Notes: generated from the letters alone by a model not told the origin. Positions 1 to 64,000 are shown, numbered from the stretch's first letter. The stretch: DNA of 64,000 bases from Solirubrobacterales bacterium (GCA_023958085.1 JAMLGI010000002.1:124001-188000), one strand, 5' to 3'. Made by a program: numbers and translations.

Positions 1-927
1 TCCAACGCGCTGCTGGTGGTCGACACCGCCGCGTTCCTGGTGCTGATCCCGATGACCGTTGCCCGTGGATTCATGTTTCCCCGCGAACTCTGGGCCGACA
101 TGATCAACCCGCGGCTCGTTTTTTCCTTTTTCACGATCGTTGCCGGAGCCAACGTGTTCGGAGTCCAGTTGCTTCTGCGGGGGCAGGTGACCCTGGCGGT
201 GGTCCTCTGGATATTTTCGCTGTCCGTCTGGATCCCGCTCAGCTACTTCAGCTTCTCGGTGCTGACCTTCCGCGACACCGAGGAGAACGTGGGTGTGGTC
301 GGGGGCGGCTGGCTGATCGCGATCGTCGGGGCGGAGTCGATCGCCGCCCTTGGCGGAAAGCTGAGCGCCCAGGTCTCGACCGGAGCCGACCAGATCTTCG
401 TGATCGCCCACGCCTTCTGGGGCATCGGAATCTTGCTCTACCTGATCTTCATCACCCTCTTCGCCTACCGGATCTTCTTTTTCCACGTGACCGCGGAGGA
501 GATGAACCCGCTGTTCTGGGTGGTGATGGGGGCGGCCGCAATCACCGTGAATGCAGGCTCGGCGATGATGATCGCCGAGGACCAGATCGGCTACCTGTCG
601 AACATCAAACCGTTCGTCGACGGGGTCTCGCTGGTGCTCTGGGCCTGGGCCACCTGGTGGATTCCGCTGCTGGTCATCTTCGGAATCTGGCGGCATGTGG
701 TGATGAAGGCCCCGATCGAGTACAGCCCGATGTACTGGAGCCTCGTGTTCCCCCTGGGGATGTACACCGTCGCGACCTGGCAGCTGGCCGCCGCGGACCG
801 GTTTACCTTCATGAAGGACATTCCGGACGTCACGATCTGGATCGCGCTCGCCGCCTGGCTGGTGGCGATGACCGGCCTGGTCCGCACCCTGATCCGTCCC
901 CTTCGCAGTCCCGCCGGAAACGGATAG
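1..927 (+). CDS. TDT/SLAC1-family (TehA-like) transporter, 5'-truncated by window edge
   Basis: Integral membrane protein of the tellurite-resistance/dicarboxylate transporter (SLAC1, voltage-dependent anion channel) family. The reading frame is open to base 1, so the first codons lie outside the window; the first in-frame GTG is at 16. About eight hydrophobic segments are visible. The C-terminal half carries family-typical stretches: a FFF/FHVTAEEMNPLFWV loop, then WAWATWWIPLLVIFGIWRHV and YWSLVFPLGMYTVATW. Family members usually exceed 320 residues, so roughly one N-terminal helix is missing here. The substrate cannot be told from sequence; anion, sulfite or dicarboxylate export are all known in the family. 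It converges on the NnrS-like gene, with two palindromic repeats in between. Confidence 0.8.
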   Translation, partial: SNALLVVDTAAFLVLIPMTVARGFMFPRELWADMINPRLVFSFFTIVAGANVFGVQLLLRGQVTLAVVLWIFSLSVWIPLSYFSFSVLTFRDTEENVGVVGGGWLIAIVGAESIAALGGKLSAQVSTGADQIFVIAHAFWGIGILLYLIFITLFAYRIFFFHVTAEEMNPLFWVVMGAAAITVNAGSAMMIAEDQIGYLSNIKPFVDGVSLVLWAWATWWIPLLVIFGIWRHVVMKAPIEYSPMYWSLVFPLGMYTVATWQLAAADRFTFMKDIPDVTIWIALAAWLVAMTGLVRTLIRPLRSPAGNG

Positions 928-949
928 CCGCGGCACCCCCCGCCGATGG

Positions 950-992
950 GTGGGGCCAACTGATGCCTATATAGACACCTGCGGGGCCCCAC
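950..992. repeat. 42-nt-family palindromic repeat, copy A1
   Basis: Imperfect palindrome with GTGGGGCC at the left and GGCCCCAC at the right. The inner part contains TATATAGACACCTGCG. It is 43 nt long and lies between the convergent genes ending at 927 and 1077. On the minus strand it aligns with the copies near 59.3 kb. Confidence 0.85.
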
Positions 993-1011
993 CCCCGGGG
1001 CGTCCGCCTGG

Positions 1012-1053
1012 GTGGGGCCAACCAGTGCCCATATAGACACCTGCGGGCCCCAC
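1012..1053. repeat. 42-nt-family palindromic repeat, copy A2
   Basis: Second copy, 42 nt, 19 nt after copy A1 and in the same orientation. It shares the GTGGGGCCAAC start, the ATATAGACACCTGCGG interior and the GCCCCAC end. Its minus-strand sequence matches copy B2 at 59325 at most positions, including GCACTGGTTGGCCCCAC. Sitting between convergent genes, it could act as a bidirectional terminator or a REP-like element. Confidence 0.85.
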
Positions 1054-1076
1054 CATCGTGGCGTTCGCTGGGGAGA

Positions 1077-2225
1077 TCAGGCGGTCGCCGGTTGGCTGGT
1101 GGGTTTCGGTTTCATGGCGCGCTTTGCCCGGACGGCGCTGGAGACGGCCAGCCCGAAGTAGGCCAGGATCGCCACCTCGTTGATGACCCCGCCAATCTGC
1201 CAGGCGACGGTGTTGCCCGCCGCATCGCCAAGCAGCCGGATCACCAGTCCAATGTGAAGCAGGACAAGCGGACCGTAGAAGGACTGCCGGAAGGGCAGTG
1301 GCACACCCAGGACCGCGGGCACGATGACCGGGGCGTGGGCGAAGATCATCGAGAAGACGAAGCCGACGAAGATCGCGTGGACCATCGCGTCGTAGCTGAA
1401 TCCGTAGCCGGTCAGGGAGCCCCCGATCAGCCAGGCCACACCCGCCACCGCGAGCCAGAAGTATCCGATGATCAGCGAGGCCGCCATGAATCTGGTCGGT
1501 CCGGGAATACGGATCGTGCGGCGGGCGACGTCGTAGCGGGCCAGCCAGAGTGCCTGGCCCACCAGCCCGATCCCGGCGATCCGGATGCCCACTTCGGTGA
1601 GGCCGGCCGAGTTGAGAATCACCCCGACAAGAAAGATCGTGAGGATCCCCAGAAGCACCCAGATCGCATATTCCGGCGGCTTGGCCATCCGCGACAGTTC
1701 AAGCCGTTCTCCGACGATCGTGAGTACGAGGAAGACCGCGAGCCACGGAACGACCGAGGTGATCGCCCCTCCGGCCAGCAGAATCGCTGCCCCTACCAGC
1801 CAGCCGACCGCCCCCAGGCCCATCACCAGGTTGTGCCAGCTCGCGTGAATTCGGTGGACCACGACGAAGACCGCGACCAGAACCACGCCACCGATCACGA
1901 ACAGGACCTCGCCGACCGTCGGGGGCAGCCCGAGGATCAGCCAGAGGGCACCCGCACCGGCGGTGGCCGGCGCGATGTAGGTCCAGCCGCGGCCGAGCGC
2001 CACCGCTCGTTCCAGGCCGATCTGAGTACCGAGAAAGCCCAGTACGAAGAGGATCCCGTGTTCGACCGCGAAGCCTGGACGCAGATCCGGCAGGTCGAGA
2101 CCGAGCCTGATCAGCCCCGCCCAAAGCGCGGCGATAAGGGCGACAACCGCCATCATCAGCAGCGGCAGCCGCCGCAGAAAGACGCCGGGCCGGGAGCCCG
2201 GTCCCGACCGGGGAGCGGCCCCCAT
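1077..2225 (-). CDS. NnrS-like polytopic membrane protein
   Basis: A 382-residue membrane protein with about ten to twelve hydrophobic segments. It resembles the NnrS family, heme/copper-associated membrane proteins of nitric oxide and nitrosative-stress gene sets. The GFLGTQIGLERAVALG segment and the later HAIFVGFVFSMIFAHAPVI segment, with two histidines in predicted helices, are the main support. The ATG at 2225 overlaps the TGA of the upstream MIP18 gene by one base (TGATG), so the two are probably translationally coupled; the frame could extend to 2297 but would overlap the neighbour more. The neighbours (MIP18 Fe-S factor, divergent DUF2249) fit a nitrosative-stress role. That function is inferred. 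Confidence 0.6.
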   Translation of the reverse strand: MGAAPRSGPGSRPGVFLRRLPLLMMAVVALIAALWAGLIRLGLDLPDLRPGFAVEHGILFVLGFLGTQIGLERAVALGRGWTYIAPATAGAGALWLILGLPPTVGEVLFVIGGVVLVAVFVVVHRIHASWHNLVMGLGAVGWLVGAAILLAGGAITSVVPWLAVFLVLTIVGERLELSRMAKPPEYAIWVLLGILTIFLVGVILNSAGLTEVGIRIAGIGLVGQALWLARYDVARRTIRIPGPTRFMAASLIIGYFWLAVAGVAWLIGGSLTGYGFSYDAMVHAIFVGFVFSMIFAHAPVIVPAVLGVPLPFRQSFYGPLVLLHIGLVIRLLGDAAGNTVAWQIGGVINEVAILAYFGLAVSSAVRAKRAMKPKPTSQPATA

Positions 2226-2638
2226 CAGGCCCAGCCGAGCGCCGCCCGGGCGGACTGGGTCATGTCCTCCGGGGTCCAGGGCGGCTGGTAGACGCACTCC
2301 ACCTCAATCTCACGCATGTCCGGAAGCTGCCACATGCAGGTCCGGATCTCGTTCTCGATGTAGCTCGAAAGCGGACAGGCCGGGGTGGTCACAGTGAACT
2401 GGACCCGGGCGACCCCGTCCTCGATCTCGATTGAACGCAGCAGGCCGAGATTGACGATGTCGATCCCGATTTCGGGGTCGATCACTTCGTGAAGCAGTTC
2501 ACGGGCGGTCTCCACCAGACCGTCCCGGTTCAACAGATCGAGACCCGGCGCCGGAGCCGTCTCGACCGCACCCTCGGGAACCACCCGGACGTCCCCGAGT
2601 CCGTCGTCGATCGGCCAGCTGACCTCGTTTGCTTCCAT
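2225..2638 (-). CDS. MIP18-family (DUF59) metal-sulfur cluster assembly factor
   Basis: A 137-residue cytoplasmic protein of the MIP18/PaaD/SufT family, which helps mature Fe-S proteins. The core domain covers about residues 42-125. It has the family pattern DPEIGIDIVNLGLL, followed by TVTTPACPLSSYIENEI with the conserved cysteine. The N-terminal 40 residues are a proline/acid-rich extension of unknown role. It is first in a two-gene operon with the NnrS-like gene and starts 8 bases from a candidate operator shared with the divergent DUF2249 gene. Such DUF59 genes often stand beside NO-related or Fe-S-dependent enzymes; the specific client here is unknown. Confidence 0.85.
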   Translation of the reverse strand: MEANEVSWPIDDGLGDVRVVPEGAVETAPAPGLDLLNRDGLVETARELLHEVIDPEIGIDIVNLGLLRSIEIEDGVARVQFTVTTPACPLSSYIENEIRTCMWQLPDMREIEVECVYQPPWTPEDMTQSARAALGWA

Positions 2639-2646
2639 GGGCTAAC

Positions 2647-2669
2647 TTTATACATGATGGGTGTACAAA
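2647..2669. promoter_or_regulatory. Inverted repeat between divergent genes, candidate operator
   Basis: TTTATACA, seven bases, then TGTACAAA: 8-nt arms differing at one position. It is AT-rich in a GC-rich setting and lies in the short gap between the MIP18 start (2638) and the DUF2249 frame (2654). The position suggests one regulator controlling both directions; an Rrf2/NsrR-type repressor is a guess. Confidence 0.5.
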
Positions 2670-3169
2670 CAAGCGCAGGCCAGGAAGTCCAGACCGGCCA
2701 GGTGATCGACGCGGCCGAAGGCCGTGAAGCCCTGGCGGTGTTGCTGGGCCACGCGACCCTCGAGCTGGGCCGGGCCGGCAAGCCGGGAAAGGCAAGCCGG
2801 CTCGCCGCCCGGGGTCTGGCGATCGTGCGGCACGGGGAAACCCCGTCCGCCCGCCGCCTGAACGGAGTCCTTCACTCGCTCGCCCGGATGCCCGAGAAAC
2901 CAGACCCGAACGACAACCCCGACAAGGAGAACCGCATGGCAATCACTCCCCTCGACGTCCGCGCCGAACCCCCGGCCCGCCGTCACTCCCTGATCTTCGA
3001 CACCTTCGGCACCCTGGCCGTGGGCGACGGCTTCGAACTGATCAACGACCACGACCCGAAGCCGCTCTACTACCAACTCGAAGCCGAACAGACCGGAAAG
3101 TTCTCCTGGGAGTACAAGGAGCAGGGCCCGGAGGCCTGGCGGGTCGAGATCTGCCGCACCGCTGAATAG
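2654..3169 (+). CDS. DUF2249 domain protein
   Basis: A 171-residue protein if translated from ATG 2654. The C-terminal part (from about residue 95) is a clear DUF2249 domain, with LDVRAEPPARRH, an INDHDPKPLYYQLEAE motif and a FSWEYKEQGPEAWRV end. The N-terminal 90 residues form a helical, alanine-rich segment ending near a LNGVLHSLARM stretch. A second in-frame ATG at 2936 has a much better ribosome site (AAGGAG seven bases upstream), so a 78-residue DUF2249-only product is possible. DUF2249 proteins are commonly found near hemerythrin, NnrS and denitrification genes. It is divergent from the MIP18/NnrS operon and shares the candidate operator with it. Confidence 0.75.
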   Translation: MMGVQTSAGQEVQTGQVIDAAEGREALAVLLGHATLELGRAGKPGKASRLAARGLAIVRHGETPSARRLNGVLHSLARMPEKPDPNDNPDKENRMAITPLDVRAEPPARRHSLIFDTFGTLAVGDGFELINDHDPKPLYYQLEAEQTGKFSWEYKEQGPEAWRVEICRTAE

Positions 3170-3179
3170 GGACCCCAAT

Positions 3180-3230
3180 CCGCCGCCTTCCGGAAACGGC
3201 AGCCATCGGCTGTTACCGGGAGGCCGGCGG
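3180..3230. terminator. Long hairpin between convergent genes, bidirectional terminator
   Basis: A 25-nt arm starting CCGCCGCCTTCCGG pairs imperfectly, across an ATC loop, with a 23-nt arm ending GGCCGGCGG. It is followed by TGACTTTTCCC. It lies between the DUF2249 gene (ends 3169) and the sigma-factor gene (ends 3253), which converge. Confidence 0.65.
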
Positions 3231-3252
3231 TGACTTTTCCCGCGGGTCGGGG

Positions 3253-4293
3253 TCAGGCGAAGGGCCGGGAAACCGGTGGGTCGTCCGTATTCAAGCGATC
3301 CGGCAGGCCGAAGGATTCAAACAGGCCCGGAAGGAACGGGGCGAGGAAGTTATGAACCCCGCCGACCACCGGGTGATCGTCCCCCTTCCCCGCCTCCATG
3401 TCCAGCAGGGCGAGTGACCACGGCAGCCAGCCTCCGGATTCCGGATCCGGTTTGTAGGAGGCGAAACCGGGCCCACCGTTGGCCGAGACCGCGATCAGCT
3501 TCGATCCTTCGCAGGCGGCGCCCGGTCCCACCATGAACCTGCCGACATCCTCGGCTCCCCTGAACCAGAGGGGCAGCGGTGGCATGTCGAAAACCGCGTC
3601 TTCGCGAAGCAGCGCCACGATCCGGTCGATGTCGTACTCGGCGAAGGCATCCAGGTACTGCTCAAGCAGCCGGCCTTCCTGCTCTCCGTCCGGCCGGACG
3701 GAGACCTCGGCGTCGTTCAGCTCCAGCTCGTCGAGTCCGGCCCGGGCCCGTTGAAGCGCGCTATTGACCGATGCGACCGTGGTTTCGAGCAGCTCGGCGA
3801 CCTCTCTGGCGGACCAGCGCAGCGCGTCTCGCAGGATCAGGACCGCCCGCTGGCGGGCCGGCAGGAACTGAAGGGCGGCTACGAACGCGAGCCGCAGCGA
3901 CTCCCGTTCAGCCAGGATCGCCTCCGGGCCCGCGTCCGGGTCCCTCACCTGACCGTCGGCGATCGGCAGGATCCAGTCCGTCTCGGGCAGCGGCTCACCG
4001 ACCGGACTGGCGGCGGTTCCTGGGTCACTCAGGTCAACCGGGCGGGCCCGACGCTTGCGGGACTCGATCTGATCGAGGCAGACGTTGGTCGCGATCCGGA
4101 ACAGCCAACCCTTGAGGGCGGCCTGCTCACGCAGGGTGTCCGCCTTCCTCCAGGCGCGAATCAGGGTCTCCTGGGCCGCGTCCTCGGCCTCGAAGCCGGA
4201 ACCGAGCATCCGGTACCAGTAGCCGACCAGCGCCGGGCGCAGTCGCTGAAACTCGTCCTCCATGACCGGGCGGTCCAGGGTTGAGAGTGCCAC
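3253..4293 (-). CDS. ECF-type RNA polymerase sigma factor with SnoaL-like C-terminal domain
   Basis: A 346-residue sigma-70 family protein of the ECF type. Region 2 covers about residues 17-85 (GYWYRMLGSGFEAEDAAQETLIRAWR, then GWLFRIATNVCLDQI). Region 4 covers about 135-195 (LQFLPARQRAVLILRDALRWSAREVA, then SVNSALQRARAGL). The last 130 residues form a SnoaL/NTF2-like fold, as in SigG/SigJ-like actinobacterial ECF factors, where the tail replaces an anti-sigma factor in control. The start is a GTG at 4293; an in-frame ATG at 4263 is equally plausible. It is divergent from a VOC-domain gene, a common pairing for this sigma group. Confidence 0.88.
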   Translation of the reverse strand: MALSTLDRPVMEDEFQRLRPALVGYWYRMLGSGFEAEDAAQETLIRAWRKADTLREQAALKGWLFRIATNVCLDQIESRKRRARPVDLSDPGTAASPVGEPLPETDWILPIADGQVRDPDAGPEAILAERESLRLAFVAALQFLPARQRAVLILRDALRWSAREVAELLETTVASVNSALQRARAGLDELELNDAEVSVRPDGEQEGRLLEQYLDAFAEYDIDRIVALLREDAVFDMPPLPLWFRGAEDVGRFMVGPGAACEGSKLIAVSANGGPGFASYKPDPESGGWLPWSLALLDMEAGKGDDHPVVGGVHNFLAPFLPGLFESFGLPDRLNTDDPPVSRPFA

Positions 4294-4367
4294 TACCGGG
4301 AACTATAGATCGCGGCGATTACTTTCCCGGCCGCCAGCCGTCCCAGCCCTTGACCCCCACAGCAAGG

Positions 4368-4811
4368 ATGAATCAGATGTCAAGAATGCTCTTTCTCAAT
4401 CTGCCGGTTGATGACGTTGCCGCCAGCCGTGGATTTTTCGATCGGCTCGGTTTCAGCTTCGACGAGAATTTCTCGGACGAGAAGGTCGTCTGCATGGAGG
4501 TGAACGACCAGTCCTGGGTGATGCTGCTCAACCACAGCCGGTTCGGCGATTTTGCCCCGCGGCCGATCGCGGACGCCCGGACCGAAACCGCGCACATCGT
4601 TGCCGTGAGCGCGGAAAGCCGGGACGAGGTGGACGAAATCAATCGTCTGGCGCTCTCGCTCGGAGCCACTCCGGCCGAAGATGAACCGGACGATTACGGG
4701 TTCATGTACAGCCGCAGCTTCCACGACCTCGACGGCCACCCCTGGAACATCGTGTGGATGGATCCGGCCGCCGTAGAGCAGGGCCCGCCGGGCGTGGAGC
4801 CCACCGCCTGA
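4368..4811 (+). CDS. VOC-family (glyoxalase/bleomycin-resistance fold) protein
   Basis: A 147-residue protein with one complete vicinal-oxygen-chelate domain, starting at ATG 4368 behind an AAGG site. The upstream frame has no domain and overlaps the sigma gene, so it is excluded. Visible family features are the LFLNLPVDDVAASRGFFDRLGF opening and the SFHDLDGHPWNIVWMDP end, which supplies the last metal-ligand region. The form resembles lactoylglutathione-lyase-like proteins often encoded beside ECF sigma factors with SnoaL tails. Substrate is unknown. Confidence 0.85.
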   Translation: MNQMSRMLFLNLPVDDVAASRGFFDRLGFSFDENFSDEKVVCMEVNDQSWVMLLNHSRFGDFAPRPIADARTETAHIVAVSAESRDEVDEINRLALSLGATPAEDEPDDYGFMYSRSFHDLDGHPWNIVWMDPAAVEQGPPGVEPTA

Positions 4812-4817
4812 TCCCGG

Positions 4818-4892
4818 TCAGGGAAGACGCCACTCGACCGGGTCGCCGCCCTGCTGCTCAAGCAGGGCGTTGGCCCGGCTGGACGGTCTTGA
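4818..4892 (-). pseudogene. ung 3'-end relic (last ~24 codons)
   Basis: On the minus strand this reads SRPSSRANALLEQQGGDPV then EWRLP and TGA. It matches the last residues of the intact uracil-DNA glycosylase encoded at 16095-16778. Bases 4824-4892 align without gaps to 16107-16175 at 58 of 69 positions. In frame, a TAG lies immediately upstream of the remnant and nothing else of ung is recognisable, so it is a truncated duplicate. It lies just upstream of the photolyase start and is a direct repeat of the sequence that ends the same cluster 11.3 kb away. Confidence 0.85.
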
Positions 4893-4950
4893 CTATCCTA
4901 AACATGACGTAGAAGCTTCCTTCGACACCCTGTTTAGCTAAGCTGTGGTC

Positions 4951-6393
4951 ATGAGCACCGCGATCGTCTGGTTTCGTCGCGACCTCCGGATTCATGACCA
5001 TCCGGGTCTCGCCCTGGCCGTACGTGAGTACGAAACCGTGGTGCCGCTTTTCATCCTCGACCCGGCCCTGCTTTCCGGCCGCCACGAATCCCCCGCCCGC
5101 AAAGCCTTTCTCGCCGGCTGCCTGGAGGACCTGGACCGCAGCCTCCGGGAACGGGGCAGCGCCCTCGTCACTCTGAAAGGTGACCCGGAAGTGAGACTCC
5201 CCGGGATTGCGCGTGAGCTCTCCGCTGACGCCGTCATCTGGACCAGCGACGTCTCCCGTTTCGCCCGAGACCGGGACCGCAGGGTTCGGGAAGCCCTGCG
5301 CGAAAGCGGGATCAAAGCCCGCCCTCATGCGGGCAACTACATCGCCGGCATCGCCCGGCTGAAAACCGGTGCGGGTGACCCGTACCGTGTGTTCTCGCCG
5401 TTTTACCGGAACTGGGTCAACTCGCCGCGTCGTGAGCTTCACCGGTCCCCGCAGGGCTTGAAACCGCTGCCGCGGCAGCTTCCGGAGCCGACCCTTCCGG
5501 AGCTGGTCGGACGACTCATCTCCGAAAACCGGGACCGTCCGGAAGAACCGGTCGCTCTGCCCGGTGAAACCGCCGCACGACGGGCATTCTCACGCTGGCT
5601 GGACGGCGGCATCGCGGGATACGACGAACGCCACGACCGCGTCGCCGAGCCAAAGAGCAGCTCGATCCTGAGTCCGTACCTGCGATGGGGCTGTCTCTCC
5701 CCGGCAGAACTCGAACACCGTGCCCGCGAACAGCGGGGTCCCGGCGCTGATGCCTGGTCGCGCCAGCTGGCCTGGCGGGATTTCTACGCCCACGTGCTGC
5801 TCCACTGGCCGGAAAACCTCGATCGCGAGTTCCAGGTTCCGATGCGCAACCTGGAATGGGAGGAGGATCCGGAACGACTCGACGCCTGGAAAAACGGAAC
5901 CACCGGCTACCCGATCGTGGATGCCGCGATGCGGCAGCTCGCCCGGACCGGCTGGATGCACAACCGGGCACGACTGATCGTCGGGTCTTTTCTGACCAAG
6001 GACCTGCAGCTCGACTGGCGACAAGGGGAATCCTGGTTCGGGCGGCTTCTGCTCGACGGGGAACCCGCCCAGAACAACGGCAACTGGCAGTGGATTGCCT
6101 CGGTAGGCACCGACCCGGCCCCGATTTCACGCCGGCTGTACAACCCGGTTCTCCAGGCCAAACGACACGACCCGGACGGGCAGTATGTCCGACGGTGGGT
6201 TCCCGAGCTGAGGGACGTTCCACACCAGACACTACACGCCCCCTGGGAGATGAGCGAGACCGCCCAACGTGAGGCCGGATGCCGGATCGGGATCGAGTAT
6301 CCGGAACCGATCGTCGAACACGCCTTTGAACGAAAGATCGCGCTCGAACGGTATGCGAACGCGAAAGAGACCCATTCGAAATGGAAGGTTTGA
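4951..6393 (+). CDS. phr: Deoxyribodipyrimidine photolyase (cryptochrome/photolyase family)
   Basis: A 480-residue enzyme that repairs UV-induced cyclobutane pyrimidine dimers in DNA, using light energy through reduced FAD. The N-terminal alpha/beta antenna domain covers about residues 1-130 (IVWFRRDLRIHDHPGL). The FAD-binding helical domain covers about 200-470. It has the diagnostic WRQGESWFG stretch, then NNGNWQWIASVGTDPAPI and RRLYNPVLQAKRHDPDG, and RWVPEL near the end. ATG 4951 is preferred to GTG 4945. It is first of a row of genes in the same direction, three bases before the next start, and the cluster carries a MerR-type regulator. The ung 3' relic lies immediately upstream. Confidence 0.96.
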   Translation: MSTAIVWFRRDLRIHDHPGLALAVREYETVVPLFILDPALLSGRHESPARKAFLAGCLEDLDRSLRERGSALVTLKGDPEVRLPGIARELSADAVIWTSDVSRFARDRDRRVREALRESGIKARPHAGNYIAGIARLKTGAGDPYRVFSPFYRNWVNSPRRELHRSPQGLKPLPRQLPEPTLPELVGRLISENRDRPEEPVALPGETAARRAFSRWLDGGIAGYDERHDRVAEPKSSSILSPYLRWGCLSPAELEHRAREQRGPGADAWSRQLAWRDFYAHVLLHWPENLDREFQVPMRNLEWEEDPERLDAWKNGTTGYPIVDAAMRQLARTGWMHNRARLIVGSFLTKDLQLDWRQGESWFGRLLLDGEPAQNNGNWQWIASVGTDPAPISRRLYNPVLQAKRHDPDGQYVRRWVPELRDVPHQTLHAPWEMSETAQREAGCRIGIEYPEPIVEHAFERKIALERYANAKETHSKWKV

Positions 6394-6396
6394 CCG

Positions 6397-7317
6397 ATGG
6401 CGAAAGTGGTGATCACCGGGGCTACGGGAATGATCGGGCGGGAGCTCGCCCGCAGGCTCGCGGGTCGCGGTGACGAGGTCGTCGCCCTGTCCCGGGATGC
6501 CGCAAAAGCAAGCGCGGTCCTCGGCGACCGGGTGGAGGCGGTCACCTGGGAGCTGCCGCTCGAAACACCGCCACCCGGCGAATCGCTGGCCGGGGCCGAG
6601 GCGGTCATCAACCTGATGGGCGAGCCGATCCAGCAGCGCTGGACGAACGCCGCAAAGACACGGATTTGGGATTCACGAGTGCTCGGCACCCGACAGTTGG
6701 TCGCGGGCCTGCTCGCCCGGGACCCGGCGGACCGTCCCGACGTGCTTGTTTCCCAGTCGGCGACCGGCTACTACGGTCCCCGGGGTGAAGAGTCGATCGA
6801 CGAACAGGCGCCACCCGGCAGTGACTTCCTCGCCGGGGTGGTAGCCGACTGGGAACAGGAAACCCTGCCGGCGGAGGGATCGATGCGGGTGGTCCGGGCA
6901 CGGACCGGAGTGGTCCTGTCGGCTGACGGTGGCGCCCTGGCGGTGATGCTTCCCTTTTTCCGGGCCGGAATCGGCGGACCGGTGGCGGGCGGCGGGCAGT
7001 ACATCCCGTGGATCCATCTGGACGACGTCATCGGCGGGCTACTCTGCGCGATCGACGGTGATCTGGACGGGCCGGTCAATCTAACCGCACCGGGTGCCGT
7101 GAGCAATCGGGAGTTCTCCAGATCGCTCGGGCGGGCACTCGGACGGCCGGCGATCCTGCCGGTTCCCGGGTTCGCCCTGCGGCTGTTCTACGGCGAGATG
7201 GCCGGACTCGTGACCACCGGCCAGCGGGTCGTTCCGGGACGTCTGCTCACCGCCGGCTACGAGTTCTGGCAACCCGACCTCGACGAGGCGCTGACCAGTG
7301 TGATCGGGGCCCGGTGA
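6397..7317 (+). CDS. TIGR01777-family SDR epimerase-like protein
   Basis: A 306-residue extended short-chain dehydrogenase fold of the TIGR01777 (YfcH-like) family. The dinucleotide-binding motif GATGMIG lies at residues 8-14. The family signature SATGYYG follows at about 126-132, and the PWIHLDDVIGGLLCAID stretch at about 206. The C-terminal DUF1731-like tail is present. The reaction is unknown for the whole family. Its start is three bases after the photolyase stop and its own stop overlaps the next start, so it is co-transcribed with phr. Family members are frequently next to photolyases and DUF1365/CFA genes in other bacteria, in agreement with the cluster here. Confidence 0.9.
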   Translation: MAKVVITGATGMIGRELARRLAGRGDEVVALSRDAAKASAVLGDRVEAVTWELPLETPPPGESLAGAEAVINLMGEPIQQRWTNAAKTRIWDSRVLGTRQLVAGLLARDPADRPDVLVSQSATGYYGPRGEESIDEQAPPGSDFLAGVVADWEQETLPAEGSMRVVRARTGVVLSADGGALAVMLPFFRAGIGGPVAGGGQYIPWIHLDDVIGGLLCAIDGDLDGPVNLTAPGAVSNREFSRSLGRALGRPAILPVPGFALRLFYGEMAGLVTTGQRVVPGRLLTAGYEFWQPDLDEALTSVIGAR

Positions 7318-7781
7318 TGGCTGACCACGAACTGCGACGGGAACAACGGATCGAAGCCCCGGTCGAGACTGTGTTCGAGTTCTTCTCGGTAGCGACGAAC
7401 CTGGAGCGAATCACACCCGACCTGCTCCGGTTCGAGGTCCTCACCCCCGGACCGGTCACCATGAAGGCCGGAACAGTGATCGAGTACCGGCTTCATCTGC
7501 GGGGCATACCGCTCCGGTGGCAGTCGGTGATCGAGGAGTGGCAGCCGAACGTCTGCTTCGTCGATCGGCAGCTCAAGGGCCCCTACGCCCTGTGGCATCA
7601 CCGCCACGAGTTCGAACCCGCCGGTGACAACGCGACGATCGTCCGCGACCTGGTCACCTACCGCCTGCCGTTGTCGCCGCTCAGTGACCTCGCGCTGCCG
7701 CTGGTGCGACGCGACCTGAAGGCGATCTTCGACCACCGTCAGGCAGCGACCGAACGGCTGATCGCCGAAGGATCGGACTGA
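7317..7781 (+). CDS. SRPBCC-family (START-like) protein
   Basis: A 154-residue SRPBCC/polyketide-cyclase-like protein with a hydrophobic ligand pocket fold. The pattern RREQRIEAPVETVFEFFSVATNLERITPDLL at the start and the YALWHHRHEFEP segment are typical of the CoxG/START-like group seen beside photolyase and TIGR01777 genes. ATG 7317 overlaps the preceding TGA by one base (TGATG); GTG 7314 is an alternative. No catalytic residue is evident. It may bind a lipid or pigment; that is inference from the fold and the neighbouring lipid genes. Confidence 0.85.
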   Translation: MADHELRREQRIEAPVETVFEFFSVATNLERITPDLLRFEVLTPGPVTMKAGTVIEYRLHLRGIPLRWQSVIEEWQPNVCFVDRQLKGPYALWHHRHEFEPAGDNATIVRDLVTYRLPLSPLSDLALPLVRRDLKAIFDHRQAATERLIAEGSD

Positions 7782-7784
7782 CCG

Positions 7785-8648
7785 GTGACCGTAGAGCAAG
7801 CCCTGAGCATCGGAGAGATCGCCGCCAGGACCGGGGTCAGCGAAAGCACCCTGCGGATGTGGGAATCACGGCACGGATTCCCGAAACCGGCCCGCCTCGC
7901 CAGCGGGCGCCGGGCCTACTCGCGACGCGATCTCGACCAGATTTCCACCGTGCTTCAAATTCGCAGCGAGGGACTGTCCCTCCCTGCCGCGATCGAACGG
8001 ACTCGCCGCATGGGCGAACCGCCCCGGCTCTCGGTTTATCGGGCGCTGCGGGAGAACTTTCCTCATCTCCATCCTCGTGACACGACCAAGCAGGCCCTGC
8101 TCTGGATGACCCGCGCGGTCGAGGACGAGTGTTCGGTCCGTTCGGAGAAGCCCCTGCTGATCGGCTGCTTTCAGGAGGAACGCTTCTTCCGGCAGTCGGA
8201 GCGCCGATGGCGTCACCTCGCGCGTCAGGGTGGGCGGGCGATCGCCCTGGCCGCCTTCACCGACCTGCGGATCAAGGCCGGGAATCCCGCCGAGATCCCG
8301 CTTGATCCCGCCGACACCCTGCTGCGGGAGTGGGCTGTGATCTGCCACGACCGGGATTTCTCGATCTGCGTTGTCGGCCGGGAGCGTCCGGAAGGCGAAC
8401 TGGAGCGCCGCTTCGAGGTGATCTGGACGGTGGAGCCGATGGTGGTCGTTGAAGCAGCAAGGGTATGCCTCTCACTGGTTGCCCGCACCGCTCCGGAGCT
8501 GGCCGGGGAGTTGGAGCCACTGATCTCCTGCCCCGTCCGTCCGGTCGGGGCCTCTGACCTGCAGACCGCACTCGACCTGGCCTCCCGGGCCACCAATTAC
8601 GCCGCGGGAGACAACCGGGGTCGAACCTCCGGCGGAAAGCGCCCGTGA
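7785..8648 (+). CDS. MerR-family regulator with DICT sensory domain
   Basis: A 287-residue transcription regulator starting at GTG 7785, three bases after the SRPBCC stop. The N-terminal MerR helix-turn-helix covers about residues 8-75 (SIGEIAARTGVSESTLRMWE, then RRAYSRRDLDQI). The remaining ~190 residues match the DICT domain, a predicted sensor of unknown ligand. Elsewhere photolyase clusters are often governed by MerR proteins with a B12-binding light-sensing domain (LitR/CarH). Here that domain is replaced by DICT and no B12 motif is seen. A palindromic site at 8665-8686, between this gene and the next, is the obvious target. Confidence 0.85.
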   Translation: MTVEQALSIGEIAARTGVSESTLRMWESRHGFPKPARLASGRRAYSRRDLDQISTVLQIRSEGLSLPAAIERTRRMGEPPRLSVYRALRENFPHLHPRDTTKQALLWMTRAVEDECSVRSEKPLLIGCFQEERFFRQSERRWRHLARQGGRAIALAAFTDLRIKAGNPAEIPLDPADTLLREWAVICHDRDFSICVVGRERPEGELERRFEVIWTVEPMVVVEAARVCLSLVARTAPELAGELEPLISCPVRPVGASDLQTALDLASRATNYAAGDNRGRTSGGKRP

Positions 8649-8664
8649 TCCGGCGGGGCGGCGT

Positions 8665-8686
8665 TTACGTAACTTCAACTGTGAAG
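8665..8686. promoter_or_regulatory. Adjacent palindromes upstream of the lipid operon, candidate MerR-DICT site
   Basis: TTACGTAA (8665-8672) is a perfect palindrome. It is directly followed by CTTCA, ACTG, TGAAG (8673-8686), a 5-bp inverted repeat like MerR-family boxes. It lies in the only real gap (73 bases) of the cluster, 36 bases before the FAD oxidoreductase start. Confidence 0.5.
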
Positions 8687-8721
8687 GCAGCGAACCCACA
8701 CACGATCTTTCAGGTGACGCG

Positions 8722-10731
8722 GTGAACCGCAAACCGGACAGCCCTCGCCAGCGCGTGGCGGTAGTCGGCAGCGGCATTGCCGGGCTGATGGCCGCCCACG
8801 TGATCTCCCGTTCGGCCGACGTGACCCTGTTCGAGGCGGACGACCGACTCGGCGGTCACGCTGACACTCATCGGGTACCGACCGCTGATGGCGAACTGGC
8901 GATCGACACCGGCTTCATCGTCCACAACAACCGCACCTACCCAACCCTGCTCCGGCTGTTCCGGGAACTCGGGGTGGAAACCCGTACGGCCCCGATGTCA
9001 ATGTCGATCCGGTCGGACGAAGCCCATCACGGCAGCGGCCTCGAGTACGCCGGCGCCAAGGGCCTTGGCGGACTTTTCGCCAGCCCCCGCAATCTGCTCC
9101 GGCCGGCATATCTCCGGATGCTGGCCGAGATCCCCCGCTTCCACCGCGCCGCCCGCAAACTGCTGGATGACAACGGCGACAACGCCGACCTCACGCTGCG
9201 AGAATTCCTCAGGGCCGGTCGCTACTCGGCTTACTTCATCGACCACTTCATGAAGCCGCTGGTAGCAACCGTCTGGTCCTGCGATCCGTTGATCGCCGAC
9301 CGGTATCCGGCGCGCTATCTGTTCCGGTTTCTCGAACAGCACGGCATGCTTGGCATCTTCGGGTCACCCGAGTGGCGGACCGTGGTCGGCGGCTCCGGTG
9401 AGTACGTACGACGGATCGAGCGCGGTCTGATCACCGTCGGCGGCACGATCGAAATCGGCACCGGGGTTGTGGCGCTCCGGGAGCATCCCGATCGGGTGGA
9501 ACTGACCGACAGCCACGGCCGGACCCGGACTTTCGATCGCGTGGTGGTAGCCACCCATCCGGATCAGGCCGTGCAGATTCTACCCCCGGCCGACCGCGTC
9601 CGTCGGGAGATCCTGGGTGCGATCCCCTGCTCCCCGAATTTTCTCCAGCTTCACACCGACACCTCGGTCCTGCCCCGAAGCGGCCGGGTCCGCGCTTCCT
9701 GGAATCATCTCTCCCGCCCCGCCGGCGGTGCGGTGGTGGTCACCTACGACCTCACCTCCCTGATGTGCCTTCCTGCGGGCGACGGCACCCGCTATCTGGC
9801 CACACTCAACGCCCCCGACCTGGTTGATCCGGCCCGGGTGATCACCACCCGCGAGTACAGCCATCCGATCTACACCCCGGAATCGGTCGCCGCGATCGGT
9901 CGGGCGGAGAGACTCGACACCGACCGGGTCGCGTTCGCCGGTGCCTGGCGGGGCTGGGGCTTTCACGAGGATGGGGCCCGAGCCGGGCTGAAGGCAGCCG
10001 AACGGCTCGGATTCACCTGGGATACCCGGGAGGCCGTCCGCACCCCGCGGATCTACCGGACCTCACTCCCCCACTCCCGGACCGAACCGGTCCGCTACCG
10101 GTTCACCCACCGCTCATACACCTGGCTGGTGGATCTCGACCGGCTGCCCCGGACCCGGCGACCCCGGTCCTGGATCACCGGCAGCTTCCGGTCCTCGGAC
10201 CATCTCGGCCGGCCGGAACGCCCGATCCGGGAGAACGTCGAGGAGTTGCTGCGGGACAACGGGATAACGGCGATCGGAAGAGTGCTGATGGCAGCAATGC
10301 CCCGGGCCTACGGCTACTGCTTCAACCCGCTCACCGTGTTCTGGTGCTACGACCCGGAGGAGCGACTCGCGGCCACCGTGCTGGAGGTGCAGAACACCTA
10401 CGGCCAGCGACACCCCTACGTGTTCACACCAAAGCAGGGCGGACGTGGTGAATCCGAAAAGCGGATGTATGTGTCCCCGTTCCACGGAACCGATGGCAGC
10501 TACGAGGTACGGGTATCCGAACCGACCGACGCCGCCCTCGACGTCGCCGTGACGCTGAAACGACCGGGTGGGTATCGCTTCCATGCCGCCCTTCATGGAC
10601 GACCGACCACTGCCGGACCGCTCCGGGCCGCCCCGGCCGCCCTGCTCGGTGCGCTCGCGATCCGGTTTCACGGAATCCGGCTCTGGGCGAAACGGGTTCC
10701 GATTCAACCCCGGCCGGGAAGGGAAAGCTGA
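8722..10731 (+). CDS. FAD-dependent amine-oxidase-like oxidoreductase fused to DUF1365
   Basis: A 669-residue two-part protein starting at GTG 8722. Residues about 10-430 form an NAD(P)/FAD-binding oxidoreductase. It has the GSGIAG motif at 16-21, the FEADDRLGGHADTH segment and a C-terminal GWGFHEDGARAGL FAD contact. From about residue 435 a full DUF1365 domain follows, with YRFTHRSYTWLVDLDRLPR, PRAYGYCFNPLTVFWCYD and MYVSPFHGTDGSYEVRV. The two parts are usually separate neighbouring genes in photolyase/CFA clusters. In related systems such FAD proteins act with CFA-like methyltransferases on fatty-acyl chains (furan or methyl-branched fatty acids). Whether this enzyme does so is inference. 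It is first of a tightly packed operon running to 16094. Confidence 0.88.
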   Translation: MNRKPDSPRQRVAVVGSGIAGLMAAHVISRSADVTLFEADDRLGGHADTHRVPTADGELAIDTGFIVHNNRTYPTLLRLFRELGVETRTAPMSMSIRSDEAHHGSGLEYAGAKGLGGLFASPRNLLRPAYLRMLAEIPRFHRAARKLLDDNGDNADLTLREFLRAGRYSAYFIDHFMKPLVATVWSCDPLIADRYPARYLFRFLEQHGMLGIFGSPEWRTVVGGSGEYVRRIERGLITVGGTIEIGTGVVALREHPDRVELTDSHGRTRTFDRVVVATHPDQAVQILPPADRVRREILGAIPCSPNFLQLHTDTSVLPRSGRVRASWNHLSRPAGGAVVVTYDLTSLMCLPAGDGTRYLATLNAPDLVDPARVITTREYSHPIYTPESVAAIGRAERLDTDRVAFAGAWRGWGFHEDGARAGLKAAERLGFTWDTREAVRTPRIYRTSLPHSRTEPVRYRFTHRSYTWLVDLDRLPRTRRPRSWITGSFRSSDHLGRPERPIRENVEELLRDNGITAIGRVLMAAMPRAYGYCFNPLTVFWCYDPEERLAATVLEVQNTYGQRHPYVFTPKQGGRGESEKRMYVSPFHGTDGSYEVRVSEPTDAALDVAVTLKRPGGYRFHAALHGRPTTAGPLRAAPAALLGALAIRFHGIRLWAKRVPIQPRPGRES

Positions 10732-10736
10732 GTTCG

Positions 10737-11936
10737 ATGACTGCGACCGTTCCCACCGCCGCCGATCTCGATCTCACCCCGGCCCCGCCCCGGGCAGGAT
10801 TTGCTGCCACCGTCGCCCGCAGACTGTTCGGAACGGCTGCCGCCAGGGTCGGGGTTGAGATATCCCACGACGGCAGCCCCGCCGACCTCCGGATCCTCCA
10901 CCCGGATCGCTTCTACGCCCGACTCGGATCGCGAGGCCTCACCGGATTCGGTGAGTCGTACGTGGCCGGTGAATGGGAGGCCGACGATCTCGGCGGTGCA
11001 CTGACCCCGTTCTGCCGACAGATTGCGACCCTGGTGCCCGGCTGGATGCAGCGTTGCCGGGCCATTTATCTGAGCCACCGGCCGCAATCGGAACGCAACA
11101 CGATTGCCGGTGCCCGACGAAACATCAGGTACCACTACGACCTCTCGAACGAGTTTTTCGCGAGCTTTCTCGATCCCGGCCTGACCTACTCCTCGGCCCT
11201 CTTCGAACGACCCGGAATGACCCTGCGTGAGGCCCAGAACGCGAAGATCGACCGGATTCTCGACCAGGCCCGGGTTACCGCTGGCACCGACCTCCTGGAG
11301 ATCGGCACCGGCTGGGGCGAACTGGCGATCCGCGCGGCCGGACGAGGTGCCCGGGTGAGATCGGCAACCCTTTCATCCGAGCAACTGGAACTGGCCCGGG
11401 AACGGATCGAACAGGCCGGACTCTCGGACCGGATCGAGGTGGAGCTGACCGACTACCGGCAGGCCGGGGGCCGCTACGACGCGGTGGTGTCGGTCGAGAT
11501 GATCGAAGCGGTCGGACACCAGTACTGGGATGAGTACATGAGGACGGTCGCCGCCCGGCTGAAACCGGGCGGAACGGCCGCGATCCAGGCGATCACCATG
11601 GATCACAACCGGATGCTCGCAACCCGCGGCACCGCCACCTGGATCTCCACCTACATCTTTCCTGGCGGCTGCCTGCCTTCGGTTCGGGCGCTGGACGAAT
11701 CGGCCGGCCGCGCCGGGCTCGACCGCCGCGACCTGCGGAACTTCGGTACCTCCTATGCGGAAACTCTCCACCGGTGGGACGCGGCCTTCCGGGCGGCTTC
11801 AGACCGGGTCTCCGAACTCGGTTTTGACCGTGCGTTCCAGCGGCTCTGGCACTTCTACCTCGAGTACTGCCGGGCCGGCTTCGCCGCGGGATACATCGAC
11901 GTGGGCCAGATCACCTACCAACGGACCCAAACATGA
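10737..11936 (+). CDS. Cyclopropane-fatty-acid-synthase-family methyltransferase, copy 1
   Basis: A 399-residue SAM-dependent methyltransferase of the CFA synthase family, five bases after the oxidoreductase stop. The substrate-recognition stretch YHYDLSNEFFASFLDPGLTYSS lies at about 125-147. The SAM motif is LLEIGTGWGELAIRAAG, where most CFA enzymes have GCGWG. Later segments EMIEAVGHQYWDEYM and a YIFPGGCLPS loop are also family-like. The expected reaction is methylene or methyl transfer to an unsaturated acyl chain of a membrane phospholipid. It differs enough from copy 2 (N-terminal part, SAM motif) to suggest a different product rather than redundancy. Confidence 0.88.
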   Translation: MTATVPTAADLDLTPAPPRAGFAATVARRLFGTAAARVGVEISHDGSPADLRILHPDRFYARLGSRGLTGFGESYVAGEWEADDLGGALTPFCRQIATLVPGWMQRCRAIYLSHRPQSERNTIAGARRNIRYHYDLSNEFFASFLDPGLTYSSALFERPGMTLREAQNAKIDRILDQARVTAGTDLLEIGTGWGELAIRAAGRGARVRSATLSSEQLELARERIEQAGLSDRIEVELTDYRQAGGRYDAVVSVEMIEAVGHQYWDEYMRTVAARLKPGGTAAIQAITMDHNRMLATRGTATWISTYIFPGGCLPSVRALDESAGRAGLDRRDLRNFGTSYAETLHRWDAAFRAASDRVSELGFDRAFQRLWHFYLEYCRAGFAAGYIDVGQITYQRTQT

Positions 11937-13216
11937 ACGATCAGAACGAATCCGGCCCGGCCGGGATCGCGGGCGAACTGGCCGCCTCAGTCCGGGAACT
12001 GACCGGCGCCACTCTCCCGGTGACCGTCCGGGCCTGGGACGGCAGTACCGCCGGACCATCCGGAGGCCCGGTGCTCAAACTCAACTCGCCGAGGGCTCTC
12101 ACCCGGCTGCTCTGGTCCCCGGGGGAGCTCGGCCTGGCCCAGGCCTACATAACCGGGGAGATCGAGGTGGACGGCAACCTTGAAGAAGGTCTGGACCGGC
12201 TGTTGTCAGTCGCTCGTCAACCGGAGCACCGGCTCCGTCCCGACCTGACCGCGGCCGGACGGACCCTGCGACGGCTCGGTCGAAGCGGAGCGATCGGACT
12301 GCGGCCCCCGGCACCCGCCTCGCAGGCCCGGGTGCGGGGTCGGCTTCACAGTCTCGCCCGCGACCGGCAGGCGATCAGTCACCACTACGACCTTTCCAAC
12401 CGGTTCTACGAGTTGATCCTCGACGACTCGGTGGCGTACTCCTGTGCCTGGTACGCCGACCCGGAATTCACCCTCGCCGAGGCCCAACAGGCAAAGCTGG
12501 ACCTGGTCTGCCGGAAGCTCGGCCTCACTTCAGGGTCCACCCTGCTCGACATCGGTTGTGGCTGGGGTTCGCTTTCCCTTCACGCCGCCGAAAGGTTCGG
12601 TGCCGAGGTGACCGCGGTCACGATCTCGGCCGAACAGCACGGGTTCGTGTCGAAGCGGGTGAAGGAGCGGGGTCTCGAAGGTCAGATCGATGTACGCTTG
12701 GAGGACTACCGGGAGACCGACGGAGAGTTCGATGCGGTCAGTTCGATCGAGATGGGCGAACACGTCGGCGAGCAGGCATACCCGGGATTCGTCTCGGTCC
12801 TCCAGGACCGGGTCCGTCCGGGGGGCCGAGTTCTGATCCAGCAGATGTCCCGCCGCGGAAAGCATCCCGGGGGTGGCCCCTTCATCGAGTCCTTCATCGC
12901 TCCCGACATGCACATGCGGCCGGTCGGGGAGACGGTCGGCCTGCTGGAGGCGGGCGGACTCGAGGTGCGCGATGTGCATGCCCTGAGGGAACATTACGTG
13001 CGTACCGTCCATCACTGGATCGAACGTTTCGAAACCAATCTGGGAGAACTCCGACAGCTCGTACCGGAGGAGGTGATCCGGGTCTGGCGGCTCTATCTCA
13101 CCGGTGGGGCGATGGCGTTTCGCGACGGCCGGATGGGCGTGGATCAGATCCTCTCGGTACGACCCGGGAAACACAGCAACCTGGACCGGGAGGGCCGATG
13201 GCAGGCAACTGGCTGA
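11933..13216 (+). CDS. Cyclopropane-fatty-acid-synthase-family methyltransferase, copy 2
   Basis: A 427-residue CFA-type SAM methyltransferase whose ATG overlaps the stop of copy 1 by four bases. The HHYDLSNRFYELILDDSVAYSCAWY stretch is canonical, as is the SAM motif LLDIGCGWGSLSLHAAERFG followed by TAVTISAEQ. The catalytic-region equivalent SSIEMGEHVG is also present. An N-terminal domain of about 130 residues, seen in actinobacterial CFA enzymes, precedes it. It probably modifies acyl chains at the membrane face. Copies 1 and 2 are arranged head to tail, suggesting an old duplication. Confidence 0.9.
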   Translation: MNDQNESGPAGIAGELAASVRELTGATLPVTVRAWDGSTAGPSGGPVLKLNSPRALTRLLWSPGELGLAQAYITGEIEVDGNLEEGLDRLLSVARQPEHRLRPDLTAAGRTLRRLGRSGAIGLRPPAPASQARVRGRLHSLARDRQAISHHYDLSNRFYELILDDSVAYSCAWYADPEFTLAEAQQAKLDLVCRKLGLTSGSTLLDIGCGWGSLSLHAAERFGAEVTAVTISAEQHGFVSKRVKERGLEGQIDVRLEDYRETDGEFDAVSSIEMGEHVGEQAYPGFVSVLQDRVRPGGRVLIQQMSRRGKHPGGGPFIESFIAPDMHMRPVGETVGLLEAGGLEVRDVHALREHYVRTVHHWIERFETNLGELRQLVPEEVIRVWRLYLTGGAMAFRDGRMGVDQILSVRPGKHSNLDREGRWQATG

Positions 13217-13992
13217 TCGTTGCGGGGGCTTGCGCCGTTGCGGCGCTGGCCACCATGATCGCGGTCGGCTACATCCTGAGAAGACTGGGGCGGGTCGCGG
13301 TGATGGACGTACTCTGGGGCCCGCTGGTCCTGGTGCTTTCGACCACCGCGGCGGTCACCGGACTGATTCTCGGCACCGCCGGAGTCCAGGTGTGGATCCT
13401 GGTTGCGGTCGTCGCTCTCTGGGCGTGGCGGCTAGCCCGACATATCGGCACCCGGTTCGGCAGTGACGTTGAAGACCCGCGTTACGAGGAGCTGATGAAA
13501 AAGCCGGCCGCTTCGCTTCTGCGGTCGGTGCTCCTGCCCCAGGGGGCGGTCGCCTGGGTGATCTCGCTGCCGGTGCAGGCGGCCGCGATCTCGCGGTCAC
13601 TTTCCTGGCCGGTTCTGGTGATCGGCATCCTGGTGGCCCTGGCCGGCCTGATCATCGAAACGATCGCCGACCGGCAGCTGGAACGATTTCGGGGAAACGG
13701 GGGCCCGGGGCGGATCATGGACCGGGGACTCTGGTCCTGGAGCAGGCATCCCAACTACTTCGGTGAGTCGGTGATCTGGTGGGGCGTATGGATCGCTGCC
13801 GCGGCCGCTTGGCCCGGAATCCTGACCGTGATCTCCCCCGCCCTGATGACGTTCGTTCTGGTCCGGGGCACCGGGGTACGGCTGATGGAGGAACACATGA
13901 AGGGACGTACCGGCTGGGACGAGTACGCGGCCCGGACCTCGATCTTCATCCCGTGGCCCCCGCGCAACCCCGGCAGGGGCCACGAACAGTGA
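13198..13992 (+). CDS. DUF1295 / steroid 5-alpha-reductase-like membrane protein
   Basis: A 264-residue integral membrane protein with about six helices. It has the DUF1295 signature near the end, LWSWSRHPNYFGESVIWWGVW, followed by RLMEEHMKGRTGWDEYAART. The family resembles 5-alpha reductases and isoprenylcysteine methyltransferases and is a usual companion of CFA-type genes. ATG 13198 lies 19 bases inside the end of copy 2, so translation is coupled; the longer open frame upstream is an overlap artefact. A reductase acting on the same lipid is plausible but unproven. Confidence 0.88.
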   Translation: MAGNWLIVAGACAVAALATMIAVGYILRRLGRVAVMDVLWGPLVLVLSTTAAVTGLILGTAGVQVWILVAVVALWAWRLARHIGTRFGSDVEDPRYEELMKKPAASLLRSVLLPQGAVAWVISLPVQAAAISRSLSWPVLVIGILVALAGLIIETIADRQLERFRGNGGPGRIMDRGLWSWSRHPNYFGESVIWWGVWIAAAAAWPGILTVISPALMTFVLVRGTGVRLMEEHMKGRTGWDEYAARTSIFIPWPPRNPGRGHEQ

Positions 13993-16094
13993 AGCCCGGA
14001 CGTCGCCTCTGGATCGCCGCCGCGGGAGTGGTCCTGGTCTGGCTGCTGATCGCCGGGATGACCGGTCCGCTGGCCGGCAAGTTGAGCAGCGTGCAGACCA
14101 ACGACGAGGCGTCCTTCCTGCCTGCCAGTGCCGAGGCGACCCGGGTTGCGGAGCTGGAGAAGAAGTTCTCGTCGCGGGAAACCATCCCCGCAATCGTGGT
14201 CTACACAGGGGCACCGGGGGATGCGCAAAAACTCGGACGGATCGCCGCCCGCGACGCGCAGGCATTCGCAAAGATTGACGGCGTAACGGGCAGGGTTGCC
14301 GGACCGATCCCTTCAAAGGACGGCAAGGCCTTCGAACTGATCGTGCCGATCACGTCGGGGACCGACAGTACGGACGGGATCGTCAATCGGATTCGGGACC
14401 GGGCGGCCGAGGGGCTCCCCCGAGGTACCGAGAGCGCAGTCACCGGCCCGGCCGCTTTCGCCGCCGATCTGACCGAGGCCTTCGCCGGGATCGACGGGAT
14501 CCTCCTACTGGTCGCGGTCACCGTGGTGCTGATCATTCTCGTGCTGGTCTATCGCAGTCCGATTCTGCCCTTCGCGGTGCTGGCCAGTGCCCTGTTCGCG
14601 CTGGCCGCCGCCTCCGGCGCGATTTACCTGCTTGCCGACCGGAACGTCCTCACCCTGAACGGGCAGAGTCAGGGGATCCTGTTCATTCTGGTGGTCGGTG
14701 CCGCCACCGACTATGCGCTGCTGCTCACCGCCCGTTTCCGGGAGGAGCTGCGAGAGCACGAGTCCCGGTTCGAAGCGATGCTTTCGGCCTGGAAGAGCGC
14801 GGCACCGGCCATCCTCGCATCGGGGATGACCGTGATTCTCTCGCTCCTCTGTCTGCTGGTGTCGGATCTCAACTCGACCCGCAGCCTCGGCCCGATCGGG
14901 GCGATCGGCATCGCCTTCTCAATCCTTTCCGCATTGACCTTTCTACCGGCGCTGCTGACGCTGCTCGGTCGTACCGCGTTCTGGCCACGGCGGCCGCATC
15001 ATGGCAGCGAACATCCCGAACAGGAGGGCATCTGGGCCCGTCTCGCCGGCCTGGTCAGCCGCCATCCGCGGCGGCTCTGGATCGTGGTCGGGGCCTGCCT
15101 GCTGGTCTTCGCCGCATTCCTGCCGACCCTCAAAGCGGGAGGAACCTCTCAGCCGGATCTCTTCCTGCACAGCGTTCCCTCGGTCGAGGCGCAGCAGGTC
15201 GCTGACCGTCACTTTCCGGGTGGCTCCGGGAGTCCCGTCGTCGTGATCGGGCCGGCTTCGGAGCTGAAGGCCATGGTGAAGGCGGCGGGAAGTTCGGATG
15301 GGGTGAGCGTCGCCTATCCGGTGGCGAAGGACGGCTCGCCGGTCCGCAAAGGCGGTGAGCCCGCGGTCGTCGACGGCCTGACCCGGGTTCAGGCAACCCT
15401 CAAGGCCCCGGCCGACAGCGAAGCGGCGATCAGTGCGGTGAAAGCGCTTCGGGACGAGATCCATTCGGCCGTGCCGAAGGCCGAGGTCGGCGGCACCACC
15501 GCGACCGCACTCGACACCCAGAACACGGCAAAGCACGATCGCAATCTGGTGATCCCGATAGTCCTGGCGGTGATCGCGCTCCTCCTGGCCCTGCTCCTGC
15601 GGGCGCTGGTGATGGCGCTGCTGCTGCTGGCCACCGTGGTCCTCAGTTTCGCGGCAACCCTGGGGGTATCGGCGATCATCTTCAACCACGTTCTCGGCTT
15701 TCCGGGAGCCGATCCATCGGTTCCGCTTTTCGGATTCGTCTTTCTGGTCGCGCTCGGGATCGACTACAACATTTTTCTGATGACCCGGGTGCGGGAGGAG
15801 AGCAACCGGCGTGGAACCCGCCAAGGTGTGCTCCGGGGCCTGATCGCCACCGGAGGGGTGATCACCTCGGCCGGGGTCGTTCTTGCCGCGACTTTCTCGG
15901 CGCTGGCCGTAATTCCCCTGCTTTTTCTGGCCCAGGTCGCTTTCATCGTTGCCTTCGGGGTTCTGCTGGACACCCTGGTGGTGCGTTCGATCCTGGTTCC
16001 TTCCCTGGTTTACGATCTCGACCATCGGGCGTGGTGGCCAAGCCGACTTCCCCGCCGAAGTCCCAATCCGGATCCGCCCCCGGGGGCAGAGTGA
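13989..16094 (+). CDS. MMPL/RND-family transporter
   Basis: A 701-residue inner-membrane transporter of the MMPL type, starting at GTG 13989, which overlaps the DUF1295 stop by four bases. It has one N-terminal helix, an extracellular domain (about residues 35-175), a block of helices, a cytoplasmic loop, another helix and extracellular domain, and a second block of helices. The GAATDYALLLTARFREEL and VALGIDYNIFLMTRVREE segments are the paired helix-4-type motifs carrying the proton-relay residues. MMPL proteins commonly export lipids. Its place at the end of the CFA/DUF1295 operon suggests transport of the modified lipid (inference). It converges on ung with no intergenic space. Confidence 0.9.
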   Translation: MKPGRRLWIAAAGVVLVWLLIAGMTGPLAGKLSSVQTNDEASFLPASAEATRVAELEKKFSSRETIPAIVVYTGAPGDAQKLGRIAARDAQAFAKIDGVTGRVAGPIPSKDGKAFELIVPITSGTDSTDGIVNRIRDRAAEGLPRGTESAVTGPAAFAADLTEAFAGIDGILLLVAVTVVLIILVLVYRSPILPFAVLASALFALAAASGAIYLLADRNVLTLNGQSQGILFILVVGAATDYALLLTARFREELREHESRFEAMLSAWKSAAPAILASGMTVILSLLCLLVSDLNSTRSLGPIGAIGIAFSILSALTFLPALLTLLGRTAFWPRRPHHGSEHPEQEGIWARLAGLVSRHPRRLWIVVGACLLVFAAFLPTLKAGGTSQPDLFLHSVPSVEAQQVADRHFPGGSGSPVVVIGPASELKAMVKAAGSSDGVSVAYPVAKDGSPVRKGGEPAVVDGLTRVQATLKAPADSEAAISAVKALRDEIHSAVPKAEVGGTTATALDTQNTAKHDRNLVIPIVLAVIALLLALLLRALVMALLLLATVVLSFAATLGVSAIIFNHVLGFPGADPSVPLFGFVFLVALGIDYNIFLMTRVREESNRRGTRQGVLRGLIATGGVITSAGVVLAATFSALAVIPLLFLAQVAFIVAFGVLLDTLVVRSILVPSLVYDLDHRAWWPSRLPRRSPNPDPPPGAE

Positions 16095-16778
16095 TCAGGC
16101 CGGATCAAGACGCCACTCGACCGGATCGGCCCCCTGCTCGGCGAGCAGGGCGTTGGCCCGGCTGAACGGCTTGGATCCGAAGAAGCCGTGACGGGCCGCC
16201 ATCGGGCTCGGATGGGGCGACTCGACGCAGGGAACCTCGCCCAGCAGCGGTTTCAGGTTGCGGGCGTTTCTTCCCCAGAGAATCGCGACCAGCGGACCAC
16301 CCCGTCCGGCCAGTGCCCGGATCGCCTGCTCGGTGACCTCCTCCCAGCCCTGCCCCTGATGCGCGTTCGGGCGGCCGGGCTGCACGGTGAGGGAACGGTT
16401 GAGCAGCAGCACTCCCTGGTCGAACCAGGGAGTGAGATCACCGTTCGCCGGCGGCGGGTAGCCGAGGTCGTCGCCGTACTCCTTGAAGATGTTGACCAGA
16501 CTCGGCGGTAGCGGCCGGACGTCGGGCGCCACCGAGAAGCAGAGTCCGACCGCGTGACCCGGGGTCGGGTAGGGATCCTGCCCCACGATCAGCACCCGCA
16601 CCCGGTCCAGCGGCAGGGTGAAGGCCCGCAGGATGTTCTCCCCGGACGGCAGGTAGCCCCGACCGGCCGCGTTCTCGACCCGGAGAAACTCGCCGAGCTC
16701 GCCGATCCGCCCCGCAACCGGATCGAGCGCCTCGGCCCAACCCGGATCAATCACCTCACTGAGCGGCCGCGCCCCCAC
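16095..16778 (-). CDS. ung: Uracil-DNA glycosylase, family 1
   Basis: A 227-residue base-excision-repair enzyme that removes uracil from DNA. The water-activating motif [14 protein letters not shown] lies at about 66-79, followed by [20 protein letters not shown]. The DNA-intercalation loop [17 protein letters not shown] is present, as is the C-terminal [21 protein letters not shown]. The chosen start is GTG 16778; the open frame continues upstream only through the antisense of the MFS gene. A second copy of its last codons survives at 4818-4892. Its stop touches the MMPL gene stop in convergent orientation. Confidence 0.95.
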
Positions 16779-16793
16779 AACCCCAACGTTACC

Positions 16794-16844
16794 GGCCAAC
16801 CAGTCGCTGATACATCCCCTGGATACATGAGTGACTGGTTGGCC
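16794..16844. repeat. 51-nt near-perfect palindrome between ung and MFS
   Basis: Arms of GGCCAACCAGTC and GACTGGTTGGCC are exact 12-nt inverted repeats at the ends. The interior, read in from each side, stays mostly complementary to a TCCCCTGGA centre. The outer ACTGGTTGGCC is also found in the 42-nt repeats near 1 kb and 59.3 kb. It lies in the divergent promoter region of ung (start 16778) and the MFS gene (start 16875), so it may be an operator rather than a terminator. Confidence 0.75.
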
Positions 16845-16874
16845 AGCGTGTAGCCTGCTCGGCGGTGAATCGAG

Positions 16875-18230
16875 ATGCTGCGATCTGACGAACGGGCAGA
16901 GGCCAGGCGGATCGTCGGCGACGAGAACGCCCGCAAGGCACTGCAGAAGCGCACCCTGATCACCGTCGTGATCAGCCAGGTGCTCGGCGGAGCCGGCCTG
17001 GCTGCCGGGATCACGGTCGGGGCCCTGATCGTCCGCGACATGCTCGGCAGCGACAGCCTCTCCGGCCTGCCCAGCGCCCTGTTCACCCTTGGCGCCGCCT
17101 CCTTCGCCTTCCTGATCGGCCGCATGGCCCAGCGGAGCACCCGCCGAGCCGGCCTCGGACTCGGCTTCGCCACCGGTGGCATCGGCGCGATCGGCGTGGT
17201 CCTGGCCGTCTCGATCGACAGTCTCCCCCTGCTTTTCGCCGCGCTGTTCATCTATGGGGCCGGCACCGCGGCCAACCTTCAGGCCAGGTACACAGGCACC
17301 GACCTCGCCCCGGAGAGGGCGCGGGGCAAGGCGGCCAGCGTCTCGATGGTCTCGACCACGCTGGGAGCGGTTGCCGGGCCGAACCTGGTCGAGCCGATGG
17401 GTCGCCTCGCGGAAGCCCTCGGGATCCCGCCCCTGGCCGGACCCTTCATGCTTGCCGCGGTCGCCTACCTGGCCGCCGGCTCGGTCCTCTTCCTGATGCT
17501 GAGACCCGATCCGCTGCTGGTCTCCCGGCTGCTCGCAAGCGACGCCGGCCCCGAAGCGCCACCGACCCCGCCGGAAGACACCGGGGAGCTTCCCGGCCCC
17601 ACCGGTGCGCCGGCCGCGGTCGCGATCGCCCCCCGGCGGATCAACCGGGGGGTGGCGGTCGCCGCCACCGTCATGGTCGTAACCCAGGTGGCGATGGTCG
17701 GGATCATGACCATGACCCCGGTCCACATGCGCGATCACGGCCATCACCTCGGTGCAGTTGGCCTGGTGATCGGGATTCACATCGGTTTCATGTACCTGCC
17801 ATCCCTGATCACCGGGGCGATGGTCGACCGGATCGGCCGCTACCCGATGGCGGCGGCTTCCGGCGTCACCCTGTTTCTGGCCGGGCTGGTCGCCGCACTC
17901 GCCTCACCCGACTCGCTCTTCATCCTGATCGTCGCCCTCTCCCTGCTCGGCCTCGGCTGGAACTTCGGCCTGATTTCCGGCACGGCGATCATGGTCGATT
18001 CGACCACCCCGGAAAACCGGGCCGCCACCCAGGGCACGGTCGACGTGCTGATCAACCTCGGCGGAGCGGCGGGCGGGGCGATGTCCGGTCTGGTCATGGC
18101 CGGTGCCGGCTACGCGACTCTCTCCCTGGCCGGTGGCCTGCTCTCCCTGCTACTGCTTGGCGTTCTCTGGCGCCACGCCAGCCCCACCCAACCAGGGATC
18201 GTCGCTCCCGCCGGTGAGGATTCCGCCTGA
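16875..18230 (+). CDS. MFS transporter
   Basis: A 451-residue major-facilitator-superfamily permease with about twelve helices in two halves. They are joined by a proline- and acid-rich cytoplasmic loop at about residues 215-255. The first half contains [20 protein letters not shown], corresponding to the loop 2-3 signature, and the second half has [10 protein letters not shown]-like residues in [15 protein letters not shown]. The N-terminus is charged and cytoplasmic. Substrate cannot be inferred. It is monocistronic as far as can be seen, with the 51-nt palindrome 30 bases upstream of the start. Confidence 0.9.
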
Positions 18231-18363
18231 GCCGCTTGCTTTCCACCGATCCATCTGGTTGACTCCACGGTCTGGGTCCATCCGCCACGCAGCGGAGATG
18301 ACCCCCCGATAACCACCCGGTCGACCGCATGACCGACCGCCACAACTTCCAGGGAGGGTAACC

Positions 18364-18909
18364 ATGAGGGGTAGAGCACACGAAGTCCCGACCGGGCGAG
18401 GCAGGTCTTTCGCCCTGGCCACCGCCGGCGTTCTGGCAACCCTTGTACTGGCCGGTCAGATCTGGTCGTCTCCGTCCGCTGCGTCATCCAGCCCGGAGAG
18501 CCCAGGCGCCCGGATTGCCACGGCACCGGAAGACGCCTCGATCAGCGGCCGCTGGATCCCGCGCGTTACGTTCAAACCCGGACCGATCTGGGTTGGCACC
18601 AAGACGAAGTCAACCTCGGTGATGTTCTGGCTCACTTCCAGGAAGCGCTACTCATGGAAATCAACCCGGCAGATGAAGGCCATCGAACGCCACTACCGGC
18701 CCCGCCGCATGACCCTGCGGTTCAAGGGTCGCACCCATCGGCTGCATGTCATCGTCGGCTCGGATTTCTCACTCGGCTATCAGGTATACAACGTGTTCAA
18801 GGGCCCTAATCGACCCAAGTGCAAGAGTCTCACTCGCCCGAACGGAACGCTGAAGTACCGAAGCAAGGCGGGGCGGTTCAAGATGAAGGTACGAGTTCGC
18901 TGCCACTGA
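18364..18909 (+). CDS. Secreted protein of unknown function
   Basis: A 181-residue protein with a convincing ribosome site (GGGAGG seven bases before the ATG). Its N-terminal signal peptide has basic residues, then a hydrophobic run to about residue 38. The mature part is rich in Lys and Arg, strongly basic, with two cysteines near the end (PKCKSL and RVRCH) that could form a disulfide. No known domain is recognised. The preceding 130 bases hold no gene. It is likely an extracytoplasmic basic protein; function unknown. Confidence 0.6.
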   Translation: MRGRAHEVPTGRGRSFALATAGVLATLVLAGQIWSSPSAASSSPESPGARIATAPEDASISGRWIPRVTFKPGPIWVGTKTKSTSVMFWLTSRKRYSWKSTRQMKAIERHYRPRRMTLRFKGRTHRLHVIVGSDFSLGYQVYNVFKGPNRPKCKSLTRPNGTLKYRSKAGRFKMKVRVRCH

Positions 18910-18968
18910 ACCCCGTTGCCCCGATTCGCCTTCACGGTCCTGGACGCCGGTCGAGGGCCAATCCAGGC

Positions 18969-20015
18969 TCAGACCGGATCGCCGGTTACCGGACCCTCGG
19001 TGTTCGGTTTCCAGCCGAGGGCCGGGGCGACGTGAGTGGCGAAGTTCTCGAGGATCTGAAGGTTGGCCTCCACCCCGAGCTGTGACGGGATCGTGAGCAT
19101 CAGGGTGTCGGCGGCCTCGATCGCCCGGTCCTGTTTCAGCTCCTCGACCAGCCGATCGGGCTCGTCGGCGTAGGTGCGCCCGAAGGTTGAGCGGAAGTCG
19201 TCGATCATCCCGATCTGGTCCCTTCCCGGCCCCATGCCGAACATCAGCCGGTCGCGATCGCTGACCACCGGAAAGATGCTGCGTGAAACCGATACCCGGG
19301 GGCTGCCGGTATGTCCGGCCTCCCGATACGCGGCCCGGAACCGATCGATCTGATCCCGCTGCAGATCGGCGAACGGATCTCCGGTGGCCTCGGTCAGCAG
19401 GGTCGAGCTCATCATGTTGAGCCCCATGCGGCCGACGTTTTCGGCGCTGTCACGGGAGCCGGCTCCCCACCAGATGTGGTCGATCAGCTCGGCCGAGTGT
19501 GGCTCCACGGCCAGTTTCACCCCGGGGCCGAACTGGGCCGGATCGGCCGGAGCCAGGGGCTCGCCGCGAATGGCCTTCAGAAAGAGGTCGAACTTCTCCC
19601 GGGCGACATCGGCACCGCGGGGATCGGTGCTCCCCGTGTAGCCGAAGGCCTCCCAGCCGCGGTCCGCCGGCTCGGGGCTGCCACGGGAGATCCCGAGCGC
19701 GACCCGTCCGTCCGCGATCAGGTCGAGGGCCGCCGCCTCTTCGGCCAGGTAGAGCGGGTTCTCGTAGCGCATGTCGATCACCCCGGTGCCGACCTCGATC
19801 CGCTCGGTGCGGGCCGCGATCGCCGTCAGGAGCGGCATCGGGGAGGCCGACTGACGGGCGAAGTGATGCACCCGGAAGTAGGCACCATTCACCCCAAGCC
19901 GATCCGCGCCCTCGGCGATCCCGATCGCGTCCTTCAGCATCCCGCGGCCGTCCGGACCGGGCCCGGAGCCACCGCCACCGTAGTGGCCGAAGCTGAGGAA
20001 TCCGAAAGCTCTCAT
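18969..20015 (-). CDS. LLM-class flavin-dependent oxidoreductase
   Basis: A 348-residue luciferase-like monooxygenase (bacterial-luciferase fold, TIM barrel). Typical stretches include the GAYFRVHHFARQSASP substrate-side segment, RTERIEVGTGVIDMRYENPL and LIADGRVALGISRGSPEP, and DHIWWGAGSRDSAENVGRMG. It should use FMN or F420; the exact cofactor cannot be decided. Its ATG overlaps the stop of the DUF6174 gene by four bases, making it the third gene of the nucS operon. Its substrate is unknown. Confidence 0.9.
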   Translation of the reverse strand: MRAFGFLSFGHYGGGGSGPGPDGRGMLKDAIGIAEGADRLGVNGAYFRVHHFARQSASPMPLLTAIAARTERIEVGTGVIDMRYENPLYLAEEAAALDLIADGRVALGISRGSPEPADRGWEAFGYTGSTDPRGADVAREKFDLFLKAIRGEPLAPADPAQFGPGVKLAVEPHSAELIDHIWWGAGSRDSAENVGRMGLNMMSSTLLTEATGDPFADLQRDQIDRFRAAYREAGHTGSPRVSVSRSIFPVVSDRDRLMFGMGPGRDQIGMIDDFRSTFGRTYADEPDRLVEELKQDRAIEAADTLMLTIPSQLGVEANLQILENFATHVAPALGWKPNTEGPVTGDPV

Positions 20016-20527
20016 CGAAGACGCCTGAAACCGCTGATGCCGTAGCCGATCTCGTCGTCAGCGGCCAGCTTGATGTGGTCCACCCAGACTGACTTCACGA
20101 AGCCGAACCGGGGGTGGTAGTTCACCCTGAGTTCCGGCACGCCTGCCTTGATCGCCAGGTGAACCTGCTGGAACATTCCGGCAACGGTCCTAGGGCCAGA
20201 CCAACCGCGAACCGAGGTCCGGACCACCCTGCCCCGCCGGACCGTCACCTCCACCTCGTTCGGCGACGGGCAGAAACAGGATCGGGTCACCCTGAGCCGG
20301 TAGTTCAGGACCGGAGCCTTCAGCCACTTCGCCCGGGCCGCCCTGAACGCCCGGGTCGCGGCGCCGTCGGTGATCGACGGGTCCGGTGTCTCGGGCGGGA
20401 AGTCGGGTGGCGGCGAGGCAAATGCCGTGCCGACGGAGAGCAATCCGAAGATCAGGACGGCAGCCACAAGCGAAAGCGGTCTCTTCACATCCATATTTCT
20501 ACTACGAAAGTGACCAGGTCTCGTCAC
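20012..20527 (-). CDS. DUF6174 secreted protein
   Basis: A 171-residue exported protein if read from GTG 20527, which overlaps the nucS stop by four bases. An ATG at 20494 gives a cleaner signal peptide (MDVKRPLSLVAAVLIFGLL). The mature part matches the DUF6174 pattern: NYRLRVTRSCFCPSPNEVEVTV with two close cysteines, then a long interval and VKSVWVDHIKLAADDEIGY. The family's function is unknown; members are extracytoplasmic in actinobacteria and related groups. The cysteine pair could be disulfide-linked. It is co-transcribed between nucS and the LLM gene. Confidence 0.75.
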   Translation of the reverse strand: MTRPGHFRSRNMDVKRPLSLVAAVLIFGLLSVGTAFASPPPDFPPETPDPSITDGAATRAFRAARAKWLKAPVLNYRLRVTRSCFCPSPNEVEVTVRRGRVVRTSVRGWSGPRTVAGMFQQVHLAIKAGVPELRVNYHPRFGFVKSVWVDHIKLAADDEIGYGISGFRRLR

Positions 20528-21204
20528 GAGACGGAACCGAACAGGGTGAGATCCGGTTCGCGCTCTCCCCGCAGCACCGCAAGGTCAACCTCGACGCATC
20601 TGATCCCCCGTCCCTCGGCCAGGGTCACCGCCTGGGGTTTGATCGTCTGGGCCGCCAGCACCCCGCGACAGCCGGCCATCACCGGCTCCAGCCGGATCCG
20701 CTCCAGGTAGCGGGTGATCTGCTCGACCGCATCGATCGTCCCTACCCGCTTGATCTCGACCGCGACCCAGGCCCCGTCCTCGTCCTTCAGCATCAGGTCG
20801 ACCGGGCCGATGTCGGTCGCCCACTCGCGGGCCACCAGACTGAGCCCCGGTCCGCACCAGTGAGGCTGTTCGGCGAGCAGCTCCTGAAGGTGGGCCTCCA
20901 CCCCGTCCCGTTCAAGCGCCGCCGCTTCACCCATGTCGTGACTCACGTCCGAGATCACCTCGCTGATCCTGATCTCGACCCGGTCCTCGGTCGCACCCGC
21001 CCGCTTGGTCACCACGATCAACCCCTCCTGCTCGACGATTGTGGTCGGCGGGGTCATCCAGTTTTGCGGCTTGTAGCCGCCGGTGTCGGCGTGGATCAGC
21101 ACCGACCCGTCGGATTTGATCATCACCAGACGCAGGGCTTCCGGCAGGAAGGTCTCCAGCCGCCCGGTGTAGCGGGCCTCGCAGCGGGCAACGATCAGAC
21201 GCAC
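20524..21204 (-). CDS. nucS: Endonuclease NucS (mismatch-specific)
   Basis: A 226-residue nuclease of the NucS/EndoMS family. In actinobacteria it replaces MutS/MutL by cutting at mismatches, acting with the DNA clamp. The N-terminal DNA-binding domain covers about residues 1-100. The C-terminal PD-(D/E)XK catalytic domain carries DIGPVDLMLKDEDG and WVAVEIKRVGTIDAVEQITRY, giving the D...E-x-K residues. The length is that of the family. It is first of a three-gene operon with DUF6174 and LLM genes. Presence of NucS supports the actinobacterial origin. Confidence 0.95.
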   Translation of the reverse strand: MRLIVARCEARYTGRLETFLPEALRLVMIKSDGSVLIHADTGGYKPQNWMTPPTTIVEQEGLIVVTKRAGATEDRVEIRISEVISDVSHDMGEAAALERDGVEAHLQELLAEQPHWCGPGLSLVAREWATDIGPVDLMLKDEDGAWVAVEIKRVGTIDAVEQITRYLERIRLEPVMAGCRGVLAAQTIKPQAVTLAEGRGIRCVEVDLAVLRGEREPDLTLFGSVS

Positions 21205-21264
21205 AACGGGAAGGGTAGGCGGAACCGGACCGGCGTGACGAGACCCCGGGTGGATCGCCCGGGA

Positions 21265-23985
21265 TCAGGAACCCCGGGCGGTCCCGACCGTGTCCCCGAG
21301 GCTCACCGATCGCCCGCCGATCCGGTGCTGGCGAACGATCACCCGGATCCGCTTCAACCGGCCCTGGGCGAGCAGCCGGCGAAGCCTCGGCGTGTCCGGG
21401 GCCAGATCGACGGTCCGGAAGGTGTCCGGGACCTGCTGGAAGGTGGTCCGGCCAACCGTCCGGCCGTTCAGCCTGAGCAGGACTCGGGTCTGGCAGTGCC
21501 CATTCACCGGGCAGACGACCCTCAGCCGGATCTTTCCACCCCTTCTGACGGCCGAATCTGCGCTCCGGCGCCCCGCCTCACGCAGGGAGATCCGGTTCGG
21601 CGGAGAGAGCCGGAACTTCCTGGTCCCGACCCGCCCCGGCACGCCGTCGGCATTCAGCGCCTGGACGTTCGCTACGGCCCAACTGCCGCCGGGATGGGAG
21701 GGAATTCTGATCGAGTGCCTTTTCGGACTGACCACCCGCCGATAGGCGCTCAGGCGCCTGCCGTTTCTGACCACGGCAACCTCGGCGAGGTACCCGCGGG
21801 CGCCCGGGACCGCCTGCCATCTTGCGACGGCCGTGTAGTTGTTCCGCCAGGCATGGACGACCCGGGGGGCGCGAAGCTTCGACGGTCGCCGTACGACGTA
21901 GCGATCCTCGACCGTCACCTCGCGCGGAGTGCCGCCGTGGACCACATAGGCCCGAAGCCGACGGTTACCGTAAGCCCCGCCCTTGGCAGCGGTGAATCGG
22001 TAGCGGCCCCGAACCCGGTCGGTGACCAGGATCGGCTTCTCGGAGCCGTCCTGCATCACCTCGGTGAAGGAGAGCTTGGTGTGAGGGTTGCCCCTCGAGT
22101 TCCAGGTCAGAGTGCGGCTGAGCCCCCGGCCGACGATCCGGGCCCGGACCTTCTCCGGCCGCAGTGCCTTGCCGGTTTTCACGCCCATGATCGGCGCGGA
22201 ATCCGCGTACGGGGTGATTGTCCACCGGCCGTTTGCGAGCGAACCGGCGGCCACGTGGGTGACCCGGTTTCTGCGATCGACCACGATCATGTATCGCTTG
22301 GTCCGGACCACGTCCCTGCCTTTCGGCACGGTGAAGTTGCGTCCGTCCGGGGCGGTGAGCCTGAACCGGGGTGCTCCCCCCTTGCCACGGGCGCTCAGCA
22401 CCACCTCACGCGGGCCGGTAGTGAGCTTCCGGGGTCTTTCGGCCGAGACCGCAGCCACCCCGGCCGATGCTGCGGCCGGAAACTTCTCCCGGTAGTGATC
22501 GAGTCCGCAGCTCACCCCGAACGTCTTGACTTCCTTTGCCCCGTACTCGTAGACCGCCCCGCCGTCGAACCAGGTGACCTTCCAGCAGGCACCGGCCGCC
22601 CGGTTGTTGATCAGGATGCGGCCGTCGAAGATGTCGAGACCGATCAGGCGCACCTTGCCGCGGCCCTCGAACTGGAACTTCTGTTTGGCCACCCAGCCGT
22701 CCACCTTGGTGCCGATGTAGAACGGATCTTCCGGATTATTCGAGTAACTGGGGAAGCCGATCCCGATGTTGAACCCGAACTCGACCCCGGTCGCGGTGCG
22801 AATCTTCAGGTAGACGCTGCCGGCCGGCAGGCGGAACACTTTGAGTCCGCCGTCGAAGAAGAAGTAGAAGTCGTTCCGTTCCTTGCCGATCTTCAGCGAC
22901 GAGTTGACCTCGAGCGGGACCAGCTTACCCCAGGGGGAGGGCACCTTCGGGCCGAACTCGGCGGTCGCCGCGGCGCTCAGGTTGAGCAGCAGCTGGTCGT
23001 CCACCTTCTTGAAACCGAACCCGCCGCTCATCGCGCTGATCGTGCCCGCCGGCGGCGCCCCGATCGGGATCTCCAGCCCGGAGGCCCCGATAGCGGCCTT
23101 GGTCAGCACCGAGTCCTCGACCTCGAACTCGAAACTGATCCCGCGGTCGCCCATGAACGGCAGGCTGAAGTCGGCCCCGCCGCCAAGTGACTTCTCGGAG
23201 GCCGAGTATTTCGCCTCGAGACCGTTGATCGTGATCAGCTTGATCCCGTCGATCTTTTCCAGCTTCAGTTCGAAGCCGTCGACGTGGGCGCCCTCACCGA
23301 CCTCGGTCGGGACCGCAACGGTGGCGGACTGCGGTCGGCCCTTCAGGGTCATCCAGCCGGCCAGACGCAGACTCAGGTCCATCGAGCCCTTGCCCCCTTC
23401 GAGCAGACGGATCGGGGTTTCGATGTCCGGGGCCGGGGAAAAGCCGGCCAGGGCCTTGACCCAGGTCGCGTTGGAGAAGAAGCGCAGATCCTCGAGGGTG
23501 AGCGACCCGGTCTTCGGGGCGGTGAAGTTCAGCTTGAACGGCTCCCCGAGCCGGGTCGGTTCGGAGGTGAACTCCTTCGGCCCGAGCACCGCCAGCTGGA
23601 CCGGCAGGGCGCCGCCGTCACGGTCCTGGTAGCGGATCGAGGAGTTGCCGGTATCAATCTTGATCCAACCCTGGTTGCGGGCGTCGCCGTCCGGCTTGCG
23701 GCCGTCGATCAGGAAGCCGTTCATGTCAACCGCCTGGATCCGCTTGTCGGTAGCGCCGTAGTACGGCTGCCGGTCCGGGTCGGCGGTGTAGACCTTCGCA
23801 CCCTTGACGGTGTCCTCCTCGAAGCAGCCGACCAGCTTGACGATCCCGACCGTGATCGTCTTCGCGTTCGAGTTGTCCCGCGGACATTTCACGGCGGGGT
23901 CGGCGCCGGCCGCCGGTCCCGCGACCGCCACCATGCCGGCAAGGGCCGCCGTCAGGGCGATCAGGATCAGGGTCTTCTGTCTCAT
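21265..23985 (-). CDS. Large secreted protein with fibronectin-like C-terminal region
   Basis: A 906-residue exported protein. The start is ATG 23985, chosen because a standard signal peptide follows (MRQKTLILIALTAALAG...AAGADP); the longer frame covers the divergent promoter region. Residues 30-480 are beta-rich with glycine and no recognised domain. It contains an isolated CWKVTWFDGGAVYEYGAKEV region followed by a further cysteine. From about 530 on, strands and a WQAVPGARGYLAEVAVVRNG stretch resemble fibronectin type III modules. The last ~100 residues are basic. It is probably a cell-surface protein. It is divergent from the two-component genes, so it could be their target (inference). 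Confidence 0.7.
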   Translation of the reverse strand: MRQKTLILIALTAALAGMVAVAGPAAGADPAVKCPRDNSNAKTITVGIVKLVGCFEEDTVKGAKVYTADPDRQPYYGATDKRIQAVDMNGFLIDGRKPDGDARNQGWIKIDTGNSSIRYQDRDGGALPVQLAVLGPKEFTSEPTRLGEPFKLNFTAPKTGSLTLEDLRFFSNATWVKALAGFSPAPDIETPIRLLEGGKGSMDLSLRLAGWMTLKGRPQSATVAVPTEVGEGAHVDGFELKLEKIDGIKLITINGLEAKYSASEKSLGGGADFSLPFMGDRGISFEFEVEDSVLTKAAIGASGLEIPIGAPPAGTISAMSGGFGFKKVDDQLLLNLSAAATAEFGPKVPSPWGKLVPLEVNSSLKIGKERNDFYFFFDGGLKVFRLPAGSVYLKIRTATGVEFGFNIGIGFPSYSNNPEDPFYIGTKVDGWVAKQKFQFEGRGKVRLIGLDIFDGRILINNRAAGACWKVTWFDGGAVYEYGAKEVKTFGVSCGLDHYREKFPAAASAGVAAVSAERPRKLTTGPREVVLSARGKGGAPRFRLTAPDGRNFTVPKGRDVVRTKRYMIVVDRRNRVTHVAAGSLANGRWTITPYADSAPIMGVKTGKALRPEKVRARIVGRGLSRTLTWNSRGNPHTKLSFTEVMQDGSEKPILVTDRVRGRYRFTAAKGGAYGNRRLRAYVVHGGTPREVTVEDRYVVRRPSKLRAPRVVHAWRNNYTAVARWQAVPGARGYLAEVAVVRNGRRLSAYRRVVSPKRHSIRIPSHPGGSWAVANVQALNADGVPGRVGTRKFRLSPPNRISLREAGRRSADSAVRRGGKIRLRVVCPVNGHCQTRVLLRLNGRTVGRTTFQQVPDTFRTVDLAPDTPRLRRLLAQGRLKRIRVIVRQHRIGGRSVSLGDTVGTARGS

Positions 23986-24219
23986 CTCGTCTGCTGCTCC
24001 ATTTCCGTCTCCCCGGCGACACAGGTGAACTGTCCCGAGCATCATCCCCGACAGCTGTTTCAACTCCGTTACAGAGTCCGCGATTCGGTGAGTGAGGTAC
24101 CCGCAGCCCGATGTTTCGTAACCCGGCTGAAACAGAAGCTCGGGAGCCTGCCTCGAAACCGCACGACCGAGAGGCCCTGCTTGCCCACCAGTGATAGCGA
24201 TTTCGTGGAGGATGCCGCC

Positions 24220-24873
24220 ATGCGAATCCTTGTGATCGAGGACGAGGAGAAGATGCTCCGGAACCTGGAACGGGGCCTCTCCCACGCCGGTTTCTCGGTT
24301 GACACGGCGGTCGACGGCCGCAGCGGCCTCGCCATGGCGGCGGTAAGCGAGTACGAGGTCATCGTGCTCGACCGCGATCTTCCGGGGGTCCACGGAGATG
24401 AGGTCTGCCGTCGCCTGAATCAGACCGGGAACGAGGCGAGGGTGATCATGTTGACCGCGGCCGCCACCCTCGACGACCTGACCGAAGGGCTGAACCTCGG
24501 CGCCGACGACTACCTGACCAAGCCTTTCCGCTTCCCCGAGCTGACCGCCCGGATCAGGGCGCTGGGTCGCCGTACCGGGCGGCCGTCACCGACCGTGCTG
24601 GAACGGTCCGGGGTCACGCTCGATCCGGCCCGCGGCCTGGCCACGCGAGGCGGAGCGGAACTGGAACTGACCCACCGGGAGATCATGGTGCTGGAGGTTC
24701 TGCTCACGGCCGAGGGCGGCGTCGTGTCCGCCGACCGGCTGCTGGAGGAGGTCTGGGGGGCGGATGCCGACCCGTTCGGATCCTCGGTCAGGGTGACGAT
24801 GTCCCGACTTCGGCGCCGGCTTGGCGATCCCCCGGTGATCGAGACCGTGGTCGGCCGCGGGTACCGGATCTGA
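24220..24873 (+). CDS. OmpR/PhoB-family response regulator
   Basis: A 217-residue response regulator with a receiver domain at 1-115 and a winged-helix DNA-binding domain at about 125-215. Acidic pocket residues are in MRILVIEDEEKM, and the phospho-acceptor is D in IVLDRDLPGVHGDEV. The switch threonine (MLTAAAT) and lysine (YLTKPFRFPEL) follow. The DNA-binding part has ELTHREIMVLEVLL and SSVRVTMSRLRRRLGDPPVIETVVGRGY. ATG 24220 has a GGAGG-like site; the open frame upstream is antisense to the secreted protein. It overlaps the kinase start by one base. Confidence 0.95.
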   Translation: MRILVIEDEEKMLRNLERGLSHAGFSVDTAVDGRSGLAMAAVSEYEVIVLDRDLPGVHGDEVCRRLNQTGNEARVIMLTAAATLDDLTEGLNLGADDYLTKPFRFPELTARIRALGRRTGRPSPTVLERSGVTLDPARGLATRGGAELELTHREIMVLEVLLTAEGGVVSADRLLEEVWGADADPFGSSVRVTMSRLRRRLGDPPVIETVVGRGYRI

Positions 24874-26021
24874 TGAGAAACCCGACGATCAGGCTGAGGA
24901 TCGCGCTTGCCTGCGCTGCTCTGGTCACCGTCACCGGCATCCTCGTGCTGGTCGGAATGCTCTACCTGACCCAGAACACGATCGACCGTAACTCGCCGCA
25001 GGTCACCCTGAACACCCGCACCGACAGTCCGGCGGTGCTGCGGGCCCAGACCTTCGCCCTGTCGGTCCAGAACCAGAAGCTGGTCGAGGACACCGTCGAC
25101 GAGGTCCGCACGATCGGGATCATCGGCCTGATCCTGCTGGCATCGGGATCACTGGTGGCGAGCTGGTTCATCGCGGGCAGGATGCTCCGCCCGGCCAGAA
25201 ACCTGGCCGAGTCGGTCGAGCAGATCTCGGCGCTGAACCTCGATCGACGCCTTCGCAGCGAGGGTCCGGATGACGAACTGAAGGCGATCTCGGACGCTTT
25301 CGACCGGATGCTCGAACGACTCGACGACGCCTTCGATCGTCAGCGCCGTTTCGTCGCCGACGCCTCGCATGAACTCAAGACGCCGTTCGCCACCATGCGG
25401 ACCCAGATCGACGTGGCCCTCGACAATCCGAATCTCTCCCGGGATGAACTCGGCGCAGTGCTGCAAGAGGTCCGGGAGGTGGTCGACCGGGGCGGAGAGC
25501 TGGTCGACGCGATGCTTGCCCTTTCGAGGGCGGAAACGGTGGTCGGGCGCATTCGGGTGGATCTGGCTGCGCTGGCCGGCGAGGTGATCACCTCCACCCC
25601 AGGAACCGGTTCGCTCGACCTTCGACTCGACCTGCGGGAGGCAGTGGTCGATGCCGACCCGGTGCTGCTCGATCGGCTGGTCTCGAATCTGGTCCGAAAC
25701 GCGGTTGCCTACAACCGGTCGGGAGGTCTGCTCGAGGTGAAGACCGGCCCTCAGTGTGGAAGATCGGTCCTGACGGTGCGAAATGACGGTCCGCGGCTAC
25801 CGGAAGAAGAGATGCCGCTGCTCTTCTCCCGCTTTCATCGCGGCAGGGCGGCTTCAGGGGATGGTTTCGGGCTAGGACTGCCGTTGACCGAGGTGATCGC
25901 CCGGGCTCATGACGGGACGATCACGGCGACGGCGCGGCCGGAAGGCGGGCTGACGATCCGGGCGGAGCTGCCGCTTGCCGGCCCGGACGTTCAGGGTGAG
26001 CCGCAGGGCCCGACCCCGTAG
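24873..26021 (+). CDS. Sensor histidine kinase
   Basis: A 382-residue membrane kinase, partner of the preceding regulator (TGATG overlap). It has a first helix at residues 7-32 and a short external sensing loop of about 50 residues. A second helix lies at about 85-105, and then a HAMP domain. The HisKA domain carries the phospho-acceptor H in FVADASHELKTPFATMRTQ. The ATPase domain has the N box LVSNLVRNAVAYN and the glycine-rich GDGFGLGLPLTEVIARAHDG. The small external loop suggests sensing at or within the membrane. The stimulus is unknown. Its last 31 bases overlap a convergent lipoprotein gene. Confidence 0.95.
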   Translation: MRNPTIRLRIALACAALVTVTGILVLVGMLYLTQNTIDRNSPQVTLNTRTDSPAVLRAQTFALSVQNQKLVEDTVDEVRTIGIIGLILLASGSLVASWFIAGRMLRPARNLAESVEQISALNLDRRLRSEGPDDELKAISDAFDRMLERLDDAFDRQRRFVADASHELKTPFATMRTQIDVALDNPNLSRDELGAVLQEVREVVDRGGELVDAMLALSRAETVVGRIRVDLAALAGEVITSTPGTGSLDLRLDLREAVVDADPVLLDRLVSNLVRNAVAYNRSGGLLEVKTGPQCGRSVLTVRNDGPRLPEEEMPLLFSRFHRGRAASGDGFGLGLPLTEVIARAHDGTITATARPEGGLTIRAELPLAGPDVQGEPQGPTP

Positions 26022-26452
26022 GCGGTGAGATCACGGGTGACCCCGTCGAAGGGACCTTGGCTGGCCAGTGCCGGGTCGGCCTCGACCCGGTCGGTTGCCC
26101 GATCGAGCCGATTCAGCATCAGGTCGATTTTCTGCCGATCGGCAGGCGGCGAGGCGAGCTCTCGCAGATCCCGGATCTGCTCGCGAAGGTTCGGCACCCA
26201 GACCTCGCGGGTGAACCGGATGCCGGTCTCATTGTCCGGTTTCCGGTCCGCTGGGAAGGCCTCCACCATCGCCTTCCTCAGCACCTCGTTCGCCTCGTTG
26301 CAGATGGCGTTGGCCTGCCGGATGAACTCGGCCCGGGACAGGTCTGCCGTCCCGGGCCGTGAGTCGCCGGAACCACAACCGGCCAGCATCGGTGACAGCG
26401 GGAGCACCGCCGCAAGAAACAGGCCGGCCACGACCGACCGGGGACGCTTCAT
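25991..26452 (-). CDS. Predicted lipoprotein of unknown function
   Basis: A 153-residue protein starting at ATG 26452 with a lipobox: PLSPMLAGCGS, lipidated on the cysteine near residue 26. The mature part is helical, beginning ADLSRAEFIRQANAICNEAN, a pattern common in small actinobacterial lipoproteins. It carries cysteines in AICNEAN and VGPCGSP that could form a disulfide. A start at 26473 directly after the preceding stop is possible but gives a longer N-region. It is transcribed with the TMEM175-like gene upstream and overlaps the histidine-kinase end. Confidence 0.7.
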   Translation of the reverse strand: MKRPRSVVAGLFLAAVLPLSPMLAGCGSGDSRPGTADLSRAEFIRQANAICNEANEVLRKAMVEAFPADRKPDNETGIRFTREVWVPNLREQIRDLRELASPPADRQKIDLMLNRLDRATDRVEADPALASQGPFDGVTRDLTAYGVGPCGSP

Positions 26453-26473
26453 CGGATCGGCGGCCAAAGGCAC

Positions 26474-27130
26474 TCAGCCCCGGGACTCTGGTTCCGGGGC
26501 CCGATTCTGCTTTCGTTGCCAGGGATCGGCGGCCAGTAGGGGGAACCAGAGCAGCGGTGTCCAGCCACCGAGGAAGAGGCCGATCGGGGCGGTGACCAGG
26601 AATACCGCGGCCGTGTAGTAGCAGGACTTCAGGGTGAGGGCAAGGTTCCGCTCATGGTCCGGTTCCCCGAGTCCTCGCCGGAGGATCGCCCGGACCATCA
26701 GGGCCTGCGAGACCGCGATCAGCGCCAGGTTCACGATGTAGAAGGTCGCGGTCAACCGGATATCGTTGCCGTACTCCCCGATCAGTTGGCTGGAGAAGGG
26801 CAGCAGCACGATCCAGGCCAGGTAGAGCAGGGTCAGCCACATCAGGCCGCGGTCGTACTCCCGCACCATTCGCATCAGCCGGTGATGCCCGATCCAGTAG
26901 ATCCCGATCACCGCGAAGCTGATCCCGAAGGCGAACAGGTCGGGCAGCAGGTCACCGAGGGCGTCTACAAAGTCGCCGTTGCTGGTCAGGTCATTCGGAA
27001 CCTCGATCTGCAGCACCAGCAGTGTGATCGCGATTGCGAACACGCCGTCGGTGAAGGCGAGGATCCGGGAGAGATCCTTGCCCCGCTCGAGGTCCGGCAG
27101 GTCTCTGCTTTGTTCACTAGCGTCCTGCAT
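26474..27130 (-). CDS. TMEM175-family (DUF1211) membrane protein, predicted potassium channel
   Basis: A 218-residue protein with six predicted helices. It carries the TMEM175 signature RILAFTDGVFAIAITLLVLQIEVP at about 22-45 (R-x3-FSDGVFAI type), followed by the IGIYWIGHHRLMRMV region. Bacterial members form tetrameric potassium-permeable channels; activity here is by analogy. The start is ATG 27130. It is first in a pair with the downstream lipoprotein. Confidence 0.88.
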   Translation of the reverse strand: MQDASEQSRDLPDLERGKDLSRILAFTDGVFAIAITLLVLQIEVPNDLTSNGDFVDALGDLLPDLFAFGISFAVIGIYWIGHHRLMRMVREYDRGLMWLTLLYLAWIVLLPFSSQLIGEYGNDIRLTATFYIVNLALIAVSQALMVRAILRRGLGEPDHERNLALTLKSCYYTAAVFLVTAPIGLFLGGWTPLLWFPLLAADPWQRKQNRAPEPESRG

Positions 27131-27199
27131 CCGTCGGTCATCCTAGACAACTCTCGAACCGCGACAGCACAGCGGGCACCACCCTTCCCGCCGGTTCGA

Positions 27200-27694
27200 T
27201 CAGTCCCCGCGGGCAGCGGCTTCCAGCGTCGCGATGTCGAGCTTGATCATTTTCAGCATCGCGTCGGTGGCCCTTTTGGACCGTTCCGGGTCGGGATCGG
27301 CCATCAGTTCCTCCATCACCGCCGGGACGATCTGCCAGCGGACCCCGTAGCGGTCCGTCAGCCAGCCGCAGGCCTGAGGCGCGCCCCCGCCCTCAAGCAG
27401 CCCGTCCCAGTAGCGATCGATCTCATCCTGGCCCTCGCAACTGACGTAGAACGAGATCGCGTCGTTGAACTCGTGGTGCGCTCCAGCCTGCATCGCCTGG
27501 AAGCGCTGGCCGCGAAGAGTGAAGTCAACCACCTTCACCGACCCGGAAGGCCCGCTCGGCGATTCGCTTTGCATCGTCGTAGTCCGGTCGATGCTCGAGT
27601 CCGGAAAGACCGACACGTAGAACCGCGCCGCTTCCTCCACATCCTTCTCGAACCAGAGGAAGGGAAAGATCCTGATGTCGGTATTGATCGTCAT
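27200..27694 (-). CDS. PhnB-like VOC-family protein
   Basis: A 164-residue VOC-fold protein of the PhnB/3-demethylubiquinone-9-methyltransferase-like group. Typical parts are FPFLWFEKDVEEAARFYVSVF, TLRGQRFQAMQAGAHHEFND and CGWLTDRYGVRWQIVP. ATG 27694 has an AGGAG site nine bases upstream; the longer frame runs into the tRNA-His fragment and is rejected. The true substrate is unknown despite the historical family name. It is the last chromosomal gene before the island. Confidence 0.9.
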   Translation of the reverse strand: MTINTDIRIFPFLWFEKDVEEAARFYVSVFPDSSIDRTTTMQSESPSGPSGSVKVVDFTLRGQRFQAMQAGAHHEFNDAISFYVSCEGQDEIDRYWDGLLEGGGAPQACGWLTDRYGVRWQIVPAVMEELMADPDPERSKRATDAMLKMIKLDIATLEAAARGD

Positions 27695-27783
27695 GGCCGG
27701 GGTCTCCTCGATGTCGGTTACCCGAACTACCTGCACCGAAACCGATCCCTCCAACCAGAATCCATCACCCCAAAACGGATCTT

Positions 27784-27829
27784 GAGGGGTGAGCGACGGG
27801 ATTCGAACCCGCGACCGCCTGGACCACAA
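27784..27829 (-). repeat. tRNA-His 3'-half fragment, left attachment site of the island
   Basis: These 46 bases repeat 50207-50252 with two mismatches, both in the T-loop region. They reproduce tRNA-His from the anticodon loop (TTGTGGTCCAG) through the T-arm to the 3' end and a few bases beyond. Left of the anticodon the match stops abruptly at 27830, where a complete tRNA would continue, so it cannot be a working tRNA. This is the usual scar of integration into a tRNA gene. Confidence 0.9.
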
Positions 27830-28068
27830 TCGAAGCAGCTGACGCGATCCACTCCGCAAAAGTGAGCTATTTGCAGGGCTTTTCTTGTGGGGCGAACATG
27901 GGCCGTGGGGCGGATATGCGCGGATAGGCGGCCAATATGCGGGCATGTCAGGCACTTCGCCGGTCGAGTGCCTGAAGGTTGGGGGCTGAGCCCGGCTGGT
28001 TCAAGTCAAGGAACCGAGAGAGCCGGACCTAAGTATGAAGTGCCGACAATCCGCAATCCAAGCGAACT
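27830..28068. other. Left-end noncoding segment of the island
   Basis: 239 bases with no convincing gene. It contains repeated short words (GCGGATA twice, ATATGCG twice) around 27912-27943 and the inverted repeat at 27948-27975. Small open frames here lack ribosome sites. Confidence 0.6.
27948..27983 (+). repeat. Island-end inverted repeat, left copy
   Basis: TCAGGCACT, ten bases, then AGTGCCTGA. The right arm continues as AGTGCCTGAAGGTTGGG. The same nine-base arms, separated by one base, occur at 50116-50134. There the minus strand continues AGTGCCTGAAGATCGGG, so the two ends carry related sequence in inverted orientation, about 120 and 73 bases inside the attachment sites. Confidence 0.7.
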
Positions 28069-28860
28069 TCACTGATGCGATTCTTCTCGGTCAGGATCGA
28101 CGTTACCCTCCAGCTTCTGACTGTACTCACGCAGATCTATCGCGGGGACAGAGCCCGACTCTTGGAGCCTAGTGAAGAGTCGGCTCAGGAAGAAAATGAG
28201 ACCGCTGGCCGCATCGCTTTGATGGATCTTTAGTTGGTCAATCATCAGTTGGTCGTCATCGCCGCGCGGATACGTCACTTCGAACGCACCGTGTTGGAGG
28301 CCGCATCCAAAATCTAACTCCCCGTTGCTATCGGCCTCGCCCAAGGCATTTTCCAGCGCCTGCCCGAAGGGAGGATTCCATGAGCTTCCCACCGTGAGGA
28401 TCCCAGCGAGAATCCGAAGTGGCTCACGGGGCGTGCCTATTTTGCCTCGGGCGTCCACGATGGGCAGGTTCGTCCGATGGAGCGCCCGGACAGATCGCGC
28501 CCGCTCGATTGCGTAGGCGACATATTCGGCGCTTAGTTCCGGCTTCACTTCGAAGATCGCGTAAACGCTCTCCGCCGGGATCAAGCACCGATCTGCTGCC
28601 TCGAATAGCTCTGGATGGAAGTAGTTATCGTGAATGACCAGATCGACCTCCAGGCTTTCTCCGCCGGCAGCATCGATCACAAACGCCCCTCGCGATACTT
28701 GGTAGCGCCCTGGCAAGAATCGCTCAAGCGCCCGCTCCCAACCTTTCTCGTTGACATCACCGCGGGCTACCGGGTGACCCAGCCCATCGCGCAGGCCAAG
28801 CTCTGCGGCGAGAAGTGCCTGCTTTGAGGCCATCAATTGTTGGATATCGATCGGCGTCAT
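28069..28860 (-). CDS. DUF6602 protein, PD-(D/E)XK nuclease-like
   Basis: A 263-residue cytoplasmic protein resembling DUF6602. Residues about 30-130 hold the recognisable core: RFLPGRYQVSRGAFVIDAAG, then EVDLVIHDNYFHPELF and PAESVYAIFEVKPEL. The spacing of D (VDLVIHD) and E-x-K (FEVK) is that of PD-(D/E)XK nucleases, so a nuclease fold is proposed. The C-terminal ~120 residues are not recognised. It follows the JAB protease gene after nine bases in the same direction, so the two form an operon. Base composition is lower in GC than the chromosome around it. Defence-related DUF6602 proteins are one possibility; no activity can be claimed. Confidence 0.65.
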   Translation of the reverse strand: MTPIDIQQLMASKQALLAAELGLRDGLGHPVARGDVNEKGWERALERFLPGRYQVSRGAFVIDAAGGESLEVDLVIHDNYFHPELFEAADRCLIPAESVYAIFEVKPELSAEYVAYAIERARSVRALHRTNLPIVDARGKIGTPREPLRILAGILTVGSSWNPPFGQALENALGEADSNGELDFGCGLQHGAFEVTYPRGDDDQLMIDQLKIHQSDAASGLIFFLSRLFTRLQESGSVPAIDLREYSQKLEGNVDPDREESHQ

Positions 28861-28869
28861 ATGGGGACG

Positions 28870-29355
28870 CTACCTGGGAGGTCGGCTGCCGTCATGGTCC
28901 ACGTCTTTTGTTTGGTTGGTCGCAAACACCCAGGGCACCAACGAGGGGCTGTTCCAGTCGTCACCTGGGCCGGCGATAACGATGATGGCCACGAGGACAT
29001 CGAACTGAAGCTCCTCGGCGGCGAGCAATTCTGAATAGGTGGCTAGATCGGTGGGACTTGGACGCGGATCACCGTGAGGATGGGTATGCCACTCCCCTAC
29101 CCATACGCTCTGTGAGCTACTCCATCCGTGGGCGGCCAAGCGGCGCGCATGTTCAAGGTCACGAAGGAAGAAGTCCGGACGACGTTCGGCCGTTGGTCCA
29201 GGATCACCGGCGAAATCGACGTGGACGACGCGGTCGTCTGGCCTAGGTCCTCGACCCAATAAGATGCCTCCGGTTTCCCGGCCATCAATGGACTCACGCG
29301 CCAAACTCTTAATCTGAGTTTGGGCCTCGTCCTCGATCTCGACGTCGATTGTCAT
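28870..29355 (-). CDS. JAB/MPN-domain metalloprotease (Mov34/PAD-1-like)
   Basis: A 161-residue JAMM protease-like protein. The complete zinc motif is present: a glutamate in GRETGGILLGRG at about 24, and HTHPHGDPRPSPTD, that is H-x-H, seven residues, S, two residues, D. Such proteins cleave isopeptide or C-terminal peptide bonds in ubiquitin-like systems; CBASS Cap3 and Bil-type operons use them. Here no E1/E2 or ubiquitin-like gene is present; upstream lies an IS3 remnant that may have replaced part of the locus. ATG 29355 is preferred; the frame extends to 29403 without domain support. Confidence 0.82.
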   Translation of the reverse strand: MTIDVEIEDEAQTQIKSLARESIDGRETGGILLGRGPRPDDRVVHVDFAGDPGPTAERRPDFFLRDLEHARRLAAHGWSSSQSVWVGEWHTHPHGDPRPSPTDLATYSELLAAEELQFDVLVAIIVIAGPGDDWNSPSLVPWVFATNQTKDVDHDGSRPPR

Positions 29356-29413
29356 TACGAGCAGCTGGGGCACCCTGGCCGAGAAGCAGGCAGGGTGTGC
29401 CACCTGACTTGGT

Positions 29414-29676
29414 CAGGCCCGTGTTTCCGGTCTGGTACGCAAGAAACGCGGCAAGACCACCGTCTCGGTACCGGGCGTTCGGGTTGCCGATGATCTGGTG
29501 CTCAGGAACTTCACCGCAAGCGGCCCGGATCAGATCTGGGCAACCGACATCACCTATCTCAGAACCTGGGAGGGCTGGATCTACCTCGTTGCCGTTCAGG
29601 ATCTTTTCTCCCGCAAGATCGTCGGTTGGGCGATGGCTGACCACATGAGAACGGAGCTCGTAACCGACGCGGTCCG
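29414..29676 (+). pseudogene. IS3-family transposase (orfB) fragment
   Basis: About 88 codons of an IS3-type integrase-core transposase. It begins at VSGLVRKKRGKTTVSVPGV and runs through RNFTASGPDQIWATDITYL, RTWEGWIYLVAVQDLFSRK and IVGWAMADHMRTEL. The first catalytic D (ATDITYL) is kept; the remaining catalytic residues are missing because the frame breaks into arsJ at about 29676. A stop lies just upstream at 29405. No start or terminal inverted repeat is visible. Confidence 0.9.
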
Positions 29677-30909
29677 GCCTATTGGGCCGACACGATCGCC
29701 GACGGGGCCAGCCGGATGCTGGTGCTCTTCTACTTCTACCAGCTGGGCTACACCCCATTCGAAGTCGCGTCTCTGTTTCTGTTCTACGAGATCTTCGGAA
29801 TCGTCACCAATCTGGTCGGCGGCTGGGTCGCTGCCCGGCTGGGACTGAAGACCACTCTTTTCTCTGGACTCTCGATCCAGATCGTGGCACTGGCGATGCT
29901 GGGCATGGCCCCGGAGACCTGGCTGGTGGTGCCATACGTGATGGTTTCCCAAGCTCTCTCGGGGATTGCCAAGGATCTGACCAAGATGAGCTCCAAGAGC
30001 GCGGTCAAACTGGTCGTGCCCGAGGACTCGGAGTCCTCGCTCTTCAAATGGGTGGCGATCCTCACCGGCTCGAAGAACGCGTTGAAAGGCGTCGGCTTCT
30101 TCATCGGAGGGCTCCTGCTCACCCTGGTCGGCTTCCAGACCGGGATGCTCATCCTGGTCGCGATGATCGCGGCCACGCTGATCACGACCGCGCTACTGAT
30201 GCACGGCGGACTCGGCGAGACCGACGGCGCCGCGAAGTTCCGGCACATGTTCTCCAACAACCGCTCGATCAATGTGCTGGCCGCGGCGAGAGTCTTCCTG
30301 TTCGCCTCGCGGGACGTCTGGTTCGTGGTCGGACTGCCGGTCTACCTCCGGACGGTGCTGGATTGGAGCTTCTGGGAGGTCGGCACCTTCCTCGCGATCT
30401 GGGTGATCGGCTACGGCATCGTCCAGGCATCCGCTCCGACCTTCATGAACCGTCGAGCCAAGGAGAAGGGTCAGTTGCCCGACGGCAGGACGGCGACCTG
30501 GCTTGCTTTCGTGCTCGCCGCATTTCCGGCGGCGATCGCCCTCGCCCTCACCGCCAACGTCGATCCTGCCACCGTCCTGATCATCGGCCTGATTGCCTTC
30601 GGAGTCATATTTGCGATGAACTCGGCGGTCCACTCCTACCTGGTGCTCTCCTACGCCGACAACGACAAGGTCGCGATGAATGTCGGCTTCTATTACATGG
30701 CAAACGCGGGCGGCCGACTGATGGGAACGGTGCTTTCCGGCGCGCTCTACCAGTGGTACGGGCTCACCGGCTGCCTCTGGGCATCGGTGATCTTCGTCCT
30801 CGTGGCCGCCGCGCTCTCCCTCCTGCTGCCCCGCGGACGACGGTCGCATCCACGGCAGCTCCGGATGCTCAGGAGGCCGATTTCTTCAGTGCCTCCACAG
30901 CAGCTCTGA
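29677..30909 (+). pseudogene. arsJ: arsJ, organoarsenical-efflux MFS permease, 5'-truncated
   Basis: The frame from 29677 (AYWADTIADGASRMLVLFYF) to 30909 matches the ArsJ MFS permease, which exports 1-arseno-3-phosphoglycerate. Diagnostic stretches are LFYEIFGIVTNLVGGWVAARLGLK, QALSGIAKDLTKMSSKSAVKL and WVAILTGSKNALKGVGFF. The first ~20 residues, including the start of helix 1, are replaced by transposase sequence. The first ATG left is 29716, giving 397 residues. The usual partner (an arsenate-linked GAPDH gene) and other ars genes are absent. A shortened product from 29716 is conceivable, but loss of the promoter and N-terminus makes decay likelier. Its end overlaps the convergent lipoprotein gene by 41 bases. 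Confidence 0.82.
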
Positions 30910-31858
30910 GTTCTGCAACCCCGTAGGCACCTTCGATTCGTTGCTTGATCCGGCCGTCTTTGCCGATGAGAAATATCCAGGGTTCGGTCTGCAACCCGAA
31001 AGCCTTCAGTTGGGGCCGAACTCCCTTGTTCGGGTCGTTCTCGTTGTAGATCTCCTGGTGGATGAAGGCGACGTCGTCGCCGACCTCGGCCTTGACCTGT
31101 TCCGTGACGTCAACCACGGGGCCACAGACCCTGGTCTCGCAGAGGGCTGGTGTCGCGAAATTCAGCACGACCGGCTGCTTGCCGAGCACGTCCTGCAGGT
31201 CGACGTCGTGCATGCTCGACGGCGGCTGGCGGGTGTCGATCTTGGAGAGGTCGCCTCCCACACTCTTTGCTGTCGGTGTGCTGACCTTTGATGCCATGTC
31301 CCCCACCTGGGCGACACTCTTGAACTTGCCGACCGTCGGGCTGGGTATGCGGGTCACCTCGGGCCCATCCTCGCCGTCGATCACGGCCATCCCCAACCAC
31401 GGTCCGGGCCGGTCGAACTTGACCCCGTCGACCACATAAACGGTCGTCGCCGCACCAGGACCCTCGCTACCCATAGCGGCGTAGGCGGGCTTCGTTTCGA
31501 GCGAGTCGACCCTTGCCGGTAGCGGTCCCTCGACCGGTGATTTCGCGTCCTTCGCGAAATAGAGGGCGATGTCAGCGTCATCGACCTGGGTGCCGTCGAG
31601 TTCGAACACGCCAAAGGGAACACGGTTCTTGCCGACTTCGAAGACCGATGCCGCCGGAGATACGACGACGTCTGCTTCCGGCAGAGAACTGAATATCTCC
31701 TCGATCGTCTCGCCTTTCGCGGACGGGAAGCCCGCGGCCGACGGTGCCTCGCGCGCCGTCTCGTCACCGTCGTTGGAGTCACCACAAGCGACAAGCCCGC
31801 CGGCAAGCAATGCCACAGCTACCAGGTGGACGAACGCCATCCGTCTTCTTGAAGTCAA
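30869..31858 (-). CDS. Thioredoxin-like lipoprotein, copy 1
   Basis: A 329-residue lipoprotein with signal and lipobox ALLAGGLVACGDS, anchored on the outer face of the membrane. The N-terminal 180 residues form an uncharacterised beta-rich domain. The C-terminal ~120 residues are thioredoxin-like, with the cysteine pair in PALCETRVCGPVVDV (C-x4-C rather than C-x2-C) and EPWIFLIGKDGRIKQRIEG. It may start at TTG 31858 (AAGGGA site) or ATG 31840. It is last in the DsbA-to-membrane-protein gene row and has a close paralogue at 40234. A role in extracytoplasmic thiol exchange, fed by CcdA, is inferred. Confidence 0.8.
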   Translation of the reverse strand: MTSRRRMAFVHLVAVALLAGGLVACGDSNDGDETAREAPSAAGFPSAKGETIEEIFSSLPEADVVVSPAASVFEVGKNRVPFGVFELDGTQVDDADIALYFAKDAKSPVEGPLPARVDSLETKPAYAAMGSEGPGAATTVYVVDGVKFDRPGPWLGMAVIDGEDGPEVTRIPSPTVGKFKSVAQVGDMASKVSTPTAKSVGGDLSKIDTRQPPSSMHDVDLQDVLGKQPVVLNFATPALCETRVCGPVVDVTEQVKAEVGDDVAFIHQEIYNENDPNKGVRPQLKAFGLQTEPWIFLIGKDGRIKQRIEGAYGVAELRAAVEALKKSAS

Positions 31859-31871
31859 CTTTGCTTTCCCT

Positions 31872-33254
31872 TCATTGATTTGCCACCGACAGCAGATAGA
31901 GACCGAGGCTCGTGAACGCGATCATCACCGCCAGCATCCAGTACTGCGACCTCGCCGCCATGCGGTAATCCGTCCAGACGAACACGGCGCGATCGTGCGC
32001 CAGCACGAGTCCGAGTACATGCCCGGTGACCAGAGCGCCCAGTTGGACGTACCAGACGGCATTGGCGCTGAGCACGGTGTAGTCGATGCCTGAGTTGGCT
32101 GTGCCGAACAGGTTGGCACCATCACCAAGCGGGTCCGACAAAAGGAACGTGAACTGGGCCTGTTCCTGGAACACGAACAGGCTGAAGTAGTGCGCGATGA
32201 GATAGGCGAGCGCGATCGGGATCAGGGTGTGGGCGAATCGTCCGCGCAACGTCGAGAATGAAGGTGCGCCGGGAACTCGACGCATCCCCCTGACCCCGGC
32301 GAGGTAGATCGCGGCCACGAAACCGATTGACAGAAGAAGGAACACGGTGTCTCCCCCGCGGACGGCTTCGGTGATCCCGAACCCCAGATCGCTGAATCTG
32401 TCCTGCAGCCATTCGATCGGGCTCTTCATCGCTCCCTCCTGAGCGCCGTCGAACGTAGTGACTCCGATCGCAGACACGACCACGGCCAGCGAACCTGGGA
32501 TCTTGGCCCAACTGCTCGCCCCCGAGAACACGGCCCGCCGACCGAGCCTTCGATCCCGCACCTCGAAGATCGACAGCTCGGAGAACATGTTGAAGTAGAC
32601 CGAGAAGAACTCTCCCCTCGAGTTCCATCTCTCGACCCCGAAGATCCCCATCATCACGAACGTGTAGATCGAATAGAGGACCGTTGCCTGGGCGACCACC
32701 TCGGGTGAGAGTGTCACCGATGCGCCGGTCGATCCGTAGATGATCTCCAACCAGACAAACGCCACGAGGCCTACCGCAGCGGGCCAGCGTCCCAGCCTTT
32801 CGGGATAGGCGAGATGCGGCGCCGGTCGACGCAGGCAAAGAGTCAACAAACCACCGGCCAGCCTGCCCACGAACCGCCAAGGCGAGAACGCCCGAAACAC
32901 ATCTCCGAGCAGCACGCTGAGGACCGGGAACCCCAGCCAAACGGTCACGAAGACGAAGGTCAGCGCGAAGTTCCGATCCGGCGCCTCGGTTCCGTTCAGC
33001 CCGGAATAGACGATCGTGCCGAGCAGGATCACACCGATAGCCCCGCAGAGGACCACGAACGGCCAGGAGAGGACGATTCGGGAGAACCGGGGGGCGATTG
33101 CTCGCCAGTGTGGTTCCTCGAACTTTGGCTCCCGCCAGGCGGCGGAGAGCGCGAAGAACGAGACCACGAGGACGATCGCGGCACCCCAGGCGAATAGCCA
33201 TGCCGGGATCGGCAGGTCGCCTCGGGAGGCCAGCGCGTGCGCGAAGGGAATCAT
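31872..33254 (-). CDS. Polytopic membrane protein, fenitrothion-hydrolase-like family
   Basis: A 460-residue protein with about eleven membrane segments. It begins with HALASRGDLPIPAWLFAWGAAI, a start seen in actinobacterial membrane proteins annotated as fenitrothion hydrolase (FedA-like). Other marks are LSVLLGDVFRAFSPWRFVGRL and the C-terminal LGALVTGHVLGLVLAHDRAV, with histidines that could bind metal. Hydrolase activity is not supported by any catalytic motif I can name. Directly after the cupredoxin-like gene (two bases), so the two products probably work together, perhaps with copper. Confidence 0.6.
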   Translation of the reverse strand: MIPFAHALASRGDLPIPAWLFAWGAAIVLVVSFFALSAAWREPKFEEPHWRAIAPRFSRIVLSWPFVVLCGAIGVILLGTIVYSGLNGTEAPDRNFALTFVFVTVWLGFPVLSVLLGDVFRAFSPWRFVGRLAGGLLTLCLRRPAPHLAYPERLGRWPAAVGLVAFVWLEIIYGSTGASVTLSPEVVAQATVLYSIYTFVMMGIFGVERWNSRGEFFSVYFNMFSELSIFEVRDRRLGRRAVFSGASSWAKIPGSLAVVVSAIGVTTFDGAQEGAMKSPIEWLQDRFSDLGFGITEAVRGGDTVFLLLSIGFVAAIYLAGVRGMRRVPGAPSFSTLRGRFAHTLIPIALAYLIAHYFSLFVFQEQAQFTFLLSDPLGDGANLFGTANSGIDYTVLSANAVWYVQLGALVTGHVLGLVLAHDRAVFVWTDYRMAARSQYWMLAVMIAFTSLGLYLLSVANQ

Positions 33255-33256
33255 CG

Positions 33257-33712
33257 TCAGGGATTGACTTGGAGGTTCGCGATCGGAACCGCCGAGTGCT
33301 CGAGCTCTACCTCGAATACTCCGGTGATCTCGGCCGGGAACGAGAACTTCGCGGTTCCACCGGCCAAGACTTCCTTGCTCACGTCATAGCCGTGGACGTG
33401 GACCTCGTCCTCGACATCGGACTTGACGGTGAACCGGATCGTCTCTCCTTGGTCGAAGTTCAGGTCGACGACGCCGTCGCGGGGCTCACCGTTCTTGACG
33501 ACCACCTGCGCGACTGGTGGCGGTACCGGTTTCGCGGGCTTTTCGGGCTTCGACCGACTGGCGCCGGTGTCACCGGTTGCCAGTGCGGGGTTCGACGGTT
33601 GCGTCGTTTCGTCGTCATTGGAATCGTCGCCTGGTCGGACGATGAAGAAGAGGGCCAGTACCGCCAGGACGAGTGCCGCGCCCACGATCATTCTTTTGGG
33701 TGGAAAGTTCAT
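33257..33712 (-). CDS. Cupredoxin-like membrane-anchored protein
   Basis: A 151-residue protein with an N-terminal anchor helix (residues 8-26) and an acidic, proline-rich linker. A beta-sandwich domain covers about residues 70-151. The segments VEDEVHVHGYDVSKEV and GVFEVELEHSAVPIANLQV resemble cupredoxin-like domains. Histidines are available for copper, but the usual cysteine ligand is absent, so it is not a blue-copper electron carrier of the classic kind. It is located outside the membrane and co-transcribed with the polytopic protein that follows. Confidence 0.75.
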   Translation of the reverse strand: MNFPPKRMIVGAALVLAVLALFFIVRPGDDSNDDETTQPSNPALATGDTGASRSKPEKPAKPVPPPVAQVVVKNGEPRDGVVDLNFDQGETIRFTVKSDVEDEVHVHGYDVSKEVLAGGTAKFSFPAEITGVFEVELEHSAVPIANLQVNP

Positions 33713-33770
33713 GTTCTACTCCTCGGTTCTACTTCGAGGGCCCCGACGCTCGTTGAGGCGTAGGGCCGGA

Positions 33771-34013
33771 TCAGATGTGGATGAGCGACGAGCGCGGAGG
33801 TGGCCTGACCGCCAACGCATAGGCGATCTCTCGCCCTGTCTGCCGGACGAGATCGAGAAGCTCCGGGACGGCCTGTGCGAGCGGCTTGACCGTGGGCCGA
33901 TGTCGGGCGCGCCGGCTGCGGACCCGGATGATGACCTTCTCACCGGGAAAGAAACCGAGACTCAGGGTGAGAAGCAAGAGAAGGGCTGGGACCAGTACCA
34001 GGAAGTGGCTCAA
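33771..34013 (-). CDS. Small membrane protein
   Basis: An 80-residue protein with one N-terminal helix (VLVPALLLLLTLSLGFF) and a basic cytoplasmic tail (GEKVIIRVRSRRARHR...). TTG 34013 overlaps the VKOR stop by four bases (TTGA), the strongest argument that it is real. No family was recognised. Confidence 0.5.
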   Translation of the reverse strand: MSHFLVLVPALLLLLTLSLGFFPGEKVIIRVRSRRARHRPTVKPLAQAVPELLDLVRQTGREIAYALAVRPPPRSSLIHI

Positions 34014-34660
34014 AACAGGGTTCTCCAGTAGCTCCAGAATGCTTCCGCGATCAGCACGACGACCGTGAGCATCGAGACCGTCAAGATTACCCCGTGATAG
34101 TTGGCGGCGAACCGGATAGCTCCATTAAATCTGCCCGCTTTGCCGATGTTTCCCGCTGAGAGGTTGTAGATGGTCACGTAGACAAAAAGGGTGAACACGG
34201 CAACCCAGACGACCATGCAGTACGGGCAAAGCGCTTCGATCCGGTAGAGGCTCTGGAAGATTAGCCAGCAGACGAAACCGAACGCGAACGTCACCCCGGC
34301 CTGGATCACGAGCCACATCCGGCGAGGGAACCTGACCCCGATCAGCATCGCAGCCCCCACCATCGAAAGCCCCCCGAAGCCGACGATCCCGAGAAGTGGA
34401 TTGGGAAATCCGAACGCTTCTGCCTGGTCGCTTTCCATGATCGAGCCGCAGGAGAGGATTGGATTGATCGAGCAGGTCGGGACGTAGTCCGGATTGCCGA
34501 TCAGCTTCAGTTTCTCGACGAAGAGAATCACCGCGGCGAAGAATGCGATCAATGATGCGATCGTGATGATCCAACCGATCGCGCGCTTTAGGAACGCCGC
34601 CGAGTCCGGGACGGGTGATCCGGCCTCGGATTTAGTTACGGATCTAGCCCCAGCCGTCAC
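34010..34660 (-). CDS. Vitamin K epoxide reductase (VKOR) family protein
   Basis: A 216-residue membrane enzyme that re-oxidises a DsbA-like partner using quinone, the actinobacterial counterpart of DsbB. The loop cysteines (VPTCSINPILSCGSIM) are present, as is the helix-4 active-site pair in LYRIEALCPYCMVVW. The GFPNPLLGIVGFGG segment is typical. GTG 34660 overlaps the stop of the DsbA-like gene by four bases, so enzyme and partner are made together. It is part of the operon behind the BlaI-type operator at 35347. Confidence 0.93.
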   Translation of the reverse strand: MTAGARSVTKSEAGSPVPDSAAFLKRAIGWIITIASLIAFFAAVILFVEKLKLIGNPDYVPTCSINPILSCGSIMESDQAEAFGFPNPLLGIVGFGGLSMVGAAMLIGVRFPRRMWLVIQAGVTFAFGFVCWLIFQSLYRIEALCPYCMVVWVAVFTLFVYVTIYNLSAGNIGKAGRFNGAIRFAANYHGVILTVSMLTVVVLIAEAFWSYWRTLF

Positions 34661-35307
34661 TCGGAAAGTAGAGCGTCGATTCGCTCCTTGAGCAATTCAT
34701 ACGGAGGCATCGAGGGCAGCTCTTCATCGTTCAGGAAGATCGTCGGTGTTCCCTGGACGCCGAGGCCCACCCCGTCCTGCTGATCCTTGGCGATCCGCTC
34801 GGCGGTCTTCGGATCGTTCACGTCGGCGACGAACTGCGCCTCGTCGAGACCGAGTTCACGGGCGAACTCGACGAACAGATCCTCCTTGGAATCCTGCGAC
34901 TCGCCCCACTCCGACTGGGTCTCGTACATCTTCACGTACATCTCCTCGAAGGCATCCTGCTTCGATGCCGCCTCGACCGCACGGGCCGCGTTCTCGGCGT
35001 TGCCGTGCCCTGAGAGGGGGAAGTAGCGGACGACGAAGTTGATGCGTCCCTCGTACTCCTCACGGATTCGCTCCATGACCGGGAACTGGGCCTTGCATGC
35101 CTCGCATTCGAAATCGAGGAATTCGACCAGGTTGACCTTGTCGTCCTCGGCGGTGGACAGCATGTGGGAGTCGGCCCTGACCGTCTTCGGGTTCTCAGCT
35201 GCGTCCGAGTTCACCGGTCCCCCGCTGTCGCGGGTGTTCATGAATATGAGGCCACCGAGCACGAACAAGAAGATGACGGCGAAGGTGACTTTGGTGTTCT
35301 GAGTCAA
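34657..35307 (-). CDS. DsbA-like thiol oxidoreductase, membrane-anchored
   Basis: A 216-residue thioredoxin-fold protein with one N-terminal helix (residues 6-24) and an extracytoplasmic DsbA-type domain. The active site is C-E-A-C in LVEFLDFECEACKAQFPVM, and the cis-proline loop is in GVQGTPTIFLNDEEL. It introduces disulfides into exported proteins and is re-oxidised by the VKOR encoded next. The start is TTG 35307 with AAAGGA upstream. It is the first gene after the operator at 35347-35365 and therefore the head of a six-gene row ending at 30869. Confidence 0.92.
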   Translation of the reverse strand: MTQNTKVTFAVIFLFVLGGLIFMNTRDSGGPVNSDAAENPKTVRADSHMLSTAEDDKVNLVEFLDFECEACKAQFPVMERIREEYEGRINFVVRYFPLSGHGNAENAARAVEAASKQDAFEEMYVKMYETQSEWGESQDSKEDLFVEFARELGLDEAQFVADVNDPKTAERIAKDQQDGVGLGVQGTPTIFLNDEELPSMPPYELLKERIDALLSE

Positions 35308-35346
35308 GGGGGAGTCGGTCCTTTCGAAGCGGGCCAGACTCCGATC

Positions 35347-35365
35347 CTACTATGTTACGTAGTAG
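35347..35365. promoter_or_regulatory. BlaI-type operator before the DsbA operon
   Basis: CTACTATGTTACGTAGTAG: nine-base arms around one central base, with a single arm mismatch. It contains the TACTA...TAGTA core used by BlaI/MecI repressors and lies between the end of blaI and the DsbA-like start, 40 bases upstream of the latter. Confidence 0.75.
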
Positions 35366-35764
35366 CTACGACTCGTCGTCGGTGAGCTTGCGGAGGCGTG
35401 CGACCTCGTCGGGGCCGGCCTCTGAGACTTGCCGGGCGAACTGCGCGAGGGCGAGGTCACCGTACTCACCGACGAGCGCGTCCACCTCTGCCCTGGCCCG
35501 CTCCTCCAGGTAGCCCTGACGGGAGACCATTGGGCGATAGAGATCCGACTTTCCTTCCCGGCGACGCTCGACGATGCCTTTGCCGTGGAGCCGGGACAGG
35601 ATCGTCATGAACGTCGTGTAGGCACGCTGCTTGCCGCCGCCCGCATTCACCAGCTCAGCAACTCGCCGCACCGAGATCTCGTCGTCGTCTTTCCAGACGA
35701 CCTCCATGACCTCGCGTTCGAGATCGGACAGGCCGGGAAGCTCGTCTTGCTTGGGCTTCGTCAC
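35366..35764 (-). CDS. blaI: BlaI/MecI-family transcriptional repressor
   Basis: A 132-residue winged-helix repressor. It has the family pattern LSDLEREVMEVVWKDDDEISVRRVAELVN at about 10-38, then RAYTTFMTILSRLHGKGIVERRREGKSDLYRP. The C-terminal dimerisation helix ends VARLRKLTDDES. BlaI proteins bind TACTAC...GTAGTA sites and are removed when a membrane M56 protease cleaves them. The M56 gene lies immediately upstream in the same direction. The start is GTG 35764. Four matching sites in the island point to a wider regulon than beta-lactam resistance; no beta-lactamase is present. Confidence 0.92.
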   Translation of the reverse strand: MTKPKQDELPGLSDLEREVMEVVWKDDDEISVRRVAELVNAGGGKQRAYTTFMTILSRLHGKGIVERRREGKSDLYRPMVSRQGYLEERARAEVDALVGEYGDLALAQFARQVSEAGPDEVARLRKLTDDES

Positions 35765-35801
35765 AATCTCACCGTATCGTCGGCACGCGTCGCCATGCCA
35801 G

Positions 35802-36749
35802 TCATCGGAGCTGGAAGCTCGGTCGGGACCAGGTCATCGCGGCGGCCAGAACCATCGGCGTCATCGTCAAGATCAAGAGACAGACGTGCAGGCCGAGCGC
35901 TTCGAATCCGACCGGAACACTCGTAAGTAGCTCGACCGATAGGACCGGCGCCGACAGCAGCGCGGTGAGGGCTACGAGGGTCGCAACGATCATCGATCGG
36001 CTCGGTGTCCAGATGCCGCGCTCGCCGGTCAGATCGTCAACCCTCTCCTTCGAGGCGCTGGCCTGATCGAGTGTTCCGTCGCTTGCCGGAAAGGCGAGCA
36101 GGGCATCGGCTACATCGCGACGGCCACCATCGGTGGAACCGGCTGCCGCACGGTCGGCGCGAATCTCGGAGAGGGCCAGGTACTTCTGGCCGACCTGACC
36201 GAGCACTGGCAGGAAGAAAAACCCCTCGGCAAGCGTTCGGGCGATAGCACGGCGAAGCGGGTCGCGATTGACGCGGTGGTGCTCCTCATGGGCCATCACC
36301 ACACGCAGAACGTCGGGGGATATCTCCTCGACGGCGGCACGGCTCACATAGACCTCGGGACGGAGCAGGCCGGCACAGAAGGCCAAAGGTCGAGAGTCCT
36401 CATACATGCGGCACGAGACGCCGGACGCCACGATCGGCTCCGAGACTCGGCGAAGCGCCTTCACGCGGCGACCCGCCGCTATCAAGCGCCACAGGCTTCG
36501 GGCCGTCCGGACCACGACGAAAAAGGCGGCCAGAGCCACGGCGGCGAAGAGCAGCCATCCGACCGAAAGCCGGGCCAGGACTGTGCCGCAACAGGCCTCC
36601 AGGATCGATCCCGGAGACGGTCCGGCCACCAGCGACCCGATAAGGGTGACAGTCGAGAAAAGCATCGAAACGAACCCCAGGAAGCAGAGCAGGGCGAAAA
36701 GGGTTGATGTCGTGAGCACCGAGCGCACCGGTTGAGGGTAGCGATTCAT
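35802..36749 (-). CDS. M56-family (BlaR1/MecR1-type) membrane metalloprotease
   Basis: A 315-residue membrane protease with four or more helices. The zinc-binding motif HEEHH lies in VVMAHEEHHRVNRDPLRR, with the third ligand region in YLALSEIRADRAAAGS. There is no penicillin-binding sensor domain at the C-terminus, so the signal differs from that of BlaR1; the periplasmic loop or membrane state may be sensed. ATG 36749 overlaps the stop of the cadA-like gene by four bases. It is expected to inactivate the BlaI repressor encoded after it. Confidence 0.9.
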   Translation of the reverse strand: MNRYPQPVRSVLTTSTLFALLCFLGFVSMLFSTVTLIGSLVAGPSPGSILEACCGTVLARLSVGWLLFAAVALAAFFVVVRTARSLWRLIAAGRRVKALRRVSEPIVASGVSCRMYEDSRPLAFCAGLLRPEVYVSRAAVEEISPDVLRVVMAHEEHHRVNRDPLRRAIARTLAEGFFFLPVLGQVGQKYLALSEIRADRAAAGSTDGGRRDVADALLAFPASDGTLDQASASKERVDDLTGERGIWTPSRSMIVATLVALTALLSAPVLSVELLTSVPVGFEALGLHVCLLILTMTPMVLAAAMTWSRPSFQLR

Positions 36750-39046
36750 CCGTCCCGATCACCGTTGTACATCGGCAACGCCCGTGGGGTGTCGGCTTTG
36801 GGCATCGACCGCTCCTGGCAATCCTCGTCGTCACAGCAGACAACGGTCTCCGGCGAGTTCCGGTGCGGGTTCGCGTTAGTCGTCTCGGACCGCGGACGCG
36901 AAGCCGTGCGTGGACGGCGAAGCAGCCGAAGGCCGTTCATCGTGACCAGAAGGGAGATTCCCATGTCCACCGCGATGGCCGTTACGAGGGTCACGTAACC
37001 GAGCGGTGCGAGCACCACGAAGATCGCTTTGCTGACCAGTGAGACGGTCACGTTTTGCTTCATGATGTTCACCGCCTTTCGGCTGAGCCCGATCGCGTCC
37101 GGCAACCTGACCAGGTCGTCCCCCATCAGCGCGACATCGGCCGAGTCGAGCGCCACGTCGCTTCCGGCCGCGCCCATCGCCACACCGACCGTCGCTCCGG
37201 CGAGTGCGGGTGCGTCGTTGACTCCGTCGCCGACCATCACGGTCGGGCCGTGCGTGTCTTCGAGTTCGCGGATCACGTCCAGCTTCTCTTCCGGGAAGAG
37301 CCCTGACCGCCAAGATGCGATGCCGGTTTTTTCGGCGACCGCCCGGGCGACCGGTTCGCTGTCACCGGTCAGCATCACGATGTCGCCTATGCGCAGGTGC
37401 TCGCGAAGAGTTGCCACCGCGGCGCCGGCTTCCAGTCGTGGTTCGTCGGCAAGACCGAAGATGGCGAGTGCACGGTCACCCTCGCCCAGGATCACAGCGG
37501 TCTCTCCGCGGGTCTGTATCTCTTCGAACTGCGGTGGCAGTTGGACTTTTCGGTCGGCCGCCATGCGTGGCCCTCCCGCCCAAAGGTCTCGTCCGGCGAC
37601 GGTTGCCTCGGCGCCCTTGCCCGGTATGGCCTCGAATCCCGTCACCTCCGGAATCGGAGACTCGATCTCGGCCGCGGCCCTCACCAAGGCCTGGCCGAGA
37701 GGATGCTCCGATCCCTTCTCGATCGCCGCCATCAGTCCCAGGGCAGCGTCGTCTCCGGTTCCGTCGAAGGTGGCAACGGTGACCACCACCGGTCTCGCCC
37801 TCGTAAGCGTTCCGGTCTTGTCAAGGGCGACTGCTTTGACCGATGCGAGATCCTCGAGTACCTGGCCTCCCTTGATCAGCACACCGATCTTCGCGGCACC
37901 ACCGATCGCGGCCACAACACTGGCCGGAACCGAGATCACGAGCGCGCACGGGCAGGCGACGATCAGCAGCGCGAGCGCCCGGTAAAACCAGGTGTCGAAC
38001 GAACCCCCGGCGAGCACCGGAACCACGGCGACCGCCACGGCGACAAGCAAGACGATCGGCGTGTAGATCCTCGCGAAGCGATCGACGAATCGCTCCGACG
38101 GGGCACGGCTCCCCTGGGCGTCACTAACCAGGCGAGTCACCTGGGCGAGGGTCGAGTCCTCCGCCCCAGAGGTGGTGCGCATCGTGAACGAACCCGCGAC
38201 GTTCAATGTGCCTGCGAAAACGTCCTCCCCGGCCTGCTTGTCAACGGGAAGCGATTCGCCGGTGAGGGTCGATTCGTCGACACTCGAGTTTCCCTCGATC
38301 ACCTCACCATCGAGTGGGAGCCTCTCCCCCGGCCGGATCACGATCGACGAGCCGACCGTGATCTCCTCGACCGGAGTCAGGATCTCGGTCGAGCCGAAGA
38401 GAACGTGCGCCGTGGTCGGGGCAAGCTCCCGGAGTGATTCGACCGACCGGCGGCTGCGTTCCAGGGCGATCTCCTCAAGTGCGTTGCCGACCGCGAAGAG
38501 CACGACCACCCATGCAGCCTCGGCGTAGTCCCCGATCGCCACGGCACCTACCGCCGCAAGCGCCATCAAGACGTTCATGTCGAGGGCGCGCTGCCGGACC
38601 GCGGCTACAGCGGACACGGCGATTGCCCATCCCCCGGTGACCATCGTCAGGAGAAAGAGGCCCTGGCTGACCACGGCCGGAAGGTCCGTGAGCGAGGTGA
38701 CGACCGCGGCCACGAGCAATCCGATCGCCACGGTGGTCGAGACGGTCCGCGGATTGCGCCGCCAGAACGGAACGAGGTCCCGCCTTGGCTGGCCGGCGGG
38801 TTGGGTCGTGTAACCAGCGCGTCGGACCGCCGTTTGAATCGTCTCGACGGTTGCGGCTCCTTCGACGACCATCGTGGCGTTGCCGATCGACACACTCGCC
38901 GATTCGACTCCATCGAGATTCGAGACGACCTTCTGCACCGTCGCCGCACACGCCGCGCAGTCCATCCCTCCTACGCGAAAGCGCAACGCTTCCGCCGGTT
39001 CGACCTCGACGGCGCCTTCCGGTACTTTCAGGACGCTCTCACTCAA
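36746..39046 (-). CDS. cadA: Zn/Cd/Pb-exporting P1B-type ATPase (CadA/ZntA-like)
   Basis: A 766-residue metal pump. An N-terminal heavy-metal domain carries GMDCAACAATVQK at about residue 28. The membrane metal site CPC is in IVACPCALVISVPAS, and the phosphorylated aspartate in DKTGTLT. The hinge is MVGDGVNDAPALAGATVG. An aspartate-glycine in the last helix (VDMGISLLVTMNGLRLL) is typical of the zinc/cadmium/lead subgroup. The C-terminal tail has an extra cysteine-rich patch (VVCCDDEDCQ). The TTG start at 39046 overlaps the CadC-like stop by eight bases. It is regulated by the upstream metal sensor. Confidence 0.93.
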   Translation of the reverse strand: MSESVLKVPEGAVEVEPAEALRFRVGGMDCAACAATVQKVVSNLDGVESASVSIGNATMVVEGAATVETIQTAVRRAGYTTQPAGQPRRDLVPFWRRNPRTVSTTVAIGLLVAAVVTSLTDLPAVVSQGLFLLTMVTGGWAIAVSAVAAVRQRALDMNVLMALAAVGAVAIGDYAEAAWVVVLFAVGNALEEIALERSRRSVESLRELAPTTAHVLFGSTEILTPVEEITVGSSIVIRPGERLPLDGEVIEGNSSVDESTLTGESLPVDKQAGEDVFAGTLNVAGSFTMRTTSGAEDSTLAQVTRLVSDAQGSRAPSERFVDRFARIYTPIVLLVAVAVAVVPVLAGGSFDTWFYRALALLIVACPCALVISVPASVVAAIGGAAKIGVLIKGGQVLEDLASVKAVALDKTGTLTRARPVVVTVATFDGTGDDAALGLMAAIEKGSEHPLGQALVRAAAEIESPIPEVTGFEAIPGKGAEATVAGRDLWAGGPRMAADRKVQLPPQFEEIQTRGETAVILGEGDRALAIFGLADEPRLEAGAAVATLREHLRIGDIVMLTGDSEPVARAVAEKTGIASWRSGLFPEEKLDVIRELEDTHGPTVMVGDGVNDAPALAGATVGVAMGAAGSDVALDSADVALMGDDLVRLPDAIGLSRKAVNIMKQNVTVSLVSKAIFVVLAPLGYVTLVTAIAVDMGISLLVTMNGLRLLRRPRTASRPRSETTNANPHRNSPETVVCCDDEDCQERSMPKADTPRALPMYNGDRDG

Positions 39047-39410
39047 ACCGAGATCCTGCCGGAGTGTCTCCCACGACCGCCCTAAGAAGATTGGTCCCGG
39101 ACTCGGCCAGCGAGTAGAGGACCATCTTGCCCTCCTTGCGAGAAGTCGCCACGCCGGCCGCTTTCAGCAGTCTGAGGTGATGGGAGACGATCTTGTCCTG
39201 GCGACCGACCACCCACGACAGGTCGCAGACACACATCTCACCACCCGCGTCCAGGGCCATCGCGATGCCGAGCCGGTTCGGATCCGAAAGCGCCTTCGCC
39301 CTCGAGGAAGCGTCGTTCAGCGTCTCCAGGGCGGGCAGGGTTTCCCTGATCCGTTCAGCCTTGGGGATATCGAGGCAGAGCAGCTCACAGGTTTCGTCGG
39401 TCGCGGTCAT
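39039..39410 (-). CDS. cadC: CadC-like ArsR/SmtB metal-sensing repressor
   Basis: A 123-residue winged-helix repressor. Cysteines at 8 and 12 (ETCELLCLD) and 60 and 62 (EMCVCDLSW) have nearly the spacing of the Cd/Pb site of CadC (Cys7, 11, 58, 60 in the Staphylococcus protein). The recognition helix region is QDKIVSHHLRLLKAAG. It is the first gene of the cadC-cadA-M56-blaI row and is expected to release DNA when cadmium, lead or zinc binds. The DNA upstream (39411-39690) is the shared control region with the divergent M23 operon. Confidence 0.9.
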   Translation of the reverse strand: MTATDETCELLCLDIPKAERIRETLPALETLNDASSRAKALSDPNRLGIAMALDAGGEMCVCDLSWVVGRQDKIVSHHLRLLKAAGVATSRKEGKMVLYSLAESGTNLLRAVVGDTPAGSRFE

Positions 39411-39484
39411 AAAATCATCCTAACATCCGTGAGATTGTTGGTGACAACCTCCCCGAGCGAATCTTCAGCGGTATCGCAGGGTTC

Positions 39485-39501
39485 TACTACAGCGTGTCGT
39501 A
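39485..39501. promoter_or_regulatory. BlaI-type operator before the M23/thioredoxin operon
   Basis: TACTACA, GCG, TGTCGTA: one mismatch from a perfect inverted repeat with the same three-base spacer as the site at 46304. It lies in the 280-base gap between the divergent cadC and M23 genes, about 190 bases before the M23 start. No other gene is seen in that gap. Confidence 0.65.
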
Positions 39502-39690
39502 AGTATTCGCTACAGTCTCAATCTGTTCATGCCATAACTGCCGAATCCAGCGACCTTCAGTCAATGGAGCGGGGGAACCAACGAGACCAAGGAGGTCTCC
39601 GGGGCGAATCGGAAGCTTGCTTTCCGTAGCGCGATCTCTTTCAGCGCGAGCCCGTCAGCTAACCCCGCAGGCTCAAGAGAGAGGACCGTT

Positions 39691-40233
39691 TTGTCCCGAT
39701 CACCCCTGGTGAGGAGCCTCATCGCCGCCGCTGCCGTGTTCATGACCATCGGAACCGCCCAATCTTTCGCCTCCAGTGGCGGGATCAACTTGCCGTCGGC
39801 GGACGAACCGGTGGCCGACAGTGGTGCCGCCAAGTTCCCGGTGAAGGCCCGTGTGTCTTGGGGCGACGGGCTCGGTGCGGGCCGCCGCCACCAGGGCCAG
39901 GACCTGATGGCGAAGTGCGGCAGGCCGGTCGTCGCCGCCAAGGCCGGGAAGGTGACGACCGTCGACTACCAAGCCTCCGGCGCAGGTAACTATGCCGTCG
40001 TTCGCGGCACGTCCTCGAAGTTCGATTACGTCTACATGCACATGCTGAAGGCTCCCCGCGTCTCGACCGGAGACCGGGTCAAGGCCGGACAGACGATCGG
40101 CTTCGTCGGCTCCACCGGCCGCTCGTCTGCCTGTCACCTCCATTTCGAGATGTGGACCCGCCCCGGCTGGTACAGGGGCGGCACCGTCAGCGATCCGACC
40201 CCCTACCTCCGACGCTGGAAACGATCGAGCTAG
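39691..40233 (+). CDS. Secreted M23-family peptidase
   Basis: A 180-residue exported protein with a signal peptide (SLIAAAAVFMTIGTAQSFA type) and a single M23/LytM domain. The zinc ligands are visible in RRHQGQDLMAKCG (H and D) and in SACHLHFEMW (H-x-H). The fold-typical GNYAVVRG and VKAGQTIGFVGSTGRS are present. It would cut peptidoglycan cross-bridges. The start is TTG 39691 with GAGAGGA upstream. It ends directly against the next gene, the second thioredoxin-like lipoprotein, so wall hydrolysis and thiol exchange are co-expressed behind the operator at 39485. Confidence 0.88.
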   Translation: MSRSPLVRSLIAAAAVFMTIGTAQSFASSGGINLPSADEPVADSGAAKFPVKARVSWGDGLGAGRRHQGQDLMAKCGRPVVAAKAGKVTTVDYQASGAGNYAVVRGTSSKFDYVYMHMLKAPRVSTGDRVKAGQTIGFVGSTGRSSACHLHFEMWTRPGWYRGGTVSDPTPYLRRWKRSS

Positions 40234-41217
40234 ATGCGCCTCGGCCGGAACGGAAGAAACCTGGGTCTGGCCGCACTCGTCTGCTTGGTTTCAGCAGGGC
40301 TCCTTTCCGGTTGCGGCGAGTCCGCACCTGAGGAGGGAACCACCCCGGCCCCGTCTGCTTCGGACTTCCCCGCACCCGGCAACCGTACGATCGAGGAACT
40401 CGCTGACACCGCTTCCTCCAGTGACTACCTGGTCGCTCCCGCCGGCAAGGTTTTCGAGCCCGGCCGAACGAGGTACTCGTTCGCCGTCCTTGACAAGCAG
40501 GGAAGCCAGGTCAACGACCAACAGGTCGCGATCTACGCGACCCGGGGACCGAAGGACAAGGTGATCGGGCCGTTTCCGGCGAGCATAGAATCACTCGCCA
40601 CCGACCCTTCGTTCAGCGCCCAGACGACTTCGCAGGATCCCGGAGCCGCCAAAGCCGTATATGTGACCGAGCTCGACCTGCCGTCCGCCGGCAGTTGGTA
40701 TCTCCTCGCCTACATCAACGCCGAATCCGGACCCCAGGGAGCCCAGCTCCCGACGATCAAGGCGTTGAAAGACAACAACGTGGCCGCCGTCGGTGAACCG
40801 GCACCGCGGGTCAGTACCCCGATCCCCGCCGATGTCGGCGGCGACATCTCGAAGATCGACACGAGGATCCCGGCCGACAGCATGCACCGCTCAGATCTCC
40901 AGGACGTGCTCGGCAAGAAGCCGGTGATTCTCGTGTTCTCGACTCCGCAGCTCTGCGAGAGCCGGGTCTGCGGACCGGTTGTGGATGTCCAGGCTCAGGT
41001 CGCCGAAGAAATGGGAGATCGTGCCGAGTTCATCCATTCGGAGATCTACAACGACAACGACGCAAACAAAGGTGTCCGGCCCCCGGTCAAGGCATTCGGC
41101 CTTCCCTCCGAACCTTGGCTGTTCGCGATCGATGAGAACGGGATCGTTCGGGATCGGATCGAAGGCCCGTTCGGCATCGAAGAAGTCCGCCGCGCCGTGG
41201 AGAAAGCCACGTCGTAA
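40234..41217 (+). CDS. Thioredoxin-like lipoprotein, copy 2
   Basis: A 327-residue lipoprotein, lipobox AGLLSGCGES, paralogous over its whole length to the protein at 30869-31858. Shared blocks include the VAPAGKVFEPGRTRYSF-type segment, GGDISKIDTR and the thioredoxin-like site PQLCESRVCGPVVDV with C-x4-C. They also share SEIYNDNDANKGVRPPVKAFG and EPWLFAIDENG. Its ATG follows the M23 stop without a gap. Two divergent copies on one island suggest duplication and specialisation. The role is presumably extracytoplasmic thiol-disulfide exchange; partner proteins are unknown. Confidence 0.82.
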   Translation: MRLGRNGRNLGLAALVCLVSAGLLSGCGESAPEEGTTPAPSASDFPAPGNRTIEELADTASSSDYLVAPAGKVFEPGRTRYSFAVLDKQGSQVNDQQVAIYATRGPKDKVIGPFPASIESLATDPSFSAQTTSQDPGAAKAVYVTELDLPSAGSWYLLAYINAESGPQGAQLPTIKALKDNNVAAVGEPAPRVSTPIPADVGGDISKIDTRIPADSMHRSDLQDVLGKKPVILVFSTPQLCESRVCGPVVDVQAQVAEEMGDRAEFIHSEIYNDNDANKGVRPPVKAFGLPSEPWLFAIDENGIVRDRIEGPFGIEEVRRAVEKATS

Positions 41218-41230
41218 CAATCACGACATC

Positions 41231-42004
41231 GTGACTTCGCCGACCGCCGACTCCCCAAAAGACACACCCTGGACCGGCCGCCTGACACTCACACCGGGCA
41301 TGGTGATCTACACCGGTCCGGGCGGGGACGCCGGCCTTCATTCTCACCACGCAATCCAGCTCGTCCGCTCGCTCGACATGTCATTCGAGTTAATCGTCGA
41401 GGATGAGACCACGAGATGTGAGGCCGCGCTCATCCCGAGCGGCTTGCCTCACAGCTTCAGCAGCGACGGCAACCAGCTTCTCATCGCTCTGATCGAGCCA
41501 CTCGGACCCCGCGGCACCGATCTAAACCTGCTCGCCACGAACCTCGGACGGAAATGTCTGGGTGACAGATTGCCGTCCGTGTCGCCAACGGATATCGACA
41601 ATCCGATCCAGATGGCGGGCGACACCCTCGGCGCGCTATTGCCCGAACTTCCGACCTACCCGACCCTCTCCCCTCACGTGGTCGCGGCCCTCACATACCT
41701 GGACGAGGCGATTGAAGGGAAGCCGAGCCTGGAGCAAGCGGCATCGGCGGCCGGCATCTCACCTTCGAGGTTGACCCATGTGTTCACCGAGGAGATCGGG
41801 ATTCCCTTCAGGAATTTCGCGCTGTGGCTCCGGCTCCGCCGAGTGGTCGACCAGGTGTCCGAGGGAGCCAACCTGACCGAAGCCGCGTTCGGTGCGGGCT
41901 TTAGTGATTCGCCGCATCTCAGCAAAGTGTTTCGTGAACATTTCGGGATGAGCCCGTCCGCCCTTCTTGGAATGAAGGTCGCCCCCGAGACCTGGCCCGC
42001 CTGA
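41231..42004 (+). CDS. AraC-family transcriptional regulator
   Basis: A 257-residue regulator from GTG 41231. The N-terminal cupin-like domain (about 15-110; GGDAGLHSHHAIQLV) probably binds a ligand. Two helix-turn-helix motifs follow at the C-terminus (about 165-255), with PSLEQAASAAGISPSRLTHVF and NLTEAAFGAGFSDSPHLSKVF, then REHFGMSPSALL. It sits 13 bases after the lipoprotein gene and upstream of the transglutaminase/AhpD-like pair, which it likely controls. Confidence 0.9.
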   Translation: MTSPTADSPKDTPWTGRLTLTPGMVIYTGPGGDAGLHSHHAIQLVRSLDMSFELIVEDETTRCEAALIPSGLPHSFSSDGNQLLIALIEPLGPRGTDLNLLATNLGRKCLGDRLPSVSPTDIDNPIQMAGDTLGALLPELPTYPTLSPHVVAALTYLDEAIEGKPSLEQAASAAGISPSRLTHVFTEEIGIPFRNFALWLRLRRVVDQVSEGANLTEAAFGAGFSDSPHLSKVFREHFGMSPSALLGMKVAPETWPA

Positions 42005-42070
42005 CGGCCGGGCAAGTAGGTCAGCCGAAAAATACAAGCCATATTCAGCCTCCCCTCCTACCTTGGAGGC

Positions 42071-42832
42071 ATGGATACGAACTTGAAGACAACACCGCTC
42101 CTGAACTACGAGGATCCGACGATCCAGACGCTGATCAACGACCGGGGCTGGATGTCGATGGCCGGGGATGCCCGCATCGGCGCGATTTACGACTTCGTCC
42201 GAGACGAGATCGACTTCGGCTACAACACCTCCGACGACCTCCCGGCCTCCGCGGTGCTTGCCGACGGATACGGCCAGTGCAATACGAAGACGACACTGCT
42301 CATGGCACTGCTCAGGGGTGCCGGCGTTCCCTGCCGCTTCCACGGGGCGACCATCCACAAGGAGCTCCAGAAGGGCGTGATCGAAGGGCTCTTCTACCGG
42401 ATCGCTCCCGAGAGCATCATCCACAGTTGGGCGGAAATTCAGGTGGACGGGCGCTGGGTCGGGCTCGAAGGAGTCATCCTCGACGCCCCGTACCTGGACG
42501 GACTCCGCGAGACCGTCGCGAAGGACGGTGGCGCCTTCCTCGGCTACGGCGCCGGCACCGAGAACATCGACGACCCACCTGTCGCCTGGCGCGGCACCGA
42601 CACCGCGATCCAGGCCACCGGGGTCAACCGGGACTTCGGAATCTTCGATGACCCAGACACCTTCTACGAGCGGCACGGAGCGAACCTTTCCGGCCTGAAG
42701 GCCCTGCTGTTCAAGGCGATGATCCGGCACCGGATGAACCGAAAGGTCGCATCGATCAGGAGCTGCGCGCTTCCCGCACCTCGCCTCGACACCGCCAAAA
42801 CGGCACCGATCGGTCAGGGACAAGGCATATGA
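42071..42832 (+). CDS. Transglutaminase-like cysteine protein
   Basis: A 253-residue protein of the transglutaminase-like superfamily (papain-like fold). The catalytic cysteine is in DGYGQCNTKTTLLMALLRGAG. The histidine is in ESIIHSWAEIQVDGRW, and the aspartate region in LEGVILDAPYLDG. There is no signal peptide, so it acts in the cytoplasm, as a protease or acyl-transfer enzyme of unknown substrate. The ATG has GGAGG close upstream. The C-terminal 60 residues are unrecognised. It overlaps the AhpD-like gene by four bases. Confidence 0.85.
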   Translation: MDTNLKTTPLLNYEDPTIQTLINDRGWMSMAGDARIGAIYDFVRDEIDFGYNTSDDLPASAVLADGYGQCNTKTTLLMALLRGAGVPCRFHGATIHKELQKGVIEGLFYRIAPESIIHSWAEIQVDGRWVGLEGVILDAPYLDGLRETVAKDGGAFLGYGAGTENIDDPPVAWRGTDTAIQATGVNRDFGIFDDPDTFYERHGANLSGLKALLFKAMIRHRMNRKVASIRSCALPAPRLDTAKTAPIGQGQGI

Positions 42833-43485
42833 GCGAATACACTCTGCCACTCGCGCTGAAGGACACCGCGACCTTGCTGCGCCACCTTCCGAGTGTCTGG
42901 GGAATCTGGGGTCGAAAGCGCCTCGATCCGCACCTAAGGGAAGAGGTGATGGTCGCGGTGGCCGCATCGGTCGGTTGCCGCTATTGCACCTTCTCCCATC
43001 GCGAAATGATCCTCCAAAGCGGTGAGAGCCTTCTCGCCCTCGCTGAGTTCGAGCAGGTCGAAAACCCTGACGAGCGCGTCTTCGCGGCGATCGTCTGGGC
43101 ACAGGCCAAGGTCGAGGCCGACTTCGGTCCCGCCCCCGCGGCCATCGAGCAGGAAATGCGAGACCGGTTCGACGCTCGGGAGCAACGTGATCTCGAAACC
43201 GTGGCGATCGCAATGAAGTCGATGAGTTCTTGCGGTCACCAGGCCGACGGCCTCGTTCAGCGACTCAGCGGGCATTCCGCCACCGGCCGTCTTGGCAATC
43301 AGATCCTGATGGCCTTCCTTTACTTTCCTCCGGCGGTCCTGGTCTACGGAGCACTCGCCGCCAAGCGAGGATCGGCAAGAACGCTCTTTCGCGACTTCCG
43401 GCAGTTCTCGACAATGTTCACCGCGAACGGTACGGCGAAGGACGCCGTCCCGGAAACCTCGACGCAACCGGCCGCGCGCGTCTAG
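42829..43485 (+). CDS. AhpD-like / carboxymuconolactone-decarboxylase-family protein
   Basis: A 218-residue helical protein of the CMD/AhpD superfamily. The redox motif CRYCTFSHRE (C-x2-C-x3-H) is intact at about residues 46-55, as in AhpD-type peroxidase partners. That suggests peroxide or disulfide chemistry. Downstream residues are helical with no second domain recognised. ATG 42829 overlaps the transglutaminase stop. It is convergent with the coiled-coil M23 gene, the two frames sharing four bases at the ends. The AraC-transglutaminase-AhpD set is an unfamiliar combination. Confidence 0.82.
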   Translation: MSEYTLPLALKDTATLLRHLPSVWGIWGRKRLDPHLREEVMVAVAASVGCRYCTFSHREMILQSGESLLALAEFEQVENPDERVFAAIVWAQAKVEADFGPAPAAIEQEMRDRFDAREQRDLETVAIAMKSMSSCGHQADGLVQRLSGHSATGRLGNQILMAFLYFPPAVLVYGALAAKRGSARTLFRDFRQFSTMFTANGTAKDAVPETSTQPAARV

Positions 43486-44693
43486 AGATAACCGAGCGGG
43501 TCTTGCGCGACACCATCAACCCGGGTCTCGAAATGAAGATGATCACCGAAGCTATTGCCGGTGTTCCCGACATAACCGATCACGTCGCCCTGGCTCACCT
43601 CGGCACCAACCGAGGTTCCGAATTCTGATTGATGCGCGTAGCAAGTAGAGAGACCACCACCGTGATCGACGCAGGTAAAGAGGCCATATCCACCGCTCTC
43701 GGCCTCCGATTGCATCAGGATCACCGTGCCCGATGCCGCCGCCTTGATCGAAGAGCCACCGGGCGCAGAGATGTCGAGGCCCTCGTGAACTCTTCCCCAC
43801 CGCGGCCCGAATGGCGACGAGAGAGTTCCCTCGATCGGCCAGATCATGCTTCCGTTCCCCGCCGAAGGGGCAGGGCCGGAGCTCGACGATGATGCCTCGG
43901 CGATCGTCGACTGGATTTTCGATCTGAGATCGGCCGCAATCTCCTCATGCTGCTCGATGTCATCCCGGACCGTCCCGAGCAGGGACTCCTTGTCCGACCG
44001 GAGCGTGGAAAGGCTCGACTGGCGAGACTCCAGGGCCACCCGCGTTGTTTCCAACTGGGCCTCCCTGGATGCGATCTCGTCCCTGGCCGACTCGATGGTG
44101 GATTTCGCCTTCCGTTGGATCTCGACGCTCGCGCGAGCCTCGTTGCGTAGATCGCGAACTCGGGAGGCAAGATCCTCCGTCTGGTTCTGGATCGCCTCTA
44201 GATACTCACCAGTTGCGACGAGGTCGCCGTAGTCCTCGGCGGCGAGCGCGATCGACGCCAGGTCCGGGGTGCCCGCCATATAGGTGGCGACCAGGTTCTC
44301 GCGCAAGTTAGTCAGGGCCCGTTTCAAACGCTGGCGTTGAACTTCGAGTTGTTCGACCGCGACCTTCAACTCGCGGATCGCCTCGTCCAGCTCGTCCTGC
44401 TTTTGCTCGAGTTCGGACTCTGCGACCGATTCCTGTTGTCGAAGGCTGGAGACCTCGCCCTCCATCGCCGAGATCTGGCCGTCGTACTTCTCGATCTCGG
44501 TGGTGAGAACCTCCTCGCGTCCCTGTTCCTTCTCTAGCTTCGACTCAACCCGGTCGAGCTTTTCCTCGGTTGAAGGGGCACCCTGGGCTTGCGTGACCAG
44601 CGCCCCGGTGATCGAGATCGTCAAGACCATCGCGCCGAGAATGATGGCGCGCAAGGTATGGCTGATCGGCGGGATTGGTTGGAAGGAGGGCAC
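43482..44693 (-). CDS. Coiled-coil M23 peptidase, EnvC/NlpD-like
   Basis: A 403-residue exported protein. It has a signal segment (RAIILGAMVLTISITGALVTQAQG), a long coiled coil at about 40-260 and an M23 domain at about 280-400. The M23 domain has PSAGNGSMIWPIEGTLSSPFG, GRVHEGLDISAPGGS, TCYAHQS and GDHLHFETRV, which supply the H, D and H-x-H zinc ligands. Such proteins either cut peptidoglycan or activate amidases at division sites. The start is GTG 44693, without a strong ribosome site. A BlaI-type operator lies 23 bases upstream. Confidence 0.9.
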   Translation of the reverse strand: MPSFQPIPPISHTLRAIILGAMVLTISITGALVTQAQGAPSTEEKLDRVESKLEKEQGREEVLTTEIEKYDGQISAMEGEVSSLRQQESVAESELEQKQDELDEAIRELKVAVEQLEVQRQRLKRALTNLRENLVATYMAGTPDLASIALAAEDYGDLVATGEYLEAIQNQTEDLASRVRDLRNEARASVEIQRKAKSTIESARDEIASREAQLETTRVALESRQSSLSTLRSDKESLLGTVRDDIEQHEEIAADLRSKIQSTIAEASSSSSGPAPSAGNGSMIWPIEGTLSSPFGPRWGRVHEGLDISAPGGSSIKAAASGTVILMQSEAESGGYGLFTCVDHGGGLSTCYAHQSEFGTSVGAEVSQGDVIGYVGNTGNSFGDHLHFETRVDGVAQDPLGYL

Positions 44694-44715
44694 TGATGGC
44701 GAATTGGAAACTATC

Positions 44716-44732
44716 TACTACATACCGTAGTT
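44716..44732. promoter_or_regulatory. BlaI-type operator before the coiled-coil M23 gene
   Basis: TACTACA, TAC, CGTAGTT: the ACTAC/GTAGT core is exact and the outermost bases differ. It has the same three-base spacer as two other sites. It is immediately upstream of the M23 start at 44693. The gap of 162 bases to ccdA holds nothing else recognised. Confidence 0.6.
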
Positions 44733-44855
44733 GGTCTGGGGAGCTTCCTTGTCGTCCATGATCGGTTCGGGAAAGATGATTCAGCGCCGAGTGAAGTCAA
44801 ACTCCTATTCCCCTGCCCAGTCGAGCGTTCGGCGTGTTGCGAAATCGGCCAGGAC

Positions 44856-45614
44856 TCAGACCGAGTTCCAGAAATCCAGGCCGATGTCGCTCATCCATTT
44901 CTGAACCTCGATGTTGATCCGAAACAGCTCGCCCGTCCAGATGAGGACACCCATCGCGATCAAGATGATCCCGCCGAAGGCGACGATCACGTTGTAGTGA
45001 CGCTTCACGACCGCGAACGCCGTGGTCATTCGATTGAAGGCGAGCACGGTCAGGAGGAAGGGAATCGCCAGTCCCGCCGAGTACACGGCGAGCAGCAGCG
45101 CCCCGCTCGCGGCTGAGCCCGACAGGGAAGCCGCCGAGAGGATCGCCCCCAACGTCGGTCCGATGCACGGAGTCCAGGCGAAAGCAAAGGCGGCCCCGGC
45201 AACGACAGGCCCTCCTTTTCCAGCCCGTAACATCAGGGCGTCGACGTGCCATTCGCGATTGAGCTTGGCTATGAAGAACGAACTGACGAAGAGGACTCCC
45301 ATCAAGATGATCAGGGCCGCGGCGATCTTGTCGAGGAGCTGACGGTTATCGGCGAGGATCGAACCGAGCTTCGTCGCGCTGAGTCCGAGCAGCACGAAGA
45401 TAAGGGAGAAGCTCGCGACGAAGAAGAGGCTCGGCACCAGAACCCGCCTCCACCCCGCGTCCTCGATGTCATCGATTGAGACTCCGGTGACGGCGGACAG
45501 GTAACCGGGAACCAGCGGCAGGACGCAGGGTGAGAGGAACGACACCATGCCCGCCAGTAGCGCGGCGAGGAGACCCACACCCTCGGCCGGATTCGAAGTC
45601 GCGAGTAGGTCCAC
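44856..45614 (-). CDS. ccdA: CcdA-family transmembrane electron transporter
   Basis: A 252-residue protein with six helices that carries reducing equivalents from cytoplasmic thioredoxin across the membrane to outer thiol proteins. The two redox cysteines are in VSFLSPCVLPLVPGYLSAV and FAFAWTPCIGPTLGAIL, as in CcdA and the DsbD core. It would reduce the thioredoxin-like lipoproteins of the island (inference). GTG 45614 directly follows the methyltransferase stop; both follow the perfect BlaI-type site at 46304. Confidence 0.93.
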   Translation of the reverse strand: MDLLATSNPAEGVGLLAALLAGMVSFLSPCVLPLVPGYLSAVTGVSIDDIEDAGWRRVLVPSLFFVASFSLIFVLLGLSATKLGSILADNRQLLDKIAAALIILMGVLFVSSFFIAKLNREWHVDALMLRAGKGGPVVAGAAFAFAWTPCIGPTLGAILSAASLSGSAASGALLLAVYSAGLAIPFLLTVLAFNRMTTAFAVVKRHYNVIVAFGGIILIAMGVLIWTGELFRINIEVQKWMSDIGLDFWNSV

Positions 45615-46271
45615 CTACCGTGGCTTCGCGGCCGAGATGAACTCCATCGAGCCCCACACGGTTCTCAGCGTGCGCCAGACGGAAACGTCTTCGAAACCAG
45701 CCGCGCCGACAAGCTTCGGGATCTCTCCTCGGGCGTGGTCCCTCGTGTTGACGAGCCCGTCGAGAACGCGCAGGAGTTGGAAGCCCGCGAACGTGATCGC
45801 GTCCGGCTTGCCCCAATCGGCGACGTGGAGGCGCCCACCGGGCCGCAGGACCCGCTCGGCCTCGACGAGCGCCAAAGCCTTGGCCTCGGGACTCAGGTGA
45901 TGGAGGAGGAGAGACATCGAAACGACATCCACGCTGTCATCCGCCAAGGGAAGGCCCGTCGCGAGACCCTCGTCCCAACGAACCCGGTCCGACCCCGGCT
46001 TGGCCTTGGCGATGGTGATCGATTCGGGATCGCCATCGATGCCGATGACCGTCGCGTCGCGGCGGGTGTCGGCCAGTTCGATCGCGAATGTTCCCGTTCC
46101 GGAACCAACATCGGCCGCGACCCCACCCTCCGGTAGATCGAGGCTGATTCGTTCGACCAGCGCCGTTCTCCAAGAACCTTCACGCATGCTCAGCGCCATG
46201 ACCGGGTCGTACAGGCGGGTGAACCCTCCGCGTCCGGCCGCCGGAACGTAACGATCGCCGTCAGGAGTCAT
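45615..46271 (-). CDS. Class I SAM-dependent methyltransferase (UbiE-like)
   Basis: A 218-residue methyltransferase. SAM motif I is in GGVAADVGSGTGTFAIELADTR at about 52-72; the acidic motif II is VIGIDGDPESITIAKAK. SMSLLLHHLSPEAKALALVEAERVLRPGGRLHVADWG covers motifs post-I to III. The substrate is unknown. The ATG start is 33 bases from the BlaI-type site at 46304-46320, making it the first gene of a pair with ccdA. Confidence 0.88.
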   Translation of the reverse strand: MTPDGDRYVPAAGRGGFTRLYDPVMALSMREGSWRTALVERISLDLPEGGVAADVGSGTGTFAIELADTRRDATVIGIDGDPESITIAKAKPGSDRVRWDEGLATGLPLADDSVDVVSMSLLLHHLSPEAKALALVEAERVLRPGGRLHVADWGKPDAITFAGFQLLRVLDGLVNTRDHARGEIPKLVGAAGFEDVSVWRTLRTVWGSMEFISAAKPR

Positions 46272-46303
46272 TGGTCATCCAGGTATTGATGGGGTCGACC
46301 ATG

Positions 46304-46320
46304 TACTACAGATTGTAGTA
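46304..46320. promoter_or_regulatory. BlaI-type operator, perfect inverted repeat
   Basis: TACTACA, GAT, TGTAGTA: seven-base arms, exact. This is the best match in the window to the BlaI/MecI consensus core. It stands upstream of the methyltransferase-ccdA pair, in a 124-base gap otherwise free of features. Confidence 0.82.
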
Positions 46321-46395
46321 GAGCACACTCGGAGCGCGGATGTCCGGAGTCCCGTACACAGCGGGGTCGGCCGTGATCCTCGGTGGTTCGGTGGG

Positions 46396-48339
46396 TCACG
46401 GTTCCACCGTGTGAGGTGTCGTCTTACGAGCGGCGCGAACGCCGTTGCTGACCGCCAGGAGTTCTGCGATCTCGTGAACCGCGACTGCGATGACGACGCT
46501 CAGCAGACCAACGACGGCGCTCGGAATGAGCACTGCGAGCAAGATGACACTGAACACAAGATTCTGCCGGGAGATGCGGGTTGCGCGTCGGCCAAGTTGG
46601 AGTGCCTCCGCCGCCTTTGTAAGGTCATCGGCCAGCAGGGCAATATCGGCGGCTTCAATGGCCGCGTCCGTGCCGCCGGTGCCTATGGCAATACCGACGT
46701 CGGCCGTCGCAAGTGCCGGGGCGTCGTTGATTCCGTCGCCAACCATCGCCACGGAGCCGTGCTGCTCCTGGATCTGCTCGATCCTAGACACCTTGTCTTC
46801 AGGCTTGAGCTCAGCGAAGACCTGATCGAGACCCAGCTGCGCCGATATCGCCCGCGCCGTTCGCTCGTTGTCGCCGGTCAGCATCACGACATGGGCGACA
46901 CCTAGACGTCGAAGCGCAACTATCGCCTGCGCCGCTTCGGGGCGAGGTTCATCCCGAAGCGCAAGCAGCGTGCACGGTTCGCTGCCCACGCCAGCCACGA
47001 TCACAGTCTTACCTTCGTCTTGCAGCTTCTCGATGACGTCTGGTAGATCAGTTGAACCCATGCGATCGATAGCCAGAGCCGGACTCCCCACCCAGGCCGT
47101 TCGACCATCCACAAGCGCGGTTGCCCCGTGCCCCACCAGGGCAGAGAAGTCCTCGGTTGGACCGGGCTCGATTCCTGCCGTGCGGGCGTAAGCGACCACC
47201 GCCGCAGCCAATGGGTGTTCAGACCGCGCTTCGATAGACGCTGCGATCCGTAGCCCTTCACCTTCGTCGACGTCGTTCAAGGCGACCACGTCGGTGACTT
47301 CGGGCTTGCCACGAGTGAGAGTTCCGGTCTTGTCGAACGCGACCGCATTGACCCGCCCGAGTGCTTCCAGTTGCAGGCCTCCCTTTATGAGAATTCCCTC
47401 CCGCCCTGCCCGCGTGATAGCTGCGGCAGCCGCGACCGGCACGGACATGACGAGGGCACAAGGGGCGCCGGCCACCAGGACCGTTACGCCTCGCAGAGCC
47501 CATTCTTGCCAGTCGCCGTCCACGATGCCGCCGACGACAGCGACCAGCGCCGCACCCACCAAGACCGCCGGGCTGTATCGAGTCGCGAACCGGTCGACGA
47601 AGCGTTGTGCCTTCGACTTCTGGCCCTGCGCTTCCTCGACCAGATGAACGATGCGCTGGAGGGTGTTGTCGGCGTATGGCCTTGTGACCTCGATCTCGAT
47701 CGAGCCGGTCCCGTTCACCGAACCCGCGAACACCTCTTGTCCCGGGTCCTTGGCAACTGGCATCGACTCTCCGGTCACGGGTGCTTCGTCAAGCGTCGAG
47801 TTGCCACTTCTAAGGACACCGTCAGTCGGCAGGGCCTCTCCGGGCCGGACTATGAACAGGTCACCGACCACGAGATCTTCGGCCGGAATCATTTCTTCGC
47901 GTCCGTTGACGATTCGTCTCGCTTGCTTTGGGGCGAGATCGAGCAGATCCCGGATCGCCGACCGGGTCCGAACGAAGGTCAGTTCTTCAATCGCTTCAGC
48001 AAGGGAGTAGAGAAAGACCAGTGCCGCCGCTTCTTCGAAAAGGCCGAAAACGAGACAGCCGGCAGCAGCGATCAGCATCAGTGCCTCGACGCCTATCTCG
48101 TGCTCTTCGACGAGTTCCTCCCACCCCTCCTGAGTGAAATACCAAGCCCCTATCGGGATCGCTACGAGGAACGCTGCGATCGCCAGCACTTCCGACGCGC
48201 CGGTGAACTCGAGGACGAGGCCGACAACAAGAGCGATCCCGGCGAGCAGCGCGTTTCGAAGCGGCCCGAAACGAAATGCTGCCTCGCGCCAGCTCAGACC
48301 GGTCGCGGCCTCCGAGTTGCCGCAGTCGCTGGAACTCAC
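46396..48339 (-). CDS. P1B-type metal ATPase with APC membrane motif (P1B-4-like)
   Basis: A 647-residue pump from GTG 48339 (four-base overlap with the sensor stop); TTG 48378 would add 13 residues. There is no N-terminal metal-binding domain. The membrane motif is A-P-C (VLVAGAPCALVMSVPVAAA) instead of CPC or SPC. Phosphorylation motif DKTGTLT, the HP motif SEHPLAAAV and the hinge MVGDGINDAPALATADVG are intact, so it should be active. The last helices carry HEIAELLAVSNGVRAAR, like the HEGGT motif of cobalt/iron-type P1B-4 pumps. It is probably regulated by the CmtR-like protein upstream. Confidence 0.88.
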   Translation of the reverse strand: MSSSDCGNSEAATGLSWREAAFRFGPLRNALLAGIALVVGLVLEFTGASEVLAIAAFLVAIPIGAWYFTQEGWEELVEEHEIGVEALMLIAAAGCLVFGLFEEAAALVFLYSLAEAIEELTFVRTRSAIRDLLDLAPKQARRIVNGREEMIPAEDLVVGDLFIVRPGEALPTDGVLRSGNSTLDEAPVTGESMPVAKDPGQEVFAGSVNGTGSIEIEVTRPYADNTLQRIVHLVEEAQGQKSKAQRFVDRFATRYSPAVLVGAALVAVVGGIVDGDWQEWALRGVTVLVAGAPCALVMSVPVAAAAAITRAGREGILIKGGLQLEALGRVNAVAFDKTGTLTRGKPEVTDVVALNDVDEGEGLRIAASIEARSEHPLAAAVVAYARTAGIEPGPTEDFSALVGHGATALVDGRTAWVGSPALAIDRMGSTDLPDVIEKLQDEGKTVIVAGVGSEPCTLLALRDEPRPEAAQAIVALRRLGVAHVVMLTGDNERTARAISAQLGLDQVFAELKPEDKVSRIEQIQEQHGSVAMVGDGINDAPALATADVGIAIGTGGTDAAIEAADIALLADDLTKAAEALQLGRRATRISRQNLVFSVILLAVLIPSAVVGLLSVVIAVAVHEIAELLAVSNGVRAARKTTPHTVEP

Positions 48340-48677
48340 GCGGCCTGCCGCCGCCGGCCACGGCCGTAGTTCGGGCAAGACTCGATCCGATCCCCGGCAC
48401 GATCAAGCAGAACGTCCGCGGTCCCTAGAAGCTCTTCAACGCTTTCGCCAAGCCGGTAGTGAACCTCCCGGCCCCGCCGTTCGCGCTCAGCAACCCCGCA
48501 CTCCCAAAGGCAGGCCAGATGAGTTGATGCGTTCGGCTGGGAGATGCCAATCGCCGTAACAACATCGGTAACCCGGGCTGGTGAATTGGTCCGCAGGAAC
48601 TCGACTATCCGCTGCCTAGTCGGGTCCGACAGGCCGTGAAACAGGATGGTTCTCAAGTCAACGACGTCCACAGTCAT
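48336..48677 (-). CDS. CmtR-like ArsR/SmtB metal-sensing repressor
   Basis: A 113-residue winged-helix repressor from ATG 48677; the upstream frame has no domain. Cysteines at 56 and 60 (HLACLWECGV, on the recognition helix) and at 101 (RIESCPNYG) have exactly the spacing of Cys57, 61 and 102, which bind Cd/Pb in Mycobacterium CmtR. It is expected to repress its own operon with the ATPase. The promoter region upstream is AT-rich, with TATAAT-like sequence and a CTGTAACAG near-palindrome around 48684-48692. The 139 bases to the next gene hold no other feature. Confidence 0.88.
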   Translation of the reverse strand: MTVDVVDLRTILFHGLSDPTRQRIVEFLRTNSPARVTDVVTAIGISQPNASTHLACLWECGVAERERRGREVHYRLGESVEELLGTADVLLDRAGDRIESCPNYGRGRRRQAA

Positions 48678-48816
48678 ATTGACTGTAACAGATATAATTG
48701 ACCGACACCAATGTTTTTCCCGCCGCTTTCGTTCCGCGATCACCCGAAGTTCGCCTCGAAGGAAGCCACAGCCGACGACGAGCTTCGATGCCTCCAAGAC
48801 CCGCAAAGTGAATGAA

Positions 48817-49635
48817 TCAGCGACGGCGGGTCTTGTCGGTTACGACCGGATCGAATGAAAGCTGTGCCGATTCCCCGGCCAGCACGGCCCACACATCGAA
48901 ATCGGTGAGTGCCCACGCCCGCGCCTCGTGGTCATCGAACTCGAACGCCCGCTCCGCGATGAACCTCGCGATTTCCCTCGCCTTCTCAAGATCCGAAGCA
49001 GACACCTCGTTCTCGTCTCGCTCCCCGACAGGTGCTTCGACTGATCCGGTCTTCGGCTTGGGCTGGCCTCCATCGTCCTCTCCCTCGGCCGGTGTCCACC
49101 CAAGCGTCTCCAAAATCGGATCCGGCTCCTTCGAGTTGGCCGGATGGATGGACACAGCCTCTGGGACCTCTCCGACGTCCTCACCAGTCGCGATCTTCTT
49201 GTAGAGATCGAGGTTGCCCGGAGCCGGGGCAGCGACCAAGTCCCACCCCTCCCCGTTCCAATACCTCACCCGATCCCCATAAAACGGATCAAGCTTCCAA
49301 CCCGGGCTCAGATCCGGCGGGGGTTCGATCCCCGAGACCAGATCAGGGTCATCGCTCCACGCCAACCCGTAGGTGGTCTCCTTCGGGAACACGACCGGCC
49401 AGAACGCCGTCGACCGGTCGAACCCAAGCTCCTTCGACCGGACCGCCGCCGCCATGTATTCGACCCCGCTGAACGCGGACTCCAAGAACGGCAGCAAATT
49501 CCTGATCTCGACCACCGCCTCCTCCAGACTCTCCCCGAACGTCCCGATCTCCAACTCCTCCTCGGTCAACCAATGCTTCTCATTGCGGTGTGCTCCTCCC
49601 GTCTCCGAATCGCCAACCGGTCTTGGGTCGCTCAT
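48817..49635 (-). CDS. Hypothetical acidic protein near the right island end
   Basis: A 272-residue protein from ATG 49635 (AGGAAG upstream). The N-terminal half has EELEIGTFGESLEEAVVEIRNLLPF and tryptophan-rich stretches. A central acidic, proline-rich linker (about 175-215) follows, then a helical tail (ASDLEKAREIARFIAERAFEF). No family was recognised. It overlaps the stop of the small winged-helix gene by four bases, so the two are co-expressed. Located next to the attachment site, the pair could be remnants of an integration/excision or maintenance module (speculative). Confidence 0.65.
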   Translation of the reverse strand: MSDPRPVGDSETGGAHRNEKHWLTEEELEIGTFGESLEEAVVEIRNLLPFLESAFSGVEYMAAAVRSKELGFDRSTAFWPVVFPKETTYGLAWSDDPDLVSGIEPPPDLSPGWKLDPFYGDRVRYWNGEGWDLVAAPAPGNLDLYKKIATGEDVGEVPEAVSIHPANSKEPDPILETLGWTPAEGEDDGGQPKPKTGSVEAPVGERDENEVSASDLEKAREIARFIAERAFEFDDHEARAWALTDFDVWAVLAGESAQLSFDPVVTDKTRRR

Positions 49636-49883
49636 CGCTTCCTCTCGCTGATCACGAACGCGCGAGGCGACTTCTTCGCCTGTTTGACCTTCCCGGCCTT
49701 CGTCAGCCTGGCGAGGCAATTGGCTACCGCGCCGGACGACCGACCGATTCCCTTCGCGACCGCGGTCACCGTGAGCGGACCATCTTTCTTTCGCTTCCGA
49801 AGATGCGCGAGAACAAGGCCGTCCAGATCACCTGGACTCAGGCGTTCCTTCGTCGAGGACTTGTCTTTCGTCTTGGTGGGCAT
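49632..49883 (-). CDS. Small winged-helix DNA-binding protein
   Basis: An 83-residue basic protein with an AAAGGAG ribosome site before ATG 49883. Residues 15-75 form a helix-turn-helix/winged helix: DLDGLVLAHLRKRKKDGPLTV, TAVAKGIGRSSGAVANCLARL, then a basic wing. Its size, charge and position, about 325 bases from the tRNA attachment site, suit a regulator or a directionality factor of the island; this is inference. It heads a two-gene operon. Confidence 0.7.
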   Translation of the reverse strand: MPTKTKDKSSTKERLSPGDLDGLVLAHLRKRKKDGPLTVTAVAKGIGRSSGAVANCLARLTKAGKVKQAKKSPRAFVISERKR

Positions 49884-50115
49884 CGGGTACTCCTTTCGTC
49901 TGGAGCACCGAAGGCACGCTGCGATAAGCCCCGAAAGGAGCCACGGCGGATACCGTGCATCTTGCATCGAAGCAGGGTCTTCGGTGCCACGCCCCGGGGT
50001 GTTCACGCACCGCCGGGGCACTTACATGTTCGCGACCGAACTTAGCTCCGCGCTCCGGGGAAAGCGAGCCGAAACCAGCCCAATCGACACCGAACGATGC
50101 ATATCGGCCCGATCT

Positions 50116-50134
50116 TCAGGCACTTAGTGCCTGA
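50116..50134 (-). repeat. Island-end inverted repeat, right copy
   Basis: TCAGGCACT, T, AGTGCCTGA: exact nine-base arms, identical to those at 27948-27975. On the minus strand the match to the left copy continues for eight more bases with two differences. Confidence 0.7.
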
Positions 50135-50178
50135 TCCACGGAGAAAAAGCAGGCGGGTTCAAACGCACTCGGAAAGCA

Positions 50179-50203
50179 GAAACCCCATAGCAATGGGGGT
50201 TTC
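50179..50203 (-). terminator. Hairpin downstream of tRNA-His
   Basis: GAAACCCCAT pairs with ATGGGGGTTTC over a four-base loop (one bulged G), eight bases beyond the tRNA 3' end. It is a likely terminator of the tRNA transcript. Confidence 0.6.
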
Positions 50204-50210
50204 CGAGAGG

Positions 50211-50284
50211 GGTGAGCGACGGGGATCGAACCCGCGACCGCCTGGACCACAACCAGGAGCTCTACCAACTGAGCTACGCCCACC
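50211..50284 (-). tRNA. tRNA-His (GTG)
   Basis: A full cloverleaf on the minus strand. The acceptor GTGGGCG pairs with CGCTCAC, followed by discriminator C. The D-arm has GCTCAGTTGGTAGAGC, the anticodon stem-loop CCTGG-TTGTGGT-CCAGG with anticodon GTG, and the T-arm GGTTCGATC. The extra 5' G at 50284 opposite the discriminator C is the histidine-specific identity pair. No CCA is encoded. Its 3' half is shared with the island's left attachment site. Confidence 0.97.
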
Positions 50285-50299
50285 GCGAGAGGGCCAAAT

Positions 50300-52354
50300 C
50301 TACCGGTCCCGGTCGGGCGTCGCCTTGCCGGGAAGCCGGGCGGGAACGAGGCCGGCAAGCGAGGAGCTGACCAGAATCCGGCCGGCCCCCGCCATCCGGT
50401 CGAGACCGAAGCTCTCTATCCCGACCGGCAGTCCTTCCCAGGACCCCCGTCGGAGCACCATCTTGCGGGTCACTCCCGGCAGGATGCGCCCGTCGGTCGG
50501 AGGCGTGATCAACCGTCCCGCCTCGACCATCCAGACGTTCCCCCACCCCGCCTCCAGCACGGTGCCGTCGAGATCGATCAGGAGCGGAGTCGATCCCTCC
50601 CGGGAAAGTTCATCCAGCAGCCCCCGGTCGGCCCACTTGTGCGAACCGAGACCTCCCGGCAGGATGAACGGGGTGAGCTCGACCGGAAGCTCCCGGGACG
50701 GGAACGGTCGCGTCTCGACGGTGATCGATCCATCGGCCATCGCCCGAACCCTCAACCCGCCGTCTCCGAGAGTTCGGGCGGCATCGGCCACCTGCCGTTC
50801 CGCGTCGGATGACAGCCCGACCTCGTACAGCTCGTCCAGGCTGCTCGCGAGCCGGGCCAGGTGCAGGTCGATGTGTTCCGCTCGGCCGGACTCCACCCGG
50901 ACGGTCTCGATCACACCGGCCGCCGGGTCGGGACGATCCCGCTCTCCGTCCAGGGCGAAAGGCAGGCCGGTGACCAGCCGTGACGGCGGGATCGTCCCCG
51001 GATCCCGGTCACTGCCGATCCGCGAACCGATCGCCTCGATCAGCGGCCGGGCCTTGTCGAAACACTCGACCAGCTCCCGTTCCGGAACCGAGTCGGCCAC
51101 GATCCCCCCGCCCACGTCGAGCCAGAGCCGCTCGCCCGAGGCCTCGAAGGTCCGGATCGCCACGTTCAGTTCGAGGCCGGCGGCCGGGCTCGCATATCCG
51201 ATCGCCCCGGTGAAGACCTCCCGTCCGAGCGGTTCCAGTTCGGCAATCGCCCGCATCGCCTGGATCTTTGGCGCCCCGGTCACCGAGCAGGGCGGGAAGG
51301 TGGCTCTGAGTAGACCGGCGTCCCCGACCCCGGGCCGGATACGTCCCTTCACCCGGCTGACCAGATGCCAGAGGCCGGGGTGGGGTTCCGCCTCGGGTAC
51401 GTCGGGGGCCACCACCGTCCCCGGCAGGCAAACCCGCCCGAGATCGTTGCGGGCCACATCCACGATCATCACGTGCTCGGCCGCATCCTTGGCCGAGTCG
51501 ACCAGGGCCCGCCGGGCGAGTTCCGCCGCCTCCGGGTCGTCCGGCCGAACCGCTGTTCCCTTGATCGGTCCGGTCTCGACCAGGTCTCCGGTACGGCGCA
51601 GGAAGAGTTCCGGAGAAAGGCTGGCCACTCCACCCTGTGGGGTCAGGAACGCGGCCCCGCAGGCCGGTCTCAGCCGGTCGGTGGCCGCGGCGAAGAGGGC
51701 GGCGAGATCGGCGCCCCGGACCGATTCCAGCCGGACTCGGAGATTGGCCTGGAAAAACTCCCCGGACCGGATCCGTTCCTGACAGCGCCGGATCGCGTTG
51801 AGGTGGCCGTCCGCCCCGGGCGGTACAAGCCGGAACTCACCCGGGACCACTGGTGATTCCGGGGCCGGATCGAATGGGCCACGGCCGGTCAGCCGCTTCA
51901 GCTCGGCCACTCGCTGCCCGAGCTCGGCCTCGCGCTCCGGGGTGAGCAGTGCCTCGAACCACCACCGGCCCTCGCCATCGAGCCGCAGGAGGTTGTCGTA
52001 GAAGGCAAGGTGACTCTGCGGCAGCCCGGCCGGGCGCGGAGGCTGGGGTGGCAGCGTCTCGACCCAGGCACCGGCCCCGTAGCCGAGCCAGCCGAACCAG
52101 CCTCCCCCGACCGCTCCGTCGGCCGCTACGGATGTCAGCGCGGGCAAACGATCGAGGGTTGCGAATGGATCCTCATCCGGACCGGCCACCGCGATCGGAT
52201 CCGATCCGAGGATCGCCCCTCCCCCGGCCCACGTTCCGGTCAGGGCGAACGGCAAGTTGCGATCCCGGAGTTGAAGCAAAACCTGGCCGGGGTCGAGGGC
52301 GAGGTCGATCGGTTCCCGCCAGAGCTGTGCCGATTGAGCGTGCCCGATGCTCAC
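50300..52354 (-). CDS. pabB: Aminodeoxychorismate synthase component I fused to aminodeoxychorismate lyase (PabBC)
   Basis: A 684-residue fusion for 4-aminobenzoate synthesis in the folate pathway. The N-terminal PabB part (about 1-430) contains the chorismate-binding region: FFQANLRVRLESVRG, FLRRTGDLVETGPIKGTAVRP, IVDVARNDLGRVC, then PPCSVTGAPKIQAMRAIAELE and GAIGYASPAAGLELNVAIRT. The C-terminal ~240 residues are a class IV aminotransferase-fold lyase (PabC): SLDELYEVGLS, PLLIDLDGTVLEAGWGNVWMVE, GRILPGVTRKMVL. The fused arrangement occurs in several actinobacteria. It is followed by the EamA gene with a four-base overlap. Confidence 0.92.
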   Translation of the reverse strand: MSIGHAQSAQLWREPIDLALDPGQVLLQLRDRNLPFALTGTWAGGGAILGSDPIAVAGPDEDPFATLDRLPALTSVAADGAVGGGWFGWLGYGAGAWVETLPPQPPRPAGLPQSHLAFYDNLLRLDGEGRWWFEALLTPEREAELGQRVAELKRLTGRGPFDPAPESPVVPGEFRLVPPGADGHLNAIRRCQERIRSGEFFQANLRVRLESVRGADLAALFAAATDRLRPACGAAFLTPQGGVASLSPELFLRRTGDLVETGPIKGTAVRPDDPEAAELARRALVDSAKDAAEHVMIVDVARNDLGRVCLPGTVVAPDVPEAEPHPGLWHLVSRVKGRIRPGVGDAGLLRATFPPCSVTGAPKIQAMRAIAELEPLGREVFTGAIGYASPAAGLELNVAIRTFEASGERLWLDVGGGIVADSVPERELVECFDKARPLIEAIGSRIGSDRDPGTIPPSRLVTGLPFALDGERDRPDPAAGVIETVRVESGRAEHIDLHLARLASSLDELYEVGLSSDAERQVADAARTLGDGGLRVRAMADGSITVETRPFPSRELPVELTPFILPGGLGSHKWADRGLLDELSREGSTPLLIDLDGTVLEAGWGNVWMVEAGRLITPPTDGRILPGVTRKMVLRRGSWEGLPVGIESFGLDRMAGAGRILVSSSLAGLVPARLPGKATPDRDR

Positions 52355-53214
52355 AGCTCCACCCGAACCGGTTCCCGGGACGAGTGGATCGCGCCTGCCG
52401 ACGCGGCAACCACCAGGGCGATTGCCGCCGCCTGGGTCAGGCCGACACCCTGCCCAAGAACGATGAATCCGATCAGGGCCGCAACCGCCGGCTCGATGCT
52501 CATCATCACCCCGAAAACGTTCGACGGCAGCCGCCGCATCGCCTCGAACTCGAGCGAGAAGGGAATCGCGGCGCTGAGCAGACCGACCGCGAGCCCGACC
52601 GCGAGTACCTCCGGCGTGAAGAGAGACCCAACCCCGCCAACCAGGGCCGGCGGCAGACAGAAGACGGTCGAGATCACCATCGCCACGGTCAGCAGGGATC
52701 CACCGCTGGACTCGACCCCGAGCCGGGTTCCGATCAGGATGTAGGCACCCCAGAAGAATCCGGCGACCAAGGCGAGGACGATCCCAGTCGGGTCGAGACT
52801 CTCGCCCTCGATCCCGCCGGTCAGCAGCACGATCCCGGCGGCGGCCATCCCCGCCCAGGCGAGATCGCGACGGCGGCGGGAGGTGATCAGGGCTACCGCG
52901 AGCGGACCGCTGAACTCAAGCGTCACAGCGGTGCCGAGCGGAATCCGGTCGATCGCCCCGTAGAAGGAGAGGCTCACCGCGGCCAGCGAAAAACCGAACA
53001 GCAGGACCGGTCGGAGCTGGGCCCGGGGAATCCGGAAGGAGGGCCGCCAGATCAGGACCAGCATCAGGGCCGCGAGTCCGCTGCGGAGCAAGACGGTGCC
53101 GGTCACCCCCACCTCCTCGAACAGGAAGGTGGCGATCGCCGCCCCGATCTGGATCGAGGAGATCGAGCCCAGGACCATGAAGACGGCGGGCAGACGTGAT
53201 CTGGAATCGGTCAC
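52351..53214 (-). CDS. EamA/DMT-family transporter
   Basis: A 287-residue membrane protein with ten predicted helices formed by two EamA repeats. The first has VFMVLGSISSIQIGAAIATFLF at the start, the second FFWGAYILIGTRLGVESSGG, ending with SIEPAVAALIGFIVLGQGVGLTQ, the family's most conserved stretch. It resembles RhtA-type metabolite or amino-acid exporters. It lies upstream of pabBC and overlaps it by four bases; a functional link with aminobenzoate is not evident. Confidence 0.92.
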   Translation of the reverse strand: MTDSRSRLPAVFMVLGSISSIQIGAAIATFLFEEVGVTGTVLLRSGLAALMLVLIWRPSFRIPRAQLRPVLLFGFSLAAVSLSFYGAIDRIPLGTAVTLEFSGPLAVALITSRRRRDLAWAGMAAAGIVLLTGGIEGESLDPTGIVLALVAGFFWGAYILIGTRLGVESSGGSLLTVAMVISTVFCLPPALVGGVGSLFTPEVLAVGLAVGLLSAAIPFSLEFEAMRRLPSNVFGVMMSIEPAVAALIGFIVLGQGVGLTQAAAIALVVAASAGAIHSSREPVRVEL

Positions 53215-53253
53215 CGGGGAAGTGAATCAGTCGGCACCGTCGGCCGACGGCAG

Positions 53254-53327
53254 CACCCCCGGCAGGATTCGAACCTGCGACATCCGGCTTAGAAGGCCGG
53301 CGCTCTATCCAGCTGAGCTACGGGGGC
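53254..53327 (-). tRNA. tRNA-Arg (TCT)
   Basis: Cloverleaf on the minus strand. The acceptor GCCCCCG pairs with CGGGGGT (first pair G-U). The D-arm has GCTCAGCTGGATAGAGC, the anticodon arm GCCGGCCTTCTAAGCCGG has loop CTTCTAA and anticodon TCT, and the T-arm is GCAGGTTCGAATCCTGC. Discriminator G. No CCA encoded. Confidence 0.95.
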
Positions 53328-53339
53328 GGGAGCCTTAAG

Positions 53340-55523
53340 CTAGTCGCTCGCGGAATCTTTCACCCGGTCACAGTTGGCCGGGTCGAGCCTGCCGTTGATC
53401 CGGTACACGTAGTCTGCCTGCGGCTTGATGTCGGGTTCGGCCACGACCTCCTTGACCGCGGGATCGTCCTTGATCCAGGCGCGAACCGGGTAGTGATACT
53501 CGCCATCCGGATCGTCCTGGGTCCACTCGCTGGTGATCAGGTAGTCGAAGTTACCCCGGTTCAGAGCGTTGACGAACGCCCGGCACTGGGTGTAGAGACG
53601 GTAGGAGCCATGCGGTCCCTCCCGGCCGATGTACTGCACGTGGTTGGATCGGTCGATGCCGTAGAAGCCGTACTGCCCGAAGAAGATCTCCCCTGACCCG
53701 GCCAGCGCGATCCGCTTGTTCCGCAGGTTCCGGGTGTAGGTGTAGGCGACCTGGGGCCCGCCCTCCTGGAGAAACAAGGTCGCCCGGGTGTAGTGCTTGT
53801 TCGCGTATCCGACCTCCTCGCCCCGGCCCCAGATCCCGGCCACGAGGATGATCCCGGCGGCAACTCCGACCACCAGCCCGATCGAGGCCCTTCCCTGGCT
53901 CCGGAGCCAGCTGAGACCGACCGGAGCCCAGACCAGAACAAAGGTGAGGAAGATCGTGCCGAAGATGTAGCTCGGATACCACTTCGGGGAAACGACGACG
54001 GTCGCAGCAAAAAGCACCGTGAGGAAGATCAGAACCTTGCGGGCCCGGGCTTCCGGGATCCGGAGCTGACGGATCAGCGGCAGCAACACCATCGCCAGCA
54101 GCAGGCCGGGAAGCAGGTACCGGGTGTTGGTGAAGAACCCCCGCGGCTCACCCTCCTGACCGGCGGCGGTGAGCGGGGTGAAGAGGTAGACCACCGCGGT
54201 GACCAGAGCGGCGAAAGCGAGCACCCTGACCACCTTGTTCCGCGAGCGAAAAACCAGCCAGACCGCGGCGGCGGCCAGCATCACGAGGATCAGCGGGAAG
54301 AGGACGCCGAAGGCCTCGTTCAGCCGGGGAAAAAACCAATACTGGTAGATCGTGTGGTCGGTGAGATAGTGGGCGACCGAGAACCGGGGACGTGGATCGA
54401 GTGCCATCTGTTCCGGCTGAGGCAGTTTCAGGGGGCCCCAGCCGACCGCCGGGACCGGGTTTCCACCGCTGTAGATCATCGCCCGCACGTACCAGTAGCC
54501 ACCGGCCACGAACATCGACCCGCCAAGCCAGAGGGCGGTCAGCAGGCGGCGTCCGCGACCGCTGACCAGGATCATCCCGATGAAGATCATGCCCACCGGG
54601 GCCAGCATCGAGACCTTGATCGAGATCGAGAGGCCGGCGGCGAGCCCGGCCAGGATCAGGGGCCCGCGATCCAGCAAGGGAGATTCGGGGTCGGGTTTTT
54701 CCTCAACCTCGCCCGACTTCGGTGCCAGCCGCTGGTGACCGTTCACCAGGAAGGCCGCGAAAGCGAGCAGGAAGGCGAAGGCGATGATGTCGTTTCGGCC
54801 CTCGCCTGGCTGGGTCTCGATCATCACCCCTGAGGTGAGGAGGATCGCGCCGCCGACCAGAGTTGCCGGTCCGACCCCGTAGGGGCGACCCACACACCAG
54901 CAGGCGAGCAGGGCGATCGCGAGCGGGACCATGTTGAGCAGGGGTGAAAGCCAGTCGCTCTTCATCAGCCCCATGAGTGCCCCGTGAAGCAGCTCTCCGT
55001 TCAGCGGATAGAGCCAGACCGCGAGTCGCAGGGCGTCGGTGTGGTGAAGCGGGATGATCGACCCCTCCTGCAGGAACCGGGCCGAGGAGGGCATGTGGTA
55101 CCAGGTGGTGTCGCCACCGAACATGCCCTGGTCAAGGCTGAGCTGCGACGGAAAACTCCAGGTGGCGACCGCCCATGAAGCCACGCCGATCGCCACGAGA
55201 AAAGCCCAGTTCGGGATCGCCGGAGCCTCGACCGGCTGGACCCCACGCGGAGCGAACCGATATCCGAGTCCGGCCGCGATCAGGGGAACGACGACGCTGG
55301 ACGCGAAGATCCAGCCGGGCGTGAAAAGCGAAAGTGAACCGACCAGCTGAAGGGCGAGCGTGACCAGGACGAAACCGAGGGTGAGCTCCGCCAGTCGGGC
55401 AAGGGCGCCGGAAAACTCGGGCACGATCCAGCGCCGGAGCCAGTAGGCGCCGAGCCACAGGGCAAGAATCGACAGGGTGATCGATACGGCCCCGAAAGCG
55501 TAGGAGGAGAGAGTCGGGATCAC
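53340..55523 (-). CDS. GT-C-like multi-pass membrane protein
   Basis: A 727-residue protein with about thirteen to fifteen helices followed by a C-terminal outer domain (about 560-727). The loop after an early helix, QGMFGGDTTWYHMPSSARFLQEGSI, resembles the D-x-x-Y/F-H-x-P region of GT39/ArnT-type glycosyltransferases that use polyprenyl-linked sugars. The PLNGELLHGAL segment after it is also typical. It is therefore a candidate cell-surface glycosyltransferase; the substrate is unknown. Its C-terminus ends in the 12 bases beyond tRNA-Arg. No partner gene is adjacent. Confidence 0.65.
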   Translation of the reverse strand: MIPTLSSYAFGAVSITLSILALWLGAYWLRRWIVPEFSGALARLAELTLGFVLVTLALQLVGSLSLFTPGWIFASSVVVPLIAAGLGYRFAPRGVQPVEAPAIPNWAFLVAIGVASWAVATWSFPSQLSLDQGMFGGDTTWYHMPSSARFLQEGSIIPLHHTDALRLAVWLYPLNGELLHGALMGLMKSDWLSPLLNMVPLAIALLACWCVGRPYGVGPATLVGGAILLTSGVMIETQPGEGRNDIIAFAFLLAFAAFLVNGHQRLAPKSGEVEEKPDPESPLLDRGPLILAGLAAGLSISIKVSMLAPVGMIFIGMILVSGRGRRLLTALWLGGSMFVAGGYWYVRAMIYSGGNPVPAVGWGPLKLPQPEQMALDPRPRFSVAHYLTDHTIYQYWFFPRLNEAFGVLFPLILVMLAAAAVWLVFRSRNKVVRVLAFAALVTAVVYLFTPLTAAGQEGEPRGFFTNTRYLLPGLLLAMVLLPLIRQLRIPEARARKVLIFLTVLFAATVVVSPKWYPSYIFGTIFLTFVLVWAPVGLSWLRSQGRASIGLVVGVAAGIILVAGIWGRGEEVGYANKHYTRATLFLQEGGPQVAYTYTRNLRNKRIALAGSGEIFFGQYGFYGIDRSNHVQYIGREGPHGSYRLYTQCRAFVNALNRGNFDYLITSEWTQDDPDGEYHYPVRAWIKDDPAVKEVVAEPDIKPQADYVYRINGRLDPANCDRVKDSASD

Positions 55524-55590
55524 ACCCCGGCCTTGAAATCTGGAATCACCGCCGGGATCCTAATTGTTGTTCCGGAACGACGGGGGACGG

Positions 55591-56238
55591 TCAGTCGGCC
55601 GGCAGCCGACAGGCAACCCCGGTGCCGGCCAGACCGCAGTAGCCGTTCGGAACCTTGTGGAGGTACTGCTGGTGCTGCTCCTCGGCGTAGTAGAACGGCC
55701 CGGCCGGTTCGATCGCGGTCGTGATCGGACCGAGTCCGCGCTCGGCCAGAGCCTCCGCATAGCCGTCCCGGGCCCGCCGTGCGGCCTCGGCCTGCGAGCC
55801 ATCCACGGTGAAGATCCCGGAGCGGTACTGGGTTCCGACATCGTTTCCCTGCCGCATCCCCTGGGTCGGGTCGTGTTCGGTGAAAAACACCTCCAGCAGG
55901 GTGGCGTACGGGGTGACCTCGGGATCGAACCCGACCAGAACCGACTCGGCATGGCCGGTTCTCCCGGAGCAGACCTCCTCGTAGGTCGGGTTCGGCGTGG
56001 AACCGTTCTGGTAGCCGACGGCCGTGGTCCAGATGCCGTCCATTCGCCAGAAGAGCCGCTCCGCTCCCCAGAAGCAGCCGAGGGCGAAGTAGGCGGTATC
56101 GATCCCGGCCGGGAACGGTCCCTCCAGCGGGTGGCCGAGGACGGCGTGGTTTTCAGGCACCGGGAACGGCCGGTCGCGGCGGCCCGGCAACACCCGTCCG
56201 GGCTCCGGCATCGTTGAGTCATGTCGACCGAACAGCAT
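55591..56238 (-). CDS. msrA: Peptide-methionine (S)-S-oxide reductase
   Basis: A 215-residue enzyme that reduces oxidised methionine in proteins. The catalytic GCFWG motif lies at about 48-52 ([15 protein letters not shown]). Further conserved parts are [48 protein letters not shown] and [11 protein letters not shown]. The C-terminal [15 protein letters not shown] carries two resolving cysteines. ATG 56238 matches the usual MsrA N-terminus; 56268 is an upstream option. It stands alone. Confidence 0.95.
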
Positions 56239-56334
56239 TGACCGATGGTACTCCGCGCTGAAACTCACAACCCGGTGCCCCGAGACCAGCCGGGGGTTCT
56301 AGACTTGGGCCATGAGCGACGAGGGCGACAGCCG

Positions 56335-56949
56335 GTGAGCGCGCGGCTGATCGAGAAGGAAGAGGTCGGCCTCACCTGGGTGATCGATGAACCCAACGCG
56401 CGTGCTTCCCACGCACTGGTCTCGGACGGCAGGATCTGGATCGTCGATCCGATCGAAGACGAGGCCGCGCTGGACCGGGTGGGCGAACTCGGCGAACCGG
56501 TTGCCGTACTGCAGCTGCTCGACCGTCACAACCGCGACTGCGCCAAGGTCGCGGATCGCTTCGGGATCCCCCATGTCCCGCTTCCGCTTGAGCTGAGAAA
56601 CACCCCGTTCGAGGCGATCGAGGTGGTCGACAACCGGATCTGGAAGGAACGGGCGCTCTGGTGGCAGGCGACCCAGACTCTGGTCGTGGCCGAGGCAATC
56701 GGGACGACGCCCCTGTTCAAACCCACCAAGGCGGGAGCCGGTGTCCATGTCGGACTGCGGCTGAATCCACCCCGGAAGGCGCTCGAAAGCTACGTGCCAC
56801 GCCACCTGCTGGTTGGCCACGGCGATCCGATCCACGGCCAGGGGGCGGCCCGGGCCCTGGACCAGGCGCTGGACCGGTCGCGTCGTGACATTCCGGCCGC
56901 CCTGGCCGGGCTGCCCGGAGCCTTCCGTCGGCGCTACGACCCGTCTTGA
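56335..56949 (+). CDS. Metallo-beta-lactamase-like hydrolase, divergent
   Basis: A 204-residue protein from GTG 56335. It has the general order of an MBL-fold protein: an early strand pair with DGRIWIVDPIEDEAA (aspartate after a buried strand), then LLDRHNRDCAKVADRFGIPHV where the zinc motif is expected. A late LVGHGDPIHGQGAARAL closes it. The full H-x-H-x-D-H motif is not intact, so activity is uncertain. An eight-codon frame beginning ATG 56312 overlaps the start and may be chance. It overlaps moeA by four bases, so it is co-transcribed with the cofactor genes. Confidence 0.7.
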   Translation: MSARLIEKEEVGLTWVIDEPNARASHALVSDGRIWIVDPIEDEAALDRVGELGEPVAVLQLLDRHNRDCAKVADRFGIPHVPLPLELRNTPFEAIEVVDNRIWKERALWWQATQTLVVAEAIGTTPLFKPTKAGAGVHVGLRLNPPRKALESYVPRHLLVGHGDPIHGQGAARALDQALDRSRRDIPAALAGLPGAFRRRYDPS

Positions 56950-58232
56950 TCACGGTCGAAGAGCATCTCGACCGGGTTCTGGCTGCAACCTCCCCGCTGC
57001 CGACCGAAACGGTTGCCCTCTCCGGGGCCGGTGGGCTCTGTCTGGCCGAAGACACGACCGCCATCTGCGCAGTTCCCCCGTGGACCAACTCGGCAATGGA
57101 CGGTTACGCGGTGCGATTCACAGATGTGGCCGCCGCCTCCGCCGAAGATCCGGTCGAGCTGACGGTGGTCGCCGATCTCCCGGCTGGCAGTGACCTGAGG
57201 CCGTCGATCGGCCCCGGCCAGGCCGCCCGGATCATGACCGGGGCTCCGGTCCCTCCGGATGCGGACGCGGTAGTGCCGGTCGAGCTCACCGACGGCGGGG
57301 TCCGGAAAGTCACCGTCAACGCTTCCCCCGGGGAGAGGCGCCACATCCGGAAGGCCGGTGAGGACAGGCAGCCCGGCGACCCGGTGGTTCCGGGCGGTAC
57401 CGTGGCCGGCCCGGAGGTGATCTCGTCGCTGGCCTCGACCGGACATCGCGAGATCCTGGTTCACCGCAGGCCACGGGTGGCGGTGATCGCCACCGGAGAC
57501 GAGCTGGTCGACCCCGGCAGCGAGCTCCGGTACGGCCGGATCCCGGATTCAAACTCATTGCTGATCGCAGGACTGGCCCGGGAGTCCGGGGCCGAGGTCA
57601 CCGCAGTTCAGCGGGTCGGTGACACCGGAGCCGAACTGGCAAGCGCGATCGAACGGTGTCTCTCGGCGGATCTGGTCGTGCTCTCCGGCGGCGTGAGCGT
57701 GGGGGCCCACGATCCGGTCAAGGCACTTTTCGCGGGCGGCAACGAGGTCCGTTTCGACCGGGTCGCGATGCAGCCGGGCAAGCCCCAGGCCTTCGGCCGG
57801 CTCGCCGCCGGACCACTCCTCTTCGGGCTGCCCGGAAACCCGGTCAGTGTCTGGGTTTCGTTTCACGTTTTCGTGAGGCCCTGCCTGAGGAAGCTGCGCG
57901 GACTGCGGGAATCACAGAATCGGCCGCTCCCGGCGCGGGCCTTGACCGGCTGGCGGGTTCCGGAGGGGCGGGCGCAGTACCTGCCCGCGGTGATCGGTAC
58001 CGACGCCGATCGGCGCACGGTCGCCCCGGCTGCCTCCGGCGGTTCGGGCTCGCACCTCGTTGCCAGCCTTGCCGCGGCCAACGGTTTTGCGATCGTCCCG
58101 CCGAGGTCGGGTCCGGTCGAAACCGGTGACGTCGTTGCGACCGTGCTGACCGGCCCGGAACCAGCGACAGTCGGCGCCGGACCGGACCGGACTGCCGCCA
58201 AACCCCGCCCGGGAGGAGAATCATCGGCATGA
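56946..58232 (+). CDS. moeA: Molybdopterin molybdenumtransferase
   Basis: A 428-residue MoeA that inserts molybdate into adenylylated molybdopterin. Conserved parts include PPWTNSAMDGYAVRF at about 41-55 and AARIMTGAPVPPDADAVVPVE. DSNSLLIAGLARESGAEV and VVLSGGVSVGAHDPVK are in the MoCF domain, followed by QPGKPQAFGRL and LFGLPGNPVSVWVSF. The start is TTG 56946, overlapping the preceding stop (TTGA). It is the first cofactor gene of the plus-strand operon moeA-moaC-DUF6457-moaD. Confidence 0.95.
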   Translation: MITVEEHLDRVLAATSPLPTETVALSGAGGLCLAEDTTAICAVPPWTNSAMDGYAVRFTDVAAASAEDPVELTVVADLPAGSDLRPSIGPGQAARIMTGAPVPPDADAVVPVELTDGGVRKVTVNASPGERRHIRKAGEDRQPGDPVVPGGTVAGPEVISSLASTGHREILVHRRPRVAVIATGDELVDPGSELRYGRIPDSNSLLIAGLARESGAEVTAVQRVGDTGAELASAIERCLSADLVVLSGGVSVGAHDPVKALFAGGNEVRFDRVAMQPGKPQAFGRLAAGPLLFGLPGNPVSVWVSFHVFVRPCLRKLRGLRESQNRPLPARALTGWRVPEGRAQYLPAVIGTDADRRTVAPAASGGSGSHLVASLAAANGFAIVPPRSGPVETGDVVATVLTGPEPATVGAGPDRTAAKPRPGGESSA

Positions 58233-58723
58233 CCGGATCGTTCACCCACCTCGACCAGGCCGGCCGGGCCCGGATGGTCGACGTCACTGAAAAGCAGCCA
58301 ACGGTGAGATCGGCCACCGCAACCGGCAAGGTCTTCTGCGGACCGGATGTGATGGCCGCCCTTCGGGACGACTCGGTCCCTAAGGGGGATGCCCTGGCGG
58401 TGGCCCGGATCGCCGGGATCCAGGGAGCCAAGCGCTGTGCCGAGCTGTTGCCGCTCGCCCACGTGATCGGGGTCCATGGAGCGACGGTCGATCTCGATCT
58501 GGAGACCGACGGGGTCGGGATCGAGGCAACCGTGAGAACCGCCGACCGAACCGGCGTCGAGATGGAGGCCTTCACCGCGGTTTCGGTCGCGGCGCTCGCC
58601 CTGGTCGACATGGTCAAGGGAATCGACAAGGCGGTGGAGATCGGCGAGATCCGGCTTGAGGCAAAGACGGGCGGGAAATCCGGGGCATGGTTTCGTGAAA
58701 CGAAAGGAAGCAGCGATGAGTGA
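58229..58723 (+). CDS. moaC: Cyclic pyranopterin monophosphate synthase
   Basis: A 164-residue MoaC, the second enzyme of cofactor synthesis, acting with MoaA to make cyclic pyranopterin monophosphate. Conserved parts are LDQAGRARMVDVTEKQPTVRSATA, GAKRCAELLPLAHVI (with the catalytic-region HVI) and VEMEAFTAVSVAALALVDMVKGIDK. ATG 58229 overlaps moeA by four bases. Confidence 0.97.
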   Translation: MTGSFTHLDQAGRARMVDVTEKQPTVRSATATGKVFCGPDVMAALRDDSVPKGDALAVARIAGIQGAKRCAELLPLAHVIGVHGATVDLDLETDGVGIEATVRTADRTGVEMEAFTAVSVAALALVDMVKGIDKAVEIGEIRLEAKTGGKSGAWFRETKGSSDE

Positions 58724-58991
58724 GGGGAACACCAGGTACGTGCCTGCGGAAGAGCTTGAAGCCTGGGTGACCGCAGTGAAGACACTGCTCGACATTGAGG
58801 ACGAGGTAGAGGTCGCGGCGATCCTTGATCTGGCCAAGGATTTCGCCCACAACGTGGCCCGGCCGGCCGCGCCACTGACCACCTACGCGCTCGGCCTAGC
58901 GGTGGGTCGCGCCGGGGGAAACTCTGCGGCAGAGTTCACCCGGCTCGGTGAAGAACTGCGGCGCCTCTCGTTCGAGCAAGCAAGCGAGTGA
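58716..58991 (+). CDS. DUF6457 protein
   Basis: A 91-residue helical protein matching DUF6457, recurrent in actinobacterial molybdenum-cofactor clusters: LEAWVTAVKTLLDIEDEV, ILDLAKDFAHNVARPAAPLTTYALGLAVGRAGG. Its role is unknown. ATG 58716 with GGAAG upstream lies eight bases inside moaC, and its stop overlaps moaD by four bases, so its level is tied to both. Confidence 0.85.
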   Translation: MSEGNTRYVPAEELEAWVTAVKTLLDIEDEVEVAAILDLAKDFAHNVARPAAPLTTYALGLAVGRAGGNSAAEFTRLGEELRRLSFEQASE

Positions 58992-59248
58992 GCAACCCGT
59001 CCGGCACGGTCAGGGTTCGGCTTTTCGCCGCGGCGGCCGATGCCGTTGGTCAAGACGAGTTGACCCTGGGGGATATCCCCACCGCCGGTCGGATGATCGA
59101 CGCGATCTGCGAGGGACGCGAGGAGCGGGTGCGGCTGGTTCTCGATCAATGCTCGCTGCTGGTCGACGGGGACCGGGTGACCGGCCCGGAAACACCTCTT
59201 GAGTCAGGGGCGACGGTGGACGTCCTCCCCCCCTTCGCCGGAGGCTGA
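58988..59248 (+). CDS. moaD: Molybdopterin synthase sulfur-carrier subunit
   Basis: An 86-residue ubiquitin-like MoaD. The C-terminal PPFAGG ends in the Gly-Gly needed for thiocarboxylation, and the preceding LESGATVDVLPPFAGG is typical. The start is GTG 58988. Its partner MoaE is encoded on the opposite strand in the convergent operon (60517-60945). Confidence 0.93.
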   Translation: MSNPSGTVRVRLFAAAADAVGQDELTLGDIPTAGRMIDAICEGREERVRLVLDQCSLLVDGDRVTGPETPLESGATVDVLPPFAGG

Positions 59249-59263
59249 ACCCCGCCAGGAAAG

Positions 59264-59305
59264 GTGGGGCCCGTAGATATCCCCACAGGCACTGGTTGGC
59301 CCCAC
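59264..59305. repeat. 42-nt palindromic repeat, copy B1
   Basis: Starts GTGGGGCCC and ends GGCACTGGTTGGCCCCAC. It lies 15 bases after the moaD stop, between convergent operons. Confidence 0.85.
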
Positions 59306-59324
59306 CGGGGAGAACTCCAAGGAG

Positions 59325-59366
59325 GTGGGGCCCTCAGGTGTCCGTGTAGGCACTGGTTGGCCCCAC
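59325..59366. repeat. 42-nt palindromic repeat, copy B2
   Basis: Starts GTGGGGCCCTCAGGTGTC and ends GGCACTGGTTGGCCCCAC. It follows copy B1 after 19 bases, the same spacing as between A1 and A2 at 992-1012. Confidence 0.87.
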
Positions 59367-59384
59367 CCCTGGATCAATCGACCG

Positions 59385-59422
59385 GTGGGGCAAAGTGGTC
59401 TGACAACACAGTTCGGCCCCAC
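59385..59422. repeat. Degenerate palindromic repeat, copy B3
   Basis: A 38-nt version with GTGGGGC and GGCCCCAC ends but a different interior. It lies 18 bases after copy B2 and 24 bases before the end of moaA. Confidence 0.65.
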
Positions 59423-59446
59423 CACCTCGGTTCGGGTTGAGGCCGG

Positions 59447-60520
59447 TCAGCCGCCTATTGCGTTCATTCCGCGATCCGGCTGGAGAAAACCGGGATCGTT
59501 GATGCCGTGACCGGGCAGCTTGCGCCAGATCGAGTGGCGCAGCATCGATTCCAGCTCGCTGTCCGAGCCGCCGCCACGGAGAACCGGCTTCAGATCATGC
59601 TCGGTCCGGGCGAAAAGGCAGTTACGAAGCTGACCGTCAGCGGTCAGCCTCAGCCGGTCACAGTTGCCGCAAAACGGTGCCGTGACCGATGCGATCACTC
59701 CGACCGTGTGGGGACCCCCGTCCAGGGTGAAGGTCTCGGCCGGCGCCCCGCCTCGCCCCGGGATCTCGGCCAGATCGAAGCGCTCGCCGAGCGCCGTCAG
59801 GATCTCGTCCCGGGTCACCATCTCGCCCCGGTCCCAGGTATGTCCGGCGTCGAGCGGCATCTGTTCGATGAACCTCATCTGGGCGTCGTTCTCGATCGCG
59901 AACTCGACCAGGTCGACCAGTTCGTCGTCGTTCACCCCGCGCATCGCGACCGCGTTCAGCTTGAGTGGTTTGAGGCCGGAGTCCCGGGCGGCCCCGATTC
60001 CGGCGATCACCCGATCCAGCTTGTCGCGCCGGGTCAGCTCGAAGAAGCGGTCGCGGCGCAGGGTGTCGATCGAGATGTTGAGCCTTGCGAGTCCGGAGTC
60101 GACCAGCCCGGGGAGCATCTGTGGCAGCTTGATCCCGTTGGTGGTCACCGCCACCCGGACCGGTCCGCCGGGGCCCTTCAGTTGTGAGGTGCGACGGACC
60201 ACCTCGGCCACATCGGCATAGAGCAGTGGCTCGCCACCGGTCAACCGGATCGTGGTGATTCCCAGGCCGACCGCGACCCCGGCTACCCGAACCAGCTCGT
60301 CGGTCGAAAGCACGCTCTCCTGCGCCATCCACTCCACACCTTCGGCCGGCATGCAGTAGCGGCACCGGAGCGAGCACTTGTCGGTGAGCGAGATTCTCAG
60401 ATCCCGGTGGACCCGGCCGTAAGTGTCGACCAGCGGTCCCTCGGTCGGGGCCGGGTCCCGGCTGTCCGGAAACGGGTCGAGGCTGCGTACCCGGCCCGGG
60501 GTGAGGATCTCAGGATTCAC
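59447..60520 (-). CDS. moaA: GTP 3',8-cyclase
   Basis: A 357-residue radical-SAM enzyme that starts molybdenum-cofactor synthesis from GTP. The N-terminal Fe-S cluster site is in RISLTDKCSLRCRYCMPAEG (C-x3-C-x2-C). GGEPLLYADVAEVVR is the SAM-contacting motif. The C-terminal cluster is in VTAPFCGNCDRLRLTADGQLRNCLF. The last residues differ from the canonical C-terminal GG. It is third in the minus-strand row after moaB/mog and moaE, with a four-base overlap to moaE, and converges with the moaD operon. Confidence 0.96.
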   Translation of the reverse strand: MNPEILTPGRVRSLDPFPDSRDPAPTEGPLVDTYGRVHRDLRISLTDKCSLRCRYCMPAEGVEWMAQESVLSTDELVRVAGVAVGLGITTIRLTGGEPLLYADVAEVVRRTSQLKGPGGPVRVAVTTNGIKLPQMLPGLVDSGLARLNISIDTLRRDRFFELTRRDKLDRVIAGIGAARDSGLKPLKLNAVAMRGVNDDELVDLVEFAIENDAQMRFIEQMPLDAGHTWDRGEMVTRDEILTALGERFDLAEIPGRGGAPAETFTLDGGPHTVGVIASVTAPFCGNCDRLRLTADGQLRNCLFARTEHDLKPVLRGGGSDSELESMLRHSIWRKLPGHGINDPGFLQPDRGMNAIGG

Positions 60521-60945
60521 CGGATACCGACCCAGGTTCCGGCTCCGTCCACCTCGATCTGCCGCTTCCAGATCGGCAACTCCAGTTTGATCGCCTCGAC
60601 CAGCTCACGACTGACAGAGTAGGCCTCCTCCCGGTGGGCCGCGGCCACGCAGGCGACGAGGGCGAGACCACCGACCGGAACACGACCGATCCGATGGCTC
60701 ACCGCCAGCCTTGTGCCCGGCGTGGCGACCCGGGAAGCGATCTCGCTGATGATCCGGTCGGCATCCGGATGGCAGCTGTACTCGATCGATTCGACCTCGG
60801 ACGCTGCACCCGGATCGTGGTTGCGGATCCGGCCGATGAAGTTCACCACCGCACCAAAGGCGGGATCGGCGACCGCTCCCAGATGCTCATCGAGACTCAG
60901 TGGCAAGTCGGTGACACGGGTAAACGCAACCGAACCTGGTGTCAT
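60517..60945 (-). CDS. moaE: Molybdopterin synthase catalytic subunit
   Basis: A 142-residue MoaE, catalytic partner of MoaD. Recognisable parts are the GAVVNFIGRIRNHDPG region (family GxVRxxN type), VESIEYSCHPDADRIISEIA, AVSHRIGRVPVGGLALVACVAAAHREEAY and ELPIWKRQIEVDG with the reactive lysine region. It overlaps moaB/mog upstream and moaA downstream by four bases each. Confidence 0.95.
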   Translation of the reverse strand: MTPGSVAFTRVTDLPLSLDEHLGAVADPAFGAVVNFIGRIRNHDPGAASEVESIEYSCHPDADRIISEIASRVATPGTRLAVSHRIGRVPVGGLALVACVAAAHREEAYSVSRELVEAIKLELPIWKRQIEVDGAGTWVGIR

Positions 60946-61457
60946 GGGTGATCCCCTCCCCCGAGCTGGTCAAGCGTGTGGCCGACGAGTGGGATCAGTA
61001 GGTCGAGACCATCGCGCACCCCGCCGGGAGAGCCGGGCAGGTTCACGATCAGCACCTCCTGACCGCCGGTTGCCCTTCCGGTACCGGCCAGGCCTCGTGA
61101 AAGAACTGCGGTCGGCACCTTCGACGCCCCCGCAGCTCGAATCGCCTCGGCGATACCGGGCAGTTCCCGGGTCAGGTGAGGACGGGTGCCTTCCGGGGTT
61201 TCATCGCGCGGGCCGATCCCGGTTCCACCCAGGGTCAGGATCAGATCCACCTTCCCGGCGAGCGCCTGCGCGATCGCCGCGGAAACACTCTCGACCCCGT
61301 CCGGAATGACCTCGTGGGAGACCTTGGCGAACCTGGCTTCCTTCAGCCGTTCGACCGCAATCGTCCCGGAACGGTCCTCCCGCTCCCCGGCCGCGGAGCG
61401 GTCGGAAACGGTGATCACGACCACCGCCACCGTGGAGGGATTGAGGGGACCATCCAT
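60942..61457 (-). CDS. moaB: Molybdopterin adenylyltransferase (MoaB/Mog family)
   Basis: A 171-residue MoCF-fold protein that adenylylates molybdopterin before MoeA acts. Signature parts are VVITVSDRSAAGEREDRSG, then VDLILTLGGTGIGPRDETPEGT with the conserved TGGTG-like loop, and LIVNLPGSPGGVRDGLDLLIPLVGH. MoaB and Mog cannot be distinguished by sequence here. It is the first gene of the minus-strand operon. Confidence 0.92.
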   Translation of the reverse strand: MDGPLNPSTVAVVVITVSDRSAAGEREDRSGTIAVERLKEARFAKVSHEVIPDGVESVSAAIAQALAGKVDLILTLGGTGIGPRDETPEGTRPHLTRELPGIAEAIRAAGASKVPTAVLSRGLAGTGRATGGQEVLIVNLPGSPGGVRDGLDLLIPLVGHTLDQLGGGDHP

Positions 61458-61515
61458 GGGCCGGACCTTATTGGACCGACCCTCTCGTCCGGGCCGGGGA
61501 ACTACTGAAACAAAG

Positions 61516-61591
61516 TCGGGGCGACTGGATTCGAACCAGCGAAACCTCCCGCCCCCAAAGCGGGCGCTCTACCAGGCTGAGCTACGCCCCG
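61516..61591 (-). tRNA. tRNA-Pro (TGG)
   Basis: Cloverleaf on the minus strand. The acceptor CGGGGCG pairs with CGCCCCG. The D-arm has GCTCAGCCTGGTAGAGC, and the anticodon loop TTTGGGG is closed by CCCGC/GCGGG, anticodon TGG. The T-arm is GCTGGTTCGAATCCAGT. Discriminator A. No CCA encoded. Confidence 0.96.
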
Positions 61592-61603
61592 AAAGCGAGG
61601 AGT

Positions 61604-62242
61604 CTATCCCCACTCGGCTCGAATCAGATCCATCCATGCCTGAAGGCGCGCGCGAAGCTGGGTGTCGCCCATCGAGACGGTAAGTACACCGTGCACCGAT
61701 CGCCATGTCCGCCCAGTCAGGCGGTTGCTGTTCGACTTCCTTTGGAGATTTATCTGATCGGGCTTCACTCCCAGAGTCCGTCCCCAGAACTGTTGGAGTT
61801 CACGGACATCCTGGTCAGCGTGATACTGAACCGAATACCGGACCTTGTTGGCACCCAGTCGCAAGATCCAGTCGTTTGCGAGCTTGACAATAGTCGGGTC
61901 GGAGTTGCAGACCGCCACGGTGTTTCGGCTTCGCTTGGACCCCTCGCCCAAGTAGATACATATGAAGTCCCGGAAGGTTGGATCTTTGACCAATTCCTCG
62001 AACTCTTCCAGGCCCTGCCGGTAGGCCTCCTCCCGCTTGCGTTTCGCCCGCTCGCTGTTCGCCCTGGAAGCCGCCAGCCGTCGTTTCGACTGCCTTTCCG
62101 TTTCCGGGATTGGCAACTTCCTCACCCAGTAAAAAACCGTGGTGCGGGAAATCGCCAGACGTTCTGAGATCTGATCGATCGTCAGCTTTTTCTCCAGCCT
62201 CATCCGGACTGCTTTCTGTCTGATGTAATCCGGATGAGACAC
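61604..62242 (-). CDS. Helix-turn-helix protein with LAGLIDADG-like C-terminal domain
   Basis: A 212-residue protein if read from GTG 62242. Residues 1-45 form a helix-turn-helix (RLEKKLTIDQISERLAISRTTVFYWVRKL). A charged helical linker spans about 50-85. The C-terminal 120 residues begin FRDFICIYLGEGSKRSRNTVAV, where YLGEGS resembles the LAGLIDADG helix motif of homing-endonuclease-like proteins. They continue with NSDPTIVKLANDWILRLG. A single such motif would require a dimer. Its base composition is lower in GC than its neighbours and it lies 12 bases from tRNA-Pro, hinting at mobility. Function unknown. Confidence 0.6.
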   Translation of the reverse strand: MSHPDYIRQKAVRMRLEKKLTIDQISERLAISRTTVFYWVRKLPIPETERQSKRRLAASRANSERAKRKREEAYRQGLEEFEELVKDPTFRDFICIYLGEGSKRSRNTVAVCNSDPTIVKLANDWILRLGANKVRYSVQYHADQDVRELQQFWGRTLGVKPDQINLQRKSNSNRLTGRTWRSVHGVLTVSMGDTQLRARLQAWMDLIRAEWG

Positions 62243-62351
62243 GAACGTATGTTCCCATTTGAATCGGACGGAAAAGGTGAATTGGTCGGTCCCGGCCGTA
62301 GGCTCTTTCGGGCGGGCGGAATTCCGGGAGAACCCGGGATTCCGAAGGCGC

Positions 62352-63308
62352 TCAGAGCCCGTTGGTCTCTCGCCAGGCGGTGAAGGCCTCGCGTGAGGTG
62401 TAGCGGGGGGTGTAGCCGAACTCCTCCTTGAGGCGGCGGTTGTCGAGGACCGGGCGGTAGCGGAGAAAGTCGGTCTGGGCAGGGCCGTGCTCGGTGAGCC
62501 CCAGTCGATGGCCGACTGCCAGGGCACCCTTCAGAGCCCCGACCGGAATAGTCAGCACCCCCTTGCCGAGCTCAGCCGCAATTTCGTCCACCGTCATCGC
62601 CCCGTCCCCGGCCACGTTGAAGATCCCGGTCACCTCGCCGAGTACGGCCTGCAGCATCACCCCGACCACATCCTGATCCCAGATGAAGACGAACGGGGAG
62701 TCGGAGCCACGGATCTTCAGCAGCCGCTTCTTGCGGAAGAGATCGGTGATCTGGTTGTCCACCGTCTCCCCGAGGATCGTGCCGATCCGGAGGACCACCT
62801 GACCCAGCTCCGGACTGGTTTCCCTGAGGTCGGCCAGCATCTCCTCTACCAGGCGCTTGTGACGGCTGTAGGGGAAGGTGTCGTTGCCACGGACCGGGTC
62901 GTCCTCGGTCAGCCAGGCCGGACTGTCGGCGTGGTAGCCGTAGGCGGCCCCGGAGGAGGAAACCACCACCCGTCCGACTTCGTGTTCGAGGCAGGCATCG
63001 AACACGTTTTGCGAGCCGGTCACGTCGACCGCGTACTCCTGCTCGACCGTGGTCGAGCGGCCCGGGTTGACGATCGAGGCGAGGTGGACCACGGTGTCGA
63101 TCCGATGCTCACCGATCGCCGCCGAGACCGCGGCAGCGTCGGTCACATCGACCACCACGTACTCGACTCCATCTGCCCGGTCACCTTCTTCCGGGATCCG
63201 CAGGTCGGCGCCGACCACGAGTTCCACTTCGTCGGTCCGTCCGGCCAGTCCGGCCACCACCGAGCGTCCGAGAAATCCGGATCCGCCGGTCACGAGAACG
63301 CGCTTCAT
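62352..63308 (-). CDS. NAD-dependent epimerase/dehydratase (extended SDR)
   Basis: A 318-residue extended short-chain dehydrogenase. The Rossmann motif GGSGFLG lies at about 8-14 (VLVTGGSGFLGRSV). Aspartate-binding VVDVTDAAAVSAAI follows at about 52. Catalytic serine and tyrosine regions are SSSGAAYGYHADSPAW and DTFPYSRHKRLVEEML (Y-x3-K variant YSRHK). It is similar to sugar-nucleotide epimerases, but the substrate is unclear. ATG 63308. The preceding BASS gene runs in the same direction 21 bases upstream. Confidence 0.9.
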   Translation of the reverse strand: MKRVLVTGGSGFLGRSVVAGLAGRTDEVELVVGADLRIPEEGDRADGVEYVVVDVTDAAAVSAAIGEHRIDTVVHLASIVNPGRSTTVEQEYAVDVTGSQNVFDACLEHEVGRVVVSSSGAAYGYHADSPAWLTEDDPVRGNDTFPYSRHKRLVEEMLADLRETSPELGQVVLRIGTILGETVDNQITDLFRKKRLLKIRGSDSPFVFIWDQDVVGVMLQAVLGEVTGIFNVAGDGAMTVDEIAAELGKGVLTIPVGALKGALAVGHRLGLTEHGPAQTDFLRYRPVLDNRRLKEEFGYTPRYTSREAFTAWRETNGL

Positions 63309-63329
63309 CCAAACCTCCGCATTAACCGA

Positions 63330-64000
63330 TCATCCCTCTTCTGCCACTCCAACTGGTGGCGGCTCCCCCCCACCCCGTTTGGCCCACCAGCCGGCCAGTA
63401 TCAGCCCGACGAGAATGTCCCAGATCCCCCACCAGCCGGCGACCATCGCCATCCCGCCGAGCCCGCCGAAGAAGCTGAACACGATGCCGAGCCCGAGCCC
63501 GGTGTTCCGCACCCCGACCTCGAAGGTGATCGCCCGGCGGCTGCGTTCCGGCACCCGGAACCCGGCTGCGATCCCGTACCCGAGCGAGAGCGCCATCGTG
63601 TCCTGGAGAAACACTGCCAGGGCGACGACCGGGATGTAGTCCCGAAAGGCCGCCAGGTTGGAGAAGAAGGCGATCAGGATGAAGGCGATCAGCGCCATCA
63701 GGCTGAACCGCCGGACCCACGGAATCGACCTCGTCGCGAAGTCGGGTCGGCGATGGGCGATCGTCATCCCGATCGTGAACGGAATCCCGAGGATCAGAAC
63801 GATGTCGGCCAGCATCTCGAGTGCACTGACATCGATCGACTTGAGAATCTCCGATGCTTCCGGATGGAGCCCGGCCCAGAGGGCGATGTTGAGCGGCATC
63901 AGGAAGATCGCCATCATGTTCGCGATCGCGGTCATCGAGACCGAAAGCGCCACATCCCCCTTCGAGCGGTAGGTGAGGATGTTGGAGATCGCCCCCGGCG
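63330..64000 (-). CDS. Bile acid:sodium symporter (BASS) family protein, start outside window
   Basis: The last ~220 residues of a BASS-family transporter; the frame is open to base 64000, so the N-terminus is beyond the window. Family marks are ISNILTYRSKGDVALSVSMTAI (the crossover with the sodium-site region), then the helix with GIPFTIGMTIAHRRPDFA. RRAITFEVGVRNTGLGLGI corresponds to the second crossover (E-x-G-x-Q-N type, here R). About six helices are present. The substrate is unknown; many relatives carry organic anions. Confidence 0.9.
   Translation of the reverse strand, partial: PGAISNILTYRSKGDVALSVSMTAIANMMAIFLMPLNIALWAGLHPEASEILKSIDVSALEMLADIVLILGIPFTIGMTIAHRRPDFATRSIPWVRRFSLMALIAFILIAFFSNLAAFRDYIPVVALAVFLQDTMALSLGYGIAAGFRVPERSRRAITFEVGVRNTGLGLGIVFSFFGGLGGMAMVAGWWGIWDILVGLILAGWWAKRGGGEPPPVGVAEEG

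Follow-up and report, generated by a model that had tools for sequence, protein, structure and literature searches.

We find that a 64-kb stretch of DNA from an uncultured actinobacterium of the order Solirubrobacterales (hereafter, the window) likely carries a BlaI/M56 regulon for envelope metal or thiol stress, a variant of the PetRP-like theme in which the BlaI-M56 pair has no sensor domain. The reading draws on operator sites, gene content, conservation, island ends, repressor-operator covariation and cysteine conservation, all features of sequence; from them we infer binding, cleavage, the signal and the physiological output.

The regulon is marked by four palindromes of the type TACTACA-N3-TGTAGTA. 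Searching the window with TACTACANNNTGTAGTA and allowing up to 3 mismatches returned exactly these 4 matches, versus 0.08 expected in shuffles, and confirmed the positions at which the original prediction had placed four inverted repeats, the last one perfect. Operator 1 (35348..35364; TACTATGTTACGTAGTA, 3 mismatches to TACTACANNNTGTAGTA) precedes the dsbA operon; it begins directly past the blaI stop codon, and a TAGGAT −10-like hexamer overlaps its edge. Operator 2 (39485..39501; 1 mismatch) is divergent and serves ArsR-ATPase-M56-BlaI on the minus strand and a short M23 peptidase gene with a thioredoxin-like lipoprotein gene on the plus strand. Operator 3 (44716..44732; 2 mismatches) precedes a coiled-coil M23 gene, while operator 4 (46304..46320; 0 mismatches, a perfect palindrome) precedes methyltransferase-CcdA and contains a TACAAT −10-like hexamer. 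All four are intergenic, lie 31-216 nt from predicted starts and head four transcription units. The original claim that each stands before an operon therefore held for all four, but it overlooked that operator 2 also heads the ArsR-ZntA-M56-BlaI row, which makes the BlaI/M56 pair autoregulated.

The sites are concentrated in this part of the genome (2.44 Mb in MAG contigs, 95% complete). At up to 2 mismatches, all 3 places in the genome fall within this 11-kb stretch. At up to 3 mismatches, the threshold of our genome-wide pattern search, there are 19 places, 15 of which were scored with a weight matrix: the operators reached 25.3-28.3 (25.3 for operator 1, in spite of its 3 mismatches) and the other 3-mismatch places scored (11 of 15) had a maximum of 15.1. 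Both the genome scan and the matrix thus show sites enriched on the island, as had been predicted, and not scattered equally over the chromosome. Shuffles, the genome-wide search and the matrix scores together exclude a chance origin of the palindromes. Since the matrix was trained partly on the window's four sites, independent support comes from relatives.

We examined these relatives, Solirubrobacterales MAGs, beginning with a genus sample of 18 genomes. Matches with up to 2 mismatches were found in 5 of the 18, precisely those with a blaI island (four with a close BlaI, and G010 with a more distant one), and nearly all clustered within ~12 kb; G010 has two site clusters on one contig. There were zero such matches in two genomes with only a distant BlaI and in all genus genomes without BlaI, and the reversed control pattern gave 1-8 matches per genus genome. 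Gene order is shuffled among the five genomes, and still the operators head the same genes: DsbA-VKOR, the short M23, the coiled-coil M23, CcdA or methyltransferase-CcdA, and ArsR-ATPase. In G001 and G006, a CDF-type Zn exporter also stands behind the motif. Across the family (50 genomes) there was one other place with up to 1 mismatch, and it adjoins a distant blaI. In loci that did not contribute to training (L084-L093, L039, L033), we counted 34 matrix matches (score at least 13) in 184 kb, versus 0.07 per shuffle. About 55 such sites are all intergenic but one, though 83% of the sequence is coding. Regulon and operators are thus kept in four other genus genomes, which, together with the shift of the operators with BlaI clade described below, supports the predicted BlaI/M56 regulon.

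BlaI itself (35366..35764, minus strand; 132 aa) matches PF03965 (Penicillinase_R winged helix) over its full length (E 5.6e-23; 81.9 bits, cut-off 22.6), and its closest solved chain is 2g9w (E 4e-15), which we take to be Mycobacterium tuberculosis Rv1846c. It reached 39 bits with the CopY_TcrY model (cut-off 122) and has no C-terminal CxC metal-binding motif, nor any cysteine at all. Its gene is the last in a row of overlapping or tightly packed genes left of operator 2, in which profile searches identified an ArsR/SmtB metalloregulator (39039..39410, minus) and a ZntA-like P1B-type Zn/Cd/Pb exporter with an HMA domain and CPC (36746..39046, minus), followed by the M56 protease gene. On the other side of operator 2 are the short M23 peptidase (39691..40233, plus) and a lipoprotein (40234..41217, plus) for which a structure model gives a beta domain and a TlpA/ResA-like thioredoxin domain (CESRVC). 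Both functions of the "M23-thioredoxin lipoprotein" originally proposed are therefore present, but in two genes and not one.

The operator 1 unit, all on the minus strand, encodes a DsbA-like thiol oxidase (34657..35307) and VKOR (34010..34660), both found by profile search, an 80-aa protein with a hydrophobic segment that is kept in relatives' islands (33771..34013), a cupredoxin-like protein with a conserved HVHG (33257..33712), a 460-aa membrane protein of unknown family (31872..33254) and a lipoprotein with a thioredoxin-like domain (30869..31858), a paralogue of the one behind operator 2. The label "cupredoxin" stood as a weak similarity; because the protein has no cysteine ligand, we rejected it as a standard blue-copper protein. 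Operator 3 precedes the coiled-coil M23 peptidase (43482..44693, minus), and operator 4 a UbiE-type methyltransferase (45615..46271, minus) and a CcdA/DsbD-type thiol transporter (44856..45614, minus). A second P1B ATPase, with APC for CPC (46396..48378, minus), lies upstream of operator 4 and is not behind an operator; a second ArsR regulator was found next to it by profile search (48336..48806, minus). Every genus genome has paralogues of the 460-aa protein and the short M23 elsewhere, so with the island some core envelope functions would gain a second copy that can be induced.

The M56/BlaR1-like membrane protease (35802..36749, minus; 315 aa) has HEEHH at 154-158 and E195xxAD, and neither the HExxH residues nor E195 vary among 14 homologues. 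Its score with PF05569 is 26.9 bits, below the curated cut-off of 31, and its best fold match is the transmembrane/protease part of BlaR1 (8exp; probability 1.0, E 7.8e-3). The model has long helices at 14-41, 63-102, 251-276 and 282-308. As anticipated in the original prediction, a profile search found no penicillin-binding sensor domain, and the protein ends after the last membrane helix. What distinguishes the group is a pair of cysteines. Cys54 lies in a loop that follows the first helix, and Cys290 belongs to the last helix or the C-terminal tail; both are present in 14/14 proteases of the window's group, and the pair in 0/24 other M56 proteins. Given the order of helices in the model and a protease site on the cytoplasmic side, both residues are probably outside the cytoplasm; Cys54 sits in a low-confidence loop (pLDDT <50), so any contact between the two is conjectural. 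At least 2 operators away from blaI were found at 11/14 loci with the pair versus 3/24 without it (two of these three being artefacts of start-codon choice), a contrast that is not phylogenetically independent and amounts to a correlation within few lineages, because proteases without the pair come mostly from one genus, Kribbella. From this conservation, we tentatively propose Cys54 and Cys290 as the sensing residues.

To see which functions recur with the operators, we took a census of 56 proteins behind operators outside the close group. It contained 5 TlpA/AhpC-type redoxins, 5 methyltransferases, 3 each of Lgt, M23, CopC, CopD and thioredoxin, and 2 DsbD, with CopA and DUF305 also represented. 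A related locus in the cultured relative Paraconexibacter antarcticus (L039) has CopA. Because redoxin, Cop and DsbD cargo recurs, metal handling and envelope thiol chemistry appear to be the common core, and wall hydrolases are frequent chiefly within this genus. The original prediction had not chosen between wall damage, thiol and metal stress; this comparison favours metal or thiol stress over wall damage, the main rival explanation, by which wall stress or fragments of peptidoglycan would be sensed by the M56 protease or BlaI itself and the regulon would exist for its M23 peptidases. Such a signal has a precedent in Bacillus licheniformis, where binding of a dipeptide from peptidoglycan makes the complex of BlaI with DNA less stable (PMC3305447). 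In the window as in relatives, operators precede genes for two M23 peptidases, genes of this kind adjoin even distant BlaI-M56 pairs (G012, G003), and they fit wall damage equally well. However, M23 makes up only the 3 proteins noted above against the redoxins, CopC, CopD and thioredoxins of the same census, most family loci are without homologues of the window's M23, and we recognised no further gene of peptidoglycan metabolism on the island. We therefore consider a wall-damage signal unlikely.

An ordinary beta-lactam response, with the neighbouring genes as hitch-hikers on the island, is suggested by the names of the protein families and by M. tuberculosis BlaI, which controls blaC according to two reports (PMC8265638, PMC12565901). 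It is nevertheless very improbable, and we rejected it: the M56 protease has no penicillin sensor domain, and no beta-lactamase gene was present among the island genes scanned, in keeping with the original prediction. PF00144 (beta-lactamase-family) homologues elsewhere in the genome (C1, C3 and C22) have no operator-like site directly in front, and the operators precede non-beta-lactamase operons in five genomes.

The identity of the binding protein is indicated by changes in the operator itself. At half-site position 2, the counts are A74:C6 for the clade that includes the window's BlaI and A5:C29 for that of the G010/G003/G034/G012 BlaI (operator TCCTACA); the association of base with clade gives a Fisher p of 3e-16, which is indicative since half-sites are not fully independent. 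In Kribbella, whose BlaI is more distant, two sites, and once three, lie directly before blaI and nowhere else in stretches of up to 20 kb, and the same motif directly precedes blaI in Paractinoplanes and Acidimicrobiaceae loci. This clade-shifted operator and the motif before blaI tie the motif to BlaI, which almost certainly binds the four window sites. That the ArsR regulators bind the palindromes instead, as the position of operator 2 within an ArsR promoter region and of a second ArsR gene near operator 4 might suggest, is scarcely credible and was rejected on the Kribbella sites, those of the other two groups and the clade covariation, all the more as the sites of L084-L093 are not accompanied by any homologue of the window's ArsR proteins. 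In several cases the operators overlap TANNNT hexamers in the gene direction that are kept between genomes (TAGGAT/TAGCAT at dsbA, TACAGT/TACGGT at the coiled-coil M23 gene, TACAAT/TACTAT at the methyltransferase gene), an overlap that fits repression by covering of the −10 element.

The regulon is cargo of a tRNA-His genomic island. A left attachment repeat (27786..27829), found by blastn, is a direct copy (95%) of the 3' 44 nt of tRNA-His (gtg; 50209..50283, minus; repeat copy 50209-50252), which forms the right attachment end. The 22-kb block between the repeats is low in GC (0.59-0.65 inside versus 0.64-0.69 outside), and these direct repeats together with the GC drop establish that the island, as predicted, is real. 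The same tRNA-His arrangement occurs in G001 (53 kb) and G010 (~40 kb), each with its regulon. The G001 island and the window have in common an MFS gene and two end genes, and a 5.4-kb block of G010 has 92.9% DNA identity to the window's right end. The scan of island genes in the window turned up no integrase; integrases are present in two relatives' loci (L033, L031). When we looked for an empty site at tRNA-His, the right-flank genes were conserved in several genomes and the left flank was not. In a comparison of the island's left end with plasmids, only a VOC-family gene matched.

To our knowledge, the closest characterised BlaI-M56 case without a sensor domain is the copper-responsive PetR-PetP. 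In Synechocystis, a BlaI-family factor and a BlaR1-family protease form this copper-dependent system (PMC7896320; original paper 10.1073/pnas.2017898118). Both systems pair a BlaI-type regulator with an adjacent BlaR1-type protease and have non-beta-lactam targets, a metal theme and a small regulon. PetR-PetP differs in being cyanobacterial, in targeting plastocyanin and cytochrome c6 and in acting as both repressor and activator. The tRNA-His island of the window instead carries disulfide enzymes and M23 hydrolases together with a Zn/Cd exporter, and the two systems are likened by description and not by sequence. M. tuberculosis Rv1846c is likewise an actinobacterial BlaI with an adjacent M56 protein (Rv1845c) that has no penicillin sensor, and 2g9w is the best solved-structure match of the window's BlaI. 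The reported targets of Rv1846c are blaC, sigC and ATP-synthase genes (PMC8265638, PMC12565901) dispersed on the chromosome, unlike the clustered targets of the window. With Staphylococcus aureus BlaR1-BlaI and MecR1-MecI, the window shares the repressor family, a gluzincin membrane protease, an autoregulated pair and palindromic operators, but it has no penicillin-binding domain, beta-lactamase or PBP2a, and other cargo. The CopY/CopR copper repressors, whose operator is RNYKACANNTGTMRNY (PMC7253601), belong to the same superfamily and resemble the system in the TACA/TGTA operator half and in having a heavy-metal ATPase in the regulon, whereas the window's BlaI has no C-terminal CxC, an N3 and not an N2 spacer, and an M56 partner. 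In the literature available to our search, there was no report of the same operator or of a BlaI-M56 system with DsbA/CopA.

Our proposed mechanism is as follows. BlaI would bind the four 17-bp palindromes as a dimer and repress the four transcription units, its own operon included; −10-like hexamers are overlapped by several of these sites. Under envelope stress, most likely from thiophilic metals (Zn/Cd/Cu) or a disturbed thiol-disulfide state, the M56 protease would cleave BlaI; that it inactivates BlaI is, in our estimate, very probable, and a metal or thiol state is a fairly good candidate for the signal. The protease would sense this state through the invariant outer-side Cys54 and Cys290. 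Derepression would then bring out the metal exporter, disulfide oxidation (DsbA-VKOR), reduction or isomerisation (CcdA and the TlpA-like lipoproteins) and the M23 hydrolases together. Alternatively, it could be the ArsR regulator that actually senses metal for its operon.

Taken together, a repressor and protease of the penicillin-resistance type appear here to be wired to metal pumps, wall hydrolases and disulfide enzymes rather than to penicillin. This connects a "beta-lactamase" regulator with envelope metal and disulfide homeostasis and suggests a little-known bacterial route for sensing envelope metal or thiol damage. The whole circuit, operators included, travels on tRNA-His islands. 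Many sampled actinobacteria pair a BlaI-type repressor with an M56 protein that has no penicillin-binding domain, and we know of no signal for such proteins other than PetP. In the family described here, the operators are clear and follow a clade-specific code, and two candidate sensing residues can be mutated. It is quite possible that the M56 protease, devoid of a sensor domain, is itself the envelope redox or metal sensor, with the outer-face Cys54-Cys290 pair switching BlaI cleavage. If so, it would be the equivalent of BlaR1 in a transmembrane system of one component, reading out the state of metals or of thiols and disulfides and controlling exporters and wall hydrolases as well as disulfide enzymes.

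Sequence comparison with the related genome G010 points to recent traffic between islands. A 5.4-kb block carrying CcdA, the methyltransferase, a P1B ATPase, ArsR and the end genes (window 44855-50230) aligned with L034:8468-13856 of G010 at 92.9% DNA identity, and its ATPase and ArsR proteins were 97-99% identical between the two genomes. This identity was far higher than that of the remaining island genes, which argues that the window and G010 islands probably exchanged the block recently. In the P1B ATPase itself (46396-48378), the metal motif, normally CPC, reads APC, and the region of the last helix contains HEIAELL.

Elsewhere in the island, the thioredoxin lipoprotein (40234-41217) has at its N-terminus a beta domain that matched the fold of the Helicobacter copper protein CrdA (probability 1.0, E 1.8e-3), one among many immunoglobulin-fold matches. 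An AraC regulator, a transglutaminase-like and a carboxymuconolactone-decarboxylase-like protein form a trio (41237-43485) that lies between operators, has no operator of its own and is kept in the related genome G016. No Pfam or NCBIfam match was found for the 460-aa membrane protein (31872-33254); all genomes of the genus have a core copy of it, and the islands add a second.

The blaI loci of Kribbella (L040-L058) have two predicted operators about 33 nt apart immediately upstream of blaI, no further operators within 20 kb, and M56 proteins lacking the cysteine pair (Cys54 and Cys290).

At the left attachment repeat of the window island, a DUF6602 and JAB-domain gene pair (28069-29403) lies immediately inside. 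The same repeats and one of the same end genes were found in a 10-kb tRNA-His island of another related genome (G004:C14:120895-131119). This island contains neither BlaI nor any operator match, which marks tRNA-His as a hotspot for islands in the genus.
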